This document shows, piece after piece, positions 1 through 64,000 of a stretch of DNA of 64,000 nt; position 1 is the first letter of the stretch, and the number at the start of each line of letters is the position of its first letter. The stretch comes from Haloferax litoreum. Its GTDB lineage: Archaea; Halobacteriota; Halobacteria; Halobacteriales; Haloferacaceae. Below the pieces are notes generated by a model. It saw nothing but the letters and a program-made list of their open reading frames with translations, had not been told where the DNA came from and ran no database searches. The DNA is taken from the NCBI RefSeq assembly GCF_009674605.1, contig NZ_WKJO01000001.1, positions 496,001 to 560,000 on the forward strand, in the 5' to 3' direction. Both the position numbers and the translations under genes were made by a program.

Positions 1-121
1 CTTCGACACACCCGCTCGCAATCCGAAGTTCTTAACCCTCGCCCAGAGGTAGATTCGCCAACTCGCTGGCACGCGGGCCCGCCAGTGGGCACCCGTCACG
101 AACGGGACGAAATGTGGTCTT

Positions 122-151
122 CGGGACGTTCCCGATGAGGATGAATCCTCA
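122..151. promoter_or_regulatory. Two adjacent dyads upstream of rpl15e
   Basis: Two inverted repeats lie side by side 37-66 bp upstream of the L15e start codon: CGGGA-CGT-TCCCG at 122-134 and the perfect TGAGGAT-GA-ATCCTCA at 136-151. They could be an operator, a 5' leader structure or the end of an upstream transcript. No T-run follows, which argues against a simple terminator. Their role is not known. Confidence 0.3.
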
Positions 152-187
152 CAACGACTGAATCGCAAGCGCCCGCGGTGATATACA

Positions 188-778
188 ATGGCACGAAGCT
201 TCTATTCCCACATCAAGGAAGCGTGGAAGACCCCGAAAGAAGGCAAACTGGCCGAACTCCAGTGGCAGCGAAAACAGGAGTGGCGCAACCAGGGCGCAAT
301 CGAGCGCATCGAGCGTCCTACCCGCCTCGACAAGGCGCGTGAACTCGGCTACAAGGCCAAGCAAGGAATCGTCGTGGTTCGCGTCTCCGTCCGCAAGGGT
401 GGCGCACGCAAGCAGCGACACAAGGCTGGCCGCCGGACGAAGCGTCAGGGTGTCAACCGCATCGGTCGCCGGAAGTCCATCCCGCGCATCGCCGAGGAAC
501 GCGCCTCGCGCAAGTACCCGAACATGCGTGTGCTCAACTCCTACGGCGTCGGACAGGACGGCTCCCAGAAGTGGCAGGAAGTCATCCTCGTCGACCCCGA
601 ACACCCCGCCATCCAGAACGACGACGACCTCAGCTGGATTTGCGACGACGCACACGACGGCCGCGCCTTCCGTGGTCTGACCAACGCGGGCAAGAAGAAC
701 CGCGGCCTCCAGAACCGTGGCAAGGGTACGGAACACGTCCGTCCCTCCATCACGGCCGGTCGCCGCCGCGGCAAGTAA
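188..778 (+). CDS. rpl15e: 50S ribosomal protein L15e
   Basis: Ribosomal protein L15e, a component of the archaeal/eukaryotic large ribosomal subunit, 196 residues, which is the normal family length. The sequence opens with the typical MARSFYSHIKEAW and is strongly basic through the middle (KGGARKQRHKAGRRTKRQG) as expected for an rRNA-binding protein. The family signatures VNRIGRRKSIPRIAEERASR and NAGKKNRGLQNRGKG are present. The acidic C-terminal half is usual in haloarchaea. The ATG at 188 has a GGTGA ribosome-binding site 4-5 nt upstream. It is read as a single gene; a pyrimidine-rich stretch near 799-810 just after the stop may end transcription. Confidence 0.97.
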   Translation: MARSFYSHIKEAWKTPKEGKLAELQWQRKQEWRNQGAIERIERPTRLDKARELGYKAKQGIVVVRVSVRKGGARKQRHKAGRRTKRQGVNRIGRRKSIPRIAEERASRKYPNMRVLNSYGVGQDGSQKWQEVILVDPEHPAIQNDDDLSWICDDAHDGRAFRGLTNAGKKNRGLQNRGKGTEHVRPSITAGRRRGK

Positions 779-970
779 ACGCCCCGCGCACCGCACACTC
801 TTCTCTCTTTATCCACCGCCGAGCGACTGCTCAGTGTCGTAACTGAGAGCTATCGTTCGAGAATCTACCGAGCACTATCGTCGAACCTGACGGGTAGCAT
901 CGGTGAATACACCGGATACGCTCGGGATACGTGACGTGTATCGTCACAGAATAATTCGCGAACGATTCGG

Positions 971-1321
971 TCAGAACGGTGCCGACGGCCCGAGGTCAGG
1001 TTCGTCTTCGGACCCGCGTTCGACTGCACCATCCCACCCGTCGAACCCACCGCGGAGGCTGCTCACGTCGGCATCGACGTTGTCGTCGAGGACGGACGCG
1101 ACGCGCTTCGAACTCTTCCCGACGTAACAGGAGACGACGACTTCGTCGGGCCACGCTCTGTCGAACACCTCGGGGCCGAGCGTCGCCGCCGGGAGATTCT
1201 CCGAGTCGGGGATGTGCCCGGACGTGTACGACGATGGGTCTCGGATATCGACGATGGCGACGTTCGTCTCGTCCGCGTCCAGTTTCTCGCGCAGTTCGTC
1301 TGGCGTCGTCTCGACGACCAT
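971..1321 (-). CDS. Rhodanese-like sulfurtransferase domain protein
   Basis: Single-domain rhodanese of 116 residues, expected to carry a persulfide sulfur on its active-site cysteine. The fold signatures are visible: VAIVDIRDP near residue 21, SGHIPDSENLP near 34 (the usual GHIPGA segment), and the active-site loop with Cys65 in VVSCYVGKSS, followed by a C-terminal RGGFDGW motif that is very common in the family. The ATG at 1321 was chosen over one nine codons upstream because the domain begins directly after it. It is divergent from the E1-like gene at 1450, so the two share about 130 bp of upstream DNA. That context suggests a sulfur-relay role (tRNA thiolation or molybdopterin), which is inference. 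Confidence 0.85.
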   Translation of the reverse strand: MVVETTPDELREKLDADETNVAIVDIRDPSSYTSGHIPDSENLPAATLGPEVFDRAWPDEVVVSCYVGKSSKRVASVLDDNVDADVSSLRGGFDGWDGAVERGSEDEPDLGPSAPF

Positions 1322-1449
1322 ACGCGGGTGTGACGGGCGAGGCGCCAAAGGCGCGTCGCTTCCGGCGAGACGGGTGTGAAGCCACCGTCAGCGACGGATA
1401 TCGACCTCCGGGCCGCGGATTTATTCGCTGCCGACGCCAACGTCGGAGT

Positions 1450-2262
1450 ATGACACTCTCACTCGACGCCACCCAACTCGACCGCTATTCGAGGCACATC
1501 ATCATGGACGAAGTCGGTCCGGAGGGACAAGAGCGACTACTCACCTCGCGGGCCGTCGTCGTCGGGGCGGGTGGCCTCGGGTCGCCCGTCATCGAGTACC
1601 TCGCCGCTGTCGGCGTCGGCGAGTTGGTCGTCGTCGACGACGACGTCGTCGAGCGGAGCAACCTCCAGCGTCAGGTCATCCACCACGACGACGACGTGGG
1701 AGTCCCCAAAGCCGAGAGTGCCGCCGAATTCGTCCGTGACCTCAACCCGGACGTGACCGTCGAACCCGTCGAGGCGCGGGTCGACAAGTCGAACGTCCAC
1801 GAACTCGTCGACGGTGCGGACGTGGTCGTCGACGCCTCGGACAACTTCCCGACGCGATACCTGCTCAACGACGTCTGCCGGTTCGAGGAGATTCCACTCG
1901 TCCACGGCGCGATTTACAAGTTCGAAGGGCAGACGACGACGCTCCTCCCGGACGGGCCGTGTTACCGCTGTCTCTTCCCCGAAGCGCCCGAACCGGGGAC
2001 GGTTCCCGACTGTGCGACGACCGGTGTCATCGGCGTCCTTCCGGGAACTGTCGGGTGTATTCAGGCGACTGAAGCCGTGAAAATCCTCCTCGACGTCGGA
2101 GAGGTTCTCGACGGCCGACTCATGTTCTACGACGCGATGGACATGACCTTCGAGACGGTGCCGTACCGACAGAATCCGGACTGTCCGGTCTGCGGAGACG
2201 GTGGCGTCGACTCGATTGCGGACATCGAGTACGTCGAGGGTTGCGCCATCAGTCTCGACTAG
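1450..2262 (+). CDS. ubaA: E1-like SAMP-activating enzyme UbaA (MoeB/ThiF family)
   Basis: ThiF/MoeB/HesA-family adenylyltransferase of 270 residues. In Haloferax this enzyme adenylates and activates the ubiquitin-like SAMP proteins for protein conjugation and for sulfur transfer to tRNA and molybdopterin. Visible features: nucleotide-binding GAGGLGS at 39-45, the Asp at 63-65 (VVDDDVV) and ERSNLQRQ at 68-75, typical of E1 ATP sites; zinc ligands Cys171/Cys174 (CYRC) and Cys245/Cys248 (CPVC); and a catalytic Cys188 in PDCATTGV, matching the active-site position reported for UbaA. The ATG at 1450 was chosen because the conserved N-terminus (LDRYSRHIIMDEVG) begins eleven codons later; the reading frame is open far upstream but without domain content. 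Confidence 0.95.
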   Translation: MTLSLDATQLDRYSRHIIMDEVGPEGQERLLTSRAVVVGAGGLGSPVIEYLAAVGVGELVVVDDDVVERSNLQRQVIHHDDDVGVPKAESAAEFVRDLNPDVTVEPVEARVDKSNVHELVDGADVVVDASDNFPTRYLLNDVCRFEEIPLVHGAIYKFEGQTTTLLPDGPCYRCLFPEAPEPGTVPDCATTGVIGVLPGTVGCIQATEAVKILLDVGEVLDGRLMFYDAMDMTFETVPYRQNPDCPVCGDGGVDSIADIEYVEGCAISLD

Positions 2263-2322
2263 TTCCGTTGGGGTGGAGAAGGGGGGGAGTGGGGAGAGTG
2301 CGAGTGGGGTCCGGTCCGTCCG

Positions 2323-3993
2323 TTACTGCTTTTGGTCGAACTCGAATCCGCCGAGTGAATCGGTGCTCTCGGACGACGTGCCGGACGCAGAGTCGCGTCC
2401 GTCTTCGCCGCCGTCGGTCGCTGCGTGGGGTTGGCCGAGATTCTCCAGTTCGTCGACTGCCGCCGCGTCGCCGCCGACGAGTTCGTCGACCTGATTCGCC
2501 AAGTCGTCGAGGGCAATCGTCTGTGCAGTCGTCGCGTCGGTGATGTCGTTCGTCGCTTCCTCGGCGGAACGCGCGTGGTCCTGTGCGACCTGAATCGTGG
2601 TGGTGACCTCTTCGATGTTCGTCGCCTGTGAGTCAGTCGCGCGTGCGACTTCCGTGATGCCGTTTGCGGCCGAATCTGCCGCGTTGGCGATTTCGTTCAG
2701 TGACGCGAGGACGTCGGCAATCTCGCCGGAGGCGACCTGAATCTGTTCGTGCGATTGTTCGGACGCCATCACCGTCTCATCGGCCTGTTCTTGAATCTCG
2801 TCGATGCTGTCGGCAATCTCTTCGGTGTGTTCGTGGGTCTGATTGGCGAGTTGTTTGACCTCGTTGGCGACGACAGAGAAGCCTTCGCCCGCCTCGCCTG
2901 CCCGCGCCGCCTCGATGTTCGCGTTGAGTGCCAGCAGGTTCGTCCGGTCTGCGACTTCCGCGATGACTTCGACGACTTCTTCGATAGCGCCCATCCGTTG
3001 TTGAAGTTCCATCACGCTGTCGAGCAACTCGTCGGAGATTTCGATGACCTGGTCAGTCGCAGTTCGGATGCTCTGTCCGGCCTCACGTCCGTTCTCCGCG
3101 GCGGCCCGTGCCTGGTCGGCCGCCGATGCGACTTCGTCGGACGTGGCCGCAATCTCTTCCATGCTGGCCGAGAGGTCTTGCATCTCTTCGGACCCCTTCG
3201 CGAGGAGGTCTGCCTGTTCTGTGACCTGCGATTCGATGTCGGTCGCAGCACGCGCAGCGTTTTGAATCGCACTGCCCAAGTCCGCCGTCGTGCCGTCGAC
3301 TTCGTTCGCGAGACGTTCGAAACGCGCCGCCATCTGATTGAGGTTCTCGACGACGAGGAGCACTTCCTCGTCGAGAGCGCCCTTCTCGTCTGTGAACGTC
3401 GCACGCGCAGCGAGGTTACCGTCAGTGATGTGCTGCATCGTCTCGGATACTTCCTCGACGAGTGCGAGTGACGCTTTCCCTCGGTTCACCACGTCGGTCC
3501 GGTCGTGGACCGTCTCGACGACACCGACGAGTTCGTCGCCTTCGAAGAGCGGTTTCGCCGTGAAGGAGATGTGGCGTTCGTCGCCGTGGTGGTCGACCAT
3601 CGTACTCGTGTCGTGGTAGAGGAGTTCCGACCGGTCAGCAAACGACAAGCCGAACTCTTCGTCGGCGTTCTGTGGCGCTTCGAGCACCTTGTCTGCGAGT
3701 GTCTTCGCCCGACGGCCGTCTGGGTAGAACATCTCGCTCACGTGTTCCGACCCGAGCGCCTCGTCCGCTGACGCGCCCGTCAGTTCGGTGATTGGTGCGT
3801 TCCACGCGATAACTCTGTGGTCCGCGTCGAGAACGAATACCGGTGTTCCGACCCCATCGAGAAGGCCGTCGAGACGAAGTTCCTGTGCGGCAGCAGTAAC
3901 CGTCGAACGCTCGTCAGTCTGTACGCCCCCATCAGCACGTGCCCGAGCCCTGGCCCCCGGGACCAGCGCCGCGATTCGCGAAAGCAGGCCCAT
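2323..3993 (-). CDS. Soluble methyl-accepting transducer with PAS domain
   Basis: Chemotaxis/phototaxis-type transducer of 556 residues without membrane segments, so probably a cytoplasmic sensor. An N-terminal PAS domain occupies about residues 42-165 ([18 protein letters not shown], then a PAC-like segment). A HAMP-like linker follows at about 170-230, then a long coiled coil with the MCP signalling tip around 345-385 ([31 protein letters not shown]). The C-terminus is Glu/Asp rich. Such proteins control the CheA/CheW complex and are methylated on Glu/Gln pairs. It lies downstream of the membrane transducer at 4172-6622 on the same strand with a gap of about 180 bp. The signal it senses cannot be told from sequence. 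Confidence 0.92.
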
Positions 3994-4147
3994 GTGTCAA
4001 CCCCACGAACAACGAGGTCATAACCCTACTGCACGAATTATCACAGTTGATATTCGCAAAGACCCTTCTCAGCCACTGGTTCCGGCGATATGTGCCACTC
4101 ACAGACCACTGGGGACTCTGACGGCTACTCGAACCGAAGCCACCTGA

Positions 4148-4156
4148 AAAAACTAT
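4148..4156 (-). terminator. T-run terminator after the transducer operon
   Basis: Just beyond the stop codon of the transducer at 4172, the leftward transcript reads into a run of six T (aaaaaa on the given strand) preceded by mixed sequence. Oligo-T tracts are the usual archaeal transcription stop. It would separate this operon from the soluble transducer gene downstream. Confidence 0.45.
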
Positions 4157-4171
4157 CGTCAGCGAGACTGA

Positions 4172-6622
4172 TTACTGTCCGTCGGCGTCGTCGTCCGTAC
4201 CACCGTCGGTCGCGGGCGCGTCGGCGACGCGGGGCACAGTTTCGCTGGTCTGGTCGTCGCCGTCGAACTGGTCGAAGTCGGCGTCCGAGACGCTGGCGTC
4301 GACGGTGAACGAGTCGACGAGCGCCATCAACCGTTCGGACTGCGAGGCGAGACGGTCTGCACCGCTCGAAACTTCACCGAGCGAAGCGGTCTGTTCTTCC
4401 GTCGCGGCGGCGACGGACTCCGCACGCTCTGCCGTGTCTTCGCTGATGTCGGCGGCCTGGTCCATCATCGACGCGACTTCTTCGGTCGACGCCGCCTGTT
4501 CGTCGGTCGTTCGGCTGATTTCGTCGACGCCGGCGTTCGTCTCGCGGACGTTCTCGACGATGGTGTCGAGCGAGTCGTGGGCGTCTCCGACGGCGTCGAC
4601 ACCGGTTTCGACGGCGTCTCTCGTCTCACGCATCTCTTCGACGGACGCCTCGGACTTCGCTTGCACACCGTCGATGGTCGCCGCAATCTCTTCGGCGGAC
4701 TCTTTGGTCTCACCGGCGAGTTGCTTGACCTCGTTGGCGACGACGGCGAAGCCTTCACCCGCCTCGCCTGCCCGCGCCGCCTCGATGTTCGCGTTGAGCG
4801 CGAGGATGTTGGTCTGGTCGGCGATGTCGGTGATGAGTTCGACGATGTCACCAATCTGCTCCATGTCGGATTCGAGTGCTTCGATGCGCTGGACCGTACG
4901 CTCGGTCTGTGACTCGACTCGTTCGATGGTGTCGATGGCGTTCGCCGCGGCGTCTCGACCGTCTTCGCTCGCTTCGAGGGTGTGCGTCGCGGTCTGTTCG
5001 AGTTCGCTCGCGGACGACGCAACCTCCTCGATAGTCGCAGAGAGGTTGCTCGTCTCGTCGGTGGTCTGATGGATGCGCTCTTGCTGTTCGTGGGCACCCT
5101 CGGCCATGACCTGCGTGGACTCGCTGACCTGTCTGCTTGCGCGTTCTATCTCCTGTGCGCTCGCGGTGACCTCTTCGGACGCTGCGGCGACCGTCTCGGC
5201 GAAGGACGCGACTTCGGCGATGGTCGATTCGAGTTGGTCGGCCATGTCGTTGAACGACTGCGCCATCTCGTTCATCGCCTCGTTGTCGGCATCTTCGGAC
5301 ATCCGACCGGTCAGGTCGCCGTCTGCGGCCTCCGACATGATGTCGCTGAACTCCTCGGCTTTCGATTCGAGTTCCGAGATGAGCGCTTCGAGGTCGTCGT
5401 GCGTACGGCCCATGGCTTCACCGAACGACCCGGGAACTTCCTCGTCGAGGACCGGGTCGTCGAAGTTCTTCTCCGCGAGGGCCTCTGCTTGTCCTGCGAC
5501 CGTCGTCAGATACGACTGCATCGCGGCGAACGAGTCGTAGAGTCTGCCCATCTCGTCGATGCGCGTGGTCTGTGGCACGTCGCCATCGACTTCCCCGCTG
5601 GCGATTTCGTCGGCGTTCTTCGCCACGACGGCGAGTGACCGGGCAGTCCCTCGGCCCATCGTCAGGCCGACGAGGAACAACGACCCGATAGCGAACGCCA
5701 GCAGGATGCCGACGTTCTGTGAGACCTGCGATTGCAGTGCGAAGGCGCGCTCTGCCGGGACGTGGTACGTGAGCACCCAGTCGGTGCCCGTGATTGGCGC
5801 GTACGCCATCGCGTACTGCCCCGATTCCATGCCCGTGCGGGCTGAGACGACGTCGTAGCCGCTGTGTCCGTCGAGACCGTGTTCGATGGCGGAGACGCTC
5901 GACCCATCGAGCGCCGCGTACGTGTCGAGGAGCGACGACTTTCGGTTGTCGAGGAGGATGGTCCCGTCCGCGGTGACGACTTTCACGTCACCCGTTGCGA
6001 ACGGGGAAGAGAACTCGTGTGACCGCGCTTCGGCCGAGGCGGTCAGGACGATGAACCCGTTCGTCTCCGCGACGGGTGCGACGAACGCGACGACGGGTTC
6101 GCCGCCTGTCTCGTACGGTGCCGACGTGGTTGCCGACGCGGACTGCGCGAGTTCGGCAGCGCGGTCCGTCCACGGTGCGTCGATGTTGTCGAGCGATTGG
6201 CCACTCGCGTCGTCCGACGTACTGGCGACGACAGACCGCGAGTCGGCATCGACGTAGTGGAGCGACCGAACGTCGCCGGGCAGTTCGATGAGTTTCTGTT
6301 CTAGCCACCGCTCGTGTGCCGCCGCAGAGGTGGTCAGCGGTTGTTCACCGAGCGACTCCGCGAGGAACGTCGCCGACGATTGCTTCGATTCCGTCCAGTC
6401 GGCGACGGAACGGGCTTCCGACTCCGCGATTCCCCGAATCTCTTCTTCGGTCGTCGATTCGACGGCCGCCTTGGTGTCGAAGTGGATGAACACGCCCACC
6501 GCAGACATGACGAGGACGATGGCGAGAAGGGCCACACCGAACTTCGCCGCGTACCGCCGGCGAATCACGTTCGGAAGGAGTCGTTCGAGCGACCCAATCA
6601 GCCGCGAGAGCGGCGAGCTCAT
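4172..6622 (-). CDS. Membrane methyl-accepting transducer with Cache domain
   Basis: Transducer of 816 residues. Transmembrane helix 1 is at about 27-46 and helix 2 at about 303-323, enclosing an extracellular region of about 250 residues that looks like a double-Cache ligand-binding domain. A HAMP domain follows ([21 protein letters not shown]) and a second HAMP-like segment near 400-470, then the MCP coiled coil with the signalling tip [18 protein letters not shown]. The ATG overlaps the TGA of the upstream substrate-binding lipoprotein gene by 4 bp, so the two are translationally coupled. That arrangement resembles the Halobacterium BasB-BasT pair, where a binding lipoprotein hands an amino-acid signal to the transducer. 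The ligand here is unknown. Confidence 0.93.
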
Positions 6623-7863
6623 TGGCCACCTCCGTTCTGGAAGAACTGACGCTGCAAGAGTTCTAACTGCTCGATGCGGCCGTTATTGACGTGTTCGACG
6701 ATGTACGAACTCAGCGGTTCGAGCGAGTCGGTCAGGTCGACAGCGCTCGCGGCACCCTGGTAGTTCACGTTGCGACCAGCGTCCACAAGCGACCGAACGC
6801 GGTCGAACTCACCGACACCCACTGTGTGTCCGGAACCACCGGAGACAGACTGAATCGAGTCGGCGATGGCGGGACCGCTGGCCTCACCAGCGTGTTCTGC
6901 GGCCGTCGCCATGAGGAAGAGTGCGTCGTAGGCGTTCGCCGCGTAGGGTGCGAGCGGCGCGATATCGGAGAGTCGCCGGGAGAGTCGGAAGTACCCCTTG
7001 GTCTGGACGGACGAGAGCGACGCGCTGTAGAATCCCTCGTAGTGCGAGGGAATCTCACTTCCGAACATTCCGGCCGAGAACACCCACGGCGTGTGGTAGT
7101 CGGAGGCGGCGTACGCGTCGAGAATACCGTGTTCCTGTCCGGGGACGCTGACGAACCCAACCGCGTCCGGCGACCCGGCGAACACCTCGTCGAGGACACC
7201 GTCGAAGGAGTCCGCGGAAGGGTCGTAGCCGACATTCGAGACGACGGTTGCGTCGAGGTTCGCCTCGATTTCGGCGGCGAGGTCGGAGCCGAACGCGTTG
7301 TCGACGGCGAGGAGCGAGACCGAATCGGCGTCGGCGTACTGCAACGAGTCGAGAATCTTCGCCATCGCGATGGCCTGCAGGATGTCGCTGGGGACGGTCC
7401 GGCCGAAGAACTTCCGGCCGTTCTTCCGGCCGGCGTCGGTGAGTTGCGGGTTCGTACTCGCCGGACTGACTTCCATGATTCCGTCCGCCGCCGCCTCGGG
7501 GGCGAGTGCGAGTGAGGCGTCGCTGACGAGTCCGCCGACGAATCCGACGACACCCTCGTCGACGAGCGTCTGGTACCGGTCGAGTGCCACGTCGGGACTC
7601 GCTTCGCTGTCGAGTGCGGTCAGTTCGACCGGTCGGCCGAGAATGCCACCGGCCTCGTTGACGTCGGCGACCGCTTGTTCGACAGCGCGTTTCCCGTGGG
7701 AGCCAACCTGCTCCAGTGCACCACTCAACGGGAGAATCGCTCCGAAGCGGACGGGTTCTGCACGTTCAGTGTCGAGCGTTCCAACGCACCCGGACAACGA
7801 CCCGAGTGCCGCGGCACCACCTGCCGCGCGAAGGAACCCTCGTCGGTTATACGAGAGAGTCAC
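6619..7863 (-). CDS. Tat lipoprotein, branched-chain amino-acid-type binding protein
   Basis: Periplasmic-binding-fold protein of the Leu/Ile/Val-binding (type I) family, 414 residues from the GTG at 7863. It begins with a twin-arginine signal ([10 protein letters not shown]) ending in the lipobox LSGC, so it should be exported folded and lipid-anchored. [15 protein letters not shown] is the usual opening of these receptors. The GTG start was preferred because it places the RR pair at residues 7-8 and a TATA element sits about 26 bp upstream; an ATG at 7932 is the alternative and would add 23 residues. No ABC permease or ATPase lies nearby. Because the gene is coupled to a transducer, a chemosensory rather than a transport role is inferred. 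Confidence 0.9.
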
Positions 7864-7885
7864 ACTTCGTCGGAATATTCTCCCG

Positions 7886-7893
7886 CATATAAT
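7886..7893 (-). promoter_or_regulatory. TATA box for the binding-protein/transducer operon
   Basis: The sequence AATTATAT on the minus strand is centred about 26 bp upstream of the GTG at 7863, the spacing expected for a leaderless haloarchaeal transcript. A second AT-rich block at about 7951-7959 has similar spacing to the alternative ATG at 7932, so two starts are possible. Confidence 0.45.
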
Positions 7894-8095
7894 TTTGGGC
7901 CGCCGGTTATCAGACGCTATATTTTGGGACATGCTATTGCTCTCCGTTCAGAAATATATACACTTGGTAACAGAAGACACGGTGGCATGCCACAATCACA
8001 CAGTTCGTGGTAGTGCTGTCTGAACACGCGACGACGCGACACAGTGACCGCTGGTGACGCGGCGTCGACGTGGGGAACGCAACTGACCATCGTAG

Positions 8096-8103
8096 CGTTT
8101 TAT
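8096..8103 (+). promoter_or_regulatory. TATA box for mutS
   Basis: CGTTTTAT lies about 27 bp upstream of the ATG at 8128. This spacing predicts a leaderless transcript and supports the chosen start against the longer open frame that begins near 8044. Confidence 0.5.
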
Positions 8104-8127
8104 CCGCACGCCCACCCACGTGCGCAC

Positions 8128-10818
8128 ATGACTACTCAGGGAATCGTCGGACAGTTCCTCTCGTTGAAAGAGGAGACCGACGCCGACCTGCTCGCCATGC
8201 AGTGTGGTGACTTCTACGAGTTCTTCGCCGAAGACGCCGAAACCGTCGGACGCGAACTCGACCTCAAGGTGTCTCAGAAGTCGTCGCACGGGTCGTCGTA
8301 CCCGATGGCGGGCGTCCCGTTGAACGACCTGACGCCCTACCTCAAGGCGCTGGTCGAACACGGGTATCGGGTCGCCGTCGCCGACCAGTACGAGACGGAG
8401 TCGGGTGACCTCCGCCGGCGTATCACGCGCGTCGTCACGCCGGGCACCCTCCTCGAAACGTCGCGGTCCGACGCACAGTTCCTCGCCGCCGTCGTGACCG
8501 GAAGCGACGGTATCGGCCTCGCGTTCGCAGACATCACGACCGGCCAGTTCCTCGTCACCGAGGCTGCAACCGTGGACGACGCCGCCGCCGAACTCTACCG
8601 CTTCGCACCGGTCGAGGTTCTCCCCGGACCCGACCTCCGTTCTGACGACGAGACGCTCGCACGACTCCGCGAGGCCACGGACGCGTCGTTCTCTCTGTTC
8701 TCTACGGAGTCGTTCGCACCGGGGCGCGCCCGCCACGCTGTCCGCGAGCAGTTTGGTGAATCCACCGTCGACAGCGTCGGTCTGGACTCCGAACTGGCGA
8801 CCCGCGCGGCGGGCGGGATATTGGCCTACGTCGAAGAGACGGGCGCTGGTGTCCTTCGGTCCATGACGCGACTCCGCGTCTACCACCCGAGCGACATGCT
8901 CGAACTCGACGCGACCACTCAGCGGAACCTCGAACTCACGGAGACGATGCACGGCGACCGCTCGGGGTCGCTGTTCGACACTATCGACCACACCGTGACC
9001 TCACCCGGTGGCCGTCTCCTCCGCGAGTGGTTGACACGCCCGCGGCGCGACCAGCGTGAACTCTCGCGCCGACTCGACGCCGTCGAGTCGCTGGCATCCG
9101 CTGCCCTCGCCCGCGAACGTGTCCGTGAGGTACTCGACGGTGCGTACGACCTCGAACGACTCGCCTCCCGAAGCGCGTCGGGAACTGCCGGCGCGAACGA
9201 CCTCCTCTCCGTCCGCGACACGCTCGAAATCCTCCCGGCCCTCACCGACGCTATCGAGGGGACCGAACTGGCAGACACGCCACTCGCAGACGTCGTGGCC
9301 CGCCCCGACAGAGATGCGGCGGCGGCCCTCCACGAAGAACTGGCCGACGCACTCGCCGACGACCCGCCGAAGACGGTCACGCAAGGCGGCCTCTTCCAGA
9401 AAGGCTACGACGACGAACTGGATGACCTCATCGAACGCCACGAGTCGGTGAAATCGTGGCTCGATACGCTCGCCGACCGCGAGAAGCGTCAGCACGGCCT
9501 CTCGCACGTCACGGTCGACCGCAACAAGACCGACGGGTACTACATTCAAGTCGGCAAGTCCGTCGCCGACCAGGTTCCCGACCACTACCGACAGATTAAG
9601 ACGCTCAAGAACTCCAAGCGGTTCGTCACCGACGAAGTGGAGGAAAAAGAACGCGAGATTCTCCGCCTCGAAGAGGCCCGCGGTGACCTCGAATACGACC
9701 TGTTTCAGGACCTTCGCGAACGCGTCGCCCAGCACGCCGAACTCCTCCAAGACGTGGGCCGTGCTCTCGCCGAAGTCGACGCACTGGCGTCGCTCGCGAC
9801 CCATGCCGCCGGAAACGGGTGGACGAGACCGGAACTCACCGAAGCGGGGCCGCTTCACATCGAGGCGGGACGCCACCCCGTCGTCGAGACGACCACCGAG
9901 TTCGTCCCGAACGACCTGCACATGGACCGCGACCGGGGATTCCTCATCGTCACCGGGCCGAACATGTCCGGGAAGTCGACCTACATGCGACAGGCGGCGC
10001 TCATCACGCTCCTCGCGCAAGTCGGGAGTTTCGTCCCCGCTCAGTCGGCCACTATCGGCGTCGTAGACGGCATCTACACGCGCGTCGGCGCGCTGGACGA
10101 ACTCGCACAGGGGCGGTCGACGTTCATGGTCGAGATGCAGGAACTCTCGAACATCCTCCACTCGGCGACCGAAGATTCGCTCGTCATCCTCGACGAGGTG
10201 GGCCGCGGGACTGCCACCTACGACGGTATCTCCATCGCGTGGGCAGCCACCGAATACCTCCACAACGAGGTCCGGGCGAAGACGCTCTTTGCGACACACT
10301 ACCACGAACTCACGAGTCTCGCCGACCACCTCGACCGGGTGGCGAACGTCCACGTCGCCGCCGACGAACGAGACGGCGACGTGACGTTCCTCCGGACTGT
10401 CGTCGATGGGCCGACCGACCGAAGCTACGGGATTCACGTCGCCGACCTCGCCGGCGTGCCGCGACCCGTCGTAGACCGAGCGACGGACGTGCTCGACCGC
10501 CTCCGCGACGAGAAGGCTATCGAGGCCAAAGGCTCCGGGTCGTCCGAACCCGTCCAAGCGGTCTTCGACTTCGGGAGCGGAGAGATGAACGTCGCGAACG
10601 GCGGTGGCAGCGGTGGCGGGAGTCCCGCGAACGGCACGGCCCAGAACGGGGAAGTCGATGCCGCGGCCAAATCGACCGCCGCATCTGAACCCGCCCTCGA
10701 CCCGGAGATGGAGGCCGTCCTCGACGAACTGAAATCGACCGACGTGAACGCCACCTCACCGATAGACCTGATGGCGAAGGTACAGGCGTGGCAGTCGAAA
10801 CTGGAGGGTGACGAATGA
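8128..10818 (+). CDS. mutS: DNA mismatch repair protein MutS
   Basis: MutS1-type mismatch recognition ATPase of 896 residues. The mismatch-reading Phe-x-Glu motif is at 29-31 in MQCGDFYEFF. Connector, lever (QRNLELTETMHG) and clamp regions follow. The ABC-type ATPase has Walker A GPNMSGKST at about residue 610, Walker B VILDEVGRG at about 685 and the switch FATHYHELTSL. A Gly/Ser-rich linker comes before a short C-terminal helical piece (YDGIS-type core ends near 820, then GGGSGGGSPANG). Length is slightly above bacterial MutS because of the linker. The stop overlaps the mutL start by 4 bp (ATGA), so the pair is co-translated. Horizontal acquisition from bacteria is the usual explanation for MutS/MutL in haloarchaea. 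Confidence 0.97.
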   Translation: MTTQGIVGQFLSLKEETDADLLAMQCGDFYEFFAEDAETVGRELDLKVSQKSSHGSSYPMAGVPLNDLTPYLKALVEHGYRVAVADQYETESGDLRRRITRVVTPGTLLETSRSDAQFLAAVVTGSDGIGLAFADITTGQFLVTEAATVDDAAAELYRFAPVEVLPGPDLRSDDETLARLREATDASFSLFSTESFAPGRARHAVREQFGESTVDSVGLDSELATRAAGGILAYVEETGAGVLRSMTRLRVYHPSDMLELDATTQRNLELTETMHGDRSGSLFDTIDHTVTSPGGRLLREWLTRPRRDQRELSRRLDAVESLASAALARERVREVLDGAYDLERLASRSASGTAGANDLLSVRDTLEILPALTDAIEGTELADTPLADVVARPDRDAAAALHEELADALADDPPKTVTQGGLFQKGYDDELDDLIERHESVKSWLDTLADREKRQHGLSHVTVDRNKTDGYYIQVGKSVADQVPDHYRQIKTLKNSKRFVTDEVEEKEREILRLEEARGDLEYDLFQDLRERVAQHAELLQDVGRALAEVDALASLATHAAGNGWTRPELTEAGPLHIEAGRHPVVETTTEFVPNDLHMDRDRGFLIVTGPNMSGKSTYMRQAALITLLAQVGSFVPAQSATIGVVDGIYTRVGALDELAQGRSTFMVEMQELSNILHSATEDSLVILDEVGRGTATYDGISIAWAATEYLHNEVRAKTLFATHYHELTSLADHLDRVANVHVAADERDGDVTFLRTVVDGPTDRSYGIHVADLAGVPRPVVDRATDVLDRLRDEKAIEAKGSGSSEPVQAVFDFGSGEMNVANGGGSGGGSPANGTAQNGEVDAAAKSTAASEPALDPEMEAVLDELKSTDVNATSPIDLMAKVQAWQSKLEGDE

Positions 10819-12971
10819 CGAGCATCCAGCAACTCGACGCGAAGACAATCGACCGCATCGCCGCCGGCGAGGTGGTCGAACGGCCCGCATCGGTCGTGAA
10901 GGAACTCGTCGAGAACAGCCTCGACGCGGACGCGACACGCGTCTCCGTCGCTGTCGACTCCGGCGGCGTCGACGGCATCCGCATCCGCGACGACGGCGTC
11001 GGGATGACCGAGGAAGAACTCGAACTCTGCGTCCGAGAACACACGACGAGCAAGATATCGGACATCGAGGACCTCGAAGCGGGTATCGGAACGCTCGGTT
11101 TCCGTGGGGAGGCACTCCACACCATCGGGGCCGTCTCGCGGATGACCATCCGGTCGAAACCCCGCGGCGGCGACGTGGGGACCGAACTGCGATACGAAGG
11201 CGGCGAGGTGGAGTCAGTTCGCCCCGCAGGATGCCCCGAGGGAACCGTCGTCGAAGTCGACGACCTCTTCTACAACACCCCCGCCCGACGGAAGTTCCTC
11301 AAGACGACGGCGACGGAGTTCGACCACGTCAACACCGTCGTCACGCACTACGCCCTCGCCAACCCGGACATCGCCGTCTCGCTGGAACACGACGACAGGG
11401 AGGTGTTCGCAACCGAGGGCCGCGGCGACCTGCAATCGACTGTCCTCTCGGTGTACGGCCGGGAAGTCGCCGAGTCGATGGTTCCAGTCGAACACGACGC
11501 GCCCGGCGTCTCCGTCAGTGGCCTCGTCAGTCACCCCGAGACGACGCGAAGCACCCGCGACTACCTCTCGACGTTCGTCAACGACCGCTACGTCACCGAC
11601 CGCGTCCTCCGAGAGGCCGTCCTCGACGCCTACGGCGGCCAACTCGACGCAGACCGCTACCCGTTCGCCGTCCTCTTCGTGGACGTTGCGCCCGACGCCG
11701 TCGACGTGAACGTCCACCCGCGGAAGATGGAAGTCCGGTGGGACGAGGAGGCGCAGGTCAAACGCGACGTGACGGAAGCGGTCGAAGACGCACTATTGAA
11801 CCACGGACTCGTCCGTTCGTCCGCGCCGCGCGGTCTGTCGAAAGCGGACGAGACGCCCGTCGCACCCGGTGACGTCGGCGACGACGACGCGGAGACCGAC
11901 CCACACGACGTTCGTGAGACGGTCGACGCAGATGCTGACGACGGCGGTTCGAGTGCTCACGACCGACCGACGGCCCGAGAGGTTCAGTCGGCGCGCGAAG
12001 ACAGGCACGTCACCGCAGACTCCACCGAGTCGTCCGCGTCGCCCTCGGCAGATACGTCTTCGACTCCCGAATCGTCGCCATCGTCGTCGCAGTCGACGCC
12101 GCCGACACCGCCGCGTGAGTACGACCTCGCGCCAGGGCCAGAGACGACGGAGCAGTCGTCGTTCGACACCGAACCGACTGGTTCGTCAGGGTCGGCGTCG
12201 GAAGCGTCCGCAGATGGCGCCAGTTCGCAGTCGGACTCGTCGTCACCACCCGCTGGCGATGCCTCTCGGGGGCAACCGAGACGCATCACCGCACCCACGA
12301 CGCAGCGTGACCTCTCGGGTGAGGAAGCGTCGCTCACGCCCGAGTTCGAGTCGCTGCCGTCGATGCGAATCCTCGGCCAACTGCTCGACACCTACATCGT
12401 CGCCGAGACGAGCGAGGAACTCGTCCTCGTCGACCAACACGCCGCCGACGAACGGGTGAACTACGAGCGCCTGAAGGGCGAAGTCGAAGGCGACACGCCG
12501 ACGCAGGCACTCGCGGAACCCGTCGAACTCGAACTGACGGCGCGAGAGGCCGCCCTGTTCGAAGAGTACAGCGACGCGCTGGCACAGGTCGGGTTCCACG
12601 CTGGGCGGACAGACGACCGAACCGTCACGGTTCGGACCGTCCCCGCCGTCTTCGACGCTGCTCTCGACCCCGGACTCGTCCGCGACGCGTTGACCGCGTT
12701 CGTCCGTGAGGAGGCCGACGGCGGTCAGCAGACGGTCGACGCCGTCGCCGACGACTTGCTCGCCGACCTCGCGTGCTACCCGTCTATCACCGGGAACACC
12801 TCACTCCGCGAGGGGTCGGTCCTCGACTTGCTCTCGGCGCTCGACGCCTGCGACAACCCGTACGCCTGCCCGCACGGCCGACCCGTCGTCATCGAGTTCG
12901 ACCGCGAGGAAATCGAGGCACGCTTCGAACGCGACTACCCCGGTCACGGTGGCCGGCGCGCAGAGGATTGA
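10815..12971 (+). CDS. mutL: DNA mismatch repair protein MutL (endonuclease type)
   Basis: GHKL ATPase of 718 residues that couples MutS mismatch recognition to downstream repair. N-terminal ATP-binding motifs are clear: ENSLDADAT, DDGVGM and GFRGEALHTIG. An Asp/Ser-rich linker spans about 340-500. The C-terminal domain contains DQHAADERVNYE at about 539 and CPHGRP near 685. These match the DQHA(x)2E(x)4E metal-binding nuclease motif and a conserved zinc-site motif, so this MutL probably nicks DNA itself, as expected in lineages without MutH. It overlaps mutS by 4 bp. The acidic linker is much longer than in bacterial MutL, as is common in haloarchaea. Confidence 0.96.
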   Translation: MTSIQQLDAKTIDRIAAGEVVERPASVVKELVENSLDADATRVSVAVDSGGVDGIRIRDDGVGMTEEELELCVREHTTSKISDIEDLEAGIGTLGFRGEALHTIGAVSRMTIRSKPRGGDVGTELRYEGGEVESVRPAGCPEGTVVEVDDLFYNTPARRKFLKTTATEFDHVNTVVTHYALANPDIAVSLEHDDREVFATEGRGDLQSTVLSVYGREVAESMVPVEHDAPGVSVSGLVSHPETTRSTRDYLSTFVNDRYVTDRVLREAVLDAYGGQLDADRYPFAVLFVDVAPDAVDVNVHPRKMEVRWDEEAQVKRDVTEAVEDALLNHGLVRSSAPRGLSKADETPVAPGDVGDDDAETDPHDVRETVDADADDGGSSAHDRPTAREVQSAREDRHVTADSTESSASPSADTSSTPESSPSSSQSTPPTPPREYDLAPGPETTEQSSFDTEPTGSSGSASEASADGASSQSDSSSPPAGDASRGQPRRITAPTTQRDLSGEEASLTPEFESLPSMRILGQLLDTYIVAETSEELVLVDQHAADERVNYERLKGEVEGDTPTQALAEPVELELTAREAALFEEYSDALAQVGFHAGRTDDRTVTVRTVPAVFDAALDPGLVRDALTAFVREEADGGQQTVDAVADDLLADLACYPSITGNTSLREGSVLDLLSALDACDNPYACPHGRPVVIEFDREEIEARFERDYPGHGGRRAED

Positions 12972-12998
12972 AGTCAGGCTACTGTGACGTGTGAGGCG

Positions 12999-13301
12999 AT
13001 GCACCCACTCGTCTTCTTGGGAATCCTCTTCGGACCCCTCGTTCTCGTGGTCTCGTATCTCTTTACCGCGGCGACCGGTCCGGGCGTCCCCTCGTGGGCG
13101 GCGACTGCCGGCGGGTCGATTCGACTGTACGGGACGGCGCTGGCAGTCGTCGTCGGTCCGTTGGCACTCCACGTCGACCGACTCACACTCGCGCGACAGT
13201 CTGACTGGGTCCCCTCTCCTGTGTATTACCTCGTGGCCGTCCCGTTCCTGAGCATCCCTATCTCGGTCATCTACCTCGTTCGCCGGTTCACGTCTGCCTA
13301 A
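12999..13301 (+). CDS. Small membrane protein, unknown function
   Basis: Hydrophobic protein of 100 residues with three likely membrane segments: about 3-23 ([19 protein letters not shown]), about 38-56 and about 72-92. It ends in a short basic tail (VRRFTSA). The ATG at 12999 has a GTGAGG element about 5 nt upstream and is preferred over a GTG five codons earlier. It lies 27 bp after mutL on the same strand, so it may be co-transcribed. No motif allows a function to be assigned. Confidence 0.65.
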
Positions 13302-13373
13302 GTCGAGTCGGTGGGCACACTCTCGCTCGTCGCACCCCCGAGCAGTCGCGCCATTCGACGGCAACGCCGGAGG

Positions 13374-13380
13374 TTTATAC
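13374..13380 (+). promoter_or_regulatory. TATA box for KDG kinase
   Basis: TTTATAC centred 25 bp upstream of the ATG at 13402, preceded by a purine-rich BRE-like stretch (CCGGAGG). It predicts a leaderless transcript for the sugar kinase. Confidence 0.55.
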
Positions 13381-13401
13381 CGCGCCTGCGAACGCCCTGC
13401 C

Positions 13402-14358
13402 ATGACAGCCCTCGTGACCTTCGGCGAGACGATGCTCCGCTTGTCGCCGCCGCGTGGCGAGCGACTCGAGACGGCCCGCGAGTTCGAAGTACAGGCGGGC
13501 GGCGCAGAGAGCAACGTCGCCGTCGCGGCGGCACGACTCGGCCGCGACGCAGCGTGGTTCTCGAAACTCCCCGACTCACCGCTGGGTCGCCGTGTCGTCG
13601 GTGAACTGCGAAGCCACGGCGTCGACACCGACGGGGTCGTCTGGGACGACGACCACCGGCAGGGACTCTACTACCTCGAACACGGCGTCGCGCCCCGCCC
13701 GACCAACGTCGTCTACGACCGCGCGGACGCCGCAGTGACGACGCTCGAAACGGTCGAAATCGACCTCGACGCAGTCCGCGACGCCGACGTGTGCTACACC
13801 AGCGGCATCACGCCCGCACTCTCGGAGACGCTCCGAGCGACCACCGCGGACGTGCTCGCCGAGGCACAGGACGCCGGGACGACGACGGCGTTCGACTTGA
13901 ACTACCGGACGAAACTCTGGGACCCGGCCGTCGCCGCCGAGGCGTACCGCGACCTGTTCGGCTCCATCGACGTGCTGTTCGCCGCACAGCGAGACGCCGA
14001 GACGGTCCTCGGACGCGAAGGCGACGCCGAATCCATCGCCCGCGGACTCGCCGACGACTTCGACTTCGAGACTGTCGTCGTCACTCGTGGCGCAGACGGG
14101 TCACTCGCACTCTTCGACGGCGACGTGTACGAACAGGGCGTCTACGAAGCAGAGACGCACGACGCAATCGGCACGGGCGACGCTTTCGTCGGTGGGTTCC
14201 TCGCGAAGCACCTCGCCGGTGGCGACGTCGCCGAATCACTCCAGTGGGCGTCCGCGACGGCGTCGTTCAAGCGAACCGTCGAAGGCGACGTCGCAGTCGT
14301 GACGCCCGAAGACATCGAACGCGTCGTCGCCGACGAGGGTGACGGTATCTCACGGTAG
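13402..14358 (+). CDS. kdgK: 2-keto-3-deoxygluconate kinase
   Basis: PfkB/ribokinase-family sugar kinase of 318 residues. The N-terminal signature [17 protein letters not shown] (about 33-49) and the C-terminal [15 protein letters not shown] (about 254-268), which carries the catalytic Asp and anion-hole glycines, are both present. It is assigned as the KDG kinase of the semi-phosphorylative Entner-Doudoroff pathway (2-keto-3-deoxygluconate to KDPG, ATP-dependent) because the sequence type and position after mutL match what I recall of the H. volcanii gene. Another 2-keto-sugar kinase activity cannot be excluded by sequence alone. Promoter elements indicate its own transcript. Confidence 0.85.
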
Positions 14359-14481
14359 TCACCACGCCACTCTGTTTCCGACACTCGACCGGTTGGTCAC
14401 CCGAGTCAGTCACGAGACCAGCAGTGCGACGCCCGCGCACCCCGTCCCAACGACTAAGCGAGTTCCCGTCGCCAATGGACT

Positions 14482-15876
14482 ATGACACACGTCCTCGTCA
14501 TCGGTGCCTACGGAAGCGCCGGCGTGGCCGTCGCCGACAGACTCGTCTCACACGTCGGCGACGACATCGACCGCCTCACACTCGTCGACGACGGCGACCC
14601 GGCCGGTGGTCTCTGCATCCTCCGCGGGTGTATGCCCTCGAAGGAACTCCTCTCTGCGGCGGGCCACCACTATCAGGCCCGCCACGACCACCGTCTCGTC
14701 GGCGAGACGCCCGCGATGGACCTCGACGCAGTCGTCGAGACGAAAGACGAACACATCTCGAACTTCGCCGCGCACCGTCGGGCGGCAGTCGAGAAGATGG
14801 CCGAACAGGACGGTGTGAAACTCGTCCGGGAACGCGCACGGTTCGTCGGCGAGCGGCGGGTGCAAGCGGGTGACCACGAGTTCGACCCAGATTACGTCGT
14901 CGTCGCCACGGGGTCCAGCCAGTTCGTTCCGGACCTCCCCGGCATCGACGACGTGGAGTACCTGACGAGCGCAGACGTGCTCGATGCGACTGCACTCCCC
15001 GAGTCTGGTGTCGTGATGGGGTTCGGCTACATCGGCCTCGAACTCGTCCCGTACCTCGCCGAGGCGGGTGTTGACCTCACCGTAGTCGAACACGACGAAC
15101 GACCACTGGACGAAGCAGACCCGGTGTTCGGCGACGAAATACTCGATATCTACCGCGAGGAGTTTGGCGTCGAAGTTCGAACCGACGTATACGAAGACCG
15201 AATCGAGCAGACGGACGAGGGGGTCCGTCTCCACCTCGACGACGGGTCGAGTATCGACGCCGAATCGCTGTTTCTATTCACCGGTCGAAAGCCGAACGTC
15301 GGCGGCCTGAATCTCGACGCGGCGGGAATCACGCCGGAGGGCGAGTGGGTCGATGCGACGATGCACGCGAAGGGTGCCGACGGCGTGTTCGTCGTCGGCG
15401 ACGCCAACGGACGGGAACCAATCCTCCACGTGGCGAAAGAACAGGGATTCGTCGCCGCCGACAACGTCCTCGCAGCGATTCACGACGAGGCGTTCGAGGA
15501 GTACCACAACGTCCACCACCACGTCATCTTCTCGGGGGCGACAGTCTACCCGTACGCTCGGGTGGGCCACTCCGCGGCGTCCGCCGCCGACGCCGGCATC
15601 GACCACGTCGTCGTCTCGCGCGAGGCACGTGACGACGGCGTCTTCAAGACCAAAGCCACGCTCCGCGGACTGGCGCGTCTGGTCGTCGGCACAGACGGAA
15701 CCGTCCTCGGCTATCAGGGCCTCCACTACCACGCCGACGTGATGGCCAAGACGATGCAAGTCACCGTCGAGATGGGACTCGACGTGCGCGAGATACCTGA
15801 CCGCGCGTACCATCCGACGACGCCGGAGATTCTCGACTCGTTGTTCCGGAACGCGTCGGCAGAACTGGACGACTGA
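14482..15876 (+). CDS. Class-I pyridine nucleotide-disulfide oxidoreductase
   Basis: FAD/NAD(P)-dependent disulfide oxidoreductase of 464 residues, related to dihydrolipoamide dehydrogenase and mercuric reductase. The FAD dinucleotide fold starts at residue 4 (VLVIGAYGSAG). The redox-active pair Cys45/Cys50 has the CX4C spacing of class I enzymes (GGLCILRGCMPSK). A second dinucleotide fold is at about 176 (VVMGFGYIGLELVPYLAEAG), with an FAD contact at GVFVVGDANG. The C-terminal dimerisation domain includes the catalytic-type YHPTTPEIL. No 2-oxoacid dehydrogenase E1/E2 genes are adjacent, so the substrate is uncertain; the first glycine motif is GAYGSAG rather than GGGPGG. Confidence 0.85.
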   Translation: MTHVLVIGAYGSAGVAVADRLVSHVGDDIDRLTLVDDGDPAGGLCILRGCMPSKELLSAAGHHYQARHDHRLVGETPAMDLDAVVETKDEHISNFAAHRRAAVEKMAEQDGVKLVRERARFVGERRVQAGDHEFDPDYVVVATGSSQFVPDLPGIDDVEYLTSADVLDATALPESGVVMGFGYIGLELVPYLAEAGVDLTVVEHDERPLDEADPVFGDEILDIYREEFGVEVRTDVYEDRIEQTDEGVRLHLDDGSSIDAESLFLFTGRKPNVGGLNLDAAGITPEGEWVDATMHAKGADGVFVVGDANGREPILHVAKEQGFVAADNVLAAIHDEAFEEYHNVHHHVIFSGATVYPYARVGHSAASAADAGIDHVVVSREARDDGVFKTKATLRGLARLVVGTDGTVLGYQGLHYHADVMAKTMQVTVEMGLDVREIPDRAYHPTTPEILDSLFRNASAELDD

Positions 15877-15888
15877 ACGACGATAATG

Positions 15889-15909
15889 ATTTTTCTACCC
15901 TTTTAAAAA
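15889..15909 (+). terminator. T-run and A/T dyad between genes
   Basis: ATTTTTCT followed by CTTTTAAAAAG sits 13-33 bp after the oxidoreductase stop. The oligo-T run is a plausible archaeal terminator for that gene. The TTTTAAAA core could instead serve as a weak TATA element for the antiporter gene at 15950, with a transcript leader of about 20 nt. Confidence 0.4.
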
Positions 15910-15949
15910 GCCAGATTCAAATTCGGGACCACGATAACCCGTCTCGGAA

Positions 15950-17431
15950 ATGGCATCACTCTCGTTCGAACCGCTGACGTACGACGACATCCCCGACGAC
16001 GAGCGCCCGTCGTTTCTGCAGGCGCTCGTTCCCGTCCTCGGGATGCTCGTGTTCCTGAGCGTCGGGGTCATCTGGTTGGGCCTCGACCCGCAGTTACCGC
16101 TCCTGTGGGGAATCATCCTCACCGGCGCTGTCGGCCGATATTGGCTGGGTCTCTCGTGGACGCGACTCTCTGGGGGCATCCGCGACGGCATCAACATGGG
16201 GATGTCGGCGCTGCTCATCCTCCTCGTCGTCTACATGCTCATCTCGACGTGGACTGCCGCGGGGACGATTCCGGCACTCATCTACTACGGTCTGGACCTG
16301 CTCTCGCCGGCGGTGTTCCTCCCGGCGGCGACGCTGCTCTCGGCAGTCGTCACCTTCGCCATCGGGTCGTCGTGGACCACCGCCGCGACGCTCGGTGTCG
16401 CGTTCATCGGCATCGGGTCGGGTCTCGGCATGCCGAACGCGATGACGGCCGGTGCCGTCTTGACGGGCGCGTACACCGGGGACAAGGTTTCGCCGTTCTC
16501 GGACACGACGAACCTCGCCGCTGCCGTGACGAACACCGACCTGATGACCCACGTGCGGACGATGCGCGTCGGGACGAGCATCGCGCTCGCAATCTCGCTC
16601 GTCGCGTACACCGTACTCGGTCTCACTGCCTCCGGTGACATCCCAGCAGGGCGCGTCGCCGAGATTCAGACGGCTATCGCCGGCACCTACACCGTGAACC
16701 CGCTGGTGTTCGCACCACTTCTCGTCACGTTCGTCCTCGCGCTTCGTGGTTACCCGGCGCTTCCCTCTATCATCGCCGGCGTCGTCACCGGCACCCTCAC
16801 GCAGTTGTTCGTGCAGGGACCGAGTGCTATCGACACCTTCGTCGGCGCGTGGAACGTCGCCTTCGCGGGTACGTCGCCCGAGACGGGCGTCTCGACGGTC
16901 GATTCGCTCCTCGCGTCGGGTGGTCTCCTCGGGTCGTCGTGGACGATGACCGTCATCCTCGCGTCGCTGTCGCTCGGCGGTATCCTCGAACGAACTGGCT
17001 GTATCGCCGTCATCGCCCACGAGATGCGTCGTATCCTCACCTCGGTGTCTTCTCTCACCATCGGGACGGCCACCTCGTCGCTGGCGATGAACGCCATCGC
17101 CGCCGACCAGTACATGAGTATCGTCGTGCCCGGAATGAGTTTCCGCGGCCTCTACGACGAGTTCGACTTAGAGAGCAGAAATCTCTCGCGGGCCGTCGAA
17201 TCCGCGGGGACGACGACGAGTGCGCTCATCCCGTGGGGCACCGGCGGCGCGTACATGGCTGACGTGCTCGGTGTGCCGACGCTCCAGTACGCACCGTACT
17301 ACTTCCTCGGGTTCCTCTCGCCACTCATCCTCGTGGCGATGGGACTGACCGGGTGGCGCATCACGAAAGAAGGGTCGGACACGCAGGCCGGCCTCCGCGG
17401 TGCGTTCGCGTCGTTCACCGACGACGACTGA
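15950..17431 (+). CDS. nhaC: Na+/H+ antiporter, NhaC family
   Basis: Polytopic membrane protein of 493 residues with about 11-12 hydrophobic helices, assigned to the NhaC family. The conserved region GSSWTTAATLGVAFIGIG, the motif GAYTGDKVSPFSDTTNLAAA (typical of NhaC antiporters) and the C-terminal MNAIAADQYMSIVVPGMSF are all visible. It should exchange Na+ for H+ across the cell membrane, which is important in high salt. The specific ions (Na+/H+ versus malate-Na+/lactate exchange as in MleN) are not settled by sequence. It starts at the only reasonable ATG before the cytoplasmic N-terminus. Confidence 0.87.
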   Translation: MASLSFEPLTYDDIPDDERPSFLQALVPVLGMLVFLSVGVIWLGLDPQLPLLWGIILTGAVGRYWLGLSWTRLSGGIRDGINMGMSALLILLVVYMLISTWTAAGTIPALIYYGLDLLSPAVFLPAATLLSAVVTFAIGSSWTTAATLGVAFIGIGSGLGMPNAMTAGAVLTGAYTGDKVSPFSDTTNLAAAVTNTDLMTHVRTMRVGTSIALAISLVAYTVLGLTASGDIPAGRVAEIQTAIAGTYTVNPLVFAPLLVTFVLALRGYPALPSIIAGVVTGTLTQLFVQGPSAIDTFVGAWNVAFAGTSPETGVSTVDSLLASGGLLGSSWTMTVILASLSLGGILERTGCIAVIAHEMRRILTSVSSLTIGTATSSLAMNAIAADQYMSIVVPGMSFRGLYDEFDLESRNLSRAVESAGTTTSALIPWGTGGAYMADVLGVPTLQYAPYYFLGFLSPLILVAMGLTGWRITKEGSDTQAGLRGAFASFTDDD

Positions 17432-17503
17432 CGCACAGCAGTCGGCGCGTCCGTCTGTTCGCAGACCGGCAGGCGTATTTCGATTCGTCCAGTAGCCGGG
17501 GGC

Positions 17504-18178
17504 ATGGAGGTCACGACGGCCGGCCGGTTCCGCGTCTATCGCAGTCCACGCGAGCGAGACGAACTCCTCTTGCTCGAACGCCCCGAAGAGGCCGTCGACT
17601 GGACCGACCCGGAGGCGGCGGCCGACGCCGACGGGGCGTTCTCGCCCACGTACGTCCCACGGACGGGATACGACGACGAGGACATCGCAGACACCATCGA
17701 AGCACTCGAACCCGGAAACGAAATCGAGGCGACGCTGGCGTGGGACGACGGCGACCCGCGGTTCGCCGCGGTGTCGGTCACCGACCGAACCCGATTCCGA
17801 TTCGTCGGTGCGGCGACCGGTCTGTTCGAGGCCGCTCGGGAGACGTGGCACAGGATGGACAGCGGTGAGGCAATCGGGTCACGCGTCACCTACGGAACCG
17901 ACGGCGACCCGAACGCCGTCCTCTACGTCTTCGCGAAACAACCGGGGGCACGCGACCTGTTCGAAGAGTTTAGAGACGGTGTCGTCCCGCTGGACCCACT
18001 CATCGGCCGTCTGGCCGCAGAGACCGACGCCGCGACGACGGGAGCCGAATCGACCGTCCCCGACGCGCCCCGCGAGGTGTTCGTGCTCCGTCCACTGGAC
18101 GAAGAGTTCGTCCTCGTCGCTATCGCGTTCGACAGAGACGGAGTGTTCGCGCAGACGGTGCGCGAGACGTACTGCTGA
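17504..18178 (+). CDS. Conserved haloarchaeal protein of unknown function
   Basis: Acidic soluble protein of 224 residues, no membrane segment. The codon use (strong G/C third position) and acidic composition are those of a real haloarchaeal gene. An N-terminal part up to about 100 looks like a beta-rich module (GRFRVYRSPRERDELLLLER; GNEIEATLAWDDGDPRFAAVSV), followed by a helical region with ETWHRMDSGE, and a last strand-rich part ending at Cys224. I do not recognise a catalytic motif. It follows the antiporter by 72 bp and converges with the dehydrogenase gene. Confidence 0.65.
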   Translation: MEVTTAGRFRVYRSPRERDELLLLERPEEAVDWTDPEAAADADGAFSPTYVPRTGYDDEDIADTIEALEPGNEIEATLAWDDGDPRFAAVSVTDRTRFRFVGAATGLFEAARETWHRMDSGEAIGSRVTYGTDGDPNAVLYVFAKQPGARDLFEEFRDGVVPLDPLIGRLAAETDAATTGAESTVPDAPREVFVLRPLDEEFVLVAIAFDRDGVFAQTVRETYC

Positions 18179-18248
18179 AGAAGAGAGACGACGCACAGGG
18201 CGCGTATCGAGTCGTCGCGCAGTTCGGGTGTCGGGTCAGCCGCAGGGG

Positions 18249-19217
18249 TCAATTCCAGCGCGGTTCGACCAGCGCGGTCGGTTCGTCGCCGGTGAGGACG
18301 CGCTTGATGTCCGAGGCAGTCTGTTCGTTCACTTCGGCGCGCGCTTCGACTGAACACCACGCCGCGTGCGGCGAGAGGACTGCGTTCCCCAACTCACGGA
18401 GCGGCGAGTCCGGCGGGAGTGGTTCCTCTTCGAACACGTCGAGGCCGGCGGCGGCGATGTCGCCCTCGCGGAGGGCGTCCACGAGTGCGTCTTCGTCGAT
18501 GACTGCGCCACGCCCGGTGTTCACGACGATTGCGTCGTCGTCGAGGGCGCCGAAGGCGTCGGCATCGACCATCCCGCGCGTCTCGGGGGTCGCCGGGGCG
18601 TTGACAGAGAGGTAATCCGAGCGAGCGTAGAGTTCGTCCAGCGAGACGGGTTCGACGCCGTACTCGTCGAGCACGTCGTCGTCGACGTAGGGGTCGTAGA
18701 CGATGGTTTCGAGGCCGAATCCGGAGCAGAGTTCGGCGGTTCGCTGCGCGATGGCCCCGAACGAGAGGAACCCGAGCGTTCTACCCTTCATCCGGTGGAG
18801 TTCTCGGCCGGGCGTCGGTGGCCACTCGCCGGCGCGGACTGCCCGGTCGTACGTGGGCGTCGCTCTGATACACGACAGGAGGAGTGCGACGCTGTGGGTC
18901 GCCACTTCGTCAGTACAGTACGCCGGGACGTTGGTGACGACGACGCCGTGTTCGGCGGCCGATTCCACGTCGATATTGTCGAATCCGACCGCGGCCCGAG
19001 CGACGATAGAGAGGTCGAGTTTGGAGAGTGCCTCGGCGGTGACCGGCGTGGCGATATCGGTCACGACGGCGTCGGCATCGGCCTCACGGCAGGCCTCCAC
19101 GAGTGCCGCCTCGGACCCGAGTTCGGCGACGTGAATCTCGGCGATGTCTCCGAGAATGCGCCGTTGGTGCTCGGGGTCCACCATGTGAAAGTCGCTCAGC
19201 ACGACGTTGTAACTCAT
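18249..19217 (-). CDS. D-isomer-specific 2-hydroxyacid dehydrogenase
   Basis: NAD(P)-dependent 2-hydroxyacid dehydrogenase of 322 residues, of the D-3-phosphoglycerate dehydrogenase/CtBP type. Catalytic Arg, Glu and His are seen in NTGRGAVIDEDAL, GLDVFEEEPLP and SPHAAWCS (His near residue 284). The nucleotide-binding loop reads GFLSFGAIAQRTAE, where the usual GxGxxG has a Leu-Ser change. That is tolerated in some CtBP relatives but could alter cofactor preference. The substrate is not determinable; no ACT domain is present, so it is not a full-length SerA. An AT-rich block CACAAATAAG at about 19247-19256 on the minus strand is a likely TATA box. Confidence 0.85.
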   Translation of the reverse strand: MSYNVVLSDFHMVDPEHQRRILGDIAEIHVAELGSEAALVEACREADADAVVTDIATPVTAEALSKLDLSIVARAAVGFDNIDVESAAEHGVVVTNVPAYCTDEVATHSVALLLSCIRATPTYDRAVRAGEWPPTPGRELHRMKGRTLGFLSFGAIAQRTAELCSGFGLETIVYDPYVDDDVLDEYGVEPVSLDELYARSDYLSVNAPATPETRGMVDADAFGALDDDAIVVNTGRGAVIDEDALVDALREGDIAAAGLDVFEEEPLPPDSPLRELGNAVLSPHAAWCSVEARAEVNEQTASDIKRVLTGDEPTALVEPRWN

Positions 19218-19324
19218 GTTCGAGTGAACGATTCTGAGCGAAGCTACTTATTTGTGTCTCGTAGTCTCAGAATTTAATCGAATCGAACGTCGATGACGAA
19301 CGCCACCTCGTCTCTCCGAGGGCG

Positions 19325-19822
19325 TCAGTTCTCTTGCATCCAGCGCTGATAGAGACCCGACGCACCGATGACGGCGAAGAGGACTGACGCGAGGACGGGG
19401 GCACCGAGCGTCGAGATTACGGGCACGTCGACGACGACGGCAATCATCATGACGAGTCCGAGTGCTGAGAGGACGGCGTAATACTCACTCCACGAGAGTT
19501 CGCCCTCGGGGACGACTTCCATGTAGACTGTCACGTCGCCCGCCTCCGCGAGAGAGACCTGCTTCGACTCGTCGTCGTACTCGACGATGTCCAGTTCGTC
19601 GAGTTTCGGGATGTGGGTCTGCTGGAGTGAGACGTAGGCACTCTGGCGGATGTTCCTCGGCGGTGGCGACTCACCCGTCTCGGCCTCCGCGATTCGTTCC
19701 GAGAGTTCGCGAAGCGTCATATCTCCTCCTTGGAGGAACTCGATCGCCATACGACGGCGGTCGTTACTCAATACCTCGTGGATTCGAGTCTCGGAAAGTT
19801 CGGTGTCAGGTGTGGTCGCCAT
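19325..19822 (-). CDS. Membrane-anchored winged-helix regulator
   Basis: Protein of 165 residues with an N-terminal winged-helix domain (about 10-100) and two C-terminal membrane helices (about 110-130 and 135-155). The N-terminal part RIHEVLSNDRRRMAIEFLQ followed by LRELSERIAEAE and the wing LDIVEYDDESKQVSL is typical of a large haloarchaeal HTH family, probably transcriptional regulators. A homologous soluble domain occurs inside the integrated element at 61103-61498. The target and signal are unknown. It ends close to the 5' side of the dehydrogenase gene, with about 110 bp between them. Confidence 0.7.
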   Translation of the reverse strand: MATTPDTELSETRIHEVLSNDRRRMAIEFLQGGDMTLRELSERIAEAETGESPPPRNIRQSAYVSLQQTHIPKLDELDIVEYDDESKQVSLAEAGDVTVYMEVVPEGELSWSEYYAVLSALGLVMMIAVVVDVPVISTLGAPVLASVLFAVIGASGLYQRWMQEN

Positions 19823-20050
19823 ACGAGGATTCGATTGATTCGTGACTGGTCGCTTCTCCTATATCAACCGTTCGCCTCGGTTATCTCTGGTGAAAACGGC
19901 ACCCGAAACGGAAGTTCGCCCAATACTGCCGAAAGACCGCCAGTGCCTATACTATTCTCGATAATCTGGGCAAAATAAAATACCGACGACGTGTTGACAC
20001 GAGTGGTCGATTGCCCGACACACACGGCATGAGCTGCCGCCTGATGCCAA

Positions 20051-20059
20051 TATTTATTA
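20051..20059 (+). promoter_or_regulatory. TATA box for nikR
   Basis: TATTTATTA centred 28 bp upstream of the ATG at 20083, consistent with a near-leaderless transcript for the regulator and the glutaredoxin downstream. Confidence 0.55.
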
Positions 20060-20082
20060 ATCGTAGCGACCGGAGTTAATAT

Positions 20083-20508
20083 ATGACTGTGGTCAGCGTC
20101 TCCATGCCGGAGGAACTGTTGGAGCGCATCGACTCGTTCGCCGACGAACACGGGTACACCGGGCGCAGCGAAGTCGTCAGGGAGGCGTCGCGCAATCTCC
20201 TCGGAGAGTTCGAAGACAAGCGACTCGAAGACCGTGAGTTGATGGCCGTCGTGACGGTCATCTTCGACTACGAGACGACGAGCGTCGAAGAGCGGATGAT
20301 GGGCCTTCGGCACGAGTACGAGGGCCTCGTCAAGTCGAACTTCCACAACCACGTCGGCAACCACTACTGCATGGAACTGTTCGTCCTCGAAGGCCAACTC
20401 ACCGATATCTCGACGTTCGTCGGGAAGATTCGGGCCACCCGAGACACCTTGAGCGTCGATTACTCTGTGATGCCCGTCGACGAGTTCACGGGCATCGTCG
20501 AGGAGTGA
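20083..20508 (+). CDS. nikR: Nickel-responsive transcription regulator NikR
   Basis: NikR-type regulator of 141 residues: N-terminal ribbon-helix-helix ([19 protein letters not shown]) and C-terminal ACT-like metal-binding domain. The square-planar nickel ligands are visible as His77, His88, His90 and Cys96 ([15 protein letters not shown]), one residue offset from E. coli His76/87/89/Cys95. It should repress nickel uptake genes when Ni(II) is bound. No nickel transporter lies in the window, so its targets are elsewhere. The glutaredoxin gene begins 6 bp after its stop, suggesting one transcript. Confidence 0.93.
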
Positions 20509-20514
20509 CTGCCG

Positions 20515-20775
20515 ATGAGCGACCCCGTCCCCATCGTCGTCTACACGCGCGAGGGATGTACTCTCTGTGAGGAAGTCGAAGCGACCATCCGTGACGTCTC
20601 CGAGGCCGAGGGTATCCCAGTCGAGATGGACCTCGTCGACGTCGATACAGACAGAGAATTACTCGAAGAGTACGGCGACAGAGTCCCGTACGTGTACGTG
20701 GACGGTCGGCCGGCGTTCAAGTTCGAAGTCGACCCCGAGCGACTGCGGGAGAAGTTACACAAGGCGTCCGCCTGA
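20515..20775 (+). CDS. Glutaredoxin-like protein
   Basis: Small thioredoxin-fold protein of 86 residues. Redox motif Cys15-Thr-Leu-Cys18 follows the first strand (IVVYTREGCTLCEEVE). The cis-proline segment RVPYVYVDGRPAF is present near residue 60. Such proteins reduce disulfides with low-molecular thiols or thioredoxin reductase; haloarchaea use gamma-glutamylcysteine. It is just behind nikR, so an oxidative or metal-stress link is possible but unproven. Confidence 0.82.
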   Translation: MSDPVPIVVYTREGCTLCEEVEATIRDVSEAEGIPVEMDLVDVDTDRELLEEYGDRVPYVYVDGRPAFKFEVDPERLREKLHKASA

Positions 20776-20820
20776 TACACGTACCTCTATCTGACTGCCG
20801 ACAGCGACTCGCCGCGGAAG

Positions 20821-22050
20821 TCACTGGGTCGTCACCGTGGTAAAGAGTGTCCACAAGAGCGCAAACCCGAGGACACCGAGACCAACGTCTCGAACGACGT
20901 GGACCACCGCGTCTGACGGTTCGACGAGCAGGGTTCGTGAGTGAACGACGAGGAGGAGCGTCAGCGAGATACCGCCAGCGAGAACGAATGCCGCTATTTT
21001 CGCCCGACTCGACCGCCGTTTTCCAACGTCGTCGTGTCTGACGAGGAAGAGACCTGCTGTCGCGAGTGCGCCCACGGACGCTGGGAACCAGTAGACGACG
21101 CCACGATAGACGAGTGCCGCGGCGGTTGCGAGCGCACCCGAGATTCCCGACAGCGCCACGATGAGACTGGACAAGACCACGACTGCGCTCCCGATACTGC
21201 CGGGCGTCGGCAAGAATCCGCTCACCTTGGCGAGCGGAACGACGACGAGAACCAGTGGCAGTGGTTGGGTCACACCGAGGGCGTCGAGCGCTGTCCAGAG
21301 CGCCGCCGCCACCGACAACTGACCGAATAGGGAGAGGACGAAGACGGCGACGAGGCGCCACGGGTCGGCGGCGAGTTCGTCGAGCGTCGCCACGAACCGT
21401 TCGACTCGGTGAGCGACGCTTTCGGGAGTCGGTGGCGAGACACCGGGAAGCCAGCGGCCGACTCCGTTCGTGAGTCGTCCGAGTCCGCGACCGACGGCTG
21501 GTTCGATGTCGTGTCGAACGGCCCACAGAACCGCGACGATGGCGAGGAGACCGAACGTGACTCCCGCAGCGAACGCGGCGGTGTTTCGGACCTGCTCGGC
21601 TACGACGAACCGGGACGAGTAGAAACCGACCACGAAGAGACCCAGCGCGACCGATGCGAGTCGAACGAAGACGTTGACCCCGACGACTGCGGCGAACGCT
21701 CGCTCGTAGTTGATGTCGCACTGCCACGAGACGAGCAGACTACTCACGGGCGTCCCACCGGATTGACCGAACGGTGTGACGGCGTTGACGAACTCCATCG
21801 CCGCAAAGAGGACCGTCGCGTCCCAGAGCGACACCTGCGTCCCGATTCTCCTGAGGACGACCCAGAGCGCCATTCCCCAGGTGACTATCGGAACGAGGCC
21901 GAGAACGACGAGCGACGCGAGGTGTCGACCCGAGATGGCACTGACGGCATCGACGACCGCAGTCGCTCCGACGAACCAGACGTAGAGCGAAAACCCGACG
22001 AGTGCGAAGACGACACTCGCGACGGTGCGCCACACACCGGGTATTCGCAT
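20821..22050 (-). CDS. Flippase-like/UPF0104 membrane protein
   Basis: Integral membrane protein of 409 residues with about eight helices, resembling the lysylphosphatidylglycerol synthase transmembrane region (UPF0104). Typical features are the conserved block VNAVTPFGQSGGTPVSSLL near residue 95 and the C-terminal LTLAKVSG-type segment (VPLAKVSGFLPTPGSIGSA) with the characteristic P-x-P-G-x-I/S-G. Such proteins are thought to flip or transfer lipid-linked groups; no catalytic domain is fused. The ATG at 22050 was chosen because GAGGGTGA lies 8 nt upstream; ATG at 22065 and GTG at 22077 are in frame without such a site. Confidence 0.78.
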   Translation of the reverse strand: MRIPGVWRTVASVVFALVGFSLYVWFVGATAVVDAVSAISGRHLASLVVLGLVPIVTWGMALWVVLRRIGTQVSLWDATVLFAAMEFVNAVTPFGQSGGTPVSSLLVSWQCDINYERAFAAVVGVNVFVRLASVALGLFVVGFYSSRFVVAEQVRNTAAFAAGVTFGLLAIVAVLWAVRHDIEPAVGRGLGRLTNGVGRWLPGVSPPTPESVAHRVERFVATLDELAADPWRLVAVFVLSLFGQLSVAAALWTALDALGVTQPLPLVLVVVPLAKVSGFLPTPGSIGSAVVVLSSLIVALSGISGALATAAALVYRGVVYWFPASVGALATAGLFLVRHDDVGKRRSSRAKIAAFVLAGGISLTLLLVVHSRTLLVEPSDAVVHVVRDVGLGVLGFALLWTLFTTVTTQ

Positions 22051-22172
22051 CGAAGTCACCCTCATCGGTCTACGCACTCAGTCGCTTCGGGAGGTCCTCA
22101 CGCCGAGTCGGGCACCCTCCACCCATCGGAGATACCGCGTATGCATCGTGTTCCGTCAGGGTCTAGGTCGAC

Positions 22173-23408
22173 TCACCGGCGACGCGGTGGCGCGGTCAGC
22201 CACCACCCGAACACCTTCGACCAGTACTCGTCGGGGTCCGACGGGGGTTTCTTCGTCTCGTCGTGGGTCTTCCCTTCGAGCAACTGGCGTTCGACGATGT
22301 TGCGCGCGAGGTGGAGTGCGTGTGACGCGCCGTATCCTTCGCCGGTGCCGACGAAGTGTCCTTTGTCGGTGAACAGGCGGATGCGAGCCATGATGAGCGG
22401 CGTGCCGCGGAGTTTCTCGTCGTGTTCGTGGAGGTAGACGTTCGCTTCGAGTATCGTCAGTCCGCCGTACTTGTCGGCGAAGCCTTCGACCATTGCGACG
22501 ACTTCGTCGCGCGAGATGTCGTCCAGCAACTCGACGTTGGTAATCTGGACCGGGAGTCGCGACTCGCCCGTCCACGTCAGCGCTTCGAGGACGTCACTCT
22601 TGGTGACGATGCCTGCCGGCGCGTTCTCCTGTACGACGATGAGCGACGAGACGCCATCGTCCAACATCTGCTCGACAGCGTCGTCGAGTCCGTCGTTCGG
22701 AAGGACCGTCGCGACGGGTGCACTCATCACGTCCACGACGGGCAGGTCGAGCATCCGTTCGAGTTCGCCCGCACGGTCACCCATCCCACCGGCGGACCGG
22801 AATCCGGGTGAAGAACCCCCACTGGACACGTCGAACCCTCCCGACGACCCACCGGAAGGTTTGTCCATCGCTCTCGTCGTGAAGTCGAGGATGTCGGTGA
22901 GGCTGACCACGCCGACCACGTCGCCGTCCTCCGCGACGGGAAGGTGGGTGATACCGTTCTCGCGGAAGGCGTTGAGTGCCTCGCCGAACGTCGAATCTTG
23001 GCCCACCGTGACGAGCGAGTCCGAGTACACGTCCTCGACGGTGAGGACGCCGAGGAACTGCTGGACGGCCTCCAGCACTCGGTCGGTCGAGACGGTTCCC
23101 ACCAGTTCCTCGTCGTCGAAGACGGGGAGGACTTCGCTCCGACTCGCGAGGATGAGGCGGGCGACGCGGCGAACGTCTTCGTCACGGTCCACCTTCGCAG
23201 GGTGCCACAGGATACTCCGCGCCTTGGCGTCCGGGTCGCGGTGCGTGACGTTCATTTGCCGCAGCGTCACGATACCGAGGTACTCGCCATCGTCGACGAC
23301 GACGATAGCCTTCGTGCCCGTCTCCTGAAACATACCCTGAAGCTTCGAGACACGCGTTTCGGGCGTCACCGTCGGGAACTCACGCTCGACGAGGTTCGAG
23401 ATATCCAT
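22173..23408 (-). CDS. Four-CBS-domain protein with C-terminal HPF-like domain
   Basis: Protein of 411 residues with four CBS domains (two Bateman modules). Repeats are seen near 10-60 (GTKAIVVVDDGEYLGIVTLR), 75-125, 150-205 (THLPVAEDGDVVGVVSL) and 225-285 (VSSLIVVQENAPAGIVTKSD). The linker has a Gly/Ser stretch near 200-230. The last 110 residues (VQITNVELLDDISRDEV, LTILEANVYLHEHDEK, GEGYGASHALHLARNIVERQ) have the length and beta-alpha order of a ribosome hibernation (HPF/RaiA) domain; that is inference. CBS pairs usually bind adenine nucleotides. The start at 23408 removes a long upstream frame without domain sequence. It is divergent from rtcB. Confidence 0.8.
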   Translation of the reverse strand: MDISNLVEREFPTVTPETRVSKLQGMFQETGTKAIVVVDDGEYLGIVTLRQMNVTHRDPDAKARSILWHPAKVDRDEDVRRVARLILASRSEVLPVFDDEELVGTVSTDRVLEAVQQFLGVLTVEDVYSDSLVTVGQDSTFGEALNAFRENGITHLPVAEDGDVVGVVSLTDILDFTTRAMDKPSGGSSGGFDVSSGGSSPGFRSAGGMGDRAGELERMLDLPVVDVMSAPVATVLPNDGLDDAVEQMLDDGVSSLIVVQENAPAGIVTKSDVLEALTWTGESRLPVQITNVELLDDISRDEVVAMVEGFADKYGGLTILEANVYLHEHDEKLRGTPLIMARIRLFTDKGHFVGTGEGYGASHALHLARNIVERQLLEGKTHDETKKPPSDPDEYWSKVFGWWLTAPPRRR

Positions 23409-23519
23409 ACGTACCGTACGCCAGACGAGGTGTTGAATGTTGTCAGGAGAGTAAGGGAACCCCACGTTCACACCAACGTTATGCGAACCGTTAGCATAGA
23501 CTAGTTCGGTGGTGGTCAG

Positions 23520-24947
23520 ATGGTGGAACTCACAGAGGTTCACGAGAACGTGTACGAAATCGAACGAACGGGAGAGATGCGCGTCCCGGCACGCGTCTAC
23601 GGGTCGGCGTCCCTCATCGAAGAGATGCTGGAGGAAGGTGACCTCACACTCACTCAGGTCCGAAACGTCGCGACGTTACCGGGTATCCAGAAGTTCGCGC
23701 TCGTCCTCCCCGACGGACACCAGGGGTACGGCTTTCCCATCGGTGGCGTCGCGGCGGTCGACCTCGATGAGGGCGTCATCAGTCCGGGCGGAATCGGGTT
23801 CGACATCAACTGCGGCGTCCGCCTGCTCCGGACGGGTCTCTCGTACAAGGATATCGCCGGACAGGAGTCGATTCTCGCAGACAGACTCTACCAGACCATT
23901 CCGACTGGACTGGGGAAGGGCGGGTACCTCCACACTGACATCTCGGACGTGCGCGGCATCCTCGAATCCGGGATGGAGTGGATGCTGGCGAACGGGCACG
24001 CGACGGCGGACGACTTGGACCACTGCGAGGAGAACGGTCACCTGCCGGGCGACCCGAACGCCGTGCCGACCGAAGCGCTCAAACGCGGCGTCAATCAGGT
24101 CGGGTCGCTCGGGTCCGGAAATCATTTCCTCGAAGTCCAGCGCGTCACCGACGTGTACGACCCCGAGACGGCGGCGGCGTTCGGCGTCGAAACCGACGAC
24201 GTGGTCGTGATGATTCACTCTGGGTCTCGTGGCCTCGGCCACCAGACGTGCTCACACTTCATCCGCGAGTTCGAGCGGCACTACCCCAACCTTGTGGCGT
24301 CGCTGCCGGACAAACAACTCGTCTACGCCCCTCTCGGCGACCGGCTCGCAGACAGATACTGGGGTGCGATGAACGCCGCCGCGAACTTCGCGTGGGCGAA
24401 TCGGCAGGCGATGACGCAAGCGGTCCGCGAGGTGTTCGACGCGCTCTTCGAGGCGACTGAGGTCGAACTCGTCTACGACGTGTGTCACAACATCGCCAAA
24501 GAGGAGCGCCACACCGTCCGTGGTCGTGAGCAGTCGCTTCTCGTCCACCGAAAGGGCGCGACACGCGCGTTTCCGGCGGGACGGCCCGAGATTCCCGACG
24601 CGTATCGCGACGTGGGACAACCGGTCTTCATCCCCGGAAGTATGGGTTCTCACTCGTACGTCCTCGCTGGAGGGCCGCGGTCACTCGAACTCAGTTTCGG
24701 GTCGACGGCCCACGGTGCAGGTCGACTCAAGTCGCGGACGCAGGCGAAAGGCGAGTACACCGCCGGAGAACTCCAGAAGGCGCTTCGGGCGCGCGGAATC
24801 TTCGTTCGGGCGCGGTCCGGCGGTACGCTGACCGAGGAGGCCCCCGGTGCGTACAAAGACATCGACGAGGTCGTTCGTGTCAGTGACGCGCTCGGAATCG
24901 GGACCAAAGTCGCCCGGACGACACCGCTCGCCAACATCAAAGGATGA
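23520..24947 (+). CDS. rtcB: RNA-splicing ligase RtcB
   Basis: GTP/Mn-dependent RNA ligase of 475 residues, normal length without intein. It joins 2',3'-cyclic phosphate and 5'-OH ends, and is the archaeal tRNA exon ligase after intron cutting by EndA. Characteristic motifs: LPDGHQGYGFPIGG, GGIGFDINCGVRL (Mn-binding Cys), GSLGSGNHFLE, HSGSRGLGHQ, CHNIAKEE and the C-terminal HGAGR segment containing the GMP-accepting His (STAHGAGRLKSRTQAK). The ATG at 23520 is close to the CBS gene on the other strand, with 111 bp shared between them. An intron-containing tRNA lies at 63639-63742 in the same window. Confidence 0.96.
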   Translation: MVELTEVHENVYEIERTGEMRVPARVYGSASLIEEMLEEGDLTLTQVRNVATLPGIQKFALVLPDGHQGYGFPIGGVAAVDLDEGVISPGGIGFDINCGVRLLRTGLSYKDIAGQESILADRLYQTIPTGLGKGGYLHTDISDVRGILESGMEWMLANGHATADDLDHCEENGHLPGDPNAVPTEALKRGVNQVGSLGSGNHFLEVQRVTDVYDPETAAAFGVETDDVVVMIHSGSRGLGHQTCSHFIREFERHYPNLVASLPDKQLVYAPLGDRLADRYWGAMNAAANFAWANRQAMTQAVREVFDALFEATEVELVYDVCHNIAKEERHTVRGREQSLLVHRKGATRAFPAGRPEIPDAYRDVGQPVFIPGSMGSHSYVLAGGPRSLELSFGSTAHGAGRLKSRTQAKGEYTAGELQKALRARGIFVRARSGGTLTEEAPGAYKDIDEVVRVSDALGIGTKVARTTPLANIKG

Positions 24948-25039
24948 CGAACGTCGGCCACGTGTACTCACCTCTGTGTGTCAGTTCGGGCGAGTTGCGC
25001 GGGCCTAGTCATATCACCTCGGCGCACCTCTATACACCC

Positions 25040-25459
25040 ATGGAAGCTGACAGACAACTCCTCCAACAGGCCCGCAAACGACTCGACGGGTGGATTTACA
25101 CGGCACGTGACCGGACGTACCGTGAACTGTTCACTGGCGACGACGCCGTCGTCACGGACGAGGAGCGTCAGCTACTCGACACTGTCGACGAGGAACTCGC
25201 GAGCGACGGTGGCGACGGCATCTGGGGCGTCGACGAGTACGACATCGTCATGGGACACCCGAAGAACCACCCACTCTCTGTCGTCTGTACCCGCCACCCC
25301 CAGATTCCCGCCGAGTGGTCACGGGGCGAAGAGAGTCTGAGCGAACCGGAACGAGAGCAGTTCAACGACCTCCTGTGGGACTACTGCGAGCACGTCAGAC
25401 GACACGTCCAAGACGAAGTCAACGAGTTCGTCGGCGTCGCGGGGTCCCTCGAAGAGTAA
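25040..25459 (+). CDS. Haloarchaeal protein of unknown function
   Basis: Acidic protein of 139 residues from the ATG at 25040, chosen because the open frame upstream has no protein-like sequence and a TATA-like CATATCAC lies about 25 bp before it. Predicted to be helical (RQLLQQARKRLDGWIYTARDR; REQFNDLLWDYCEHVRRH) with a central segment MGHPKNHPLSVVCTRHP. No catalytic motif is recognised. The next gene begins 14 bp after its stop with a strong ribosome-binding site, so the two form an operon. Confidence 0.65.
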   Translation: MEADRQLLQQARKRLDGWIYTARDRTYRELFTGDDAVVTDEERQLLDTVDEELASDGGDGIWGVDEYDIVMGHPKNHPLSVVCTRHPQIPAEWSRGEESLSEPEREQFNDLLWDYCEHVRRHVQDEVNEFVGVAGSLEE

Positions 25460-25473
25460 CACGAGAGGAGACG

Positions 25474-25656
25474 ATGCGCGTCATTCACCCACCCGACCAC
25501 CGACCCTGTTACCAGTGCAGTGCACGCGCAGACGTTGTCATCGCCCGCGGACACCAGATGTGGTACAGTTGCTGGGAGTGTGCCAGCCCACTTCTCGAAC
25601 ACGGCGGGGTCATCGTCGCCGGAGAGTTGGGGAAGGCCCGTCGGAATCGAGGCTAA
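25474..25656 (+). CDS. Small zinc-ribbon protein
   Basis: Protein of 60 residues with two CxxC knuckles, Cys12/Cys15 (PCYQCSARAD) and Cys33/Cys36 (YSCWECASP), which should bind one zinc ion. It belongs by appearance to the small two-CPxCG-type zinc-finger proteins that are abundant in haloarchaea, several of which affect motility or biofilm; its own role is unknown. The ATG has GAGAGGAGA 3-5 nt upstream, an unusually complete ribosome-binding site in this window. It follows the preceding gene by 14 bp. Confidence 0.65.
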   Translation: MRVIHPPDHRPCYQCSARADVVIARGHQMWYSCWECASPLLEHGGVIVAGELGKARRNRG

Positions 25657-25781
25657 GACGGCACGATGCGGAGGGAGCGGCTATTTGCGTCCGTTCCACG
25701 GTAGGGGGCCCTGTTCGGCCGATTCCGACCCCGTGAGAACGAGTTACGCATTCAAGCCCGCGGAGTCCGTAGTGGTCGACC

Positions 25782-28592
25782 ATGGGAGATTCAGATTCGT
25801 TCGGAGCCATCCGAGAATTCGAACACGGTGGCACCACGTACAAGATGGCGGACCTGACGGTCCTCGAAGAACAGGGCCTCTGCGAACTCGACCGTCTACC
25901 GGTCAGTATCCGCATCCTGCTGGAGTCCGTCCTCAGGAACGTCGACGGCGACATCGTCACCGACGACGACGTACGAAACGCGGCGTCGTGGGAACCGGAC
26001 GTGCCGAACGTCGAAGTTCCGTTCACACCGTCTCGGGTCGTCTTGCAGGACCTGACCGGCGTGCCGGCCGTCGTCGACCTCGCGGCACTTCGCTCTGCGG
26101 CGGACCGCTCGGGGAAAGACCCCAGTATCGTCGAACCCGAAGTCCCCTGTGACCTCGTCATCGACCACAGCGTGCAGGTCGACTTCTTCGGGTCGCCCGA
26201 CGCGTACGAGAAGAACGTCGAACTGGAGTACGAACGCAACGCCGAGCGCTATCGGGCGCTCAAGTGGGCGCAGAACGCGTTCGAGAACTTCCGTGTCGTC
26301 CCACCGGGAACGGGTATCGTCCACCAGGTGAACCTCGAACACCTCGGGCAGGTCGTCCACGACCGCGAGTGGCGCGACGACCAGTGGCTTCTACCCGACA
26401 CCCTCGTCGGCACCGACAGTCACACACCCATGATTGGCGGCATCGGCGTCGTCGGGTGGGGCGTCGGCGGTATCGAAGCCGAGGCCGCGATGCTCGGCCA
26501 ACCGATTACGATGAAACTGCCCGAAGTCGTCGGCGTGCGACTCGAAGGCAAACTTCCCGAAGGCGCGACGGCGACGGACCTCGTCTTGCACGTCACCGAG
26601 AAACTCCGACAGGTCGGCGTCGTCGACCGGTTCGTCGAGTTCTACGGTCCCGGTGTCAAGCACCTCTCGGTGCCCGACCGGGCGACCATCTCGAACATGG
26701 CACCCGAGCAAGGGTCGACCATCAGCGTGTTCCCGGTGGACGAGGCGACACTGGATTACCTCGAACTCACCGGCCGCGACCCGGACCACATCGAACTCGT
26801 CCGGGAGTACCTCGACGCGCAGGGTCTCTTCGGCGAACAGCACCCCGAGTACACCGAGACGGTCGACATCGACCTCTCGACGGTCGAACCGAGCCTCGCC
26901 GGCCCGAAACGCCCGCAGGACCGTATCGCGATGGGCGACATGAAGTCGCACTTCCGGCAACTGCTCTACGGCGAGTTCGAAGACCACGTAGACGACGTGG
27001 ACGAAGAAGCCATCGTCCGATGGCTTGGCGAAGGCGGGGGCGACCCTGAACTCGCGGGCGACGGCGGGTCACTCACGGAGACGCCCGAGGAAGCACCCGA
27101 CGAACCGGACCTCGGAGAGTTGACCAAACGCGTCGAAATCGACCTCGGCGACGGGAAGACGGCCGAAATCGGTCACGGGAGCGTCGTCGTCAGTGCGATT
27201 ACGAGTTGTACGAACACGTCGAACCCGTCGGTCATGGTCGCCGCGGGTATCCTCGCCCGCAACGCGGTGGAGAAGGGCCTCGACATGCCCGATTACGTCA
27301 AGACGAGCCTCGCGCCCGGCAGTCGCGTCGTCACGGAGTACCTGAAGAAAGCCGAGTTACTCCCGTACCTCGAAGACCTCGGATACGACGTGGTCGGCTA
27401 CGGCTGTACGACCTGTATCGGGAACGCCGGCCCGCTTCCGGAACCCATCGAGAACGCCATCGACGAACGCGACCTGTGGACGACGAGTGTCCTCAGCGGC
27501 AACCGGAACTTCGAGGCGCGCATCCACCCGAAGATTCGCGCGAACTACCTCGCCAGTCCGCCACTCGTCGTCGCCTATGGCCTCGCCGGCCGGATGGACA
27601 TCGACCTCGAGAACGACCCACTCGGCACCGACGACGACGGCAACCTCGTCTACCTCTCGGACATCTGGCCGGACCCAGAAGAGGTCAAACAGATGATTCA
27701 CGACAGCATCGACCCGTCGATGTTCCGCGAGAAGTACGCGGAAGTCTTCGAAGGCGACGAGCGCTGGGATGCACTCGAAGCCCCGACCGGCGACGTGTAC
27801 GAGTGGGACGACGAGTCGACCTACATCCGCGAACCGCCGTTCTTCAAAGACTTCCCACTGGAGGCACCCGGCGTCTCGGACATCGACGACGCTCGCTGTC
27901 TCATGACGCTCGGCGACACCGTGACGACGGACCACATCAGCCCCGCCGGGCCGTTCGGCTCTGACCTCCCGGCAGGCCAGTGGCTCATGGACCACGGCGT
28001 CGACCCGGTCGACTTCAACACGTACGGCTCTCGCCGCGGGAACCACGAGGTCATGATGCGCGGGACGTTCGCCAACGTCCGCATCGAGAACCAGATGCTC
28101 GACGACGTGGAAGGTGGCTACACCATCCACCACCCGACTGGCGACGAGACCACCGTCTTCGAAGCGAGTCAGCGGTACCGCGACGACGACACTCCGCTCG
28201 TCGTCCTCTCGGGCGTCGAGTTCGGGACGGGGTCCAGTCGTGACTGGGCGGCCAAGGGGACAGACCTCCTCGGCATCCGAGCGACCATCGCGGAGAGTTA
28301 CGAGCGTATCTTCCGGGACAACCTCGTCGGAATGGGCGTCCTCCCACTCCAGTTCCAAGACGGCGACTCGTGGGAGTCACTCGGTCTCGATGGCTCGGAA
28401 TACTTCGACATCCGCGGCCTCGACGACGGCCTCGAAGTCAACGACGAACTCACCGTCGTCGCCACGAACGACGATGGAACCGAAATCGAGTTCGACGTGA
28501 CCGCACAAGTCGGCACGCCCGCCGCGGTGAAGTACGTCGAAAACGGCGGCATTCTCCACTTCGTCCTGCGCCGTCTGCTGACGCAGGACTGA
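25782..28592 (+). CDS. acnA: Aconitate hydratase
   Basis: Aconitase of the AcnA/IRP1 type, 936 residues. It converts citrate to isocitrate in the citric acid cycle using a [4Fe-4S] cluster. The three cluster cysteines are in SCTNTSNPS (Cys near 477) and GYGCTTCIGNAG (Cys near 541 and 544). Substrate-binding segments include GTDSHTPMIGGIGVVGWG and, in the C-terminal swivel domain, YGSRRGNHEVM and SSRDWAAKG. An acidic insertion at about 400-450 (GGGDPELAGDGGSLTETP) sits between the core domains. It has a T-run terminator just after it. No intein or frameshift is seen. Confidence 0.95.
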   Translation: MGDSDSFGAIREFEHGGTTYKMADLTVLEEQGLCELDRLPVSIRILLESVLRNVDGDIVTDDDVRNAASWEPDVPNVEVPFTPSRVVLQDLTGVPAVVDLAALRSAADRSGKDPSIVEPEVPCDLVIDHSVQVDFFGSPDAYEKNVELEYERNAERYRALKWAQNAFENFRVVPPGTGIVHQVNLEHLGQVVHDREWRDDQWLLPDTLVGTDSHTPMIGGIGVVGWGVGGIEAEAAMLGQPITMKLPEVVGVRLEGKLPEGATATDLVLHVTEKLRQVGVVDRFVEFYGPGVKHLSVPDRATISNMAPEQGSTISVFPVDEATLDYLELTGRDPDHIELVREYLDAQGLFGEQHPEYTETVDIDLSTVEPSLAGPKRPQDRIAMGDMKSHFRQLLYGEFEDHVDDVDEEAIVRWLGEGGGDPELAGDGGSLTETPEEAPDEPDLGELTKRVEIDLGDGKTAEIGHGSVVVSAITSCTNTSNPSVMVAAGILARNAVEKGLDMPDYVKTSLAPGSRVVTEYLKKAELLPYLEDLGYDVVGYGCTTCIGNAGPLPEPIENAIDERDLWTTSVLSGNRNFEARIHPKIRANYLASPPLVVAYGLAGRMDIDLENDPLGTDDDGNLVYLSDIWPDPEEVKQMIHDSIDPSMFREKYAEVFEGDERWDALEAPTGDVYEWDDESTYIREPPFFKDFPLEAPGVSDIDDARCLMTLGDTVTTDHISPAGPFGSDLPAGQWLMDHGVDPVDFNTYGSRRGNHEVMMRGTFANVRIENQMLDDVEGGYTIHHPTGDETTVFEASQRYRDDDTPLVVLSGVEFGTGSSRDWAAKGTDLLGIRATIAESYERIFRDNLVGMGVLPLQFQDGDSWESLGLDGSEYFDIRGLDDGLEVNDELTVVATNDDGTEIEFDVTAQVGTPAAVKYVENGGILHFVLRRLLTQD

Positions 28593-28602
28593 GCGAGAAC
28601 GC

Positions 28603-28624
28603 CGGTCGAAGCGACCGATTTTTG
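28603..28624 (+). terminator. Hairpin plus T-run after aconitase
   Basis: A perfect inverted repeat CGGTCG-AAG-CGACCG (28603-28617) is followed directly by ATTTTT. This has the form of an intrinsic terminator and lies 11 bp after the aconitase stop codon. Confidence 0.6.
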
Positions 28625-28679
28625 CCCGGTCTGCGACGTGTACAAGCTCATGTTCCATGGTAACGTAGTTCGTACAGAC

Positions 28680-29108
28680 ATGTCCACAGTCACACCGACC
28701 GCCAAGCCAACTCGTACGGTCCTCGCTCGACGCGGGCTCACCGCCATCGCACTGTCTCTCGTCGCGAACGCCCTCGTCTTGACGCTCGTCCTCGCCAGCG
28801 GTGCGGTCCAGCCGTTTGCACCACTCTCGTACCCGCCGGTCGTGTTCCTCTCTGCGGTGGGTGCAATCGGCGCGACACTCGTCTATGGACTGCTGTCGAG
28901 TCGGGTCGAAAATCCCGACCGCACCTTCCTGCAGGTCACCGTCGTCGTGTTGGTCCTGTCGTTCGTCCCCGATATCGGCCTGCTGTTCGGTGACCCCCAA
29001 GCCACGATTGCTGGCGTCCTCGTCTTGATGGCGATGCACGTCGTCGTCGCCGCAGTGTGCGTCGGGGTGTTGACGGAAATCGGGAGAAGCGAGGGGAGGA
29101 CAGTCTAA
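28680..29108 (+). CDS. Four-helix membrane protein, unknown function
   Basis: Membrane protein of 142 residues with four hydrophobic helices (about 20-40, 47-70, 82-100, 110-130) and a short acidic loop. The ATG at 28680 is preferred over in-frame GTG at 28638 and ATG at 28650 because the conserved-looking N-terminus (MSTVTPTAKPTRTVLARRG) begins there. It resembles four-helix proteins of unknown function common in actinobacteria and haloarchaea; I do not assign a role. Confidence 0.65.
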   Translation: MSTVTPTAKPTRTVLARRGLTAIALSLVANALVLTLVLASGAVQPFAPLSYPPVVFLSAVGAIGATLVYGLLSSRVENPDRTFLQVTVVVLVLSFVPDIGLLFGDPQATIAGVLVLMAMHVVVAAVCVGVLTEIGRSEGRTV

Positions 29109-29153
29109 CGCGACGACACGTTCAAAAAACTGTGAGTCTCTGTTCGCGCGGTG

Positions 29154-30539
29154 CTACGCGGCCGGTTCGATGTTCTGGTTCACGTGGAAGAAGTTGTCAG
29201 GGTCGTATCTCGCCTTGACCTTCTGTAACCGGTCGTAGTTCTCGCCGTACGTGGCGCGAATCCGCTCGTCCCCTTCTTCCATCATGAAGTTGATGTACGA
29301 CCCACCGAGGGTGTGCGGGTGGACTGCGTCCCAGTAGTCGCGGGCCCACTCCGTAATCTCGTCTGCCTTCGCCGGGTCTGTGTCGACGCCGACGATGACC
29401 ATCGACCAGTTCGCGTCGCGGACGGACCACGCAGCCTCGTCGGAACCGACGTCGTGGACGGCCCCGTCGATTGGGTACAGGTGCATCGTCGACTTGGCGG
29501 TCGGTACTTCGGCGAAGCGCCGGTGTTCGGTGATTACTTCGTCGGTCAGTTCGCGCACGAAGTCACCCTTCCAGTACCACTGGTCGCCTTCCGGATAGAG
29601 GCCGTCGAACATCCCCTGTAGTGCGGGGTACGGCATCTCGCCGACGTGTTCGAACATCGGTTCGGCCACGTCACGGGCGGTCTGGAGCATCTCTTCGGCC
29701 TGGTCTTCAGACCCCGTGCAGCACCACATCAGTCCACAGACCTTCTCGCCGTGGATTTCCTCGGGGAACGGGTCGCCCGGTACCTCGGCGACGAGGTAGA
29801 AAGCGTACACGTCCCGCGGTGCGTCGGTTAACCAGCCACGGTACCACTCCATCGTCGTCTCCAGTTCCGAAAGCGGCCAGAACATCGGTCCGGCGACGAC
29901 CGTCTCGACTGGGTGGAGGTCGAACTCGAACGACGTGACGACGCCAAAGTTCCCGCCTCCGCCGCGAATCGCCCAGAAGAGGTCTTCGTTCTCGTCTGCA
30001 CTCGCGCGGACCATTCGGCCGTCCGCCAACACGACGTCTGCAGCGACCAGGTTGTCGATGGTCAGGCCGTACTTGCGTGTCAGATAGCCGTGTCCCCCAC
30101 CGAGGGTCAGACCGCCGACGCCTGTCGTGGAGATGATTCCACTGACTGTCGCCATGCCGAACGCGTGGGTGGCGTGGTCCACGTCGCCCCACGTGCACCC
30201 GGCTTCGACAGTCACCGTCTTCTGTTCGGGGTCGACGCGGATGCCGTTCATCTCTTCGAGGTCGATGACGAGCCCATCGTCGACCAACGATAGCCCTGGC
30301 CCGTTGTGGCCGCCGCTTCGAACCGCGGTGTCGAGTTCGTTCTCTCGCCCGTAGTTGACCGCTGCGATGACGTCCGCCACGTCGCTACACTTAGCGATTA
30401 GCCGCGGACGCTTGTCTATCATCGCGTTATAAATCGCGCGTTCGTCGTCGAACTCCGGGTCGCCGGCCCGTATCAGGTTGCCCCGAAACGAGTCTCGAAG
30501 TTCGCCGGTAATTGTCCCTTCGTCTCCTGCTGTTGCCAT
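29154..30539 (-). CDS. FAD-linked oxidase, BBE-like
   Basis: Flavin oxidase of 461 residues with the PCMH-type FAD domain and a C-terminal berberine-bridge-like segment. RSGGHNGPG near residue 73 contains the histidine expected to carry the flavin covalently. GGLTLGGGHGYLTRKYGLT and AIRGGGGNFGVVT are family hallmarks, and the end motif YDPDNFFHVNQNI is typical of BBE enzymes. The second position that holds a cysteine in bicovalent members reads ISTTGVGG here, so only the histidyl link is likely. Substrates of this family include sugars and alkaloid-like compounds; this one is unknown. The ATG at 30539 was chosen over an upstream extension rich in Cys/Gly. A run of six T on the minus strand near 29125-29131 may terminate it. 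Confidence 0.85.
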   Translation of the reverse strand: MATAGDEGTITGELRDSFRGNLIRAGDPEFDDERAIYNAMIDKRPRLIAKCSDVADVIAAVNYGRENELDTAVRSGGHNGPGLSLVDDGLVIDLEEMNGIRVDPEQKTVTVEAGCTWGDVDHATHAFGMATVSGIISTTGVGGLTLGGGHGYLTRKYGLTIDNLVAADVVLADGRMVRASADENEDLFWAIRGGGGNFGVVTSFEFDLHPVETVVAGPMFWPLSELETTMEWYRGWLTDAPRDVYAFYLVAEVPGDPFPEEIHGEKVCGLMWCCTGSEDQAEEMLQTARDVAEPMFEHVGEMPYPALQGMFDGLYPEGDQWYWKGDFVRELTDEVITEHRRFAEVPTAKSTMHLYPIDGAVHDVGSDEAAWSVRDANWSMVIVGVDTDPAKADEITEWARDYWDAVHPHTLGGSYINFMMEEGDERIRATYGENYDRLQKVKARYDPDNFFHVNQNIEPAA

Positions 30540-30776
30540 ACTTTTCTCTCGCGCATCGCTCGTGCCAGTCGTCTTTCGCCCCGTTGCACAGCATGCGCAG
30601 TCGCTAGTACCACGCATTGTACGTTAGCTGTTATCATTTCACTGTGCCAGAAGGGCCGTTCTTCAACTTTTTGAGACCACCAGACACCGTTCGTAAACTT
30701 CACCGGCCGGTGAGAGTCCGTGTTGGGGAATAGACCAGCAATCGGGGCAGTGTCGAACTGCCGAGCGCCGGTCGAT

Positions 30777-31346
30777 TCAGACCCGTGCGAGAACCTGTAT
30801 CCACCGCTCGCCGGTTTCGATATCGACTCGACCGAACCCCGCGTCGACGACCAGCGACCGAACCTGTTCGGGCCGATACAGCTCGAAGTACCGGCCGTCA
30901 GTATCGAATCCGCTCTCTTCGCCTCGTTTCACCGAGAGATAGGCGACTCCGTCGTCAGCGAGGACGCGTCTGAACTCACGGAGCGTTCCCGGCGCATCCG
31001 GACGTGGGACGTGGAGAAACGATGCGCAACTCCAGACGCCGTCGAACGACCCGTCTCTGAATGGGAGTCGCCGCATGTCTCCACGGGCGAACGATGCCTC
31101 GTCGACCGCCGTTCGTGCGGCCCGGACGAACGACGACGTGAGGTCGAATCCGACGACGTCGAATCCGTCGGTAACGAACGTCTCCGTGTCGACACCGGGA
31201 CCACACCCAACGTCAAGAATCCGGTCTCCTGCGAGCGCTTCGTAGAAGTCGTCTCCGAACAACGCGGCAACCGACTCGGCGCGGTACTTGTCGACGAAGG
31301 CATCTGACTCGCTCTCGTACACTGACCTCGTGCGGGATACCTCGTG
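30777..31346 (-). CDS. SAM-dependent methyltransferase, class I
   Basis: Methyltransferase of 189 residues if read from the GTG at 31346. Motif I ILDVGCGPGVDTE, the acidic strand-2 end VVGFDLTSSF, and post-motif FARGDMRRLPFRDGSFDGVWS are standard for the methyltransferase-11 type. The substrate is unknown. There is no ATG in a suitable place: the frame is open to a TTG at 31379, and the GTG at 31346 places the usual SRTRSVYESESDAFVDKY start correctly. It is the last chromosomal gene before the element's left boundary, 211 bp away. Confidence 0.8.
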   Translation of the reverse strand, partial: HEVSRTRSVYESESDAFVDKYRAESVAALFGDDFYEALAGDRILDVGCGPGVDTETFVTDGFDVVGFDLTSSFVRAARTAVDEASFARGDMRRLPFRDGSFDGVWSCASFLHVPRPDAPGTLREFRRVLADDGVAYLSVKRGEESGFDTDGRYFELYRPEQVRSLVVDAGFGRVDIETGERWIQVLARV

Positions 31347-31557
31347 CACGAGGCTGGCTTCACGGGGCCATCTTGTCAATGTTACTTCGTTTCAGGGCTG
31401 CTCGTAGTCACGTGTGAGCGTTCCCAGTCCGGTCGCACGCCGGCGTTCGTATACTCCCCGGAGGTTCGCTTCGTTCACCGACACGATACACCCAAGTGTC
31501 GAGGTCTGACGGCACCTCCAGACACGATGTGTGTCGTACCGATACGACCAGCCATTC

Positions 31558-31596
31558 GGCTCACAAGCGTGTAGAATATGGATGGGCCCCATGGGG
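31558..31596. repeat. attL: left 39-bp direct repeat
   Basis: This copy differs from the right one at a single base (A at 31578, T at 63459). It keeps only the last 14 nt of the tRNA sequence (TGGGCCCCATGGGG), so it is the displaced end created by integration. The core of strand exchange should lie within it. Confidence 0.85.
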
Positions 31597-31702
31597 GAGC
31601 ATCCAGATTCTCCCGCCTTGTCAGCCACCAGTTGGCAGGCACTTCAAGCCCTGAAACAGGCGTTTGGAAATCCGTCTTCTGGCGTTGTCCCGCCAAGTGA
31701 CC

Positions 31703-32725
31703 ATGACCAACGACCTCGAACCCTTGGAACCTGCGGCAGCGAAGCAGATGTATCTCGATGCTCGCAGTCAGGAACTATCAGACGCAACGCTACAATCGCA
31801 CCACTACCGACTCAAACAGTTCGTCCAGTGGTGCGAAGACGAAGCAATCGACAATATGAACACGTTCTCCGGGAGGGACATCCACCGATATCGCGTCAAG
31901 CGACGCAACGAAGATGGCCTTTCGAATGCCTCGATGCGGGGTCAGCTTGCGACTCTTCGTGTGTTTCTCCGGTTCTGTGCGAGCATCGATGCAGTTGAGT
32001 CCGGACTCGATGAGAAGATACTGCTCCCAACGACCACGTCAGAAGACGCTCGGACAGAATCGTTGAGCTCAGAGCGTGCCAGGCAGATTCTCGCTCACCT
32101 AGAGAAGTACCACTATGCACGCTTAGAACACGTACTACTGGAAGTCCTCTGGCACACTGGGTTACGAATTGGAGCTGCTGTCAGTCTGGATGTCGACGAC
32201 TACGATTCTGAGGAGCGGTTTTTCCAACTCGTTCACAGGCCCGAACAGGGGACGTCCCTAAAGAACGGCAAGGAGAGTGAACGCTATATCGCATTGAGTG
32301 AGCGTGTTTGTGGAGTTCTGGATGACTGGCTCAAGGTCAACCATCCAAGGACGATAGACAAGTACGGTCGGAAGCCTCTCTTCGCAACTCGTCAAAGCCG
32401 GCTGAGTCGAAATAGAGGGCGGACAATTTCGTATCAGTACACACGGCCCTGCGTGTACGACTCGACGTGTCCACACGACCGAGACATTGACGAGTGCGAT
32501 GCCAGACCTTCTCCACGAGCATACGCGTGTCCGTCCTCACTCAGCCCCCACCCAATTCGTCGGGGAGCGATCACCTACTACCTCCAGCAGGACACACCAG
32601 AGCGAGTCGTGAGCGACAGAATGGACGTCGGAACAGATGTACTTGACCGACATTACGACCAACGAACGGAGCGGGAGAAACTCAGGCAGCGGAGGCGGTA
32701 TCTCCCAGAAGATGAGCGGGAGTAA
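31703..32725 (+). CDS. int: Tyrosine integrase of the element
   Basis: Tyrosine recombinase of 340 residues that should insert and excise the element at the tRNA gene. Catalytic residues: Arg155 (HTGLRIGAAV), His283/Arg286 (HPIRRGAITY) and nucleophile Tyr318 (RHYDQRT). The SAM-like N-terminal DNA-binding domain occupies about 10-100. Four cysteines (250, 256, 265, 276) form an insertion between the catalytic boxes, perhaps a zinc site, shared with the recombinase at 49427. The ATG at 31703 is preferred over an upstream in-frame start because the conserved part begins after it. Its position just inside attL and its direction away from it fit an integrase of a tRNA-targeted element. Confidence 0.93.
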   Translation: MTNDLEPLEPAAAKQMYLDARSQELSDATLQSHHYRLKQFVQWCEDEAIDNMNTFSGRDIHRYRVKRRNEDGLSNASMRGQLATLRVFLRFCASIDAVESGLDEKILLPTTTSEDARTESLSSERARQILAHLEKYHYARLEHVLLEVLWHTGLRIGAAVSLDVDDYDSEERFFQLVHRPEQGTSLKNGKESERYIALSERVCGVLDDWLKVNHPRTIDKYGRKPLFATRQSRLSRNRGRTISYQYTRPCVYDSTCPHDRDIDECDARPSPRAYACPSSLSPHPIRRGAITYYLQQDTPERVVSDRMDVGTDVLDRHYDQRTEREKLRQRRRYLPEDERE

Positions 32726-32839
32726 TGGCGGACCTGACGTATACGATTGGCCCTGTCGAAATGCTCAGGTGGTGGCACTAAATTCGGTTTGAAGCGAGAC
32801 CATTACTGGTAGAATAATTAGATATCTGTACGTAACATT

Positions 32840-32848
32840 CTTATATAT
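32840..32848 (+). promoter_or_regulatory. TATA box for the nuclease cassette
   Basis: CTTATATAT centred about 26 bp before the ATG at 32871, so the two-gene cassette probably has its own leaderless transcript, separate from the integrase. Confidence 0.55.
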
Positions 32849-32870
32849 CGTCACATCATTTGTAGTAAGT

Positions 32871-34142
32871 ATGTCAGCTCCCCTCTCCTCATCCGAAATA
32901 AAATCTACCCTAAATAATCGAAGCAAGGATTTCGTTCTCAACCTTGCTAGCGTACTCACTGGGGCCGCATACGACAAGGACGAATATACTAAACCGGATA
33001 CAATCGATGAACTCGTATCCGATTACCACTCAGAGGTCAGACAGTTTGTCTCTGACTACAAAATGCTTGATAGGGAGAGCGTTAATCTACGAGCTGCTAA
33101 GGACTTCATATCAAATAACTATACCAATGTGAAGAGAGAACAACTTGACGTAGACAATCGATTTTCACTTCTACTCTCGCTTTATACTTTAGAACTCGAA
33201 GGCGAACTCAATTACATAGTTGCTGCGTCCCGAATTTACGATCGAAAAGGAAGACGGTCCTACTTTATAGACAGAGAGATACCGATATCGACAATCAGCC
33301 AATCTTTAGATGACTTCCATGACTATTGGAATTCAGAGCGACCATACCCTCTTCTAATTCGCGCATACGAGTCCAATATCTCTGATGGTGGCACGATCTT
33401 TGAGATATTTAAGGAACAAGGCCTGCGAACACGGGATGAATTCGGATTTCGCAATGATGCGTCTGGTAGTGATGAATATCCAAGCAAGCCGAAGATCACT
33501 ACTCGAAAACACTATCCAATAAAGAAAATCCGCTTTGAGATCACAACTGAAGGTGGACAGACAATTTTCACCTTTACGGACAATTATGAAAACGGATGGA
33601 AGAACATTCTAGAGAGCCTCTTCAAGCGAACCATCGATGACGAGGAGATATATAATGATCTCCAAAGACACAAGTCAAAAGTTGCGACCGAAATTGAGCA
33701 AAGTGCCTCAAATGCCACAGCAGACTCAGAGTCGAGTGACCAGAGTGTCACTGGTATCATTGAAGATGGAATAAAGAGGAAAATCGAATCGGCGAAAGGT
33801 CGAGTGGATATGATGGAACTGACTGATGAAGAAAAGGCTGGTTTGAAAGATCGTCTTGACTCTATCGAACTGGGTGGCTCTGAACTGAGAGGGGACAGTT
33901 CAACCGGTACGAATCAGTTCCGTTTGGTTGCAAATTTGGAAGATGCCTACTCTTCGTTTGACACTATGGAGCAGACATTTGAAGAGATATTAAATAAGGC
34001 CAGTGAAGAAAATATGAAATTTGTCATCAAAATAAAAGGTCGGCCAATCGCAATCGACTCTGGCACGTGGGACTTGCTGGAAAATGGGCGGATATCTGAT
34101 GAGAACAAACGTGCCCTTGAAGCCTTCTTCGGTCAAATCTAA
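32871..34142 (+). CDS. Unknown protein, first gene of nuclease cassette
   Basis: Soluble protein of 423 residues that I do not recognise. The N-terminal half is mainly helical (SSEIKSTLNNRSKDFVLNLA; LLLSLYTLELEGELNYIVAA). The middle is beta-rich (KKIRFEITTEGGQTIFTFTD), then a charged linker at about 275-310 (ASNATADSESSDQ), and a C-terminal domain from about 340 ending in NMKFVIKIKGRPIAIDSG. Codon use is AT-rich, unlike the chromosome to the left. The next gene, a predicted nuclease, starts 2 bp after its stop (TAACGATG), so the two are co-translated and probably work together. It could be a sensor, a DNA/RNA-binding subunit or an immunity partner. Confidence 0.7.
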   Translation: MSAPLSSSEIKSTLNNRSKDFVLNLASVLTGAAYDKDEYTKPDTIDELVSDYHSEVRQFVSDYKMLDRESVNLRAAKDFISNNYTNVKREQLDVDNRFSLLLSLYTLELEGELNYIVAASRIYDRKGRRSYFIDREIPISTISQSLDDFHDYWNSERPYPLLIRAYESNISDGGTIFEIFKEQGLRTRDEFGFRNDASGSDEYPSKPKITTRKHYPIKKIRFEITTEGGQTIFTFTDNYENGWKNILESLFKRTIDDEEIYNDLQRHKSKVATEIEQSASNATADSESSDQSVTGIIEDGIKRKIESAKGRVDMMELTDEEKAGLKDRLDSIELGGSELRGDSSTGTNQFRLVANLEDAYSSFDTMEQTFEEILNKASEENMKFVIKIKGRPIAIDSGTWDLLENGRISDENKRALEAFFGQI

Positions 34143-34144
34143 CG

Positions 34145-35665
34145 ATGTTTGACTCTAACGCCCTTGACTCACTTCTATCTCATCGGAACCCTACCGGTAA
34201 TATCCACGATGATGAGTTACCAGATATACCCACCTCGTGGGCAACACCCCATACAAATGTCCCCTCCATGTGTCCAGAATGTGGGGGGTTTTGTTCGCAT
34301 GATGTTCTTGAGTCGGAAGAAGTAGTGGAATTCACTTGTGACAACCGATGCGGTGTGACAGCAGATATTGGAGAGTTCACTCAGTACAGAGTTGATTACG
34401 AGTCAGTAACACGAGAGCTTTGTAACCACATCGGTGTTGAATGTCAGTCAATCAAGCCGGATCTTCCGAGACATATCTCTGCGGACGTAACTATCCCGCT
34501 CAAGAGAGTGGGCAACGACATCGAAAAAGACAATCAAGGAGACGACGGTGATGAAAAGCAGATTGTTGAGGAAGCAGAGGTGCGGATAATAATCTCTCCC
34601 CATAACCTGGAGGAAGAAGTTCGTAATGCGCTATTTGAAATATCACTCTCAAATAAGCCCAGTTTAGTATTCATAAAAGCAGACAGAATCTCTGAATTGC
34701 TTGAAATCCAGTATCTATACGCATCTGGAGATTTAATTCACATTTCCACAACCGGAAATATGCCAAGTTCGAACCGACTCAATAAACGGCTGAGAGACAT
34801 GTGTAAAATCAAGAAGCTTGAGAGAGATATGAAGAAAAATCTCGAAACAGACACCAACTCTGAGTTGGTCAGCAGAGTTGATTCGAACCCCCGATATATT
34901 TTGACTGAACTCAACCATATGCTCGCGCTTAGACAGTCTGGTGAAATCAAAAGGTGGGAAGGAGACAGACTGGAGAAAGTGACTGAATCGGCTTTCTCCC
35001 ATATTTTTGCCACCCTACAGGGAGAGGGAGGTCAGGACGACAATTTTGAAAAAATGCCGGATACGGTATTCTATATCGGAGAATTGCAGAATAATACTGA
35101 CCCAGAGCCGATGGGACCAGTCTTGGGGGTTATTGACACAAAGTCTGGTTCTCCGGCAGGGTTCTCTGGAGAAAAAATTGAGGGGAAACAAATTGATTAT
35201 GTGAGCGCAGCGCGGAAGCGCTCCGTCCCTGTTGACAAGGTTGCACACATATTTGTCACCACACACATTAGTTCACTGAATGATCTTGACTTTCACGATC
35301 GGATTCAGGAATCCTACGCCAGTCATGAACATATGGTGGTCCTGACCGCTGAGGGATTGATGATGTTGATGGCAATTTATCTCTCAAGTACACTCTCTGA
35401 CAGGGTTAAATTGGAAACGAACACGTTTGCTCGAGCGGCTCGTTCCTTATTCGATCCGGACGAATACTACAAAATCGGAAATGGTGAGTTCACCCGGGAA
35501 ACAGTTCAGTCATCAGACCAAGAAGAGTATAATAAACGCTATGCTGCGAAGCATGATCTATTGCTAATTACCCCAAAAGTTGTTGAGAACAACTTTACCA
35601 ACTATATGGAAGAAGAGCCCGATATCGGAGACATACTGAACACGTATCTCGGGAACATCAGCTGA
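34145..35665 (+). CDS. Zinc-ribbon protein with FokI-like PD-(D/E)XK nuclease domain
   Basis: Protein of 506 residues. The N-terminus carries a Cys cluster (Cys43, 46, 50, 65, 69: CPECGGFC, CDNRCG), a likely zinc ribbon. The region around 140-225 may be an alpha/beta module (VRIIISPHNLEEEV, SLVFIKADRIS, DLIHISTTG). The C-terminal part from about 265 resembles the FokI cleavage domain: a Glu-bearing helix (DRLEKVTESAF), MPD at 304-306, then GVIDTKSG with Asp331-Thr-Lys333, then a helix and the strand VAHIFVTTHIS, and HMVVLTAEGLMML. In FokI the order is PDG, VDTK, FLFVSGHF and VLSVEELL. The match is by eye only. It is coupled to the gene before it. A restriction or anti-phage role is inferred. 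Confidence 0.7.
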   Translation: MFDSNALDSLLSHRNPTGNIHDDELPDIPTSWATPHTNVPSMCPECGGFCSHDVLESEEVVEFTCDNRCGVTADIGEFTQYRVDYESVTRELCNHIGVECQSIKPDLPRHISADVTIPLKRVGNDIEKDNQGDDGDEKQIVEEAEVRIIISPHNLEEEVRNALFEISLSNKPSLVFIKADRISELLEIQYLYASGDLIHISTTGNMPSSNRLNKRLRDMCKIKKLERDMKKNLETDTNSELVSRVDSNPRYILTELNHMLALRQSGEIKRWEGDRLEKVTESAFSHIFATLQGEGGQDDNFEKMPDTVFYIGELQNNTDPEPMGPVLGVIDTKSGSPAGFSGEKIEGKQIDYVSAARKRSVPVDKVAHIFVTTHISSLNDLDFHDRIQESYASHEHMVVLTAEGLMMLMAIYLSSTLSDRVKLETNTFARAARSLFDPDEYYKIGNGEFTRETVQSSDQEEYNKRYAAKHDLLLITPKVVENNFTNYMEEEPDIGDILNTYLGNIS

Positions 35666-35811
35666 CCCGATAATAAAGGGGCAGTGCCATCCGATCAAAC
35701 TACTTGGATGTGGGTTTATTTGGATCTCCGAGTCCAATATTCCACTACTAAGGCCCTTATATTATAGTCTGCACAAAAAACACTTATCGGTTGGTGGCAT
35801 CCATCTAATAG

Positions 35812-35937
35812 ATGGTTTGCGAAATGTCGGGTGGGACGTTTGCTGACAACCTCGTGTATCAATTTGGCCAATGGTTGCTTTGTGAATTCCCACAGTGGCT
35901 GAACGAAGTACTCTCAATAGTGGTTACAACCATATGA
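35812..35937 (+). CDS. Possible 41-residue protein
   Basis: Short open frame starting at ATG 35812 (MVCEMSGGTFADNLVYQF...) whose TGA overlaps the ATG of the next small gene in ATATGA. This overlap is the arrangement of translationally coupled genes. It is rich in aromatic and hydrophobic residues (QWLLCEFPQWLNEVLSIVV), so it may be membrane associated. An AT-rich ACTTATC lies about 30 bp before the start. It is too short for composition to prove coding. Confidence 0.35.
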   Translation: MVCEMSGGTFADNLVYQFGQWLLCEFPQWLNEVLSIVVTTI

Positions 35938-36116
35938 GTGGGAATACAGGAACCCGAATAGCCACCGGTCTCGTAGGTGGCCTTGTTGTAGTATCAATCG
36001 CTCTTGCACTCTTGGGTTTCGATACAAGCATTGCTGTCGATGTTTTCATTCCGTTGTTCCTAATCGCTGTGTTCCTGGCTATCGGGATTGGTTTCGTAAA
36101 CGCCGCAAGGTCGTGA
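35934..36116 (+). CDS. Small two-helix membrane protein
   Basis: Protein of 60 residues with two membrane helices (about 10-27 and 33-53: GLVGGLVVVSIALALLGF; VFIPLFLIAVFLAIGIGF) joined by a short Asp-containing loop. Hydrophobic proteins of this size are common in haloarchaeal elements and viruses. A similar-sized two-helix protein occurs near the other end of the element at 62761-62961. No function can be assigned. Confidence 0.5.
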   Translation: MSGNTGTRIATGLVGGLVVVSIALALLGFDTSIAVDVFIPLFLIAVFLAIGIGFVNAARS

Positions 36117-36205
36117 GGCAATTCTGATTTCCGCACAGTAAATCGGTAGTCTACGGAAGTTTGATTACCGTTGCAAAACTAACAACAGTTATATGGGTGA
36201 CATAG

Positions 36206-36586
36206 ATGGGTGAAGAAGACACCAGCCAAGATAGTGTTGATCCAAACAGCTTCCGTGGGGACGAGAAAATCGATTCGGCCCTTAAACTTCGAAATGCGTT
36301 TTCGGAGGCAATCACTCACCACGGGTTCCCGGATACACTTGTGTTGAGTCGTGAACGGGCAGACGATGTGTTCCATGAGCGGCGTATTCGGATCATGGAT
36401 TATCTAAAGACATATCAACCTCAGTCGGTCCGTGCCCTCGCGAAAGAGTTGGACGTCGATAAAGGGGTTATCAGCCGTGACTTACAGAAGCTTCGCGAAT
36501 TGGATATCGTTGAGTTCGAAAACGATGGACGCAGCAAGGCTCCGAAGTTGAAGCATCAGCATGTTGTTGTCGAGCCCGTTATCTGA
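36206..36586 (+). CDS. Winged-helix transcription regulator
   Basis: Protein of 126 residues with a MarR/ArsR-like winged helix at about 55-115: RRIRIMDYLKTYQPQSVRAL, then the recognition helix DKGVISRDLQKLRELDIVEF and a wing ending in PKLKHQHVVVEPV. It resembles a widespread haloarchaeal regulator family often found beside RelE-like toxins on plasmids, but no toxin gene is adjacent here. The ATG has GGGTGA about 6 nt upstream. It converges with the membrane protein gene at 36608. Confidence 0.75.
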   Translation: MGEEDTSQDSVDPNSFRGDEKIDSALKLRNAFSEAITHHGFPDTLVLSRERADDVFHERRIRIMDYLKTYQPQSVRALAKELDVDKGVISRDLQKLRELDIVEFENDGRSKAPKLKHQHVVVEPVI

Positions 36587-36607
36587 GTTTTCAGAAACTC
36601 ATCGTAG

Positions 36608-37660
36608 TTAGGAGCCAATCTCTGCTTCGTGAAGGTACTCACAGTCACCCTGATAGACGGGTTTACCATCATATTCGATTAGGATGTGTTCTAATTCGTC
36701 AACAGCAACTGCACCCTCATCGAGCGTGTTCGCTGCTTGCGTAACTGTTTCAAATGGGTAGTCGTCCTCAACGTCATCAATCATGCTTTTGACAACGTTC
36801 TTTACCTCGTCAACGAGTTCCGGTCTGGATTCTTGCCACTCCACGCACTCATCCTCATCGTACCTCGCACCATAGATTGCCCGTTCCTCGATATTAGATG
36901 CCTCTGCCCTAATCCAAACGACTGGCTTGTCTGGATGATGACCTGTATTACCGACTTCGTTAATCATCCGTTCCCTTAATTCAGAGAAATCGTCTGTGAG
37001 CCCTCTTTCGAGCCTGACGAGGTGTTCAAAGAACCATCGACTGAGATAGTCCTGAGACTCGAGAAAAAACTCGTCATATTGGGCCTCACGTTCGTAATCG
37101 AACTCGCTGAGAAATTCCTGCTGGTGAGTGTCAAACTGTTCTTTTAGAACCACAACACGTTCTGCCTGTATTTTCAAGTCAGGCGCGTGGTTCTCGAGAA
37201 GGTCCCTCATATATCGGTCATTCTCCAGATACTGAGGCATCACTCGGAATTCGTCTTCTTCGGATGCGAATGAGATTCTAGTCGGGGTTGGCGCAGAGTT
37301 GAACGAGACTGTGCCAACAAATGGTAGGTTCTTGCTCGGTTGGTCAACAGGGTTGTCACTTATCTCTTGATCCGGATTCCCATGCCACTTCCGTACACGT
37401 TCTCGAAGGGTTTCGGTATGCTGTTCGCGGATACCACGGTTCATTTCTGCTTTCAGCAATTCCTTTTGCGATTCTAAGATGGTTGACTGCCTGAAATACA
37501 ACAAGACGAGGGCAGAGGAGAGTGCTGCTGACACAGCGACGTTGAGGAGGGAAAACCAATCGGAACCGTATCTATTCTGGATTTCAACACCGACTACGAC
37601 AACGAGAGCAATTGTTCCTAAGACGGTTATTCCAAGCTTCAGTATATTTCGCAAATTCAT
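36608..37660 (-). CDS. Membrane-anchored coiled-coil protein, unknown
   Basis: Protein of 350 residues with two N-terminal membrane helices (about 8-25 and 36-56), then a long cytoplasmic, charged and helical region (SQKELLKAEMNRGIREQHTE; ERVVVLKEQFDTHQQEFLSE). The last 120 residues are acidic (KSMIDDVEDDYPFETV). No catalytic motif was seen. It is transcribed toward the HTH gene and away from the methylase gene. Such two-helix plus cytoplasmic-domain proteins often accompany defence genes; this is only an association. Confidence 0.6.
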   Translation of the reverse strand: MNLRNILKLGITVLGTIALVVVVGVEIQNRYGSDWFSLLNVAVSAALSSALVLLYFRQSTILESQKELLKAEMNRGIREQHTETLRERVRKWHGNPDQEISDNPVDQPSKNLPFVGTVSFNSAPTPTRISFASEEDEFRVMPQYLENDRYMRDLLENHAPDLKIQAERVVVLKEQFDTHQQEFLSEFDYEREAQYDEFFLESQDYLSRWFFEHLVRLERGLTDDFSELRERMINEVGNTGHHPDKPVVWIRAEASNIEERAIYGARYDEDECVEWQESRPELVDEVKNVVKSMIDDVEDDYPFETVTQAANTLDEGAVAVDELEHILIEYDGKPVYQGDCEYLHEAEIGS

Positions 37661-37779
37661 CTAATCATACTGCAAGGTTGATTAGTAAAATAACACGTGG
37701 GTCGCCAAAATGGCATATTTTCACTAACCCACCTCCTCTGCGTCGGTGACTTTTTGACCTGTCATTGTGACTGTCAATT

Positions 37780-40700
37780 ATGTCACTTCAGCAAATCAAA
37801 TCTGATGATATTGCGACGTGGGACTCTCTTGATGACGTCGCAGAATCGCTGAAGAAACGCGGACTCGAACCCGAGCCAAGTCTCGGAGAGGACCACGAAC
37901 TCGTTCTTCGGCTCACTGACGACGACGAGTTCATGGTGCTGATTCACGCTCCACCGGGCGAGACTGCGGCGTCGTTCAAGTCGCGCACGAACGTCAATAC
38001 GCACACTGGACTCGTTGCGACTGACGATTTCGAGGAGTTCACGTTCATCACTCGGATTCGAACGTGGGACGCCCACGGACGGACAAAGTACCAGCAGCTC
38101 TCGTTCTCGAAAGAGCAGATGACGAGCGCTCGCGGGGAGAAGAACACCATCCTCCAGAAGCTCAACTCCATCGAGTTCAACAAACCTGAGACGATTTTCG
38201 ACTCTCTCTACGACACGAAACAGGTTGTCAAAGCGTTCTATGAGGACTTCGAAGAACTCCGAACCGAACTCGTCCAAGAGGTCGCAGGCATCGACGATGA
38301 TCGTGGCGACGCTAAACAACGCTACGTGCAGGTCACGCTCGATCGGATGATCTTCCTTTACTTCATCCAAGAGAAGGGCCTGCTCGACTACGAGCCTGAA
38401 TACCTCCACGAGAAGCACGAAGAGTTCGCCGCGAAGGGAGACGTGTACGAAGAGTTCTATGAACCGCTGTTCTTCGAAATTCTTGCAGAAGGAAAGAAAG
38501 ACGGTGACTTTGGAGTGCTTCCGTACCTCAATGGTGGTCTGTTCAGCAAGAACCCCATCGAGGAGGAGTTCGAAGACGCACGACTCGGTGACTCACCCGA
38601 ACAGACGGCGGAACTCTTCGGGAAGATTCTCGACTTCCTCTCAGACTGGAACTGGAACGTCGACGAGCGACTCGACATCGTCGACCCGAAGAACCTCTCG
38701 CCTGCCATCTTGGGGCACATCTTCGAGCAGACGGTCAACCAGAAAGATATGGGCGCGTACTACACCCCCGAGGAGATTACGGGCTTCATGTCCCGGCGGA
38801 CTGTCCACCCGTGGCTCATCGACCGGGTGAACGAAGAACACGAGACTGACTACGATGCAATCGACGACATCTTCTCACTCGACGTAGCTTCGGCTAGTCA
38901 GAGTGATTCACCCGTTGCGGCAGATGGTGGTGTTGCCCAAACGGTGGACCTCGATGCCGTGAACCAAGACCACGTCCAGACCCTCTACTTCGACGCGCTA
39001 AAGAAACTCCGTGTTCTCGACCCTGCAGTTGGGAGTGGGGCATTCCTCTTGGCCGCACAGGAAGTCCTCCTCGACGTGTATCTCCAGTGCTTGGAATACT
39101 TCCAAGCCCTTCGTGACGACCGACCGTGGGAACTCCCCGGTCGAATCGAAGACGAGTTGGACACCATCGACGCAACCGATGGGACCGTAACTCTGTACGC
39201 GAAGAAGCAGATTATCCTCCACAACCTCTACGGCGTCGACATTGATGACGGCGCAGTCGAGATTTGTAAGCTTCGGCTGTGGTTGTCGATGGTCGCTGAC
39301 ATCGAGAACAACCCGAAAGAAGTCGAGCCACTGCCGAACATCGACTTCAACATCCGGCAAGGTAACTCGTTGGTCGGGCAAACTGATGCAAGTATCGTCT
39401 CTAATGAGAGAGGTGATAGCGATTTAGGCTCGTGGGAAAAGAAAGCTCGTTTTGAAGATGTGAAAGAGGCAATCACCAATCACAAAAACGCTGAAACCAG
39501 TAAGGATGCCAAAAAGTGGCGAAACGAAGCTGAATCACGAATAGAGAAGCACCGAGATAAGTTTGACCAGATATTACGTCGTGAGTTCCAACAAGCAGGG
39601 TTTGATGACATAACCGTTGACCAGCTTCGAGAGTGGTCCCCGTACCATTGGCCCTTGGAATTTCCAGACGTGTTTGAGGAAGGCGGCTTCGGTGTAATTA
39701 TTGGGAACCCACCATGGGACATGTTGTATACAAATAGAGATGAGTTCTTTAGGAGGTACGATGAGCAATTTGGAAAGTATCAATCTGATAAGAAAGATGA
39801 TGTCATGGATGAGCTTCTTACGGACGAAACTATCGCTCAAGAATGGGAGAGATACCAAGATCAGATGGAAATACGAGCAGATTACTTCTCACAGAGTGAG
39901 ACGTACAAACTGCAGTCCCCTGTCGTAGATGGGCGAAAGATGCCTACAAAGAATGACCTGTCTGCACTCTTCTTAGAGCGAATTTTTGACTTGTCTAGCG
40001 ACGACGTCAGAGTGAGTTTGCTTCTTCCGGGAACTATACTTGGAGGGGTTATGGGGAAGGACCTGCGAACTCATTTACTAGACAATACGGATATTCAAGA
40101 TATTGTTGGGTTTGAGAATAAAGGAATATTCCCAGAAATCGGCAGTATGTATCGGTTCGCAATACTGTCATTTGAGTATGGTGGAAGAACAACTCAGATG
40201 AAGGGGATATTTAACCAAACTGATGAAAAGGCGGTTTACGATGTTGATGACTTAGCTGCAGTTATCCCACGAGAAGTGCTTGTTAGATATTCCCCGAAAA
40301 CGGGAATATTCCCGTTCGTAAGGTCTCAGCAAGAGGTGAACGTTTTAGACAAAGTTGTGAAACATCCACAGCTTGGAGAAGAGATCGATAATGCTTGGTC
40401 AGTAGATGTGTTAACAAAGGAGCTAGTTGAATCGACTGACCAAGAATATCTACTCACTTCACCAGACAATGCGGATTATCCGGTATATGGTGGTAAAAAT
40501 ATCCAACAATTCGAATATGACAACAGTCACACAACGAATCTGAAGGGGCCAAAATACTGGAGTCGTGGGATGTATGACCCGGAAAACAGCGCTCACTACC
40601 GTGTTCGAGAAAAGAAATTCAACCGAGGGAATCTTAAAAAAGCGATATATGAAGAGTTCGGTGGGGAAGACACCAGTAAATCCCAAGTCCAGTTTGTGGA

Positions 40701-41385
40701 TGATTTACTCGAAGAGTACAGAGGGCATGGGCTAGAACAGGACGATGTCCTACTAGATTGTTCTGAGTATCGAATTGGGATCCGTGATATATCTAGAGCG
40801 CGGAATGAGCGGACAATAATGGCCGCAGTTCTACCCAAAGAGGTTGTTTGTCTGCATACGATAAACACCCTCAAACCATTCAGAATCGAGCCCGAAGAGT
40901 CTCACCTCTCAGAGTCTCCACTGCGGTCTGTATACGAACGTCGTTTCACTGACTTAGAGATATTTGCTGCTACTGGACTGTTAAACAGCATCCCGTTTGA
41001 CTTCCTGATGCGTACAAAAGTTGAGTCACACATCGTAAAGCGGGAACTGCTTGAATCTCAGTTACCTCGATTATCAAGTGGAGACGATTGGTTCCGCTTT
41101 ATTTCTGAACGTGCCGCACGTCTCAACTGTTATGGTGATGCCTTTGAAGATATGCGGCAACGTCTAGGGAACATTGAGCCAGCCATTGAACAAGAAGAGC
41201 GAGAACACCTCCAAGCCGAAATTGATGCAGCCGCATTCCATGCATACGGACTTGACCGCCGTGACACAGAGTTTGTTCTAGAGGACTTCCACAGAGTTGG
41301 TAATCCTCGAAAGATGACAGAAGATTACTTCGACCTTGTCTTTGAGAAATTTGATGAACTCGCTGAGTCAGGACCTTATCCCTGA
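37780..41385 (+). CDS. Eco57I-type adenine-specific DNA methyltransferase
   Basis: Protein of 1201 residues. The N-terminal 330 residues are the helical region typical of class-IIG/Eco57I-like enzymes, ending in MGAYYTPEEITGFM. Motif I of the SAM site is VLDPAVGSGAFLLAAQ (about 411) and motif IV is GNPPW (about 643), the form expected for N6-adenine methylation. The segment after about 700 should contain the target recognition domain. No nuclease motif was found in the N-terminus. The first 1.6 kb has GC-rich chromosomal-style codons, while from about 39390 to the stop it is AT-rich, so the gene looks like a recombination mosaic. It faces the PLD-helicase gene tail to tail, 68 bp apart, and the two probably form one defence system. 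Confidence 0.88.
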   Translation: MSLQQIKSDDIATWDSLDDVAESLKKRGLEPEPSLGEDHELVLRLTDDDEFMVLIHAPPGETAASFKSRTNVNTHTGLVATDDFEEFTFITRIRTWDAHGRTKYQQLSFSKEQMTSARGEKNTILQKLNSIEFNKPETIFDSLYDTKQVVKAFYEDFEELRTELVQEVAGIDDDRGDAKQRYVQVTLDRMIFLYFIQEKGLLDYEPEYLHEKHEEFAAKGDVYEEFYEPLFFEILAEGKKDGDFGVLPYLNGGLFSKNPIEEEFEDARLGDSPEQTAELFGKILDFLSDWNWNVDERLDIVDPKNLSPAILGHIFEQTVNQKDMGAYYTPEEITGFMSRRTVHPWLIDRVNEEHETDYDAIDDIFSLDVASASQSDSPVAADGGVAQTVDLDAVNQDHVQTLYFDALKKLRVLDPAVGSGAFLLAAQEVLLDVYLQCLEYFQALRDDRPWELPGRIEDELDTIDATDGTVTLYAKKQIILHNLYGVDIDDGAVEICKLRLWLSMVADIENNPKEVEPLPNIDFNIRQGNSLVGQTDASIVSNERGDSDLGSWEKKARFEDVKEAITNHKNAETSKDAKKWRNEAESRIEKHRDKFDQILRREFQQAGFDDITVDQLREWSPYHWPLEFPDVFEEGGFGVIIGNPPWDMLYTNRDEFFRRYDEQFGKYQSDKKDDVMDELLTDETIAQEWERYQDQMEIRADYFSQSETYKLQSPVVDGRKMPTKNDLSALFLERIFDLSSDDVRVSLLLPGTILGGVMGKDLRTHLLDNTDIQDIVGFENKGIFPEIGSMYRFAILSFEYGGRTTQMKGIFNQTDEKAVYDVDDLAAVIPREVLVRYSPKTGIFPFVRSQQEVNVLDKVVKHPQLGEEIDNAWSVDVLTKELVESTDQEYLLTSPDNADYPVYGGKNIQQFEYDNSHTTNLKGPKYWSRGMYDPENSAHYRVREKKFNRGNLKKAIYEEFGGEDTSKSQVQFVDDLLEEYRGHGLEQDDVLLDCSEYRIGIRDISRARNERTIMAAVLPKEVVCLHTINTLKPFRIEPEESHLSESPLRSVYERRFTDLEIFAATGLLNSIPFDFLMRTKVESHIVKRELLESQLPRLSSGDDWFRFISERAARLNCYGDAFEDMRQRLGNIEPAIEQEEREHLQAEIDAAAFHAYGLDRRDTEFVLEDFHRVGNPRKMTEDYFDLVFEKFDELAESGPYP

Positions 41386-41453
41386 ATAAGGGTTAACAAG
41401 ACAATCTCAGTAGCGTTATTCACTGTCCTTTTTCAAAACTGCTGCTGAGTGAT

Positions 41454-44400
41454 TTATTGCTCTAACACGCCCCAACAGAGAACACGGGCATCCACATCAC
41501 CTGTCCCAGCCAACTTAGACTGGTACTCGGTTGAACCTTCGATGTTCTCATCGAGGAACTCTACCAACGTCTCGAAGAACTCGTCAAGGTCCCACTGCCC
41601 GAGTCCCTTGTCCTCTTTTCGGAAGGTTTCGCGGAGGATTCGGTCCTCGTCAGTATTCTTCAGTTTGACTTCCTTGATGCGCTCTAAGACGATTGGTGCA
41701 ACCACCGAAATCTCTGTATGCCCATCGACTGGTGTTGCTAACTCACCAGACGAGTTTCGCTTGAGGTGTCGAAGATAGGAAATGATTTTCTCCTGTTCGA
41801 CTGAATAATCGTCTCCTTCCTCGAATTTCGTCCCGATGATCCCTTGCTTTGCTTCTTCGATTCGTTTCTCGACAACCTCCTCAATGGCATCGCGTTCTTC
41901 GAGATATCGCTTGTCGTGGCTAGTCAGTTTTCGCCCCTCGGTGTCGGGGTTAATTTTGAGCGACCGAATCGCACTCACCTCGTCCACATCTTTCCCAGTT
42001 CGTTTCGAATAGAACGCCCTTCGAGTCCGACCAAGAGGTGCATCAGATTCGTCATCGAACCAGAGGTGTGCGAGGCCGAAGACCCCCGGTGCGTGTCCAC
42101 TCTTGGAATTGACTACGTTTGTGTACAACAGGTCTCGCTCTTCGGGGGGCATCTCGAAATATTCCTCCGCGTACTCGAAATCCTCTTCTCCAAGTCCGTA
42201 GTCGTCGTTCAACTCCTGTTTGAGCATCAGACGCTCGAACGCCTCGTCCTCGTCACTTCCTGCACTCCGCAGGAGAGGGTTTTTGGACGTATCATCGAGG
42301 TCGTTGTAGTCGTCAACCTCACGAGAGCGCCGGAGCGTGTCTTCGATTTCATCGAGTTCGAGTTCGCCAATCGTCTTCTGTGTTTTGACACCAGCTTTCT
42401 CCAGAATCTCGTCTTCGTTTGGGTCGAGGATATTGTTCTCTTTCCCGACGATGAGCGCGATGTCGTTGATCTTCGCTTGGAGGCGCTTGAGGAGCTTGAT
42501 GGCCGCCTCGATGTCGCCGTCGGGGTAGAAGTTGTGGACGAACTTGTCGGCGGTACTCCCGATACGGTCGATGCGACCGACACGCTGGACGATGCGCATA
42601 GGGTTCCACGGCAGGTCGTAGTTGATGACAGTGTGAACGTCCTGCAGGTTTACCCCCTCGCTGAGCGTGTCGGTGGCGACGACGTACTGCAACTCCCCAT
42701 CGCCAGTCCGGTCGAGTGTTTCACGATAGCCGTATGCGTCGGGGGCGAAGCGGCGAATCTTCTCTTGTTTGTCATCATCTCCGCCTTTGATGACGGTGCT
42801 GTTCTGCTCAGTGAGTGGTGATCGAGGGTCTTCGAGAAGAGTCCGGTAGACGTAGTCGGCAGTTGCGCGGTACTGCGTGAATACAAGGACTTTGTTGTCG
42901 TACCCAGCGAGGACACCATTCAGTCGGTCTATCTTCGGGTCACGGAAGTCACGGAGCCGGAAGATTGCATCGTAGAAGTCTCTCGTCTCTTTGGTTACCT
43001 CCGAGAGGTCCTGACTCGGGAAGAGCAACGGGTCAACTTCGTCCTCGGGCACGTCGGGGATGAATCCAACGTGGTTCTTCCCGAGCCACTGGCGGACGTG
43101 AACAGAGTGGTCGTTGAGGTGGTCTGCGTCCTTCGCAACGTCAGCGATGAACAACTGAAGGAAGTACGAGAGAAGTGCAAGATCCTCGTAGACACGCGCT
43201 TTCACCTCTGCGACAGTCAAGTCCGCAAGTTCGTCACTGGAGTCTCCATCGCCAGATCGGAGTGAATCAGCGTCGAATCCGAACTCTTCGAGCGTCTGTG
43301 CGAGGTCCTCTGTGGCTTCCCCGTCTTGGACGTAGTCGTCGAGTGTGACCGCAGCGCCGCCATCCTGAATCGTCCGCAGGGTGTCGATGTTCTCCTCATC
43401 AGGGAGGGAGTTGAGAACTGCCAACAGACTCTGTTCACTTTCGTAGAGCGTCTCGATACTTTGGACGAACGCGAAAGTCGACGATTCGAGACGCTTGAGC
43501 AGGTTCAGTTTGTAGAGTGCCTTCAGCGTACTCCCTGCCTGCGGGTTTTTGATGGTGATGTGCGGCAGGTGAAGCGCGTCCATCACTTCGGGGAGTGAAT
43601 CGTAGACTGGGCGATACGCCGGGGGAAGCGTGTACTCCTCCTTCTGAATCTTCGGAGGCTTGAAGCTCATCTCCAAATCGTCGTCCTTCTTCAGGAGTGT
43701 CTCTTTGACGTGCTTCCGAGTTCGAAGGACCATCACCTCGTTCAGGATCTTCGAAATCTCTCCGGACTCGTTCTGAAGTTGCTCAGTCAGCCCCTCCACC
43801 TCTTCTTGAGACATCTCTTCCTTCCCGGCGGCAACTCGCTTCCGCTGTTCTGCGACATCGATGTACCGGTCGAACGCAGTGAAGTCGAGATTCGCTTTGT
43901 TCCGAATCTCGTTTTTCTCCGTGAACAGTCCGATGAGATTCTTCAAATCGGTCGCACTGTTGTTCAGTGGCGTTGCCGTCAAGAGAATCATAGTCTTGTC
44001 TCGGAGAAGCCGAAGGTTTGCGTGCCGTCTCGTCCCCTTGTAATCATCGTCGTCGGAGGGGTTGGGTCGCCACTTTCCGTAGTTACGGAAGCGGTGGGCT
44101 TCGTCGATGAGGAGGACGTCGTATTGTTCACGGAGTTCGAGAACCTCGTCGTGGCTCATGTTCTGGAACTTGCTGATACTCGTGACATCGAGGTGAGTCC
44201 CGTCAACTTCGAGTCCGAAGTATGGGTCACCATCTTCGTCGGTCGCATCTTGGAGGAGGTCTTCCCACTGGTCGGTCAGGTTCGCGGGGACGATGAGTAA
44301 ACAGCGTTTACCCTGTTGCCGGTAGTCAAAGAGCAGTTCGCTGCCGATGAACGACTTCCCAAGGCCGACCGAGTCGGAGATGATACAGCCGTTATATTGA

Positions 44401-45242
44401 GCCAGCTTCTCCCACGCACTTTCGTATCCGATGGTCTGGAAGTAGTACAAGGGTGAGTCGCGGGCACTCACGTTCCCTCCGATTGCGTCATACGAGAGAA
44501 CCTTGTAGAGTTCGAAGGGTTCGATGTATGTGCCAAAGTCTACTTCGTCGTCTTCCTTGTCGTCTTCTTGGTCCTCTTTCCAGTCTTGGTACTTGCTGCT
44601 GTTTTCGATGACGTCGACGATTTCCCGAGAGAATTCCTCAGAGATAGCCCACTGGTTGTCGTACCACTCTTCGAAGGCCTCGACTTTCTGTGGGTCAGAA
44701 CTAGTGAGGTTTAGTTCGATGTTGTGCCGGTGGCCTGTCTGTGTGAAATTCGACGATCCGACAATGACTGCGGCATCACGTCTGTCGGTCTCCCCGTTTC
44801 TTTTTGAAGGGTCGTCGGTGGCTGTTCGGAAGGACGCTCCTTTGGCGTGGAAGTAACCGTTCTCTGGATTACGAATTCGAACGTCAACTAATCCTTGCTC
44901 AATGAAATCTCGAAGCCTATCGAGTCGCTCAATCTGTGCGTTGTTGAGGTCAGCCAGGTCAGATTTGAGCTGGTTCCTGAATTGCTCATGCAAGCTCTGG
45001 CCTTCCTCGATTTCATTTGCAGTACGAGCGTCAGTCTGGCGACCCATGAGAATCCGCATCGGAGCTTTCCCAAGGTCGTCCGGATCGAGTAACTTGTTCA
45101 AATCGTCTTTTACGAGATCGAATCCAGAGAGGTAGAAGTACCCCGTCGCGACGCGCACCTCTTCGCTGTCGGTGATGACCTCCTTGAACGTGTCCTCAAG
45201 AGTCCGCTCAGAATTGTCGACAAGGGGATCGAGATAAGGCAT
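41454..45242 (-). CDS. PLD-nuclease/SNF2-family helicase fusion
   Basis: Protein of 1262 residues. The N-terminal 200 residues form a phospholipase-D-type domain with His132-x-Lys134 (YFHAKGASF), a downstream VIVGSSNFTQTG and Glu176, giving one HKD-like site. A SNF2/DEAD helicase follows: Walker A SDSVGLGKS near 300, DEAH in LLIDEAHRFRN near 375, LLTATPLNNS, and the C-terminal lobe with VATDTLSEGVNLQDV and QRVGRIDRIG. The C-terminal 250 residues are unassigned. The PLD part could be a nuclease. Helicase-plus-methylase pairs of this kind occur in DISARM- and BREX-like defence, but no other core gene of those systems is present, so the exact class is open. Confidence 0.88.
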   Translation of the reverse strand: MPYLDPLVDNSERTLEDTFKEVITDSEEVRVATGYFYLSGFDLVKDDLNKLLDPDDLGKAPMRILMGRQTDARTANEIEEGQSLHEQFRNQLKSDLADLNNAQIERLDRLRDFIEQGLVDVRIRNPENGYFHAKGASFRTATDDPSKRNGETDRRDAAVIVGSSNFTQTGHRHNIELNLTSSDPQKVEAFEEWYDNQWAISEEFSREIVDVIENSSKYQDWKEDQEDDKEDDEVDFGTYIEPFELYKVLSYDAIGGNVSARDSPLYYFQTIGYESAWEKLAQYNGCIISDSVGLGKSFIGSELLFDYRQQGKRCLLIVPANLTDQWEDLLQDATDEDGDPYFGLEVDGTHLDVTSISKFQNMSHDEVLELREQYDVLLIDEAHRFRNYGKWRPNPSDDDDYKGTRRHANLRLLRDKTMILLTATPLNNSATDLKNLIGLFTEKNEIRNKANLDFTAFDRYIDVAEQRKRVAAGKEEMSQEEVEGLTEQLQNESGEISKILNEVMVLRTRKHVKETLLKKDDDLEMSFKPPKIQKEEYTLPPAYRPVYDSLPEVMDALHLPHITIKNPQAGSTLKALYKLNLLKRLESSTFAFVQSIETLYESEQSLLAVLNSLPDEENIDTLRTIQDGGAAVTLDDYVQDGEATEDLAQTLEEFGFDADSLRSGDGDSSDELADLTVAEVKARVYEDLALLSYFLQLFIADVAKDADHLNDHSVHVRQWLGKNHVGFIPDVPEDEVDPLLFPSQDLSEVTKETRDFYDAIFRLRDFRDPKIDRLNGVLAGYDNKVLVFTQYRATADYVYRTLLEDPRSPLTEQNSTVIKGGDDDKQEKIRRFAPDAYGYRETLDRTGDGELQYVVATDTLSEGVNLQDVHTVINYDLPWNPMRIVQRVGRIDRIGSTADKFVHNFYPDGDIEAAIKLLKRLQAKINDIALIVGKENNILDPNEDEILEKAGVKTQKTIGELELDEIEDTLRRSREVDDYNDLDDTSKNPLLRSAGSDEDEAFERLMLKQELNDDYGLGEEDFEYAEEYFEMPPEERDLLYTNVVNSKSGHAPGVFGLAHLWFDDESDAPLGRTRRAFYSKRTGKDVDEVSAIRSLKINPDTEGRKLTSHDKRYLEERDAIEEVVEKRIEEAKQGIIGTKFEEGDDYSVEQEKIISYLRHLKRNSSGELATPVDGHTEISVVAPIVLERIKEVKLKNTDEDRILRETFRKEDKGLGQWDLDEFFETLVEFLDENIEGSTEYQSKLAGTGDVDARVLCWGVLEQ

Positions 45243-45343
45243 CTGTCATTCACTATCATCCATCATATGTTAACAGTTTGTCCTAGAAGTACGAGAAAAT
45301 TGACGCAGTGAAAACAATCGACGCAGGGATAGTGTAACTGCTA

Positions 45344-47722
45344 TTAGGCCGGTTTCGCCGAGACGAATCGCTCTGGCTCATTATTGACTGTGAAGACATC
45401 GCCATCTGAGAACCAACTCCCAACCTCTGTCTCGACTAATTGGTTTACAACTTCTTTGAGACGCTGGAATACAGCTTCAGAGAGAACATCTTTGAGCATC
45501 AGAAGCAACTGCTTGAGGTATTCTACGGAGAGGCCATCAAGGATGTCGAAGAGTGTGATACCCGTCACTTCGAGATACCCGACTTCGATGATTTCAGCAA
45601 TCAATTGAGTCTCTCCAATGTCGATTAGACTTCGTAGCGACCAATGGAGGACGCGCTCGACCCCACCAACGCATTTCCAACCACAGTACTTAGCCAGACG
45701 GGCGAGTCCGGTCTTAGCGGCGATAGTACCAGTTGCAGAGAACGCCAGCTTATGACCGTTGGCTATGGTAAATGTGCCTCCTGTCTGATAGAGTAGATAA
45801 ACATCAATGACGAGGACAGTGGTCGCGATCAAGACCCCAACCTTAGCAGCACGAAGTTCAGATTCGTTTGCACTCACTACATTCTGTGCTTGGTCGTGGA
45901 GCGTAGCATAGTCTGAAACTATCGTGAGGACAGAACTCATTCTCGAACCAACACGAATCGCCTGCTTGAGACGTCCCTCAAGGGCACCACTCGGAATTCC
46001 GATACCGAGGTCGGCTTGAATCAAATCGAGGATTTGATACAGGCCAGCTTGTTTGAAATTCGAAATAATCGTGACCTTAGTTCCAGTGAAATTCGCATCA
46101 TCCAGTTCCACAATTGCTTGGCTGTATTCCATCACCGGCCCAGCATCTGCGTCGTCTGTCGCTACCGAGTGGAGGAACTGCACCATGCTATCGATGAAGT
46201 ATCCAAGCGCTTGTTCCTGATTAGCCGTGATTTGGAGACTTGAACTCTTGTCGTGAAGTGGGTCTTTCTCCACTGGGTTGTAGCCCTTGACAGCCACCTC
46301 AGTTCCGTCCGGTATTCCGTCTCCATCGGTGTCAGCGTTCGTTGGACTCGTCTGGAGGTATTTGGCCTCCCGAGCATCGCTCAGACCGTCGCCGTCTGTG
46401 TCGTTCTTCAACGGGTCTGTTCCATACTCGTTCACTTCTTGTCCATCAGTCAGAGCATCGCCATCCGTGTCAGGGTTTGTTGCGTTGGTACCAAAGGTGT
46501 GCTTTTCTGGGCCGTCTTTGAGATCGTCACCGTCGGTATCAGGGTCAAGTGGCTCTGTTGCGAATCGGAGCGTCTCGTTACCATCCAGAAGGCCGTCAGA
46601 ATCAGTGTCGTTGATAACTGGATCCGTCGGGTAGACCTTCGTCTCGTTCCAATCGTCTAAGCCGTCCGCGTCTGTGTCGGCTAATGTGACGTTGGTCTCA
46701 CCGTACCACTCAACGCCGTCATTCAACCCATCGTCGTCAATGTCTGGGTCTGAGACGTTCAGTATCTCAGTTCTGACCTCGATGCTGTCGCTTACGTTGT
46801 CGAAATCAGTGTCGTTGTTCAGTGGATCACTCCCGTACTGATGAATTTCTGCCCCGTCTAACAGCGAATCGTTGTCAGTGTCATTTTGGATAGGTGAAGT
46901 GCCGTGGTCAAATTCGGCACCATCTTTGAGACCATCGTTATCGGTGTCACTGACGTTTACCAAAGTGACCAACATCAACTCGCGGCTATCATTGAGGCCG
47001 TCTGAGTCTGTGTCTGCCTTGCGTGGGTTCAGTTTGTCTGAAGTCGCTTCTCGAACGTCGCTCAGAGAGTCGCCATCAGTATCCCACGAGACAAGAGATG
47101 TGTTCAGTTCCCACTCTCGCTTGTCAGGTAAGAGGTCGTGGTCAGTGTCACGATTGGTCGCGTTAGAACCTATCTCAAATTCGAGTCCGTCGTCAAGCCC
47201 ATCCCCATCAGTGTCTGCGTTTACTGGCGAAGTGCTGTTTGTCACCTCGATTAAATCGGAAAGAGAGTCTCCGTCAGTATCAGCCTGTGTAGGGTCAGTT
47301 CCGTTGGTTGTTTCTACAAGGTCGGTTATTCCGTCCCCGTCAGAATCCACTGAGCTCGCATTCGTGCCGAGTTCGACTTCTTCGGTATCGTTCAATCCGT
47401 CCGCATCTGTATCTGGATTAGTAGCATTTAGAATCGGTGAGGAAATTTCTCGGCCGTCAATAAGCCCGTCGCCATCCGTATCCCGTGCCTGCCAGTCAAC
47501 ACTCTTGGTCCATTCTGTCCCATTTCTGAGCCCATCGTTGTCGGCATCCATAATCGGGACAGCGACGACACTTGGGCTAATCATAGCCAGAACCATGATG
47601 ACAACCAGCCCGCGTTGTGAGAGTTGCTGGATGGTCTCCCGTTGGACGAATTGTAGATTCGGTGGGACACGGTGGTGGAGGGAGAGGAGTACCTTTCTAA
47701 ACTTCTCAGTCGTCCCTTTCAT
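45344..47722 (-). CDS. Exported protein with 19 calcium-type Asp repeats
   Basis: Protein of 792 residues. A hydrophobic signal or anchor is at about 38-55 (RGLVVIMVLAMISPSVVA), after an unusually long 37-residue start. From about 59 to 480 there are 19 copies of a repeat of the type DTDGDGLxDxxE, each about 20-24 residues apart, as in thrombospondin type-3 or OmpA-linker repeats that bind Ca2+. Several carry N-x-S/T sites suited to archaeal N-glycosylation. The C-terminal 310 residues are different, with a hydrophobic stretch near 626-646 (VGVLIATTVLVIDVYLLYQ) and a Cys-Gly-Trp-Lys-Cys pair near 690. It could be a cell-surface adhesin or an effector with a rigid stalk. The function is unknown. 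Confidence 0.8.
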   Translation of the reverse strand: MKGTTEKFRKVLLSLHHRVPPNLQFVQRETIQQLSQRGLVVIMVLAMISPSVVAVPIMDADNDGLRNGTEWTKSVDWQARDTDGDGLIDGREISSPILNATNPDTDADGLNDTEEVELGTNASSVDSDGDGITDLVETTNGTDPTQADTDGDSLSDLIEVTNSTSPVNADTDGDGLDDGLEFEIGSNATNRDTDHDLLPDKREWELNTSLVSWDTDGDSLSDVREATSDKLNPRKADTDSDGLNDSRELMLVTLVNVSDTDNDGLKDGAEFDHGTSPIQNDTDNDSLLDGAEIHQYGSDPLNNDTDFDNVSDSIEVRTEILNVSDPDIDDDGLNDGVEWYGETNVTLADTDADGLDDWNETKVYPTDPVINDTDSDGLLDGNETLRFATEPLDPDTDGDDLKDGPEKHTFGTNATNPDTDGDALTDGQEVNEYGTDPLKNDTDGDGLSDAREAKYLQTSPTNADTDGDGIPDGTEVAVKGYNPVEKDPLHDKSSSLQITANQEQALGYFIDSMVQFLHSVATDDADAGPVMEYSQAIVELDDANFTGTKVTIISNFKQAGLYQILDLIQADLGIGIPSGALEGRLKQAIRVGSRMSSVLTIVSDYATLHDQAQNVVSANESELRAAKVGVLIATTVLVIDVYLLYQTGGTFTIANGHKLAFSATGTIAAKTGLARLAKYCGWKCVGGVERVLHWSLRSLIDIGETQLIAEIIEVGYLEVTGITLFDILDGLSVEYLKQLLLMLKDVLSEAVFQRLKEVVNQLVETEVGSWFSDGDVFTVNNEPERFVSAKPA

Positions 47723-47928
47723 TAAGTCAATTATATATCAAAATCTCTGGGTAAATAAGTCTTCTAGGCTATGAGAAGAAGACAGCTGTTGAGGTGGTTC
47801 TGTAGAGGTCCAGAGAGTCTGGTAGAATAGGTGTGCAACATACAGAGAGCGAGTTCAGGCATCGGGTATTATTCGTTTTACGCTCTCTGGGAAAACAACC
47901 GACAGGTCGGAGGTCGTGTTGATCAAAC

Positions 47929-48525
47929 TCACAGAAGAGCTACCGTTCGATCTTCGAAGATGAACCAGAGAGCCCAGATTGTACCAGTGAAATCACCGTC
48001 CCTGACTACAAACTGAACTCGATCCAGATCGTTGATTTGGGTTTGCTCCTTGCTCTCCGCCGTCGGTAGTTTCTTGATCTGTTCCCGTAGTACATACCCT
48101 GATCCAGTTTCAGTTGCCAATACGCCGCTCTCTTTCCCTTTGTATTCATTTCCAACGAAGATAGCGCGATAGCTGGAATTTGGAGAACAGAATCGTATTT
48201 CGATCTCAGCGTCGTCGTCTAACTGATCAACATCAGCATTGATGTAGACACTGCTTCTGGTAGCCTCAGGGACAGAAGCTGGGATTTCACCGACTACTTT
48301 TCCATCAGCAACCGAGTCTTCGGTCGAGATTTTCAACCCATTATTGTTGTCATTTTGAACATTCTTTGCGGTGAGCTTGGCGGACCCACGTGACGAAACG
48401 GACAGGTCTGATGAATCAACCGCCCCTGGCCGCTCACTGGTACTTCCGAGACACCCAGTCATGGATCCCAGCGCAACTGCAACGGCCAAGAACTTTCGAC
48501 GGCTTGTATTTTCAATGCCGAACAT
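47929..48525 (-). CDS. Tat-exported lipoprotein, unknown function
   Basis: Protein of 198 residues with a twin-arginine signal (TSRRKFLAVAVALGSM) and lipobox Cys25, so it should be exported folded and lipid-anchored outside the cell. After a Ser-rich spacer, the domain at about 50-198 appears beta-rich (SAKLTAKNVQNDNNNGLKIS; EIEIRFCSPNSSYRAIFVG). No family is recognised. It lies next to the calcium-repeat protein on the same strand, about 200 bp upstream; both are predicted to be extracellular and may be partners. Confidence 0.7.
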   Translation of the reverse strand: MFGIENTSRRKFLAVAVALGSMTGCLGSTSERPGAVDSSDLSVSSRGSAKLTAKNVQNDNNNGLKISTEDSVADGKVVGEIPASVPEATRSSVYINADVDQLDDDAEIEIRFCSPNSSYRAIFVGNEYKGKESGVLATETGSGYVLREQIKKLPTAESKEQTQINDLDRVQFVVRDGDFTGTIWALWFIFEDRTVALL

Positions 48526-48625
48526 TGTGTTAGGAAGTTAGGTAGCCGGAGGATTAATCTCGGATAATGTTTTACACCCTGAATTATAATATCAAGCAGA
48601 ATTTATTGAGCGGTATAATTTGGCG

Positions 48626-49252
48626 ATGTCTGGCGATTCTACCGACACACATCCAGCAAGGAAGATTGACCGGGAGGAGCTCAAGCATAAGTTAGGTGAA
48701 CTCAACGAGGATGTACCCGCATTGACTAGGAGGGTGCTCGCAACCGAGTTTCCTGAAGTCGAACCACAAACTGTGGGTAACAACTTAGACGACCTAGCAG
48801 AAGACGAGGAAATCTGCAGATTCAACGACGGGAATACGAAACTCTACTGGTACCCCCGTAGACATGATGAGGGCGGGACAGTCACGTACAGTGAACTCAT
48901 CGACGAGTCGATTGACTGGGAAGAAATCGACATGACCACGATTCCTAAAGAGGTCGCCCAAGAGATCGCTGCTGAACGATTACCATATTACCAACCCCGG
49001 AGCTTCTGGACTCAAACAACTCACGCCAGTCAACTCGGCGTAATGATCGCCTTCGGAATGGTCATACTGGGGATCGGTGGACTCGTCGGCGGTACTCTCG
49101 GATTGGGACAAAGTACAGCTGCTGGGATATTCCAAGCCGGTCTGTGGTTGTCACTATTCGCAATGGTTGGATTCGTAGTCTCAATAGTCCTAGACAATCT
49201 TGCCGCACAAGGGCACCTCCCGGTAAATCCGTTTTCGAGATTCCAGTCATAA
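48626..49252 (+). CDS. Winged-helix-like protein with two membrane helices
   Basis: Protein of 208 residues. The N-terminal half suggests a DNA-binding or protein-binding winged helix (DREELKHKLGELNEDVPALT; QTVGNNLDDLAEDEEICRF; wing TKLYWYPR). The C-terminal half has two hydrophobic helices (about 138-160 and 168-190) with Gly-rich packing (GIGGLVGGTLGLG). The ATG at 48626 is preferred over a TTG two codons earlier. It is divergent from the lipoprotein gene. It may be a membrane-bound regulator; the role is unknown. Confidence 0.6.
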   Translation: MSGDSTDTHPARKIDREELKHKLGELNEDVPALTRRVLATEFPEVEPQTVGNNLDDLAEDEEICRFNDGNTKLYWYPRRHDEGGTVTYSELIDESIDWEEIDMTTIPKEVAQEIAAERLPYYQPRSFWTQTTHASQLGVMIAFGMVILGIGGLVGGTLGLGQSTAAGIFQAGLWLSLFAMVGFVVSIVLDNLAAQGHLPVNPFSRFQS

Positions 49253-49311
49253 TCTCGTGGGCGTCCCGCTAACGCTGCGTACGATGGCTCGCGTAAGTGC
49301 AAACTGTCGCC

Positions 49312-49325
49312 ATTCGATATCGAAT
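49312..49325. repeat. Perfect 14-bp palindrome
   Basis: ATTCGATATCGAAT is perfectly self-complementary and lies in the gap of about 175 bp between the winged-helix/membrane gene and the end of the recombinase gene at 49427. It could be a protein-binding site; nothing more can be said. Confidence 0.3.
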
Positions 49326-49426
49326 CCTCGGGATTGAGAAGAAGATGCGAGCTGTCGCCGACGGCAGCGTTGTAACCGATTGAGGTGCGATTTCAATGAA
49401 CCCGCTGCGACTCGTCTTCTAGGTTG

Positions 49427-50551
49427 CTACCAGCAGTTTCGAACGTACTCAGAGCGGTCCTGTTTCCGTTTTTGCTCCGTACGTGGGTCGTAGTGTCTTC
49501 GAAGAGTTTGCACGGACACATCGAACCGCTCACTCGCAATGTCTGGTCTCAGTCCGCTACTCAAGTGATGAACAATCGCACCCCGACGAATCGCGTGTGG
49601 GTAGAACGAAACGGGGCAGACTTCCGAGCGGGCACTACACTCACCGTCACAGTTTACAGAACTGTCCGGACTCGTGTTCCAGCGACAACTCGTTGCTTCG
49701 TACACTTTTCGACGCAGTGTGGATCGAGCAGCTCTACCTTGCGACGTAGCGAACAGCGGAGAGCGACCGAACTCATCAGTCACGTCCGGTCGTTCAAGTT
49801 CAATGTAGATTTCAATCGCGTTCACCACACACTCCTTGAGTGCGACGTTTCGCTCACCATTCCCAACATGGTCCTTGGTTTCACTCCCGTTCTTGAGACG
49901 AGTGCCTGTTGTCGGGCGGTGGCGTAATCTAATCTCGTTTTCTTCCGGGACGAAATCCCGGATGTCGAGTGAACGCGCTCCACCGATTCGAAGGCCTGCA
50001 TTCCAGAGGAGTTCAATCAGTGCGTGCTTCAGCGTTCCTCGCCGTTGGTTTCGGAGCTGCTCAAGAATTAATTCTGCCTCTCGAGTAGACAGGGCCTCAT
50101 CACGAGCCTTGGGGGAGAGTCCAAGGTCATCTTTATCCAGAATTCGGTAGAGCGACTCATCGCAGTATCCTCGCTTGGTGAGCCACCGAAGCCAACCGCG
50201 TACGTTCTTTGTGTACGTGAGAATCGTTGCGTCAGAGTTGTACCGTTCTTGGAGTGAGTCAACGTAACTGTCCAAGAGATGAATAGAGAGTTCCGACGGT
50301 TCAGCGACTTCATTCGATTCGGAGAACTCGATGAAATCCAAAATGGTTCGCTTGTATTGAGCGCGTGTCGATGGGCTACGGTCTTGCCGGCGAGACAGGA
50401 ACCGTTCGTAGAGTGTTACTAGAGATTCTTGGTTCGGTTTTTCTAGTCGTTGCCCCTTAGACTGATCACTGCCTTGCGTGATTTCGAGAACTTTTCTTAT
50501 CGCTACAGGGTCGTTGATCCGAGCCAATATCTGCTCTAGTTGCTTGTTCAT
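49427..50551 (-). CDS. Tyrosine recombinase (active-site complete)
   Basis: Tyrosine recombinase of 374 residues. Catalytic Arg188 (NAGLRIGGARSLD), His319/Arg322 (HAIRRGAIVHHL) and Tyr354 (RRHYDPRTEQ) are all present. The N-terminal SAM-like domain is at about 40-135. A Cys-rich stretch (Cys289, 301, 305, 312) lies just before the HxxR box, as in the element's integrase at 31703, and FGRSPLFATSQGR matches that protein too, so the two are related. The ATG overlaps the end of the upstream gene by 4 bp; that gene encodes a truncated, inactive relative, so the two are made together. Confidence 0.88.
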   Translation of the reverse strand: MNKQLEQILARINDPVAIRKVLEITQGSDQSKGQRLEKPNQESLVTLYERFLSRRQDRSPSTRAQYKRTILDFIEFSESNEVAEPSELSIHLLDSYVDSLQERYNSDATILTYTKNVRGWLRWLTKRGYCDESLYRILDKDDLGLSPKARDEALSTREAELILEQLRNQRRGTLKHALIELLWNAGLRIGGARSLDIRDFVPEENEIRLRHRPTTGTRLKNGSETKDHVGNGERNVALKECVVNAIEIYIELERPDVTDEFGRSPLFATSQGRAARSTLRRKVYEATSCRWNTSPDSSVNCDGECSARSEVCPVSFYPHAIRRGAIVHHLSSGLRPDIASERFDVSVQTLRRHYDPRTEQKRKQDRSEYVRNCW

Positions 50552-51483
50552 TCAGAATCGAGAGTTGATGAAATCGCATAGTGCCAGACGTCAGTGGGGG
50601 TGAGTGTCTGGAACCTTGTCTCAGAAACCTGTGCGCGATACTGTGAGCTTCCCAGCTTGTTTCGGAATTTCGAGTAATCGCTAGCTGCTTCACTGGCTAG
50701 TTTGAATGAACGGCGAAGGGTTGATGCGCTAATTCGACCATGAGTGGTCGTGAATAGAGGATTGGATTTAGAGTCATTCACCGCCTTACGCTCGTGTTCA
50801 ATATACGTCCTGAGAGCAGTGCAGGCACCATCAGAGAGCTTCGCAGTTCGTCGGTTGAGCAAGCCAACTGAACTCACAAGGTAGTTTTTAGAAATGCCAA
50901 CTGAGAGCGTCTTGTTCTCCAAATTGACGTCTGAGCGATCGAGCTCTATGAGCTGTCCTGGACGGCTCTTGGTGTCGCGCAATAACTCGACAAACGCGTG
51001 TGTTCTGGTCCCGGACCCTCTATCTTGGAGATAAGCGATCATAGCTTCAGATGACCAATGAAGCTCAGGACTTGGGTTGTTTAAACTGGAAAAGCGTGGG
51101 GCAAATTCTTTCGCAACAGAATGAACGGCCAATGAAGGATACTCTTCTAGAGAGGTGGCAATTTGAAACCGGAGCGCGTCTGGGCTACTCTTTGTAATGT
51201 AAGCAAGGAAATTAGTCAGGGTGTAGAGATATCCATGGATAGTGTCAGGTCTCTGGTCTTCCTCAGAGAGAAGAAATTCGACAAATCCGCTTATCTGATT
51301 AAAGCTTGAACTCGACTTCCTATCAGAAGTCTTCTGAAGCCAATTGACAAATTTTATTATGGCAGTTTGATGTGATAAGAAAGTTTGCTCTGGGACTTCT
51401 TGTGATAGGACATTGAGGTATGTGGAAGATGCTTCTTCGAGATTTCCCAAAGGTCCTCGACCACTAGTCTGAGGGGTCCTCAT
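50548..51483 (-). CDS. Catalytically inactive recombinase-like protein
   Basis: Protein of 311 residues with the layout of a tyrosine recombinase: N-terminal SAM-like half (LSHQTAIIKFVNWLQKTSDR; YLYTLTNFLAYITKS) and a catalytic-domain-like second half (AFVELLRDTKSRPGQLIELD; NPLFTTTHGRISASTLRRSF). An Arg can be aligned with the first catalytic Arg (TKSRPGQLIEL). The HxxR box is replaced by TPTDVWHYAIS, and the chain ends there, so the Tyr nucleophile is absent. It overlaps the active recombinase gene by 4 bp (ATGA). It is probably a partner or regulator rather than a decayed gene, since the frame is fully open and coupled. Confidence 0.75.
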   Translation of the reverse strand: MRTPQTSGRGPLGNLEEASSTYLNVLSQEVPEQTFLSHQTAIIKFVNWLQKTSDRKSSSSFNQISGFVEFLLSEEDQRPDTIHGYLYTLTNFLAYITKSSPDALRFQIATSLEEYPSLAVHSVAKEFAPRFSSLNNPSPELHWSSEAMIAYLQDRGSGTRTHAFVELLRDTKSRPGQLIELDRSDVNLENKTLSVGISKNYLVSSVGLLNRRTAKLSDGACTALRTYIEHERKAVNDSKSNPLFTTTHGRISASTLRRSFKLASEAASDYSKFRNKLGSSQYRAQVSETRFQTLTPTDVWHYAISSTLDSE

Positions 51484-51531
51484 TCTTGCAGCATCCTCCA
51501 GTTGCTACCCGAGAGGGGGTCACGTGCAGTT

Positions 51532-51619
51532 CTGTCCGAGTGGGTACTGAATGACCATTTCGCGCGATAGAATGGAAGATCTTTCTTCCCACATGGTCAC
51601 TCAGTGACCACTCGGACAG
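51532..51619. repeat. 26-bp inverted repeat upstream of recombinase operon
   Basis: Arms at 51532-51557 and 51594-51619 are inverted copies with three mismatches, separated by 36 bp. The right arm itself contains the perfect 17-bp palindrome TGGTCACTCAGTGACCA. A further small dyad GGAAG-N6-CTTCC lies in the spacer at 51574-51589. It begins 49 bp upstream of the inactive-recombinase start codon, and the IS was inserted 8 bp to its right. It has the form of a recombinase core site or an operator with paired binding sites. Confidence 0.6.
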
Positions 51620-51627
51620 TAGTGGCA

Positions 51628-51635
51628 GTAATTTT
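51628..51635. repeat. IS target duplication, left copy
   Basis: GTAATTTT directly before the left inverted repeat of the IS. It is identical to the eight bases after the right end. Confidence 0.85.
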
Positions 51636-51813
51636 GGCTCTGTTGAAACCCTATTTGTCAGATATCTTTCCTACTGAAACAGCTGCTACGGAGACGTGCT
51701 TACCTCACACGGACGAAGAGTGGCCTCAAGCTCGTCGGGTCGGTCAGCATACTCTTTTCGTGCAGGCTGAGTCAAAAAGAATATTTTAGCATATCTGCAC
51801 TCTACTCGTACGG

Positions 51814-52359
51814 ATGAGAGGCCCTGAAGAAGATGAAGAAATCGAACGAGCGATCCAGTATTTAGTCCACTCGTTCGAAACATCAGGGAATAATCCCAAA
51901 CCGGTGATACTCCATAGTACACGAGTCGGGATGGATCTTTACGACAGAGGATACGAGAAGCCCATCGTCATCTCCGGCTTCCTCCACGATCTAATAGAGG
52001 ATACGGATGTGACTGCTGCTGAGATTCGCTCGGAGTTCGGAGACGACGTTGGAAATATTGTGGCAGCCACCAGTTTCGACGAGAGTATAGACGACTATCT
52101 TGAACAGCACTACGATATCTATGAAAGATGCTTCGAACTTGGACGACCTGCTGTCGTCGTGAAAGCTGTGGATATCCTCGATAACAGTGATTACTACCAT
52201 TTGGGGGGGTCAGAGGAACTACGAAAAAACCTGATCGAGAAAATGGACTACTTCATCAGACACTCTGAACCGTATATTGGAGACGAAGACATCTATCAGG
52301 AACTAAAGGACAAGTTCCCCATCGTGAAGGAACGATTGGAAATAAAACCCGACAATTGA
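51814..52359 (+). CDS. SpoT/Mesh1-like HD hydrolase carried by the IS
   Basis: HD-domain protein of 181 residues, close in size to small alarmone hydrolases. The metal-binding and catalytic residues fit the RelA/SpoT hydrolase pattern: His34 (VILHSTRVGM), His58-Asp59 with the HDxxEDT form (FLHDLIEDTDVT), and Asp120 with Asn124 (VVKAVDILDN, compare KLADRLHN in SpoT). These suggest removal of the 3'-pyrophosphate of (p)ppGpp or a related nucleotide; other HD substrates are possible. A TATA-like GAATATTTTA lies about 30 bp before the ATG, so it has its own promoter. It lies wholly between the IS ends. Archaea generally lack long RelA/SpoT proteins, so the cargo is unexpected. Confidence 0.8.
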   Translation: MRGPEEDEEIERAIQYLVHSFETSGNNPKPVILHSTRVGMDLYDRGYEKPIVISGFLHDLIEDTDVTAAEIRSEFGDDVGNIVAATSFDESIDDYLEQHYDIYERCFELGRPAVVVKAVDILDNSDYYHLGGSEELRKNLIEKMDYFIRHSEPYIGDEDIYQELKDKFPIVKERLEIKPDN

Positions 52360-52434
52360 TTTATGGCTTGTTTGCACCGTGTTCCGGCTGGCCATCGAGT
52401 CAAAAGTGGCACGTTGCTGTTCTACATCTAACGG

Positions 52435-53256
52435 TCAGAATGTCTTGTCGATATTGTGAATGAGGCAGCTGACGACGAGTTCCCGGAACTTCTTCCACCA
52501 ATGTCGTGAGCGGACGAATGCGCCATATTTCCGTTTGAGACGGGAATTCACCGTCTCGTTCTGACTGCGTTGGCCGTAGAGGTCGGTGTCCAGCCGAGCG
52601 TTCCATGCCTTGTGGAGCGACGAAAAATCGCGGTGCTTGATGAGAGGACGAACACCATTTTCACGGGCTAACAAGCGAATCTTCTGGTCGTCGTATCCTT
52701 TGTCGCCAAGGAGAATCGCTACTTCTTCGGCATTTCGCTTGATGAGCGACGGTGCGATCTTCGAGTCGTGCTTTCTGGTCGTCGTTACGTGCAGATCAAG
52801 AATCGCATTCGCTCTCGTGTCCACGAGCAGTGTGACTTTCAACTGCTGAATCGTCAACTATGTTCGCTTCGTGTAGTGTTTCGAGGCGTGACTACGGTCG
52901 AATCCGGAGGCGTCGATCCCGACGGCACCGTTGGTCGGGAGGAGCGTAATCGAGGGGTTGAGAAGGACACGCCAGACAGCCATATCGAGTCGATTGAACG
53001 CCTTACACAACGTCGAAGGTGACGGGAGTTCCTCAAGATCGATGGCGCTCCGAATGCGAGGCATCTCGATCAGCTCGTTAAGCAGGGTTCGGTACGTTGT
53101 ATTCTTCCGCACCTTGAGACAGAGCAGGACGATGTGCTGGTGGAGTGTGTACCGTCGTTTCGAGAATCTTGAGGAGTAGCGAGCGACAGCTCGTTGAGCC
53201 AAGTTATACGCTTGCTCAACGAACCGGAGCAACCGCGAATTCGGGAGGGCCTGCAT
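52435..53256 (-). pseudogene. IS5-type DDE transposase with in-frame TAG stop
   Basis: The transposase reads from ATG 53256 through YSSRFSKRRYTLHQH and the first catalytic Asp (GIDASGFDRSHASKHY) to KRT, then TAG at 52860-52858. It continues in the same frame with LTIQQLKVTLLVDTRAN, second Asp (LLGDKGYDDQKIRLL), and Glu (QNETVNSRLKRKYG) to the stop at 52435. Without the TAG it would be a complete protein of about 273 residues with all three DDE residues, so a single nonsense change (for example AAG to TAG) has disabled it unless the stop is read through. No frameshift is seen. Confidence 0.85.
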
Positions 53257-53308
53257 TTAGTCAAACTACTGGATGAACCTGTAACTCTCTGAGGATTTCA
53301 ACAGAGCC

Positions 53309-53316
53309 GTAATTTT
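53309..53316. repeat. IS target duplication, right copy
   Basis: GTAATTTT, identical to 51628-51635, directly after the right terminal repeat. Confidence 0.85.
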
Positions 53317-53351
53317 GGAATGTGCAAAGACGTTTACAGCAGTCTGAAGTT

Positions 53352-54452
53352 TTACACTCCTAATTGAAGTCCCGGGAACAACTCTGCAACGAGTTCTTCA
53401 TAATCTTCTTCGTTGTGTTCATAATACTTTTTTGTGGTTTCCGTACTGCTGTGTCCCATGGCTGCGCTCCGAGCTTCGCGTGGAACTCCTGCATCAATCA
53501 TGAGCTGATTGAATGTGTGCCTAAGGGTGTGGAGAGTAACTCTGTGAAACACTCTGTACTCTCTGTTGTGACTAAACGTTGGTCTTTGTGCACCTGTGAG
53601 TTTAACCTTGCCAATAATTTCTTGAATTCCGGCGTTCTCAGCAGCTTCCACGATAGCCTCATTTAAACAAGTTTTTGACAGATGTTTTTTTCCTGTTCCG
53701 GGAAGTAGATATTCGTTTTCTGGATCTACGAGTGACGAGTTTCTACCAACTTCCAACCAATGACGGAGCTCTAAAGCCAACTCATCGTTAATTTTTGCTC
53801 TTTGCCAAATTCTAGACTTAGTATTATAGAATACGATTCTATTTTCATCTAAATTGATATTACTTACTTTTAACTTCTGGAGGTCCGAGCATCTTAGACC
53901 GTGCTCAAGCACAATTCGAGCTATTAGACGATCTCTTAGTGAACACAAATTATCCATCAACAACTTTACCTCTTCAGCTGATATTGACCTACGCTCAATA
54001 GGAGGCAGCGTAGGATATTGAGACGGTTTAATAAATTCATCGATATTATACCATTCAAGATTTAATTCATCATCAAAATGAACATCAATGAACCGGTATA
54101 TGTTTTTCAACGATGTCCTGTATCCTAATAGTGTATTCTTTCTTTTTCCTTCATCGCATAACATGTTGAAAAATGAATGAACGTGCTGCATCTCTGCTGT
54201 ACAAACAGTAAGTTCATCGTTGTAGATGTAATCTGAGAATCGGTTCAGGCGGCAGGAATACGCTTGAGCACTCCCAGGACGGATATTTCCATCGATGTTT
54301 TCACAAAGATAATTGATCACATGCCCGCACCTTGCATCCATTAAGTTGTATTCATTTTGCAACTCTTTCCAACGAGCTCGTTCTTTTGCATCTTTGTATA
54401 GTGGACAGACAGGAGAATCTGAAGGGATCTGATGCGAGGTTTTACGAATCAT
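53352..54452 (-). CDS. Tyrosine recombinase, second module
   Basis: Tyrosine recombinase of 366 residues. Catalytic Arg187 (EHGLRCSDLQKL), His308/Arg311 (HTLRHTFNQLM), His334 (GHSSTETT) and Tyr343/344 (KKYYEHNEED) are present. The block REYRVFHRVTLHTLRH and the preceding AAENAGIQEIIGKVKLTG are shared with the recombinase at 55560, so these two are paralogues. It is distinct from the Cys-rich type at 31703 and 49427. The start codon overlaps the upstream RHH/winged-helix gene by 4 bp. Codon use is strongly AT-rich. Confidence 0.88.
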   Translation of the reverse strand: MIRKTSHQIPSDSPVCPLYKDAKERARWKELQNEYNLMDARCGHVINYLCENIDGNIRPGSAQAYSCRLNRFSDYIYNDELTVCTAEMQHVHSFFNMLCDEGKRKNTLLGYRTSLKNIYRFIDVHFDDELNLEWYNIDEFIKPSQYPTLPPIERRSISAEEVKLLMDNLCSLRDRLIARIVLEHGLRCSDLQKLKVSNINLDENRIVFYNTKSRIWQRAKINDELALELRHWLEVGRNSSLVDPENEYLLPGTGKKHLSKTCLNEAIVEAAENAGIQEIIGKVKLTGAQRPTFSHNREYRVFHRVTLHTLRHTFNQLMIDAGVPREARSAAMGHSSTETTKKYYEHNEEDYEELVAELFPGLQLGV

Positions 54453-55057
54453 GCTTCACCAGACATATCTTCTCCATTCGAAGTGCCTGCTCTAAGTTGG
54501 TATTCTGTAATTCCATCGTTGACGATCGATGTAACTAGAAAGCGGGAATCAAGACGTCCCACGCTATCACGCACCTCCGATTCTATTCTCCCACAATGGT
54601 CCGATATTTCAGAGAGTGTTGCTTTCTTAAGATGCTTGATTGAGTCGTAAGTGTCATTGTCGATAGCTGTTTTTTCATTTGCGCCACTTTCTGGCTTAGG
54701 GGCGGATTCTGTCAATGGAATTCTTGGAAGTGAACCGTCAGAGCCAGTCTCCAGTTGGGTGGAGTGCTTCAATGGAAGCTGTGGACCAACAATGACTGAA
54801 AGTAGGCTTTCAATTATTCCAGACAATTCGTGTAATTTCTCAGATTGGGAATCAACTTTCTTATGGAGTAGCTTGATTGAATCTTCACTATCACCATCAA
54901 GTGTACGCTCGTGGTCAGTAATGCACGCACGCAGAGCTTCACTTCGTGAGACGTAGTAGTTCGACGCCATCTGGTCAAGGATTTTGCTATGACGAAGTGT
55001 AATCGTACAATTCGGTTTTACAAGCTTTTGTGACGCGGGTTTTGCATTTTGGCGCAT
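54449..55057 (-). CDS. RHH/coiled-coil/winged-helix protein paired with recombinase
   Basis: Protein of 202 residues. The N-terminal part up to about 50 is ribbon-helix-helix-like (NCTITLRHSKILDQMASNYY followed by SRSEALRACITDHE). A coiled coil follows (IKLLHKKVDSQSEKLHELSG), a low-complexity linker, and a C-terminal winged helix (SIKHLKKATLSEISDHCGRI; DSRFLVTSIVNDGITEYQL). ATG 55057 has GGGTGA at a 6-nt spacing; ATG 55063 is an alternative two codons longer. It is coupled to the recombinase by ATGA. The same layout is seen at 56570-57100, so these are probably DNA-binding partners or directionality factors of the recombinases. Confidence 0.68.
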   Translation of the reverse strand: MRQNAKPASQKLVKPNCTITLRHSKILDQMASNYYVSRSEALRACITDHERTLDGDSEDSIKLLHKKVDSQSEKLHELSGIIESLLSVIVGPQLPLKHSTQLETGSDGSLPRIPLTESAPKPESGANEKTAIDNDTYDSIKHLKKATLSEISDHCGRIESEVRDSVGRLDSRFLVTSIVNDGITEYQLRAGTSNGEDMSGEA

Positions 55058-55063
55058 ACTCAT

Positions 55064-55559
55064 TCACCCAGTATATCACACCCTGCTCTGGAGTTGGTGG
55101 GAATAGTTTGATTGCTATCAACCTCACCTGAAAGGAGGATGGTTTGTTGTTCGGTAGTTCTTACTTCTAGCCGCCTCCGACCTTGCTGGCGTTGGGTATG
55201 GCTGTCGCTAGGGTTGGTTTCTAACATTGCTTACTAGCCACTTTCTATTGAACCAGTGACAACAGCAACAACCTCAACCGAATCTCGATCTTAATCGGCT
55301 GATTGGAGGTCACTTTTGTCGAAGTTAGCTCTGTTACTGAGGTGGCTGTGCCAAATAATTACACTCGGGAGTATATATGCCTATTTTATCTGTGATATTC
55401 AATCAAAAACCGGCAGTACTAAAGATTAGTTTATTTCATAAACCACGCCACCATATATACTTTATATAGAGGCATAACAGGATACACTCATTATGTGCTA
55501 ATCAGTGTAATTGGACAATTGTTCATATCTTCAAAGTACACGGTTATGAGAAGATCGCG
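55064..55559. other. Gene-free AT-rich gap between recombinase modules
   Basis: About 500 bp without a convincing open frame. It should contain the promoter of the RHH gene to its left (reading leftward) and perhaps a recombination site. There are AT-rich blocks such as CATATATACTTTATATAG near 55451-55470. I found no clear long inverted repeat, tandem repeat or RNA gene. Confidence 0.4.
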
Positions 55560-56573
55560 TTATCGAGGAGGGTCAAACTGGTCTCTAATCGACTCAAAAA
55601 TGTTGTCCCGACTATGCGTATATCCCTGAGTTGTTCTGTAGGTTGAGTGGTTAGCCAACAATTGGCGGTACTCTAAGGATACACCTGCTTCGTTTAACAG
55701 CGTAATGAAAGAGTGACGAAGAGTGTGTGGAGTCACTCTATGCCATTCTCGGTATTGTTTCTCCGTTCCGAGTACGTCCTGCTGCGAAGGGGTGAGCTTT
55801 GATTGAGCAATTACCCGTTGAACCCCAGCCCGGTCTGCGGCATCTCTAACAATTTTATTGAGGCTGCTATTGTGCTCGAGTTTGTGTCCCGATTGACTAG
55901 GAAATAGATACTCGCTTTCATTCGCAGCACAGTAGGCCGGTCGATGATGACGAAGCCAAAACCCGATCTCAAACTCCAATTCGTCGCTTATTGGGACATC
56001 GTAGGGTTTGGAATACTTCGGGGTTGGAACATGAAGCTCGCAACGTTCAGTGTTGACGTCGTCTATTTTGATTTCTCTCAGGTCAGAGTTCCTCAGTCCT
56101 GTTTCAATTCCAACAACGACGATGAGTCTATTCCTGTAGCTGTTGAACGCACTGAACAGCTTTCGTATCTCTTCTCGGGTCAGTGCATCTCTCTTGATGA
56201 GTTCTGGTGTGTTGTACCGGCTCAAGTCAATTTCCGAGATGCGAAGTGGATCGAAGAGAAGTTCATCGCCAACATCTGTTCGAAGACGAATATATCGATA
56301 CAGCTCACTCACAGTTGAGACCTTTCCGCTAATCGTCGTCTCTCGATTTCCGCGCAAGACGCACTCTTCAATGAATTCGATTAAATCGATGAACTCGGCT
56401 GTGAGTATCGACTTGTCTTGAGCGTGGAGGAATGTGGCGTATTGAGTGAGATGAGAGTCGTATGTCTTTACCGTCTGTGGAGAAAGCGAAAGGGTTGAAT
56501 TCTTTCTGAGGTACTCTTGTGCGAGCTCATCCGGTACTCGGAGTTCGACAGGCTCCGATTGTCGCTCCGTCAT
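55560..56573 (-). CDS. Tyrosine recombinase, first module
   Basis: Tyrosine recombinase of 337 residues. Arg161 (IETGLRNSDLREIK), His283/Arg286 (HTLRHSFITLL), His309 (LLANHSTYRTT) and Tyr318 (GYTHSRDN) complete the active site. The N-terminal SAM-like domain is at about 15-110. It is paralogous to the recombinase at 53352 (shared WHRVTPHTLRHSF and DAADRAGVQRVIAQSKLT). The ATG overlaps the TGA of the RHH/winged-helix gene by 4 bp. It is the last gene of an operon that starts with the Cas4-like nuclease at 58821. Confidence 0.88.
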   Translation of the reverse strand: MTERQSEPVELRVPDELAQEYLRKNSTLSLSPQTVKTYDSHLTQYATFLHAQDKSILTAEFIDLIEFIEECVLRGNRETTISGKVSTVSELYRYIRLRTDVGDELLFDPLRISEIDLSRYNTPELIKRDALTREEIRKLFSAFNSYRNRLIVVVGIETGLRNSDLREIKIDDVNTERCELHVPTPKYSKPYDVPISDELEFEIGFWLRHHRPAYCAANESEYLFPSQSGHKLEHNSSLNKIVRDAADRAGVQRVIAQSKLTPSQQDVLGTEKQYREWHRVTPHTLRHSFITLLNEAGVSLEYRQLLANHSTYRTTQGYTHSRDNIFESIRDQFDPPR

Positions 56574-57100
56574 GGACCGCTCCTCAAGTAGTGCTGAGAA
56601 AAGCCAGCGAGAGTGAATCTTTCTCCATCCTCTCCTGTGCGAGTCACAACCCCACGGTCAACGAGTCTTCCCAAGGCGGGCTGAACCTTGTGCATACCAA
56701 GATCCAATTGCTCAACCAGATCGCCGAATTCGAGACCATCTCCAGTTGTTTTGAGTAATTCGATGATGCGAACCATCTCATTAGTCATGGATGGTTCGGT
56801 CAGTTGTTGACCATCGGCGGATTCTCGGTGGGATTCCTGGAGACCACTTCTAACCGAAGTTATCTCCATCAAGAGAGTTCTTTGTTCATCCACCAGGTTT
56901 TCGAGCTGGCGTTCTATCCGTCGGGTGGCCATGTACCCTTCCCCTTCCAGAATTTCTCGGTAACTCTCGATGGACGCACGAAGGCAGAGACTGACGTTCC
57001 CCTGGTAGTAACGGTCAGCCATCTGCTTCAGAACCTCGTCGAGTGATTCTGTAATCGTGAATTTCCGCCGAATGAATTCGGGTCTATACTCATCAGCCAT
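56570..57100 (-). CDS. RHH/coiled-coil/winged-helix protein, first module
   Basis: Protein of 176 residues if started at ATG 57100, which has CAGGTGC about 5-7 nt upstream; an in-frame ATG at 57151 would add 17 residues. RHH-like N-terminus (RRKFTITESLDEVLKQMADR with SLCLRASIESYREI), a coiled coil (RRIERQLENLVDEQRTLLME), then a winged helix (NEMVRIIELLKTTGDGLEFG; LDLGMHKVQPALGRLVDRGV; wing RTGEDGERFTL). It matches the architecture of the protein at 54449. The coupling to the recombinase by a 4-bp overlap suggests that they act as one unit. Confidence 0.68.
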   Translation of the reverse strand: MADEYRPEFIRRKFTITESLDEVLKQMADRYYQGNVSLCLRASIESYREILEGEGYMATRRIERQLENLVDEQRTLLMEITSVRSGLQESHRESADGQQLTEPSMTNEMVRIIELLKTTGDGLEFGDLVEQLDLGMHKVQPALGRLVDRGVVTRTGEDGERFTLAGFSQHYLRSGP

Positions 57101-57169
57101 TTTTGCACCTGTGGCTAAACAGCGATTGGCAAGGGGCAGAACTCGTTCCATCGGTATTGACTATTTGAT

Positions 57170-57724
57170 TCAAAGTGGTTCACCAACCAATTCTGTAGAA
57201 GGGACCAGCCTGAATATCTGCGACCAGACTCTCCAGAACAATTCAGCAGCTCCTGTACTTACCACTCCAGATGTTCTGCCCTCTGTACGCCGAGGTGGAG
57301 AACGCAATTCTCGACCGAAGCCATAATCATCCAAACTTTGGTCGAAATAGCACTCTAGCTGCTCTTCGAGAGCCAAGTGTCCGAAGCCACGGAGTGAATT
57401 CTGTTTTGCTGGATCCACCAGCTCCTGGCGCAATTTGACGAGAGTGTCTCGATCTGGGGTGATGAGAACAATCCCGTCGTACCTGTACTGTTCAATCTGG
57501 TTCAGTAGTTGGTCGACTAATTCGTCTGTAGACTGGACCCCACTGCTGCCAACGAGTGCTGCTTTTGTCTCGACTAGCGCGTCAGCATTCCCTATCCCAA
57601 TCTCCCAGTATCCAGGTTCCACAGAAGTCTGGATTTCAGCGTGATCCGTTTCACCAATCTCGAGGAGTAAGAACAGCCAACTCTCACGGAGATCGTCGAG
57701 ATGCATCCATCTGTGGCCTCTCAT
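57170..57724 (-). CDS. Possible PD-(D/E)XK protein coupled to Cas4-like nuclease
   Basis: Protein of 184 residues, not assigned to a known family. The segment GNADALVETKAALVG has the spacing of a PD-(D/E)XK site (Asp48, Glu52, Lys54), followed by a helix (DELVDQLLNQIEQYRYDG) and a strand (IVLITPDRDTL), as in restriction-type folds. The match is by eye and could be chance. The start overlaps the Cas4-like gene end by 4 bp, and the RHH gene follows within about 70 bp, so all four genes from 58821 to 55560 appear to be one operon. Confidence 0.55.
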   Translation of the reverse strand: MRGHRWMHLDDLRESWLFLLLEIGETDHAEIQTSVEPGYWEIGIGNADALVETKAALVGSSGVQSTDELVDQLLNQIEQYRYDGIVLITPDRDTLVKLRQELVDPAKQNSLRGFGHLALEEQLECYFDQSLDDYGFGRELRSPPRRTEGRTSGVVSTGAAELFWRVWSQIFRLVPSTELVGEPL

Positions 57725-58821
57725 TGGTAACCCCCACGAGATTGCTCAAGAGGTGAGGGACCTCTGAGCGAGGACACTCTTCCCTTCTCAGAGCAATCTG
57801 GACATCGAGGTGGCGTTTGAGTTGGCTTGCCTGGCGACACAGTATCCCACGGATGAGACGTCTCACAGCGCTCGCAGAGCCAATCAAATGCCCCGTACTC
57901 GTCGACGAGTGATGGATACGCGTGAGCGAGCGAAGGCGTCAATCTCGCGTCTTCATTTGCGTCAAGATAGTCGAGAAGTTTCTCTCGTGGGTAACCAGTG
58001 AAGTTCGGCAACAGCCCCTCACTTGGACTGTCCGAAATCGGACGGCTGCCACGTCCACACCGCTCTCGGAATGAACAGTAGTTGCACTCCCAGCCGTACT
58101 CAGGGTTCGGAGGTGGTAGCCTCTCTTCGAGTCTGTACTCAGTGTGGTTGGTTGCCCATTCCAGTACGACGTCGTGCCAGAATGCCTCGTCAAACTCGAC
58201 GTGGAAAATTTTGACTTCGAGTGACTTGCGGCAGCCATAGATGATGACTCCCTTAGTCAGTTCAACGTCGTACTTTGCCGAGAGACCAACCATGTACGCG
58301 TGTAGCTGGGCGCGGTGAATCCTGCTCGACTTGGAAACGTGGTCAATCGAGGACTTGGTCTTGATTTCCGTCGGGACGATTGGATTGGATTCTTCGTCGA
58401 CAATGACCGGGTCAGTTGAGCCTGTGAAGTGTAATTCTCCCGCTCGAGTTTCAACTTGAAAATCTAACCAGTCAGTATTACGCACGTAGGTATCAGAGTT
58501 TGATGCTACACTCCTCAAAAATGGAAACGCGATGTGCTCTTCGAACAGGGTACCTACCCAGAAGATTCCATCTGGGTCTGAGGTCTCTTCAGGGGCGTTC
58601 AATTGGTCGTATGTGACTTTCCTATGGCACTGGAGGAGCTTACTGGGGCGATGGTGTGTTGGGTCTGGAACAGCACTTGGCCCATTGAAGTGGGGTTTGC
58701 CCTCTTCGATATTCTGCCTGTGGTTACGTTGAGTGTACCAATCTCGGAAATTTCCTGGTGTGAGTTTGTTGAGTAATTCGGAGCGAAGGGAGCCCCCAAC
58801 AATGGAGTGTATATCGGCCAT
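57721..58821 (-). CDS. Cas4-like Fe-S nuclease with C-terminal zinc ribbon
   Basis: PD-(D/E)XK nuclease of 366 residues in the Cas4/RecB family (numbering below from the ATG six codons upstream at 58839). Cys71 (LLQCHRK) and Cys252/255/261 (ECNYCSFRERCG) give the four ligands of a Cas4-type [4Fe-4S] cluster. The nuclease core is visible as GSTDPVIV (Asp143), PTEIKTKSS (Glu158-x-Lys160) and HRAQLHAYMVG (Gln178). The extra C-terminal part has two CxxC pairs (CERC, CPDC), probably a zinc ribbon. No CRISPR array or cas1/cas2 is in the window; the partner genes are recombination proteins, so DNA end processing during recombination is the better guess. Confidence 0.8.
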   Translation of the reverse strand: MADIHSIVGGSLRSELLNKLTPGNFRDWYTQRNHRQNIEEGKPHFNGPSAVPDPTHHRPSKLLQCHRKVTYDQLNAPEETSDPDGIFWVGTLFEEHIAFPFLRSVASNSDTYVRNTDWLDFQVETRAGELHFTGSTDPVIVDEESNPIVPTEIKTKSSIDHVSKSSRIHRAQLHAYMVGLSAKYDVELTKGVIIYGCRKSLEVKIFHVEFDEAFWHDVVLEWATNHTEYRLEERLPPPNPEYGWECNYCSFRERCGRGSRPISDSPSEGLLPNFTGYPREKLLDYLDANEDARLTPSLAHAYPSLVDEYGAFDWLCERCETSHPWDTVSPGKPTQTPPRCPDCSEKGRVSSLRGPSPLEQSRGGYQ

Positions 58822-59035
58822 GATTTTGGGCGAAGTCAATCATTGTATCTTCGCTGTGGACTGGAAACGTGGGAGAACTATTTCGTCTATGGCCCATTGA
58901 TGGATTCGGGGTACGATTTAGTTCTTTAAGAAATGTGAGCAGGTCCTGTTGAAGCCGTTAATCAGAGATTGTTTTTCAAATATTGCTGAATAAAGTGAAT
59001 GTGATCTGCGTAATAACGTTCTATACATAGCCTAT

Positions 59036-61030
59036 CTAAAATGATTGATCAGACTGCTCTGACACAGGGAAAATATCAATTATATGGCTATCGAGAGTTC
59101 CCCACATTGTTTCGTGACCGAAGCGAATCCGATGGCTGAACTCCGATTTCGCCACTTCACTATCAACTTCCGACTGCTGAAGTTCTCCTACTGTTTCTGC
59201 GTATTCCTCTTTCAGCCTATCAAGCAGTTCCTCCGGCGTATACTCTGATGGGGCTGGATCCGTTCTATGATCTTCACCAGGGAATCGCTCTCCTTCATTG
59301 GAGTCTGGAGACTCACGTAGAACAAGTATTCCAGGTAATTCTCCTAAATCCTCAGAGTGAGTGGGTTTCTCCTCAACAATATCTACATTTGAGAAATCAT
59401 CTTCCCAGATAGCAACACCAACAAATGACCGTCGAACCGTTTTACCTCTCTCCTGGAACTCAGAGAGAACCTCTTCTGCCGTGCTGGAGTCTAATTCACG
59501 CTCCACATACTGTTCATACACCTCTACGTGTTTCTCGGAGATATACTCAGGAAGAGGAATACGAGTACGCGTTGCCAGTTCGATACGTTTCACATACTCA
59601 AGGAACTCAGGGTCTTCAGGCTGAGGTATATTGATACCCTCAAAAGGTTTCTCAAGCCGCTGACGATGAGTCTCGTCCGAGCCTGGGAAATCGAACTCTA
59701 TCTCTCGGATATCGTCTCTCTCTTGAATATTGAGCAGCCCAAAGTACTGTTTGACGCTGAGGTTGTCAGTATTCACACTGAAATTAAACTGTGCTTCACC
59801 GAATTCATGAATGTCGTGATCAGTCTTTTCCCATCCAATCTCTACGTGTATTGGGTATTCAGGGGTAGGTTCTGAGCTGAACTTAACCTCAAACACCAAT
59901 GTGCTTCCGGCGAGGGACCAATTCCCAACCCAATCGAATTTCGAATCATCAGGGATTTTTAGATCATCAATCACTTCAGGGATAACATCTCTAGGTAGAA
60001 TAATTCGAGAATCGGGATTTGCGATTTGTATCAAATCATCTTCGTTTGGGCCACTATTACCAGTAGCCTTCCAAAATTTGAGATTTATTTTATCACCATC
60101 TTCCAGTGTTGCCACGTCATACGACTGAGTATAGAGAGTGTACACATCCTCGACGACGTCCAACGTCTTCTCCTCCAGAATCGAACGAGGAATCGTCAAT
60201 AAGTACGGGTCACCGCCTTTCTCTCCAGATTGCTTGCATAGGAATTCAATGACTGCGTCATCGAGAACAATCCGGTCATCAATTAATTCGTTGTTACTAA
60301 GTTTGAACCCACTATTGTTCCCGACTGTAAACCTGTTCCCATGTTTAACGGCGTTATACGCCTCCCGGAAATTTAGATAGAACACTGCGATATTTTTGAG
60401 CTTAGTACGGAGATTCTTTATTGAGTCCCCGACCAGCATCTCCATCTCATCTGAGTTTGGAGTATCTGCACCGTCAGTACCGTGGAGCACCACGTCTGTC
60501 AAGTCAAAATCAGAGGGGGCATTCTCTGCTTCTTCCTCAGAGAAGCTAATCATCCCTTCCTTCACTGCCTGATATCCAAAAACCGTACTCAGTTTTTCGT
60601 CCGGATCGGTATCAATATTGTATTCTTGCAGATATTCTTCAAACCTATCCTCTAAGATTGCTTTGAAAAGGGGCTGAATATCACCACTCGAAGTGCGAAT
60701 AATTTCGTTTATGAATGAGTCCTTGTCCAAAATGAGATACCTGAGATAAGACCCAAACTCCTCAATATACTGCATTGTTGCCCGGAAAAGGTCCACAACA
60801 GCATACACTTCCGCAGTATCTCGCTGCTCTTCTGGTACCACGCTCAAACCGGCATTAATGGTGCCCGCAATCTTACAGATGTGGGCGTAGGCTATCTCTG
60901 GATCTTGCCGAGCCTGCATTACCGTTTCTGGATCCTGTGCCTTCGATTCAGAAACAAACTCAGTAGATTTGAAAAACTCTCTGTTATTGTCAGCCACACA
61001 ATCAGATTTGTTATGAACTATGAAAAACAT
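59036..61030 (-). CDS. Large protein of unknown function
   Basis: Soluble protein of 664 residues from ATG 61030; a GTG at 61069 would add 13 residues. The N-terminal third is helical and includes FREAYNAVKHGNRF near residue 250, a form of the NxxKHG motif seen in several helical (HEPN-like) families. The middle third is beta-rich (WVGNWSLAGSTLVFEVKFSS; YPIHVEIGWEKTDHDIHEFG). The C-terminal part is charged and helical. Codon use is AT-rich like its surroundings. I cannot assign a function. It is separated by about 200 bp from the Cas4-like gene and by 72 bp from the HTH gene on the same strand. Confidence 0.6.
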   Translation of the reverse strand: MFFIVHNKSDCVADNNREFFKSTEFVSESKAQDPETVMQARQDPEIAYAHICKIAGTINAGLSVVPEEQRDTAEVYAVVDLFRATMQYIEEFGSYLRYLILDKDSFINEIIRTSSGDIQPLFKAILEDRFEEYLQEYNIDTDPDEKLSTVFGYQAVKEGMISFSEEEAENAPSDFDLTDVVLHGTDGADTPNSDEMEMLVGDSIKNLRTKLKNIAVFYLNFREAYNAVKHGNRFTVGNNSGFKLSNNELIDDRIVLDDAVIEFLCKQSGEKGGDPYLLTIPRSILEEKTLDVVEDVYTLYTQSYDVATLEDGDKINLKFWKATGNSGPNEDDLIQIANPDSRIILPRDVIPEVIDDLKIPDDSKFDWVGNWSLAGSTLVFEVKFSSEPTPEYPIHVEIGWEKTDHDIHEFGEAQFNFSVNTDNLSVKQYFGLLNIQERDDIREIEFDFPGSDETHRQRLEKPFEGINIPQPEDPEFLEYVKRIELATRTRIPLPEYISEKHVEVYEQYVERELDSSTAEEVLSEFQERGKTVRRSFVGVAIWEDDFSNVDIVEEKPTHSEDLGELPGILVLRESPDSNEGERFPGEDHRTDPAPSEYTPEELLDRLKEEYAETVGELQQSEVDSEVAKSEFSHRIRFGHETMWGTLDSHIIDIFPVSEQSDQSF

Positions 61031-61102
61031 TTGGCGGCAAAGAGTCACGATTACGATTGATAAGTCCACCTCTCTTCATCTGGAAATTTGAATAAAGATA
61101 CT

Positions 61103-61498
61103 CTATCTGTCATTGGTTTCCTCTTCTGAGTAAGAATTCAATTCTGACCAAAAATACTCTAACGTAGGAGTCCCGGTATCGAGAAGAAGCGCAACAGCAT
61201 CTAAATTCGGTCCGGGAAATATTTTCTGCCGGTTGGAATCATAGATGACAACACCTGCCTTCTGTAGCGTCGGTAGATGTGTCTGCGAGAGCGAATTGTA
61301 CACGTTCCGGTACGGCTCCCCTGTTGCATGAGAGATAGATGTTTGTTCTTCATTTGCAGCGATCTCGCGGGCCACCGACCGAACTGTCACTACAGAACGT
61401 TCAGTGCTGTGGAGAATGGAAATCACCTGTCGTCGTCTATTTGCACGGAGAACGTGATAAAGACGTGATTGGAACTTGTCTGAGGTCTCATCACTCAT
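61103..61498 (-). CDS. Winged-helix regulator (soluble)
   Basis: Protein of 131 residues with one winged-helix domain (RLYHVLRANRRRQVISILHS; VRSVAREIAANEEQ; NVYNSLSQTHLPTLQKAGVV; wing IYDSNRQKIFPG). It is homologous by eye to the domain of the chromosomal membrane protein at 19325 but lacks the membrane helices. The ATG at 61498 is preferred over an in-frame start at 61570. It is divergent from the small HTH gene at 61605, with about 105 bp between them, which suggests shared regulation. Confidence 0.68.
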   Translation of the reverse strand: MSDETSDKFQSRLYHVLRANRRRQVISILHSTERSVVTVRSVAREIAANEEQTSISHATGEPYRNVYNSLSQTHLPTLQKAGVVIYDSNRQKIFPGPNLDAVALLLDTGTPTLEYFWSELNSYSEEETNDR

Positions 61499-61604
61499 GG
61501 TTTTTGGACTTCTCTTTTGCTGCCATTGATTAACAGGGACCGAATCATAATAGTTCCTACGTAGGAGCAAATATGTAACCTATGTGATAGCAGAGGTCGG
61601 GTTG

Positions 61605-61859
61605 ATGGAAAATGGTCCAGGGCGGCCACCCACGGTATCAGATGATCAAATATTGGATGTATTCAAGTCATCAGCGGATCCTGTTCTGACTGCTTCTGAA
61701 CTTGCGGACGAACTTGATATCGGGCGACGTGGAGTGCTTGCGAGGCTCGAAACGCTTGAAGAGCGAGGATACCTACGATCAAAGAAGGTTGGTGGAAGAA
61801 GTACAGTTTGGTGGTACCCTGGATACAGTTCAACGACTCCAGTTGATCCAGATCAGTAG
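61605..61859 (+). CDS. Small winged-helix protein
   Basis: Protein of 84 residues built almost wholly of a winged helix: GRPPTVSDDQILDVFKSSAD, the helix-turn-helix LTASELADELDIGRRGVLAR and the wing RGYLRSKKVGGRSTVWWYPG. The wing sequence (STVWWYPG) is common in haloarchaeal ArsR/phage-type regulators. It may repress itself and the divergent gene at 61103. The ATG at 61605 is chosen over a GTG seven codons earlier. Confidence 0.68.
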   Translation: MENGPGRPPTVSDDQILDVFKSSADPVLTASELADELDIGRRGVLARLETLEERGYLRSKKVGGRSTVWWYPGYSSTTPVDPDQ

Positions 61860-61944
61860 TTCTAGACTTCGACGTGAAAATACAAAGAGCACCGTGGGGA
61901 CTTTTCACAAGCCAAACAGAAGCAGACAATAAGGTTGTCAGAAT

Positions 61945-62475
61945 ATGCCCGCAACACAGGAGATTACTGTTTTCGATGGGTTAGAAATCAACGTCGAGCC
62001 CGTAGAAGAGCCAGACCCAGTCTACTTCACGAGCGACGACCCCGAATTCAATGTCCACCTGCATAACAACGACGCGAAATACAATTTTTCGGAAGCTAGC
62101 GCATTCCGATGGACTATCGAAACTAACCCAATGCAAGTCGTCCACACCGGAGAAGTCGAGTTCGGACCCCTGGACCACGGGGAGGAGACAACAGTCACAG
62201 TTGGCGGGGATGTACTCGCATACGAAGGACACGGGGTGCTCGGAATCTCAGTCGCCGGTGCTTCCGGGAAAAACGGCTCCGACCGATGGAAACTGAATGC
62301 GGGAAGGGAACGCTCGGCTGACCCAGCGTACAGTTTCTCTGTCTGGGACGAATCAGATTATAACGCATCAATCCGACGACCGAAACAAATGCAACTCGCT
62401 ATGTTCGGTACGTCGGTCATTTTGATATTCTTCGCACTAATACAAATTCTGCTTGCATTGGGTTTCTTTGGGTAA
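61945..62475 (+). CDS. Single-span membrane protein with beta-rich domain
   Basis: Protein of 176 residues. Residues 1-145 are beta-rich and acidic (EPDPVYFTSDDPEFNVHLHN; HGEETTVTVGGDVLAYEGHG), resembling an Ig- or CARDB-like domain, and one hydrophobic helix is at about 152-174 (AMFGTSVILIFFALIQILLAL). No cleavable signal is seen, so the C-terminal helix is probably the anchor. The function is not recognised. It follows the small HTH gene by 85 bp. Confidence 0.58.
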   Translation: MPATQEITVFDGLEINVEPVEEPDPVYFTSDDPEFNVHLHNNDAKYNFSEASAFRWTIETNPMQVVHTGEVEFGPLDHGEETTVTVGGDVLAYEGHGVLGISVAGASGKNGSDRWKLNAGRERSADPAYSFSVWDESDYNASIRRPKQMQLAMFGTSVILIFFALIQILLALGFFG

Positions 62476-62760
62476 CACGTAGAAATCAATAGGCATCAGT
62501 AAGCGGTTGATTCAGCAGATTTGAATAGGGAATTATCCGACACGACCCGTGAAGGTTGTGGGCTCTTTCGGGCTTGTTGTCGTCTCTTTTACACGGGAAA
62601 CTCCCGATTCTGGGATGACTCGATACCTCTTATCAATGCTATCTCCCGACTCGTCAGGCTGAATCAGGGTTCTCCACGCACGAATGCTTTCATTGTAGTT
62701 TAATTCGCTTTCCGACAGCGTCGGCTCGTGGTTCTGTTTTGAGACAGCATGGTAGTCGAT

Positions 62761-62961
62761 TTACCTCTCCGTTCTCATGTACGCCATCACACTGACACCT
62801 ACTGCACCAAGGAAAACGATGGCTGATATCTCCGGAGGGATGCCCACCTGTGACCCTACCGATGCTGACAGATTTGAAATAGTATCTGTGATGAAATTCC
62901 AGGCTATTACAATCGCGAGGAATACGGCGATAGCGAGTATTGCTGCGAGGTCGTCTGCCAT
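62761..62961 (-). CDS. Small two-helix membrane protein
   Basis: Protein of 66 residues from ATG 62961, with two helices (about 5-23 and 43-60: AAILAIAVFLAIVIAWNFI; ISAIVFLGAVGVSVMAYM) and a short polar loop. The AT-rich TTAACTAAT at about 62985-62994 (minus strand) may be its TATA element. It is the last recognisable gene before the right end of the element. No function is assigned. Confidence 0.5.
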   Translation of the reverse strand: MADDLAAILAIAVFLAIVIAWNFITDTISNLSASVGSQVGIPPEISAIVFLGAVGVSVMAYMRTER

Positions 62962-63438
62962 ACAATTGACAATGACGACCGTCTGATTAGTTAATTTTCC
63001 CCACAGTCGGTTGTGAAACTGAAACCGTAGTTGAGTTGTCGACACACTCGTGTCGGCCGTCGAGTCGGGTGTGCGTCGTCGTGGCGTCGTAGCACCAGCA
63101 CTCGTCTTTCTCAGTCACACTTTCTCACCTCGGTTCCACATGGTCGCGCAGTGCCAGCTGCAGAAGTACGCGCTGACGATCTTCTGCGGTGTGTACCCTC
63201 TCTATACAGCACGTCAATGTTACCAATCGGGGAAAATTTCAACAGAACGATGGCCTCGCTGACTCGGGAGCGCAACCACCGATTGAGTACCTGTGCGCGC
63301 CGCGTCGGCCATCAGTAAGGACACGACAGGAGCGGCATCCGTACACCCGTTGGATGGGCCACGCGCGGCAACAGAGGCTCCAAAGTGGCACTCAGTCCGT
63401 AAAACAGAGATAGAAGGCCTGTATCGCCAGATACCACT
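62962..63438. other. Gap between last element gene and attR
   Basis: Nearly 480 bp with only short overlapping frames of low quality on the plus strand (63031-63413). Base composition rises toward chromosomal values. No RNA, repeat or complete gene was recognised, and it may contain remnants. Confidence 0.35.
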
Positions 63439-63477
63439 GGCTCACAAGCGTGTAGAATTTGGATGGGCCCCATGGGG
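63439..63477. repeat. attR: right 39-bp direct repeat
   Basis: Copy of the left repeat with one mismatch. Its last 14 bp (63464-63477) are the 3' end of the intact tRNA(CAT) gene; the other 25 bp lie downstream of the tRNA. The element thus left the tRNA complete. Confidence 0.85.
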
Positions 63478-63538
63478 TTCGAACCCATGACCACCCGGTT
63501 ATGAGCCGAGCGCTCTGACCAGACTGAGCTAGGGGCCC
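63464..63538 (-). tRNA. tRNA with CAT anticodon (probably Ile2, possibly Met)
   Basis: 75-nt tRNA that folds fully: acceptor GGGCCCC paired with GGGGCCC, D-arm GCTC/GAGC, anticodon stem CTCGG/CCGGG with loop CTCATAA, T-arm ATGGG/CCCAT with TTCGAAC, discriminator A. Anticodon CAT without an intron. The initiator is unlikely because the first pair is G-C, while archaeal initiators begin with A. As I recall, elongator tRNA-Met of H. volcanii has an intron, so this intronless one may be the tRNA-Ile2 that reads AUA after C34 modification. It is the integration target of the element. Confidence 0.85.
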
Positions 63539-63638
63539 TCGGTCGATTCTTTTCCGGCCGCCCTCTTATGTCTTATCAGAAGCCGTCGCCGTCGAAGTAT
63601 CCGATTCGCACCGCTCGACAGTCGAGTCAGGGAGAACA

Positions 63639-63742
63639 CGCCACCGCCAGGACTCGAACCTGGGACAACCTCGTGTCTGCGGACGGCAGCCGAAACTGCA
63701 ATCCCTAACAGCGAGGTGCTCTACCAACTGAGCTACGGCGGC
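63639..63742 (-). tRNA. tRNA-Asn (GTT) with 31-nt intron
   Basis: 104-nt gene whose exons (73 nt) fold as tRNA-Asn: acceptor GCCGCCG/CGGTGGC (one G-U), anticodon stem CCTCG/CGAGG, anticodon GTT, discriminator G. A 31-nt intron at 63675-63705 interrupts after position 37. It forms a canonical bulge-helix-bulge: exon CTGT pairs with intron GCAG (one G-U), flanked by the 3-nt bulges TA^G and AC^A, with the cuts at the expected places. EndA would excise it and RtcB rejoin the exons. The exons differ from the intronless copy 129 bp upstream at only a few positions (variable loop and position 69). Confidence 0.9.
63675..63705 (-). other. Intron of tRNA-Asn
   Basis: 31-nt intron with an internal hairpin (GCAG/CTGC plus GGA/TCC). 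The 3' half contains GCAG, which pairs with positions 32-35 to make the 4-bp central helix of the bulge-helix-bulge. Confidence 0.85.
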
Positions 63743-63870
63743 TCGTACCCGTACGTATCGAGGGGAGTTTGAAGTGAATTTCGTTTTGGGCGAGCGTCGG
63801 AACTGCGATATCGAACGCACTACACGCGACGAAGAGAGGAGTCACTCGAAGTCGTTGAAGATGAGAGAAG

Positions 63871-63943
63871 CGCCGCCGCCAGGACTCGAACCTGGGACCA
63901 CCTCGTTAACAGCGAGGTGCTCTACCAACTGAGCTACGGCGGC
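63871..63943 (-). tRNA. tRNA-Asn (GTT), intronless
   Basis: 73-nt tRNA with acceptor GCCGCCG/CGGCGGC, anticodon loop CTGTTAA (anticodon GTT), T-loop TTCGAGT and discriminator G. It is nearly identical to the exons of the neighbouring intron-containing gene, so the two arose by tandem duplication or gene conversion. Both are read leftward toward the element. Confidence 0.93.
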
Positions 63944-64000
63944 TTTCGTCTGCAATGCTTCGTATTCGACGTTTCTTGATAGGGCTTTCGTTTTTGCCCG

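Follow-up and report, generated by a model that had tools for sequence, protein, structure and literature searches.

Partner-coupled tyrosine recombinases inside tRNA-Met integrative defence islands of haloarchaea

Multi-recombinase elements that combine a dead subunit with a small coiled-coil helper have so far been bacterial; the islands described here would be an archaeal family. SEs, found mainly in a subset of Gammaproteobacteria, carry the four-gene set intA-tfp-intB-srap and 13–19 bp inverted repeats, and encode two active tyrosine recombinases (there called IntA and IntB), Tfp, which lacks the catalytic residues, and the small coiled-coil protein Srap (PMC10214605). GInts encode several integrases, GinC (which is without part of the catalytic set) and a small protein that putatively binds DNA; at one end an operon has three integrase genes in succession and then the small ginD, the cargo ranges from 2.5 to 70 kb, the repeats are direct and imperfect, insertion is at a protein gene, and GInts have been reported absent from archaea (PMC5385486). 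The target-specific Tn554 family (TnpA, TnpB, TnpC) has more than one tyrosine recombinase and a small accessory protein, and RIT (recombinase in trio) elements have three recombinases, all with the catalytic tyrosine, and 34-bp terminal inverted repeats (PMC10214605). TnpC, Srap and GinD, all small and putatively DNA-binding or coiled-coil, are required for recombination in their own elements (PMC5385486, PMC10214605).

The locus analysed here holds a module with four tyrosine-recombinase-like genes (intA to intD) and a fifth recombinase, IntL, at a distance. A first-pass annotation of the module knew of no described system with its set of genes. Our literature search, with subscription papers and bioRxiv largely outside its coverage, returned no title or abstract describing the module; the exact set is thus unmatched in the literature searched, but SEs, GInts and Tn554 are close functional analogues in bacteria. 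Compared by description, SEs and this locus both join active recombinases to a dead recombinase-fold protein and a small accessory protein, with overlapping genes, cargo and site-specific insertion (PMC10214605). Unlike SEs, the locus has five recombinases, two ribbon-helix-helix (RHH) partners each placed before its own recombinase, a Cas4-like nuclease, an archaeal host, a different gene order, and direct tRNA-Met repeats in place of inverted repeats. GInts, again compared by description, are likewise multi-integrase islands with a catalytically deficient member, variable cargo and direct repeats, whereas here rhhA-IntA-rhhB-IntB-IntC-IntD is internal and IntL lies at the far end, so that the cargo has recombinases to either side, and insertion is at tRNA-Met. 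Tn554, from Gram-positive bacteria, has no dead recombinase and no Cas4-like gene. The run of neighbouring tyrosine recombinase genes recalls RIT elements, but IntC is without the catalytic tyrosine, which sets the locus apart from them. Among archaea, tRNA-targeting integrative elements and haloarchaeal islands also have a tyrosine integrase at one end, tRNA repeats, low GC and restriction-modification cargo, whereas the available parts of these accounts describe no partner-coupled recombinase series (PMC8371274, PMC11078007).

An integrative island at tRNA-Met

Coordinates are positions within the window, the whole 64,000-nt stretch of Haloferax litoreum contig NZ_WKJO01000001.1 that was analysed. 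The four-recombinase module is by its sequence context not free-standing. It is housed in a low-GC island of ~32 kb (31.9 kb between 39-bp direct repeats) and is part of integrative islands at tRNA-Met that have an integrase of their own at one end, a setting which the first-pass annotation had overlooked. The island features are as follows.

31558..31596, unstranded: distal attachment repeat, 39 bp, 38/39 identical to 63439–63477
31664..32725, plus strand: IntL, tyrosine recombinase, 68 bp inside the distal attachment repeat
37780..45242, unstranded: defence cargo, two genes (PADLOC)
37780–41385, plus strand: type IIG restriction-methylation protein (cargo; PADLOC)
41454–45242, minus strand: HKD-SNF2 helicase (cargo; PADLOC)
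63439..63477, unstranded: proximal attachment repeat, overlapping the tRNA-Met 3′ end
63464..63538, minus strand: elongator tRNA-Met (CAT), the integration target

Three features by which a tRNA-integrating island is recognized were found: direct repeats, one of them a tRNA 3′ end; an integrase gene located at one end; and an empty site in a relative. The unoccupied site, in a genome of the same genus (G261), has 349 bp between tRNA-Met and the left flank and an att scar, without the island. The cargo of these islands consists for the most part of defence genes, and the island of G251 carries a homologous pair of type IIG restriction-methylation protein and HKD-SNF2 helicase.

Judged by sequence, IntL is likely to be the tRNA-Met integrase of the island. 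Its orthologues (66–73% identity) occupy the tRNA-distal end of tRNA-Met islands, and the IntL islands of G181, G308, G387, G271 and G263 likewise adjoin tRNA-Met. An IntL orthologue is present in 19 of the 21 genomes with intD; in the 18 genomes having both genes on one contig, they are always 1–40 kb apart and are convergent in 16. IntL also occurs without IntD (G090, G263, G271, G338 and G362), suggesting that IntC–IntD is dispensable, at any rate as far as residence at tRNA-Met goes. Genome G262 has three copies of IntL.

Internal recombinases and their partners

The four consecutive minus-strand genes annotated as recombinase-like all encode Pfam Phage_integrase matches, and the module that they form with their neighbours reads as follows.

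49427..50551, minus strand: IntD, tyrosine recombinase; Phage_integrase 3e-5; R, HxxR and Y kept
50548..51483, minus strand: IntC, C-truncated tyrosine-recombinase-fold protein; Phage_integrase 1e-10; no catalytic HxxR...Y
53352..54452, minus strand: IntB, tyrosine recombinase; Phage_integrase 5e-25; full catalytic set
54449..55063, minus strand: rhhB, partner of IntB; RHH – coiled coil – winged helix
55560..56573, minus strand: IntA, tyrosine recombinase; Phage_integrase 7e-26; full catalytic set
56570..57151, minus strand: rhhA, partner of IntA; the 176 aa annotated earlier correspond to a start at residue 18
57170..57724, minus strand: nuc2, RNase H-like / DEDD-exonuclease fold
57721..58839, minus strand: Cas4-like PD-(D/E)XK nuclease
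61103..61570, minus strand: DUF7344 (winged-helix-like) protein, whose gene precedes Cas4 in many related loci
61584..61859, plus strand: small winged-helix protein at the upstream end of the module; its gene diverges from that of DUF7344

Active-site motifs are retained in IntA, IntB, IntD and IntL and absent from IntC. Every IntC homologue (294–334 aa) stops before HxxR...Y, and by sequence IntC is conserved but catalytically dead, a kind of recombinase also present in bacterial SEs and GInts. The IntC and IntD genes overlap by 4 bp (50548–50551); IntB and IntC are separated by a broken IS transposase (52435–53256) and an opposite-strand ORF (51814–52359). The IntD of G064 is C-truncated.

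The 4-bp overlaps between partner and recombinase genes were confirmed for rhhA–IntA (56570–56573) and rhhB–IntB (54449–54452), and an AlphaFold2 model of rhhA with helices at 35–48 and 53–110 and a winged helix at 124–181 (mean pLDDT 77) backs the proposed RHH – coiled coil – winged helix domain order; the model's top Foldseek matches are MarR/ArsR-type winged helices. Partner homologues, as the first-pass annotation had asked, are always beside a tyrosine recombinase: across 391 haloarchaeal genomes, all 24 full-length homologues lie directly upstream of one, with gaps of +23 to −212 bp, a 4-bp overlap being commonest. Partner matches below E 1e-16, which covered the winged-helix domain or little more, were not counted; the exception among these weak matches was one in G181, spanning positions 18–168 of 180. 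No rhhA was found on plasmids. The idea of a dedicated recombination system with a partner for each recombinase holds in part. Conservation of the set in different haloarchaeal families makes dedicated recombination machinery the best reading, but only two of the four recombinases have partners, and the two without, IntC and IntD, pair up, with IntC catalytically dead.

The complete module recurs with the same gene order in five other haloarchaeal islands, arguing that it is not a chance arrangement; four of these have resolved ends, all at tRNA-Met. The conserved core order is wHTH – DUF7344 – Cas4-like – nuc2 – rhhA – IntA – rhhB – IntB – IntC – IntD, and six genomes from several families keep order and overlaps at 40–60% protein identity for most genes. 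tRNA-Met and a distant direct repeat enclose the full module in G064, G118, G023 and G251, and IntL (67–73% identity) is placed just within that repeat; the repeats are at the same tRNA in G064, G118 and G251 and near the tRNA in G023. Modules are split within the tRNA-Met islands of G040 and G089. The rhhB–IntB pair, tandem in six loci, is inverted relative to rhhA–IntA in G040, G089, G176 and G229 and displaced by 520 kb in G037, suggesting that RHH–Int pairs behave as cassettes. A search for inverted repeats gave no convincing flanking repeats around the inverted rhhB–IntB units. In G040, intA and intB converge on a Hma-type defence set.

Compared across loci, the intA–rhhB and intB–intC gaps showed no conserved recombination site, and their short inverted repeats are locus-specific and, by estimate, few enough for chance. 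Single-sequence scans of genome contigs and viral contigs with IntA gave no match. An alignment-based scan found only four relatives at ≥50% identity, all haloarchaeal (Natrialba chahannaoensis, Halolamina pelagica, Halorubrum tebenquichense and Halorientalis salina), with the next at ≤33%; among viral contigs nothing was close across the full length.

Possible roles of the module and competing explanations

The island, its att repeats, the end-located IntL, the core order, the dead IntC and the defence cargo are features of the DNA itself. The best reading, drawn from them and from analogy, is that the island may work like SEs, GInts and Tn554, as an archaeal multi-recombinase integrative island. 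That the four recombinase genes are the internal recombination core of integrative defence islands using elongator tRNA-Met as their attachment site is a proposal to which we give an even chance. IntL would recombine tRNA-Met with the island, and the IntC–IntD pair may take part in that reaction alongside IntL, IntC perhaps serving as an architectural subunit that binds DNA, comparable to Tfp in SEs and GinC in GInts; intD and intL are convergent, one on each side of the cargo, suggesting that one acts from each end. The two RHH–Int pairs would be self-contained recombinase cassettes, in which a dimeric RHH – coiled coil – winged helix protein, playing the part of TnpC, Srap or GinD, may hold two DNA sites together and load or orient the recombinase that belongs to it, and these cassettes could move, invert or exchange cargo blocks within the island. 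The Cas4-like nuclease would be an accessory DNA end-processing factor common to several unrelated recombinase classes. An archaeal family of this kind would help explain the assembly and exchange of haloarchaeal defence islands, and its partner-coupled cassettes, in tandem, inverted and displaced states, are natural variants for dissecting the role of extra recombinases.

Transcription regulators are the commonest setting of RHH and winged-helix domains, and translational overlap by itself fits autoregulation; both are what would be expected if the partners were operon autorepressors only, with no part in recombination. We regard this as somewhat unlikely: the partners are never seen without a recombinase (24 of 24 full-length homologues, 391 genomes), each travels with its recombinase as a unit when inverted or displaced, the module is already headed by a second dedicated regulator pair (wHTH / DUF7344), and TnpC, Srap and GinD are needed for recombination in their own elements. 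It is highly improbable that IntA and IntB are phase-variation invertases flipping promoter or gene segments of the island; both orientations of rhhB–IntB relative to rhhA–IntA do occur, in different genomes, but the window and the inverted loci showed no invertible segment framed by inverted repeats, and no duplicated partial coding sequences were found.

The stretch Cas4 – nuc2 – rhhA – IntA – rhhB – IntB could instead be cargo, a nuclease–recombinase conflict system for defence or inter-element competition that rides in tRNA-Met islands. Its neighbouring cargo is mostly defence, plasmids and other islands also carry related Cas4-like modules, and its distribution is patchy (54 of 391 genomes). 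However, the set stays beside IntC–IntD in many islands, its recurring variant modules hold at least one DNA recombinase or transposase rather than sensors or effectors, and PADLOC, run on two of the module's proteins, matched the Cas4-like one to generic Cas4 models only and gave no match to nuc2; we judge this explanation unlikely. A pile-up of remnants at a tRNA-Met hot spot, with IntL, IntC–IntD and the RHH–Int pairs left by successive elements and not acting together, would be consistent with the triplicated IntL of G262, with att scars and variable occupancy within the same genus, and with IS insertions and some truncated recombinases in the islands. It appears quite unlikely against the shared gene order and overlaps of six genomes drawn from several families, the intact catalytic residues of IntA and IntB, and the proximity of IntL to IntD in 18 of 18 genomes.

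The Cas4-like nuclease and the head of the module

The module opens, as annotated, with a Cas4-like nuclease (Pfam Cas_Cas4 / PDDEXK_1 at 57721–58839), in which D143, E158, K160 and cysteines 71, 252, 255 and 261 are invariant among 54 homologues. It shares the PD-(D/E)XK motif and four cysteines with CRISPR Cas4 and casposons, but has an additional C-terminal zinc ribbon (C322, C325, C346, C349) and scores 47 bits against NCBIfam TIGR00372, under the cut-off of 65. No Cas1 was found among the annotated island genes, and no Cas4-like gene in phage records. The adjoining nuc2 gene, overlapping by 4 bp (57721–57724), had been called a second possible nuclease; its product has an RNase H-like/DEDD exonuclease fold, but the DEDD acids are not conserved and nuc2 is possibly inactive.

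The Cas4-like gene and its recombinases also occur away from tRNA-Met, suggesting that they may be a separate unit carried by these islands. At other loci the homologous gene adjoins serine recombinases or a DDE transposase. We tentatively raise the possibility, which we think rather doubtful, that the Cas4-like protein, often with wHTH/DUF7344, is a fixed head that accepts, interchangeably, recombinases of unrelated chemistry, as new archaeal mobile-element machinery. The attachable sets would be RHH-coupled tyrosine recombinase pairs, a TFIIB-like protein with two serine recombinases, and an Orc1/Cdc6-like ATPase with a DDE transposase, and the nuclease would supply a step that all three chemistries share, for example end resection or target opening. 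A Cas4-like nuclease common to tyrosine, serine and DDE enzyme contexts is unexpected and directly testable. In G177, G078, G268 and G181, a TFIIB-like protein and serine recombinases fill the slot between Cas4 and IntC–IntD.

Integration at tRNA-Met and the probable role of IntL

The window (G000:C1:496001-560000 of a 3.56-Mb haloarchaeal genome) shows a drop in GC content from about 0.63 to 0.43–0.55 at around 32 kb, which persists until about 62 kb. Two copies of a 39-bp direct repeat, 38/39 identical, lie at 31558-31596 and 63439-63477; the right one overlaps the 3' end of a tRNA gene:

63464-63538, elongator tRNA-Met

In G261, a genome of the same genus, the same tRNA-Met and left flank are separated by 349 bp containing an attachment-site scar. 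The GC drop, the direct repeats and this empty site therefore indicate that the interval of around 32 kb between the repeats, within which the recombinase series lies, is an integrated island; by standard sequence criteria, the element is of the tRNA-targeting type. The tRNA-Met gene is intronless in the window and carries an intron of 31–37 nt at the islands of G064, G118, G023 and G251.

Examination of full-module loci with 40-kb flanks revealed that these same four genomes also house the module in tRNA-Met islands with direct repeats, and that each has an orthologue of IntL (the fifth recombinase, 31664-32725, plus strand; 67–73% identity) just inside the far repeat and pointing inward. Split modules lie inside tRNA-Met islands in G040 and G089. 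IntL orthologues form a distinct group (at least 66% identity; other full-length matches, at most 54%) and were found in 24 genomes, with IntD orthologues in 21 and both in 19. Where both were on one contig, they were 1–40 kb apart (18/18) and usually convergent (16/18). Also at tRNA-Met are the IntL islands of G263 and G271, where IntD was not found. From the placement of IntL, its co-occurrence with IntD and these last islands, the tRNA-Met integrase is most likely IntL, usually accompanied by IntC–IntD.

Island cargo is mostly defence: type IIG and HKD-SNF2 genes in the window and G251, DISARM in G114, Hma in G040 and a type I methyltransferase in G064. The window island also encodes a 792-aa protein (45344-47722) with DTDGDGL...D calcium-binding-type (thrombospondin type 3-like) repeats.

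Recombinases, nucleases and RHH partners

Pfam and NCBIfam bore out the first-pass identification of four tyrosine-recombinase-like proteins (IntA–IntD) and a Cas4-like protein. Overlaps of 4 bp join three gene pairs and the junction of Cas4 with nuc2, the possible second nuclease. Alignments across six genomes showed that R...HxxR...H...Y is kept in IntA and IntB, and R...HxxR...Y in IntD and IntL, except for a truncated IntD in G064. The IntC homologues read (294–334 aa) end before HxxR and Y, so IntC is a conserved, dead recombinase-fold protein. A two-frame IS transposase (52435-53256, minus strand) is inserted between IntB and IntC; L174:17218-18078 encodes an intact 286-aa homologue.

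The Cas4-like protein, which has an added zinc ribbon, keeps D143, E158, K160 and cysteines 71, 252, 255 and 261 across 54 homologues. For nuc2, the suspected nuclease identity held at the level of fold, the model being RNase H-like/DEDD exonuclease (best matches 3'hExo and ERI2, E 2e-4), but its activity is doubtful because E41 is the sole invariant acid.

In the AlphaFold2 model of rhhA, the ribbon-helix-helix (RHH) partner of IntA (pLDDT 77), a short helix follows the predicted ribbon strand, another helix runs for 58 residues and the C-terminus folds as a winged helix; the best Foldseek matches are MarR/ArsR-like winged helices. The first-pass annotation had asked whether such partners always accompany a tyrosine recombinase. 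A profile of rhhA and rhhB (the IntB partner) searched against 391 haloarchaeal genomes gave 24 matches of near-whole-profile coverage, the remainder being essentially winged helix only. All 24 lay immediately 5' to a recombinase of the IntA/IntB type and pointed the same way, most frequently with the 4-bp overlap seen in the window. A dedicated pairing of RHH protein and recombinase is favoured by this distribution.

The core order wHTH/DUF7344–Cas4-like–nuc2–rhhA–IntA–rhhB–IntB–IntC–IntD recurs in G118, G064, G023, G251 and G262; the window, G118 and G262 have extra genes separating DUF7344 from Cas4. In the window, one of these (59036-61069) encodes a 677-aa protein of unassigned family; other islands have different extra genes there. 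The rhhB–IntB unit is on the strand opposite to rhhA–IntA in G040, G089, G176 and G229, and the G037 copy is 520 kb distant, close to IntC/IntD fragments. In G040, convergent intA and intB flank the Hma-type defence set. These inverted and displaced units, together with the Hma arrangement, therefore suggest that RHH–Int pairs behave as cassettes; neither repeats nor shared core sites were found at the pair borders. A palindromic motif, TTAGTTCTTT...AAAGAACTAA, lies between the small wHTH and DUF7344 genes (L024:706-1508 and the matching L025 gap), is shared by G064, G118 and G262, and looks like a candidate operator.

Comparison with known elements and a proposed mechanism

Sequence establishes the integration at tRNA-Met, the terminal position of IntL, the conserved core, the dead IntC, the regular pairing of RHH proteins with recombinases and the defence cargo. 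The island resembles SEs, GInts and Tn554 in combining several recombinases with small helpers, and SEs and GInts in having one dead recombinase. Its gene order, ends and site place it outside all three. The arrangement is apparently undescribed in the literature searched, most subscription papers being outside the search scope. Tfp and GinC have been proposed as architectural subunits in SEs (PMC10214605) and GInts (PMC5385486), respectively; by analogy, IntC may serve the IntD/IntL reaction in such an architectural capacity. RHH proteins, like TnpC, Srap and GinD, could be loading or orienting factors. More speculatively, the task of IntA and IntB might be to rearrange cargo blocks or swap them, and that of Cas4 to process DNA ends.

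The Cas4-like protein beside other recombinases

The Cas4-like protein is present in 54 of the 391 genomes. Besides the tyrosine form, its largest neighbourhood group has a TFIIB-like protein and two serine recombinases, and a smaller set has a DDE transposase:

L107:5043-10446, L086:8713-14214 (minus) and about 25 others like them: Cas4-like, then TFIIB-like protein, serine recombinase
L091:10313-15201, L094:664-7607 and about 9 others like them: Orc1/Cdc6-like AAA+ ATPase, Cas4-like, divergent HxlR winged helix, DDE transposase

At the serine loci, the second serine recombinase is the larger, and a recombinase of IntD/IntL type often lies convergent to it. The Orc1/Cdc6-like loci recall Tn7, with its nuclease/ATPase/DDE set.

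In G177, G078, G268 and G181, the serine form occupies the RHH–Int position between Cas4 and IntC–IntD, and yet other recombinases hold the place upstream of IntC–IntD in G308, G387, G104 and G114. The slot thus tolerates differing recombinase chemistry, which argues for recombination as the module's job. At L179:33-5163 and L180:68-5129, the slot upstream of IntC–IntD contains three proteins: one of 216 aa, a divergent tyrosine recombinase (420–448 aa) and one of 237–276 aa.

Follow-up and report, generated by a model that had tools for sequence, protein, structure and literature searches.

Insertion sequences (ISs) are commonly regarded as carrying no more than their movement requires. Those that carry passengers have been termed transporter ISs (tIS) and are known from the IS1595 family and others (PMC3129680, PMC7986276); they combine their own transposase with genes unrelated to transposition and have been described as individual members of their families. 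Modular elements of the IS4 family, IS231/MIC231, were described in the Bacillus cereus group (De Palmenaer 2004, as related in PMC2266710). In these, passenger genes or extra DNA lie between the left terminal repeat and the transposase gene, and cassettes devoid of a transposase share the same ends. According to a review from 2008, extra DNA in this position was unobserved in other families (PMC2266710). For haloarchaea, a transposon of Halorubrum lacusprofundi with the passenger gene Hlac_3088 has been mentioned in passing (PMC10544981).

The element analyzed here is located in a stretch of 64,000 nucleotides (the window) from Haloferax litoreum contig NZ_WKJO01000001.1. With considerable confidence, we assign it to a large group of haloarchaeal IS5-type transporter ISs that are modular and carry cargo, the cargo in this copy being the gene for an HD-domain protein with its own promoter. 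IS231/MIC231 may be seen as the nearest parallel to this group, with regard to both the position of the extra DNA and the transposase-less form encountered in one relative (L022, see below). The resemblance is one of working only, as the haloarchaeal transposase is of the IS5_2 type (NF033579), the IS4-family transposase and ends are lacking, and the hosts are archaea. Furthermore, in the haloarchaeal group every end-bounded member found contains cargo, and near-identical transposases are combined with unrelated cargo. In contrast to the known tIS cases, a conserved slot with exchangeable content is here shared by an entire group, whereas Hlac_3088 is a single anecdote that resembles the present case in being a passenger of a haloarchaeal transposon. 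In the literature searched, which did not cover ISfinder, no prior description of a haloarchaeal cargo-IS group was found.

Architecture of the element

The 1,673-bp IS5-type element at 51636-53308 of the window consists of a left end of ~66 bp beginning with a 16-bp repeat, a cargo slot, and a DDE transposase module on the minus strand that ends in the right terminal repeat. Its features, each with the evidence on which it was assigned, are as follows:

51628..51635: left copy of the target-site duplication (TSD), GTAATTTT (sequence; exact match to 53309-53316)
51636..51651, plus strand: left terminal inverted repeat (IRL), GGCTCTGTTGAAACCC (sequence and repeat search)
51636..51701, plus strand: left end (LE), ~66 bp, conserved in the family; the cargo slot starts past it (column conservation; cargo-swapped pairs keep 60-67 bp)
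51772..51789, plus strand: promoter of the passenger, TATA/BRE-like, situated 25-42 bp ahead of the ATG in a leaderless arrangement (conserved TCAAAAAGAAyATTTTAGC)
51814..52359, plus strand: cargo gene for a 181-aa HD-domain protein with predicted small-alarmone-hydrolase (SAH)/Mesh1 fold (translation, profile and structure matches, model)
52421..52434: right border of the cargo slot; its sequence is CTACATCTAACGGT in this copy and CTATATCTAACGTT in the consensus of the family (conservation rises, 47 elements; swapped pairs rejoin)
52435..53256, minus strand: IS5-type DDE transposase gene (NF033579), split here by TAG, with a frame of 273 aa in relatives (translation, profile matches)
52858..52860, minus strand: in-frame TAG stop splitting the transposase, Lys in L014 (sequence, comparison with L014)
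53293..53308, minus strand: right terminal inverted repeat, GGATTTCAACAGAGCC (sequence and repeat search)
53309..53316: right copy of the TSD, GTAATTTT (sequence)

The terminal repeats are complementary at 15 of 16 positions and the 8-bp duplication is perfect, which bears out the proposal of an earlier note on this DNA that the 1,673 bp were inserted as a single piece. Terminal inverted repeats together with a TSD of fixed length, as characteristic of the IS5 family, were also observed in 45 relatives. The C-terminal part of the split transposase matches NF033579 (E 2.1e-38) and PF01609 (E 1.6e-13), and both halves match the same model, which places the enzyme among the IS5-family DDE transposases of the IS5_2 type. 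Of 73 relatives, 60 have a frame of 265 aa or more. Because its own gene contains a stop, the copy in the window would probably be mobile only when a relative supplies the transposase. Judging from the ends and the TSDs, this enzyme would act on both termini and move whatever is located between them.

A 98-bp imperfect palindrome (51527-51624; 45-nt arms, 76% complementary, CTGTCCGAGTGG...CCACTCGGACAG) ends 4 bp before the target duplication; apart from its own reverse strand, it is present in the genome as a single copy. Furthermore, the IS is surrounded by four tyrosine-recombinase/integrase-like genes (49427-56573), all on the minus strand, which suggests a hotspot for integrated elements:

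49427-50551, minus strand: tyrosine-recombinase/integrase-like gene (Pfam)
50548-51483, minus strand: tyrosine-recombinase/integrase-like gene (Pfam)
53352-54452, minus strand: tyrosine-recombinase/integrase-like gene (Pfam)
55560-56573, minus strand: tyrosine-recombinase/integrase-like gene (judged from sequence only)

Contig 2 of the same genome contains three more relatives, one of which (L002) extends over ~2.2 kb from GGCCTTGTTGAAA to its complement and encloses other cargo ORFs, while the other two (L003 and L004) are remnants.

Cargo-bearing relatives and the slot

DNA of the transposase module was present in 244 of the 392 haloarchaeal genomes; this sample was gathered within one order and with the transposase DNA of the window element itself, so diverged passengerless cousins could be missed. 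Left ends were located using 6 kb of left flank, and an IRL was accepted with at most two mismatches. It was found in 72 of 83 long copies (compared with 5 on the reverse-complement control), and no clear IRL was present within ~6 kb in 11. An IRL together with an exact 8-bp TSD was observed for 45 of the 83; with shuffled right flanks the corresponding mean was 0.58 and the maximum 3, which shows that the pattern is not due to chance. Both ends and target duplications were found for 49 copies, the IRL consensus of which is GGCTCTGTTGAAATCC. About a third of the IRL-bearing copies (24 of 73, including L014 and L005) lack a matching TSD.

Elements with an exact TSD range from 1,166 to 4,019 bp and their cargo from 293 to 3,146 bp. 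No passengerless copy was detected among the end-bounded relatives, though the method could have detected one. Candidates for such ISs of ~890 bp (with matches starting at IS position 786-795) had to be dismissed, as longer flanks placed the IRL and TSD 0.3-3 kb further left. The earlier note considered a nucleotide-hydrolase passenger on an archaeal IS unexpected; in this group, a passenger is no exception, since every end-bounded relative found contains cargo. One element of 1,304 bp, with cargo other than the HD gene, occurs unchanged at three sites (L052, L125, and L126), each of which has its own TSD, and this indirectly points to recent movement.

The borders of the slot became apparent from the alignment of 47 elements, where column conservation on the left side starts near 2 bits within the repeat and reaches background beyond ~position 66-70, and on the right side rises again at CTATATCTAACGTTCAG. 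Elements with almost the same transposase can contain entirely unrelated cargo, for which L116/L120 (99.8% transposase identity), L081/L108 (98.3%), and L071/L100 (97.4%), as well as the near-identical transposase modules of L072/L073 and L142/L144, are examples. Such pairs have only the left end and the transposase side in common, and the shared LE comprises 60-67 bp in the first three. Conversely, some cargos resemble each other more than the transposases do, as in L130/L133 (cargo 92.8%, transposase 83.9%). Cargo has thus been exchanged and gained over time. For the swaps that preserve the LE, we infer that the exchange would result from recombination inside the two conserved parts, the LE and the transposase module. 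Gain would make use of an upstream end resembling the inverted repeat: L127 corresponds to an L110-like element without its first 33 bp but with 1.3 kb of upstream DNA ending in another inverted repeat, and has an exact TSD, which points to the use of an upstream end for the acquisition of DNA.

Alternatively, cargo might be exchanged in an integron-like fashion, by dedicated site-specific recombination at the slot borders and not by homologous or illegitimate recombination. The swap borders are indeed consistent (60-67 bp on the left, CTATATCTAACG on the right), and inverted arms are present at the borders of some elements (CGTTAGATA; GCTGAATACAG/CTGTATTCAGC in L116/L120). However, as a dedicated site of exchange these inner inverted repeats did not stand up, being overall only weakly better than chance (15.2 versus 14.2) and not significantly stronger within than between elements; moreover, no recombinase is encoded in the element, and the borders may simply mark where the functional end sequence stops. 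We therefore consider site-specific exchange unlikely and favor recombination within the conserved modules.

Capture by a composite transposon was considered for L120, with L135 as two inverted copies bracketing the same cargo, and was rejected, as L135 turned out to be an L120-like element beside a 339-bp transposase remnant. Elsewhere, two inverted copies of this IS group enclose a 72.9-kb segment of genome G250 (contig 4, 116645-189517; L107/L014), and an identical 8-bp sequence, GAATGAGA, adjoins each end on the outside, as would be seen if the segment had been moved or assembled as a single composite unit.

By nucleotide similarity, the 73 elements contain 63 unrelated cargo groups. The longest cargo ORF surpassed that of shuffled sequences in 31 of 47 elements, and 27 of the 30 cargo ORFs scanned matched a Pfam model at E 0.001 or better. 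The matches include a PLP-dependent (threonine-synthase-like) enzyme, a formate/nitrite transporter, a TrkA_C protein, a PAS histidine kinase, GST, RibD_C, acyl-CoA dehydrogenase, methyltransferases, redoxin, phosphatidylserine decarboxylase, polyprenyl synthetase, nitronate monooxygenase, SnoaL, GNAT, TrmO, alpha/beta hydrolases, HTH_10/BAT regulators, a thioredoxin-reductase-like flavoprotein, a periplasmic binding protein, an aminoglycoside-3-N-acetyltransferase-like fragment, and several DUFs. The latter acetyltransferase-like cargo (L143, 5066-5584; 173 aa) matches positions 1-102 of a 232-position model and is apparently truncated. The smallest slots contain ORFs of 54-71 aa, mostly with hydrophobic segments (judged by eye), which as ORFs mostly do not exceed chance. 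The host itself was considered as the donor of the phosphatidylserine decarboxylase cargo in L106, which shares only 52% identity with the gene residing in that genome and hence does not represent a recent local capture.

This IS group occurs in ~60% of the sampled haloarchaeal genomes, and its cargo, often an entire gene of host type enclosed by the element's own target duplications, differs in nearly every copy. It offers a tangible means for genes to be exchanged among haloarchaea, as they frequently are, and opens the capture of cargo by a minimal transposon to direct tests. Caution is also called for, as genes beside such transposases belong to a mobile unit. Whether these IS5-type elements amount to a general gene-shuttle system, in which an obligatory slot with conserved borders repeatedly captures and replaces host genes, and which would resemble gene-cassette systems but need no dedicated integrase and account for much of the small-scale gene exchange within the order, is a more speculative notion that we put forward tentatively and consider somewhat less probable than its opposite.

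The HD gene as IS cargo

The earlier note had called for a search for further copies with the same passenger between the same ends. Two were found: one in genome G250 (L014) covers the full 1,673 bp at 95.6% identity and contains an intact transposase frame, and one in Natrinema mahii (L005), at 91% identity, contains an insert of ~80 bp near the transposase start. As these are the closest copies, the note's reservation that the closest relatives might all lack the gene does not apply. The HD gene, a passenger unrelated to transposition, thus lies between the ends of the TSD-bounded element in the window and between those of L014 and L005, which is the arrangement that characterizes a tIS. In genome G207 (L022), an 882-bp form consists of the left end, the HD gene, and the right end, with the transposase mostly deleted and a TSD matching at 7 of 8 bases.

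In six lineages (the window, L014, L005, L021/L047, L022, and L048 from Haloferax mediterranei), the IRL is located 175-178 bp upstream of the HD start codon. The encoded proteins are down to 78% identical among these lineages, and the constant spacing therefore indicates that the association of the HD gene with the IS end is old. The dN/dS ratio among the IS copies (0.13-0.22) reflects purifying selection, which means that the gene is kept as a protein-coding gene, and host families are mixed in the HD gene tree. Sequence comparison thus supports that the HD gene moves as part of the IS.

A different explanation would be that a stray host gene was picked up once, by chance, by an ordinary passengerless IS, with nothing systematic behind it. 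Stand-alone HD homologues do exist on chromosomes or plasmids (L006, L007, L009, L017-L020, L023, and L024), and chromosomal ones without IS ends (L007, L024, and L009, the latter near secE/nusG) are what such an origin would lead one to expect. Yet, no passengerless relative was found, all 49 TSD-bounded relatives contain cargo, and cargo was repeatedly swapped between near-identical transposases, which renders a single chance acquisition highly improbable compared with membership in a cargo-carrying group. A search for the HD gene in viral contigs yielded nothing confirmed.

The insert in L005 (6447-6526) has palindromic ends (TATAGTAGCCACTGAAA...TTTCAGTGGCTACTATA) and is probably a MITE, because a similar sequence is present at about 4600-4635 of L005. 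In H. mediterranei (L048, plasmid pHME505), the HD gene with its intact IRL-like left end adjoins an IS1595-family transposase gene (4598-5575), possibly as the result of a nested insertion.

Predicted fold and function of the HD protein

The earlier note had assigned the HD gene its own TATA box. An AT-rich, TATA-like stretch, AATATTTTAG, is indeed located at 51780-51789, 25-34 bp upstream of the ATG; the surrounding promoter motif is kept in L014, L005, and L006, and in a diverged form in L017-L023 and L048. The ORF likewise contains the HDxxEDT pattern and the later Asp described before, as HDLIEDT followed by VKAVDILDN. The protein matches HD_4 weakly, RelA/SpoT models with E 4.6e-11, and the SAH-type structure Lmo0812 with E 3.6e-11. 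An AlphaFold model derived from 22 haloarchaeal sequences (pLDDT 92.4) superimposes over 163-164 residues on the SAH of P. aeruginosa (6yvc; Z 19.9, 2.1 Å) and on Mesh1 (3nr1; Z 19.8, 2.3 Å), so that the suspected likeness to Mesh1-type enzymes is upheld by the predicted fold. The whole length of the SAH/Mesh1 fold (PDB 6yvc, 3nr1, 5vxa, 4yf1) is thus predicted to be shared, as are the metal motifs: residues H34, H58, D59, E62, D63, and D120, which correspond to the H, HD, ED, and later D of these enzymes, are, together with N124, near-invariant in the HD family, the exception being H58Y in L006.

In contrast, identity to the small alarmone hydrolases and Mesh1 is only 16-23%. In the sequence alignment, the Arg-Lys pair of RelSeq and Lmo0812, which we take to be the base-recognition site of RelSeq-type hydrolases, coincides with G25 (invariant) and N/D26 of the HD family and is therefore absent. 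Unlike the known enzymes, the HD gene is also mobile and resides in haloarchaea without a known synthetase partner. Neither the host nor any of 146 Halobacteriales genomes yielded a RelA_SpoT synthetase domain (PF04607), with positive controls being matched in 11 of 14 genomes; the paired alarmone-synthetase toxin that would define a toxSAS antitoxin is thus lacking in this set.

The protein might still act as an alarmone hydrolase that shields the host from an alarmone-making toxin, as the earlier note had proposed, or aid persistence of the IS in the manner of an addiction or antitoxin module. The fold and the near-invariant metal ligands would fit this role, the (p)ppApp hydrolase 7smg and SAHs are among the structural matches, and SAHs without synthetases have already been noted in archaea, including Natronomonas pharaonis (Atkinson et al. 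2011, PMC3153485). However, the absence of both a synthetase domain and the Arg-Lys pair leaves an alarmone role unsupported. In addition, the element contains no toxin gene, PADLOC gave no match for the HD protein or for six other cargos, and relatives hold unrelated cargos in the same slot. We consider this role quite improbable. Most likely, the HD protein acts as a hydrolase of nucleotide 3′-phosphates or 3′-pyrophosphates that depends on metal and has the Mesh1/SAH fold. By analogy with the complexes of human MESH1 with PAPS and with NADPH, a PAPS-like 3′-phosphorylated nucleotide, or NADPH, is a plausible substrate. Such a hydrolase would exert a metabolic or housekeeping effect on the host, rather than serve as an antidote to a ppGpp toxin.

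The homologue with the exchanged metal ligand (L006, 5001-5546), from Halorhabdus salina, is 91% identical at the protein level and is not associated with IS ends; with His58 replaced by Tyr, it probably represents a natural active-site knockout.
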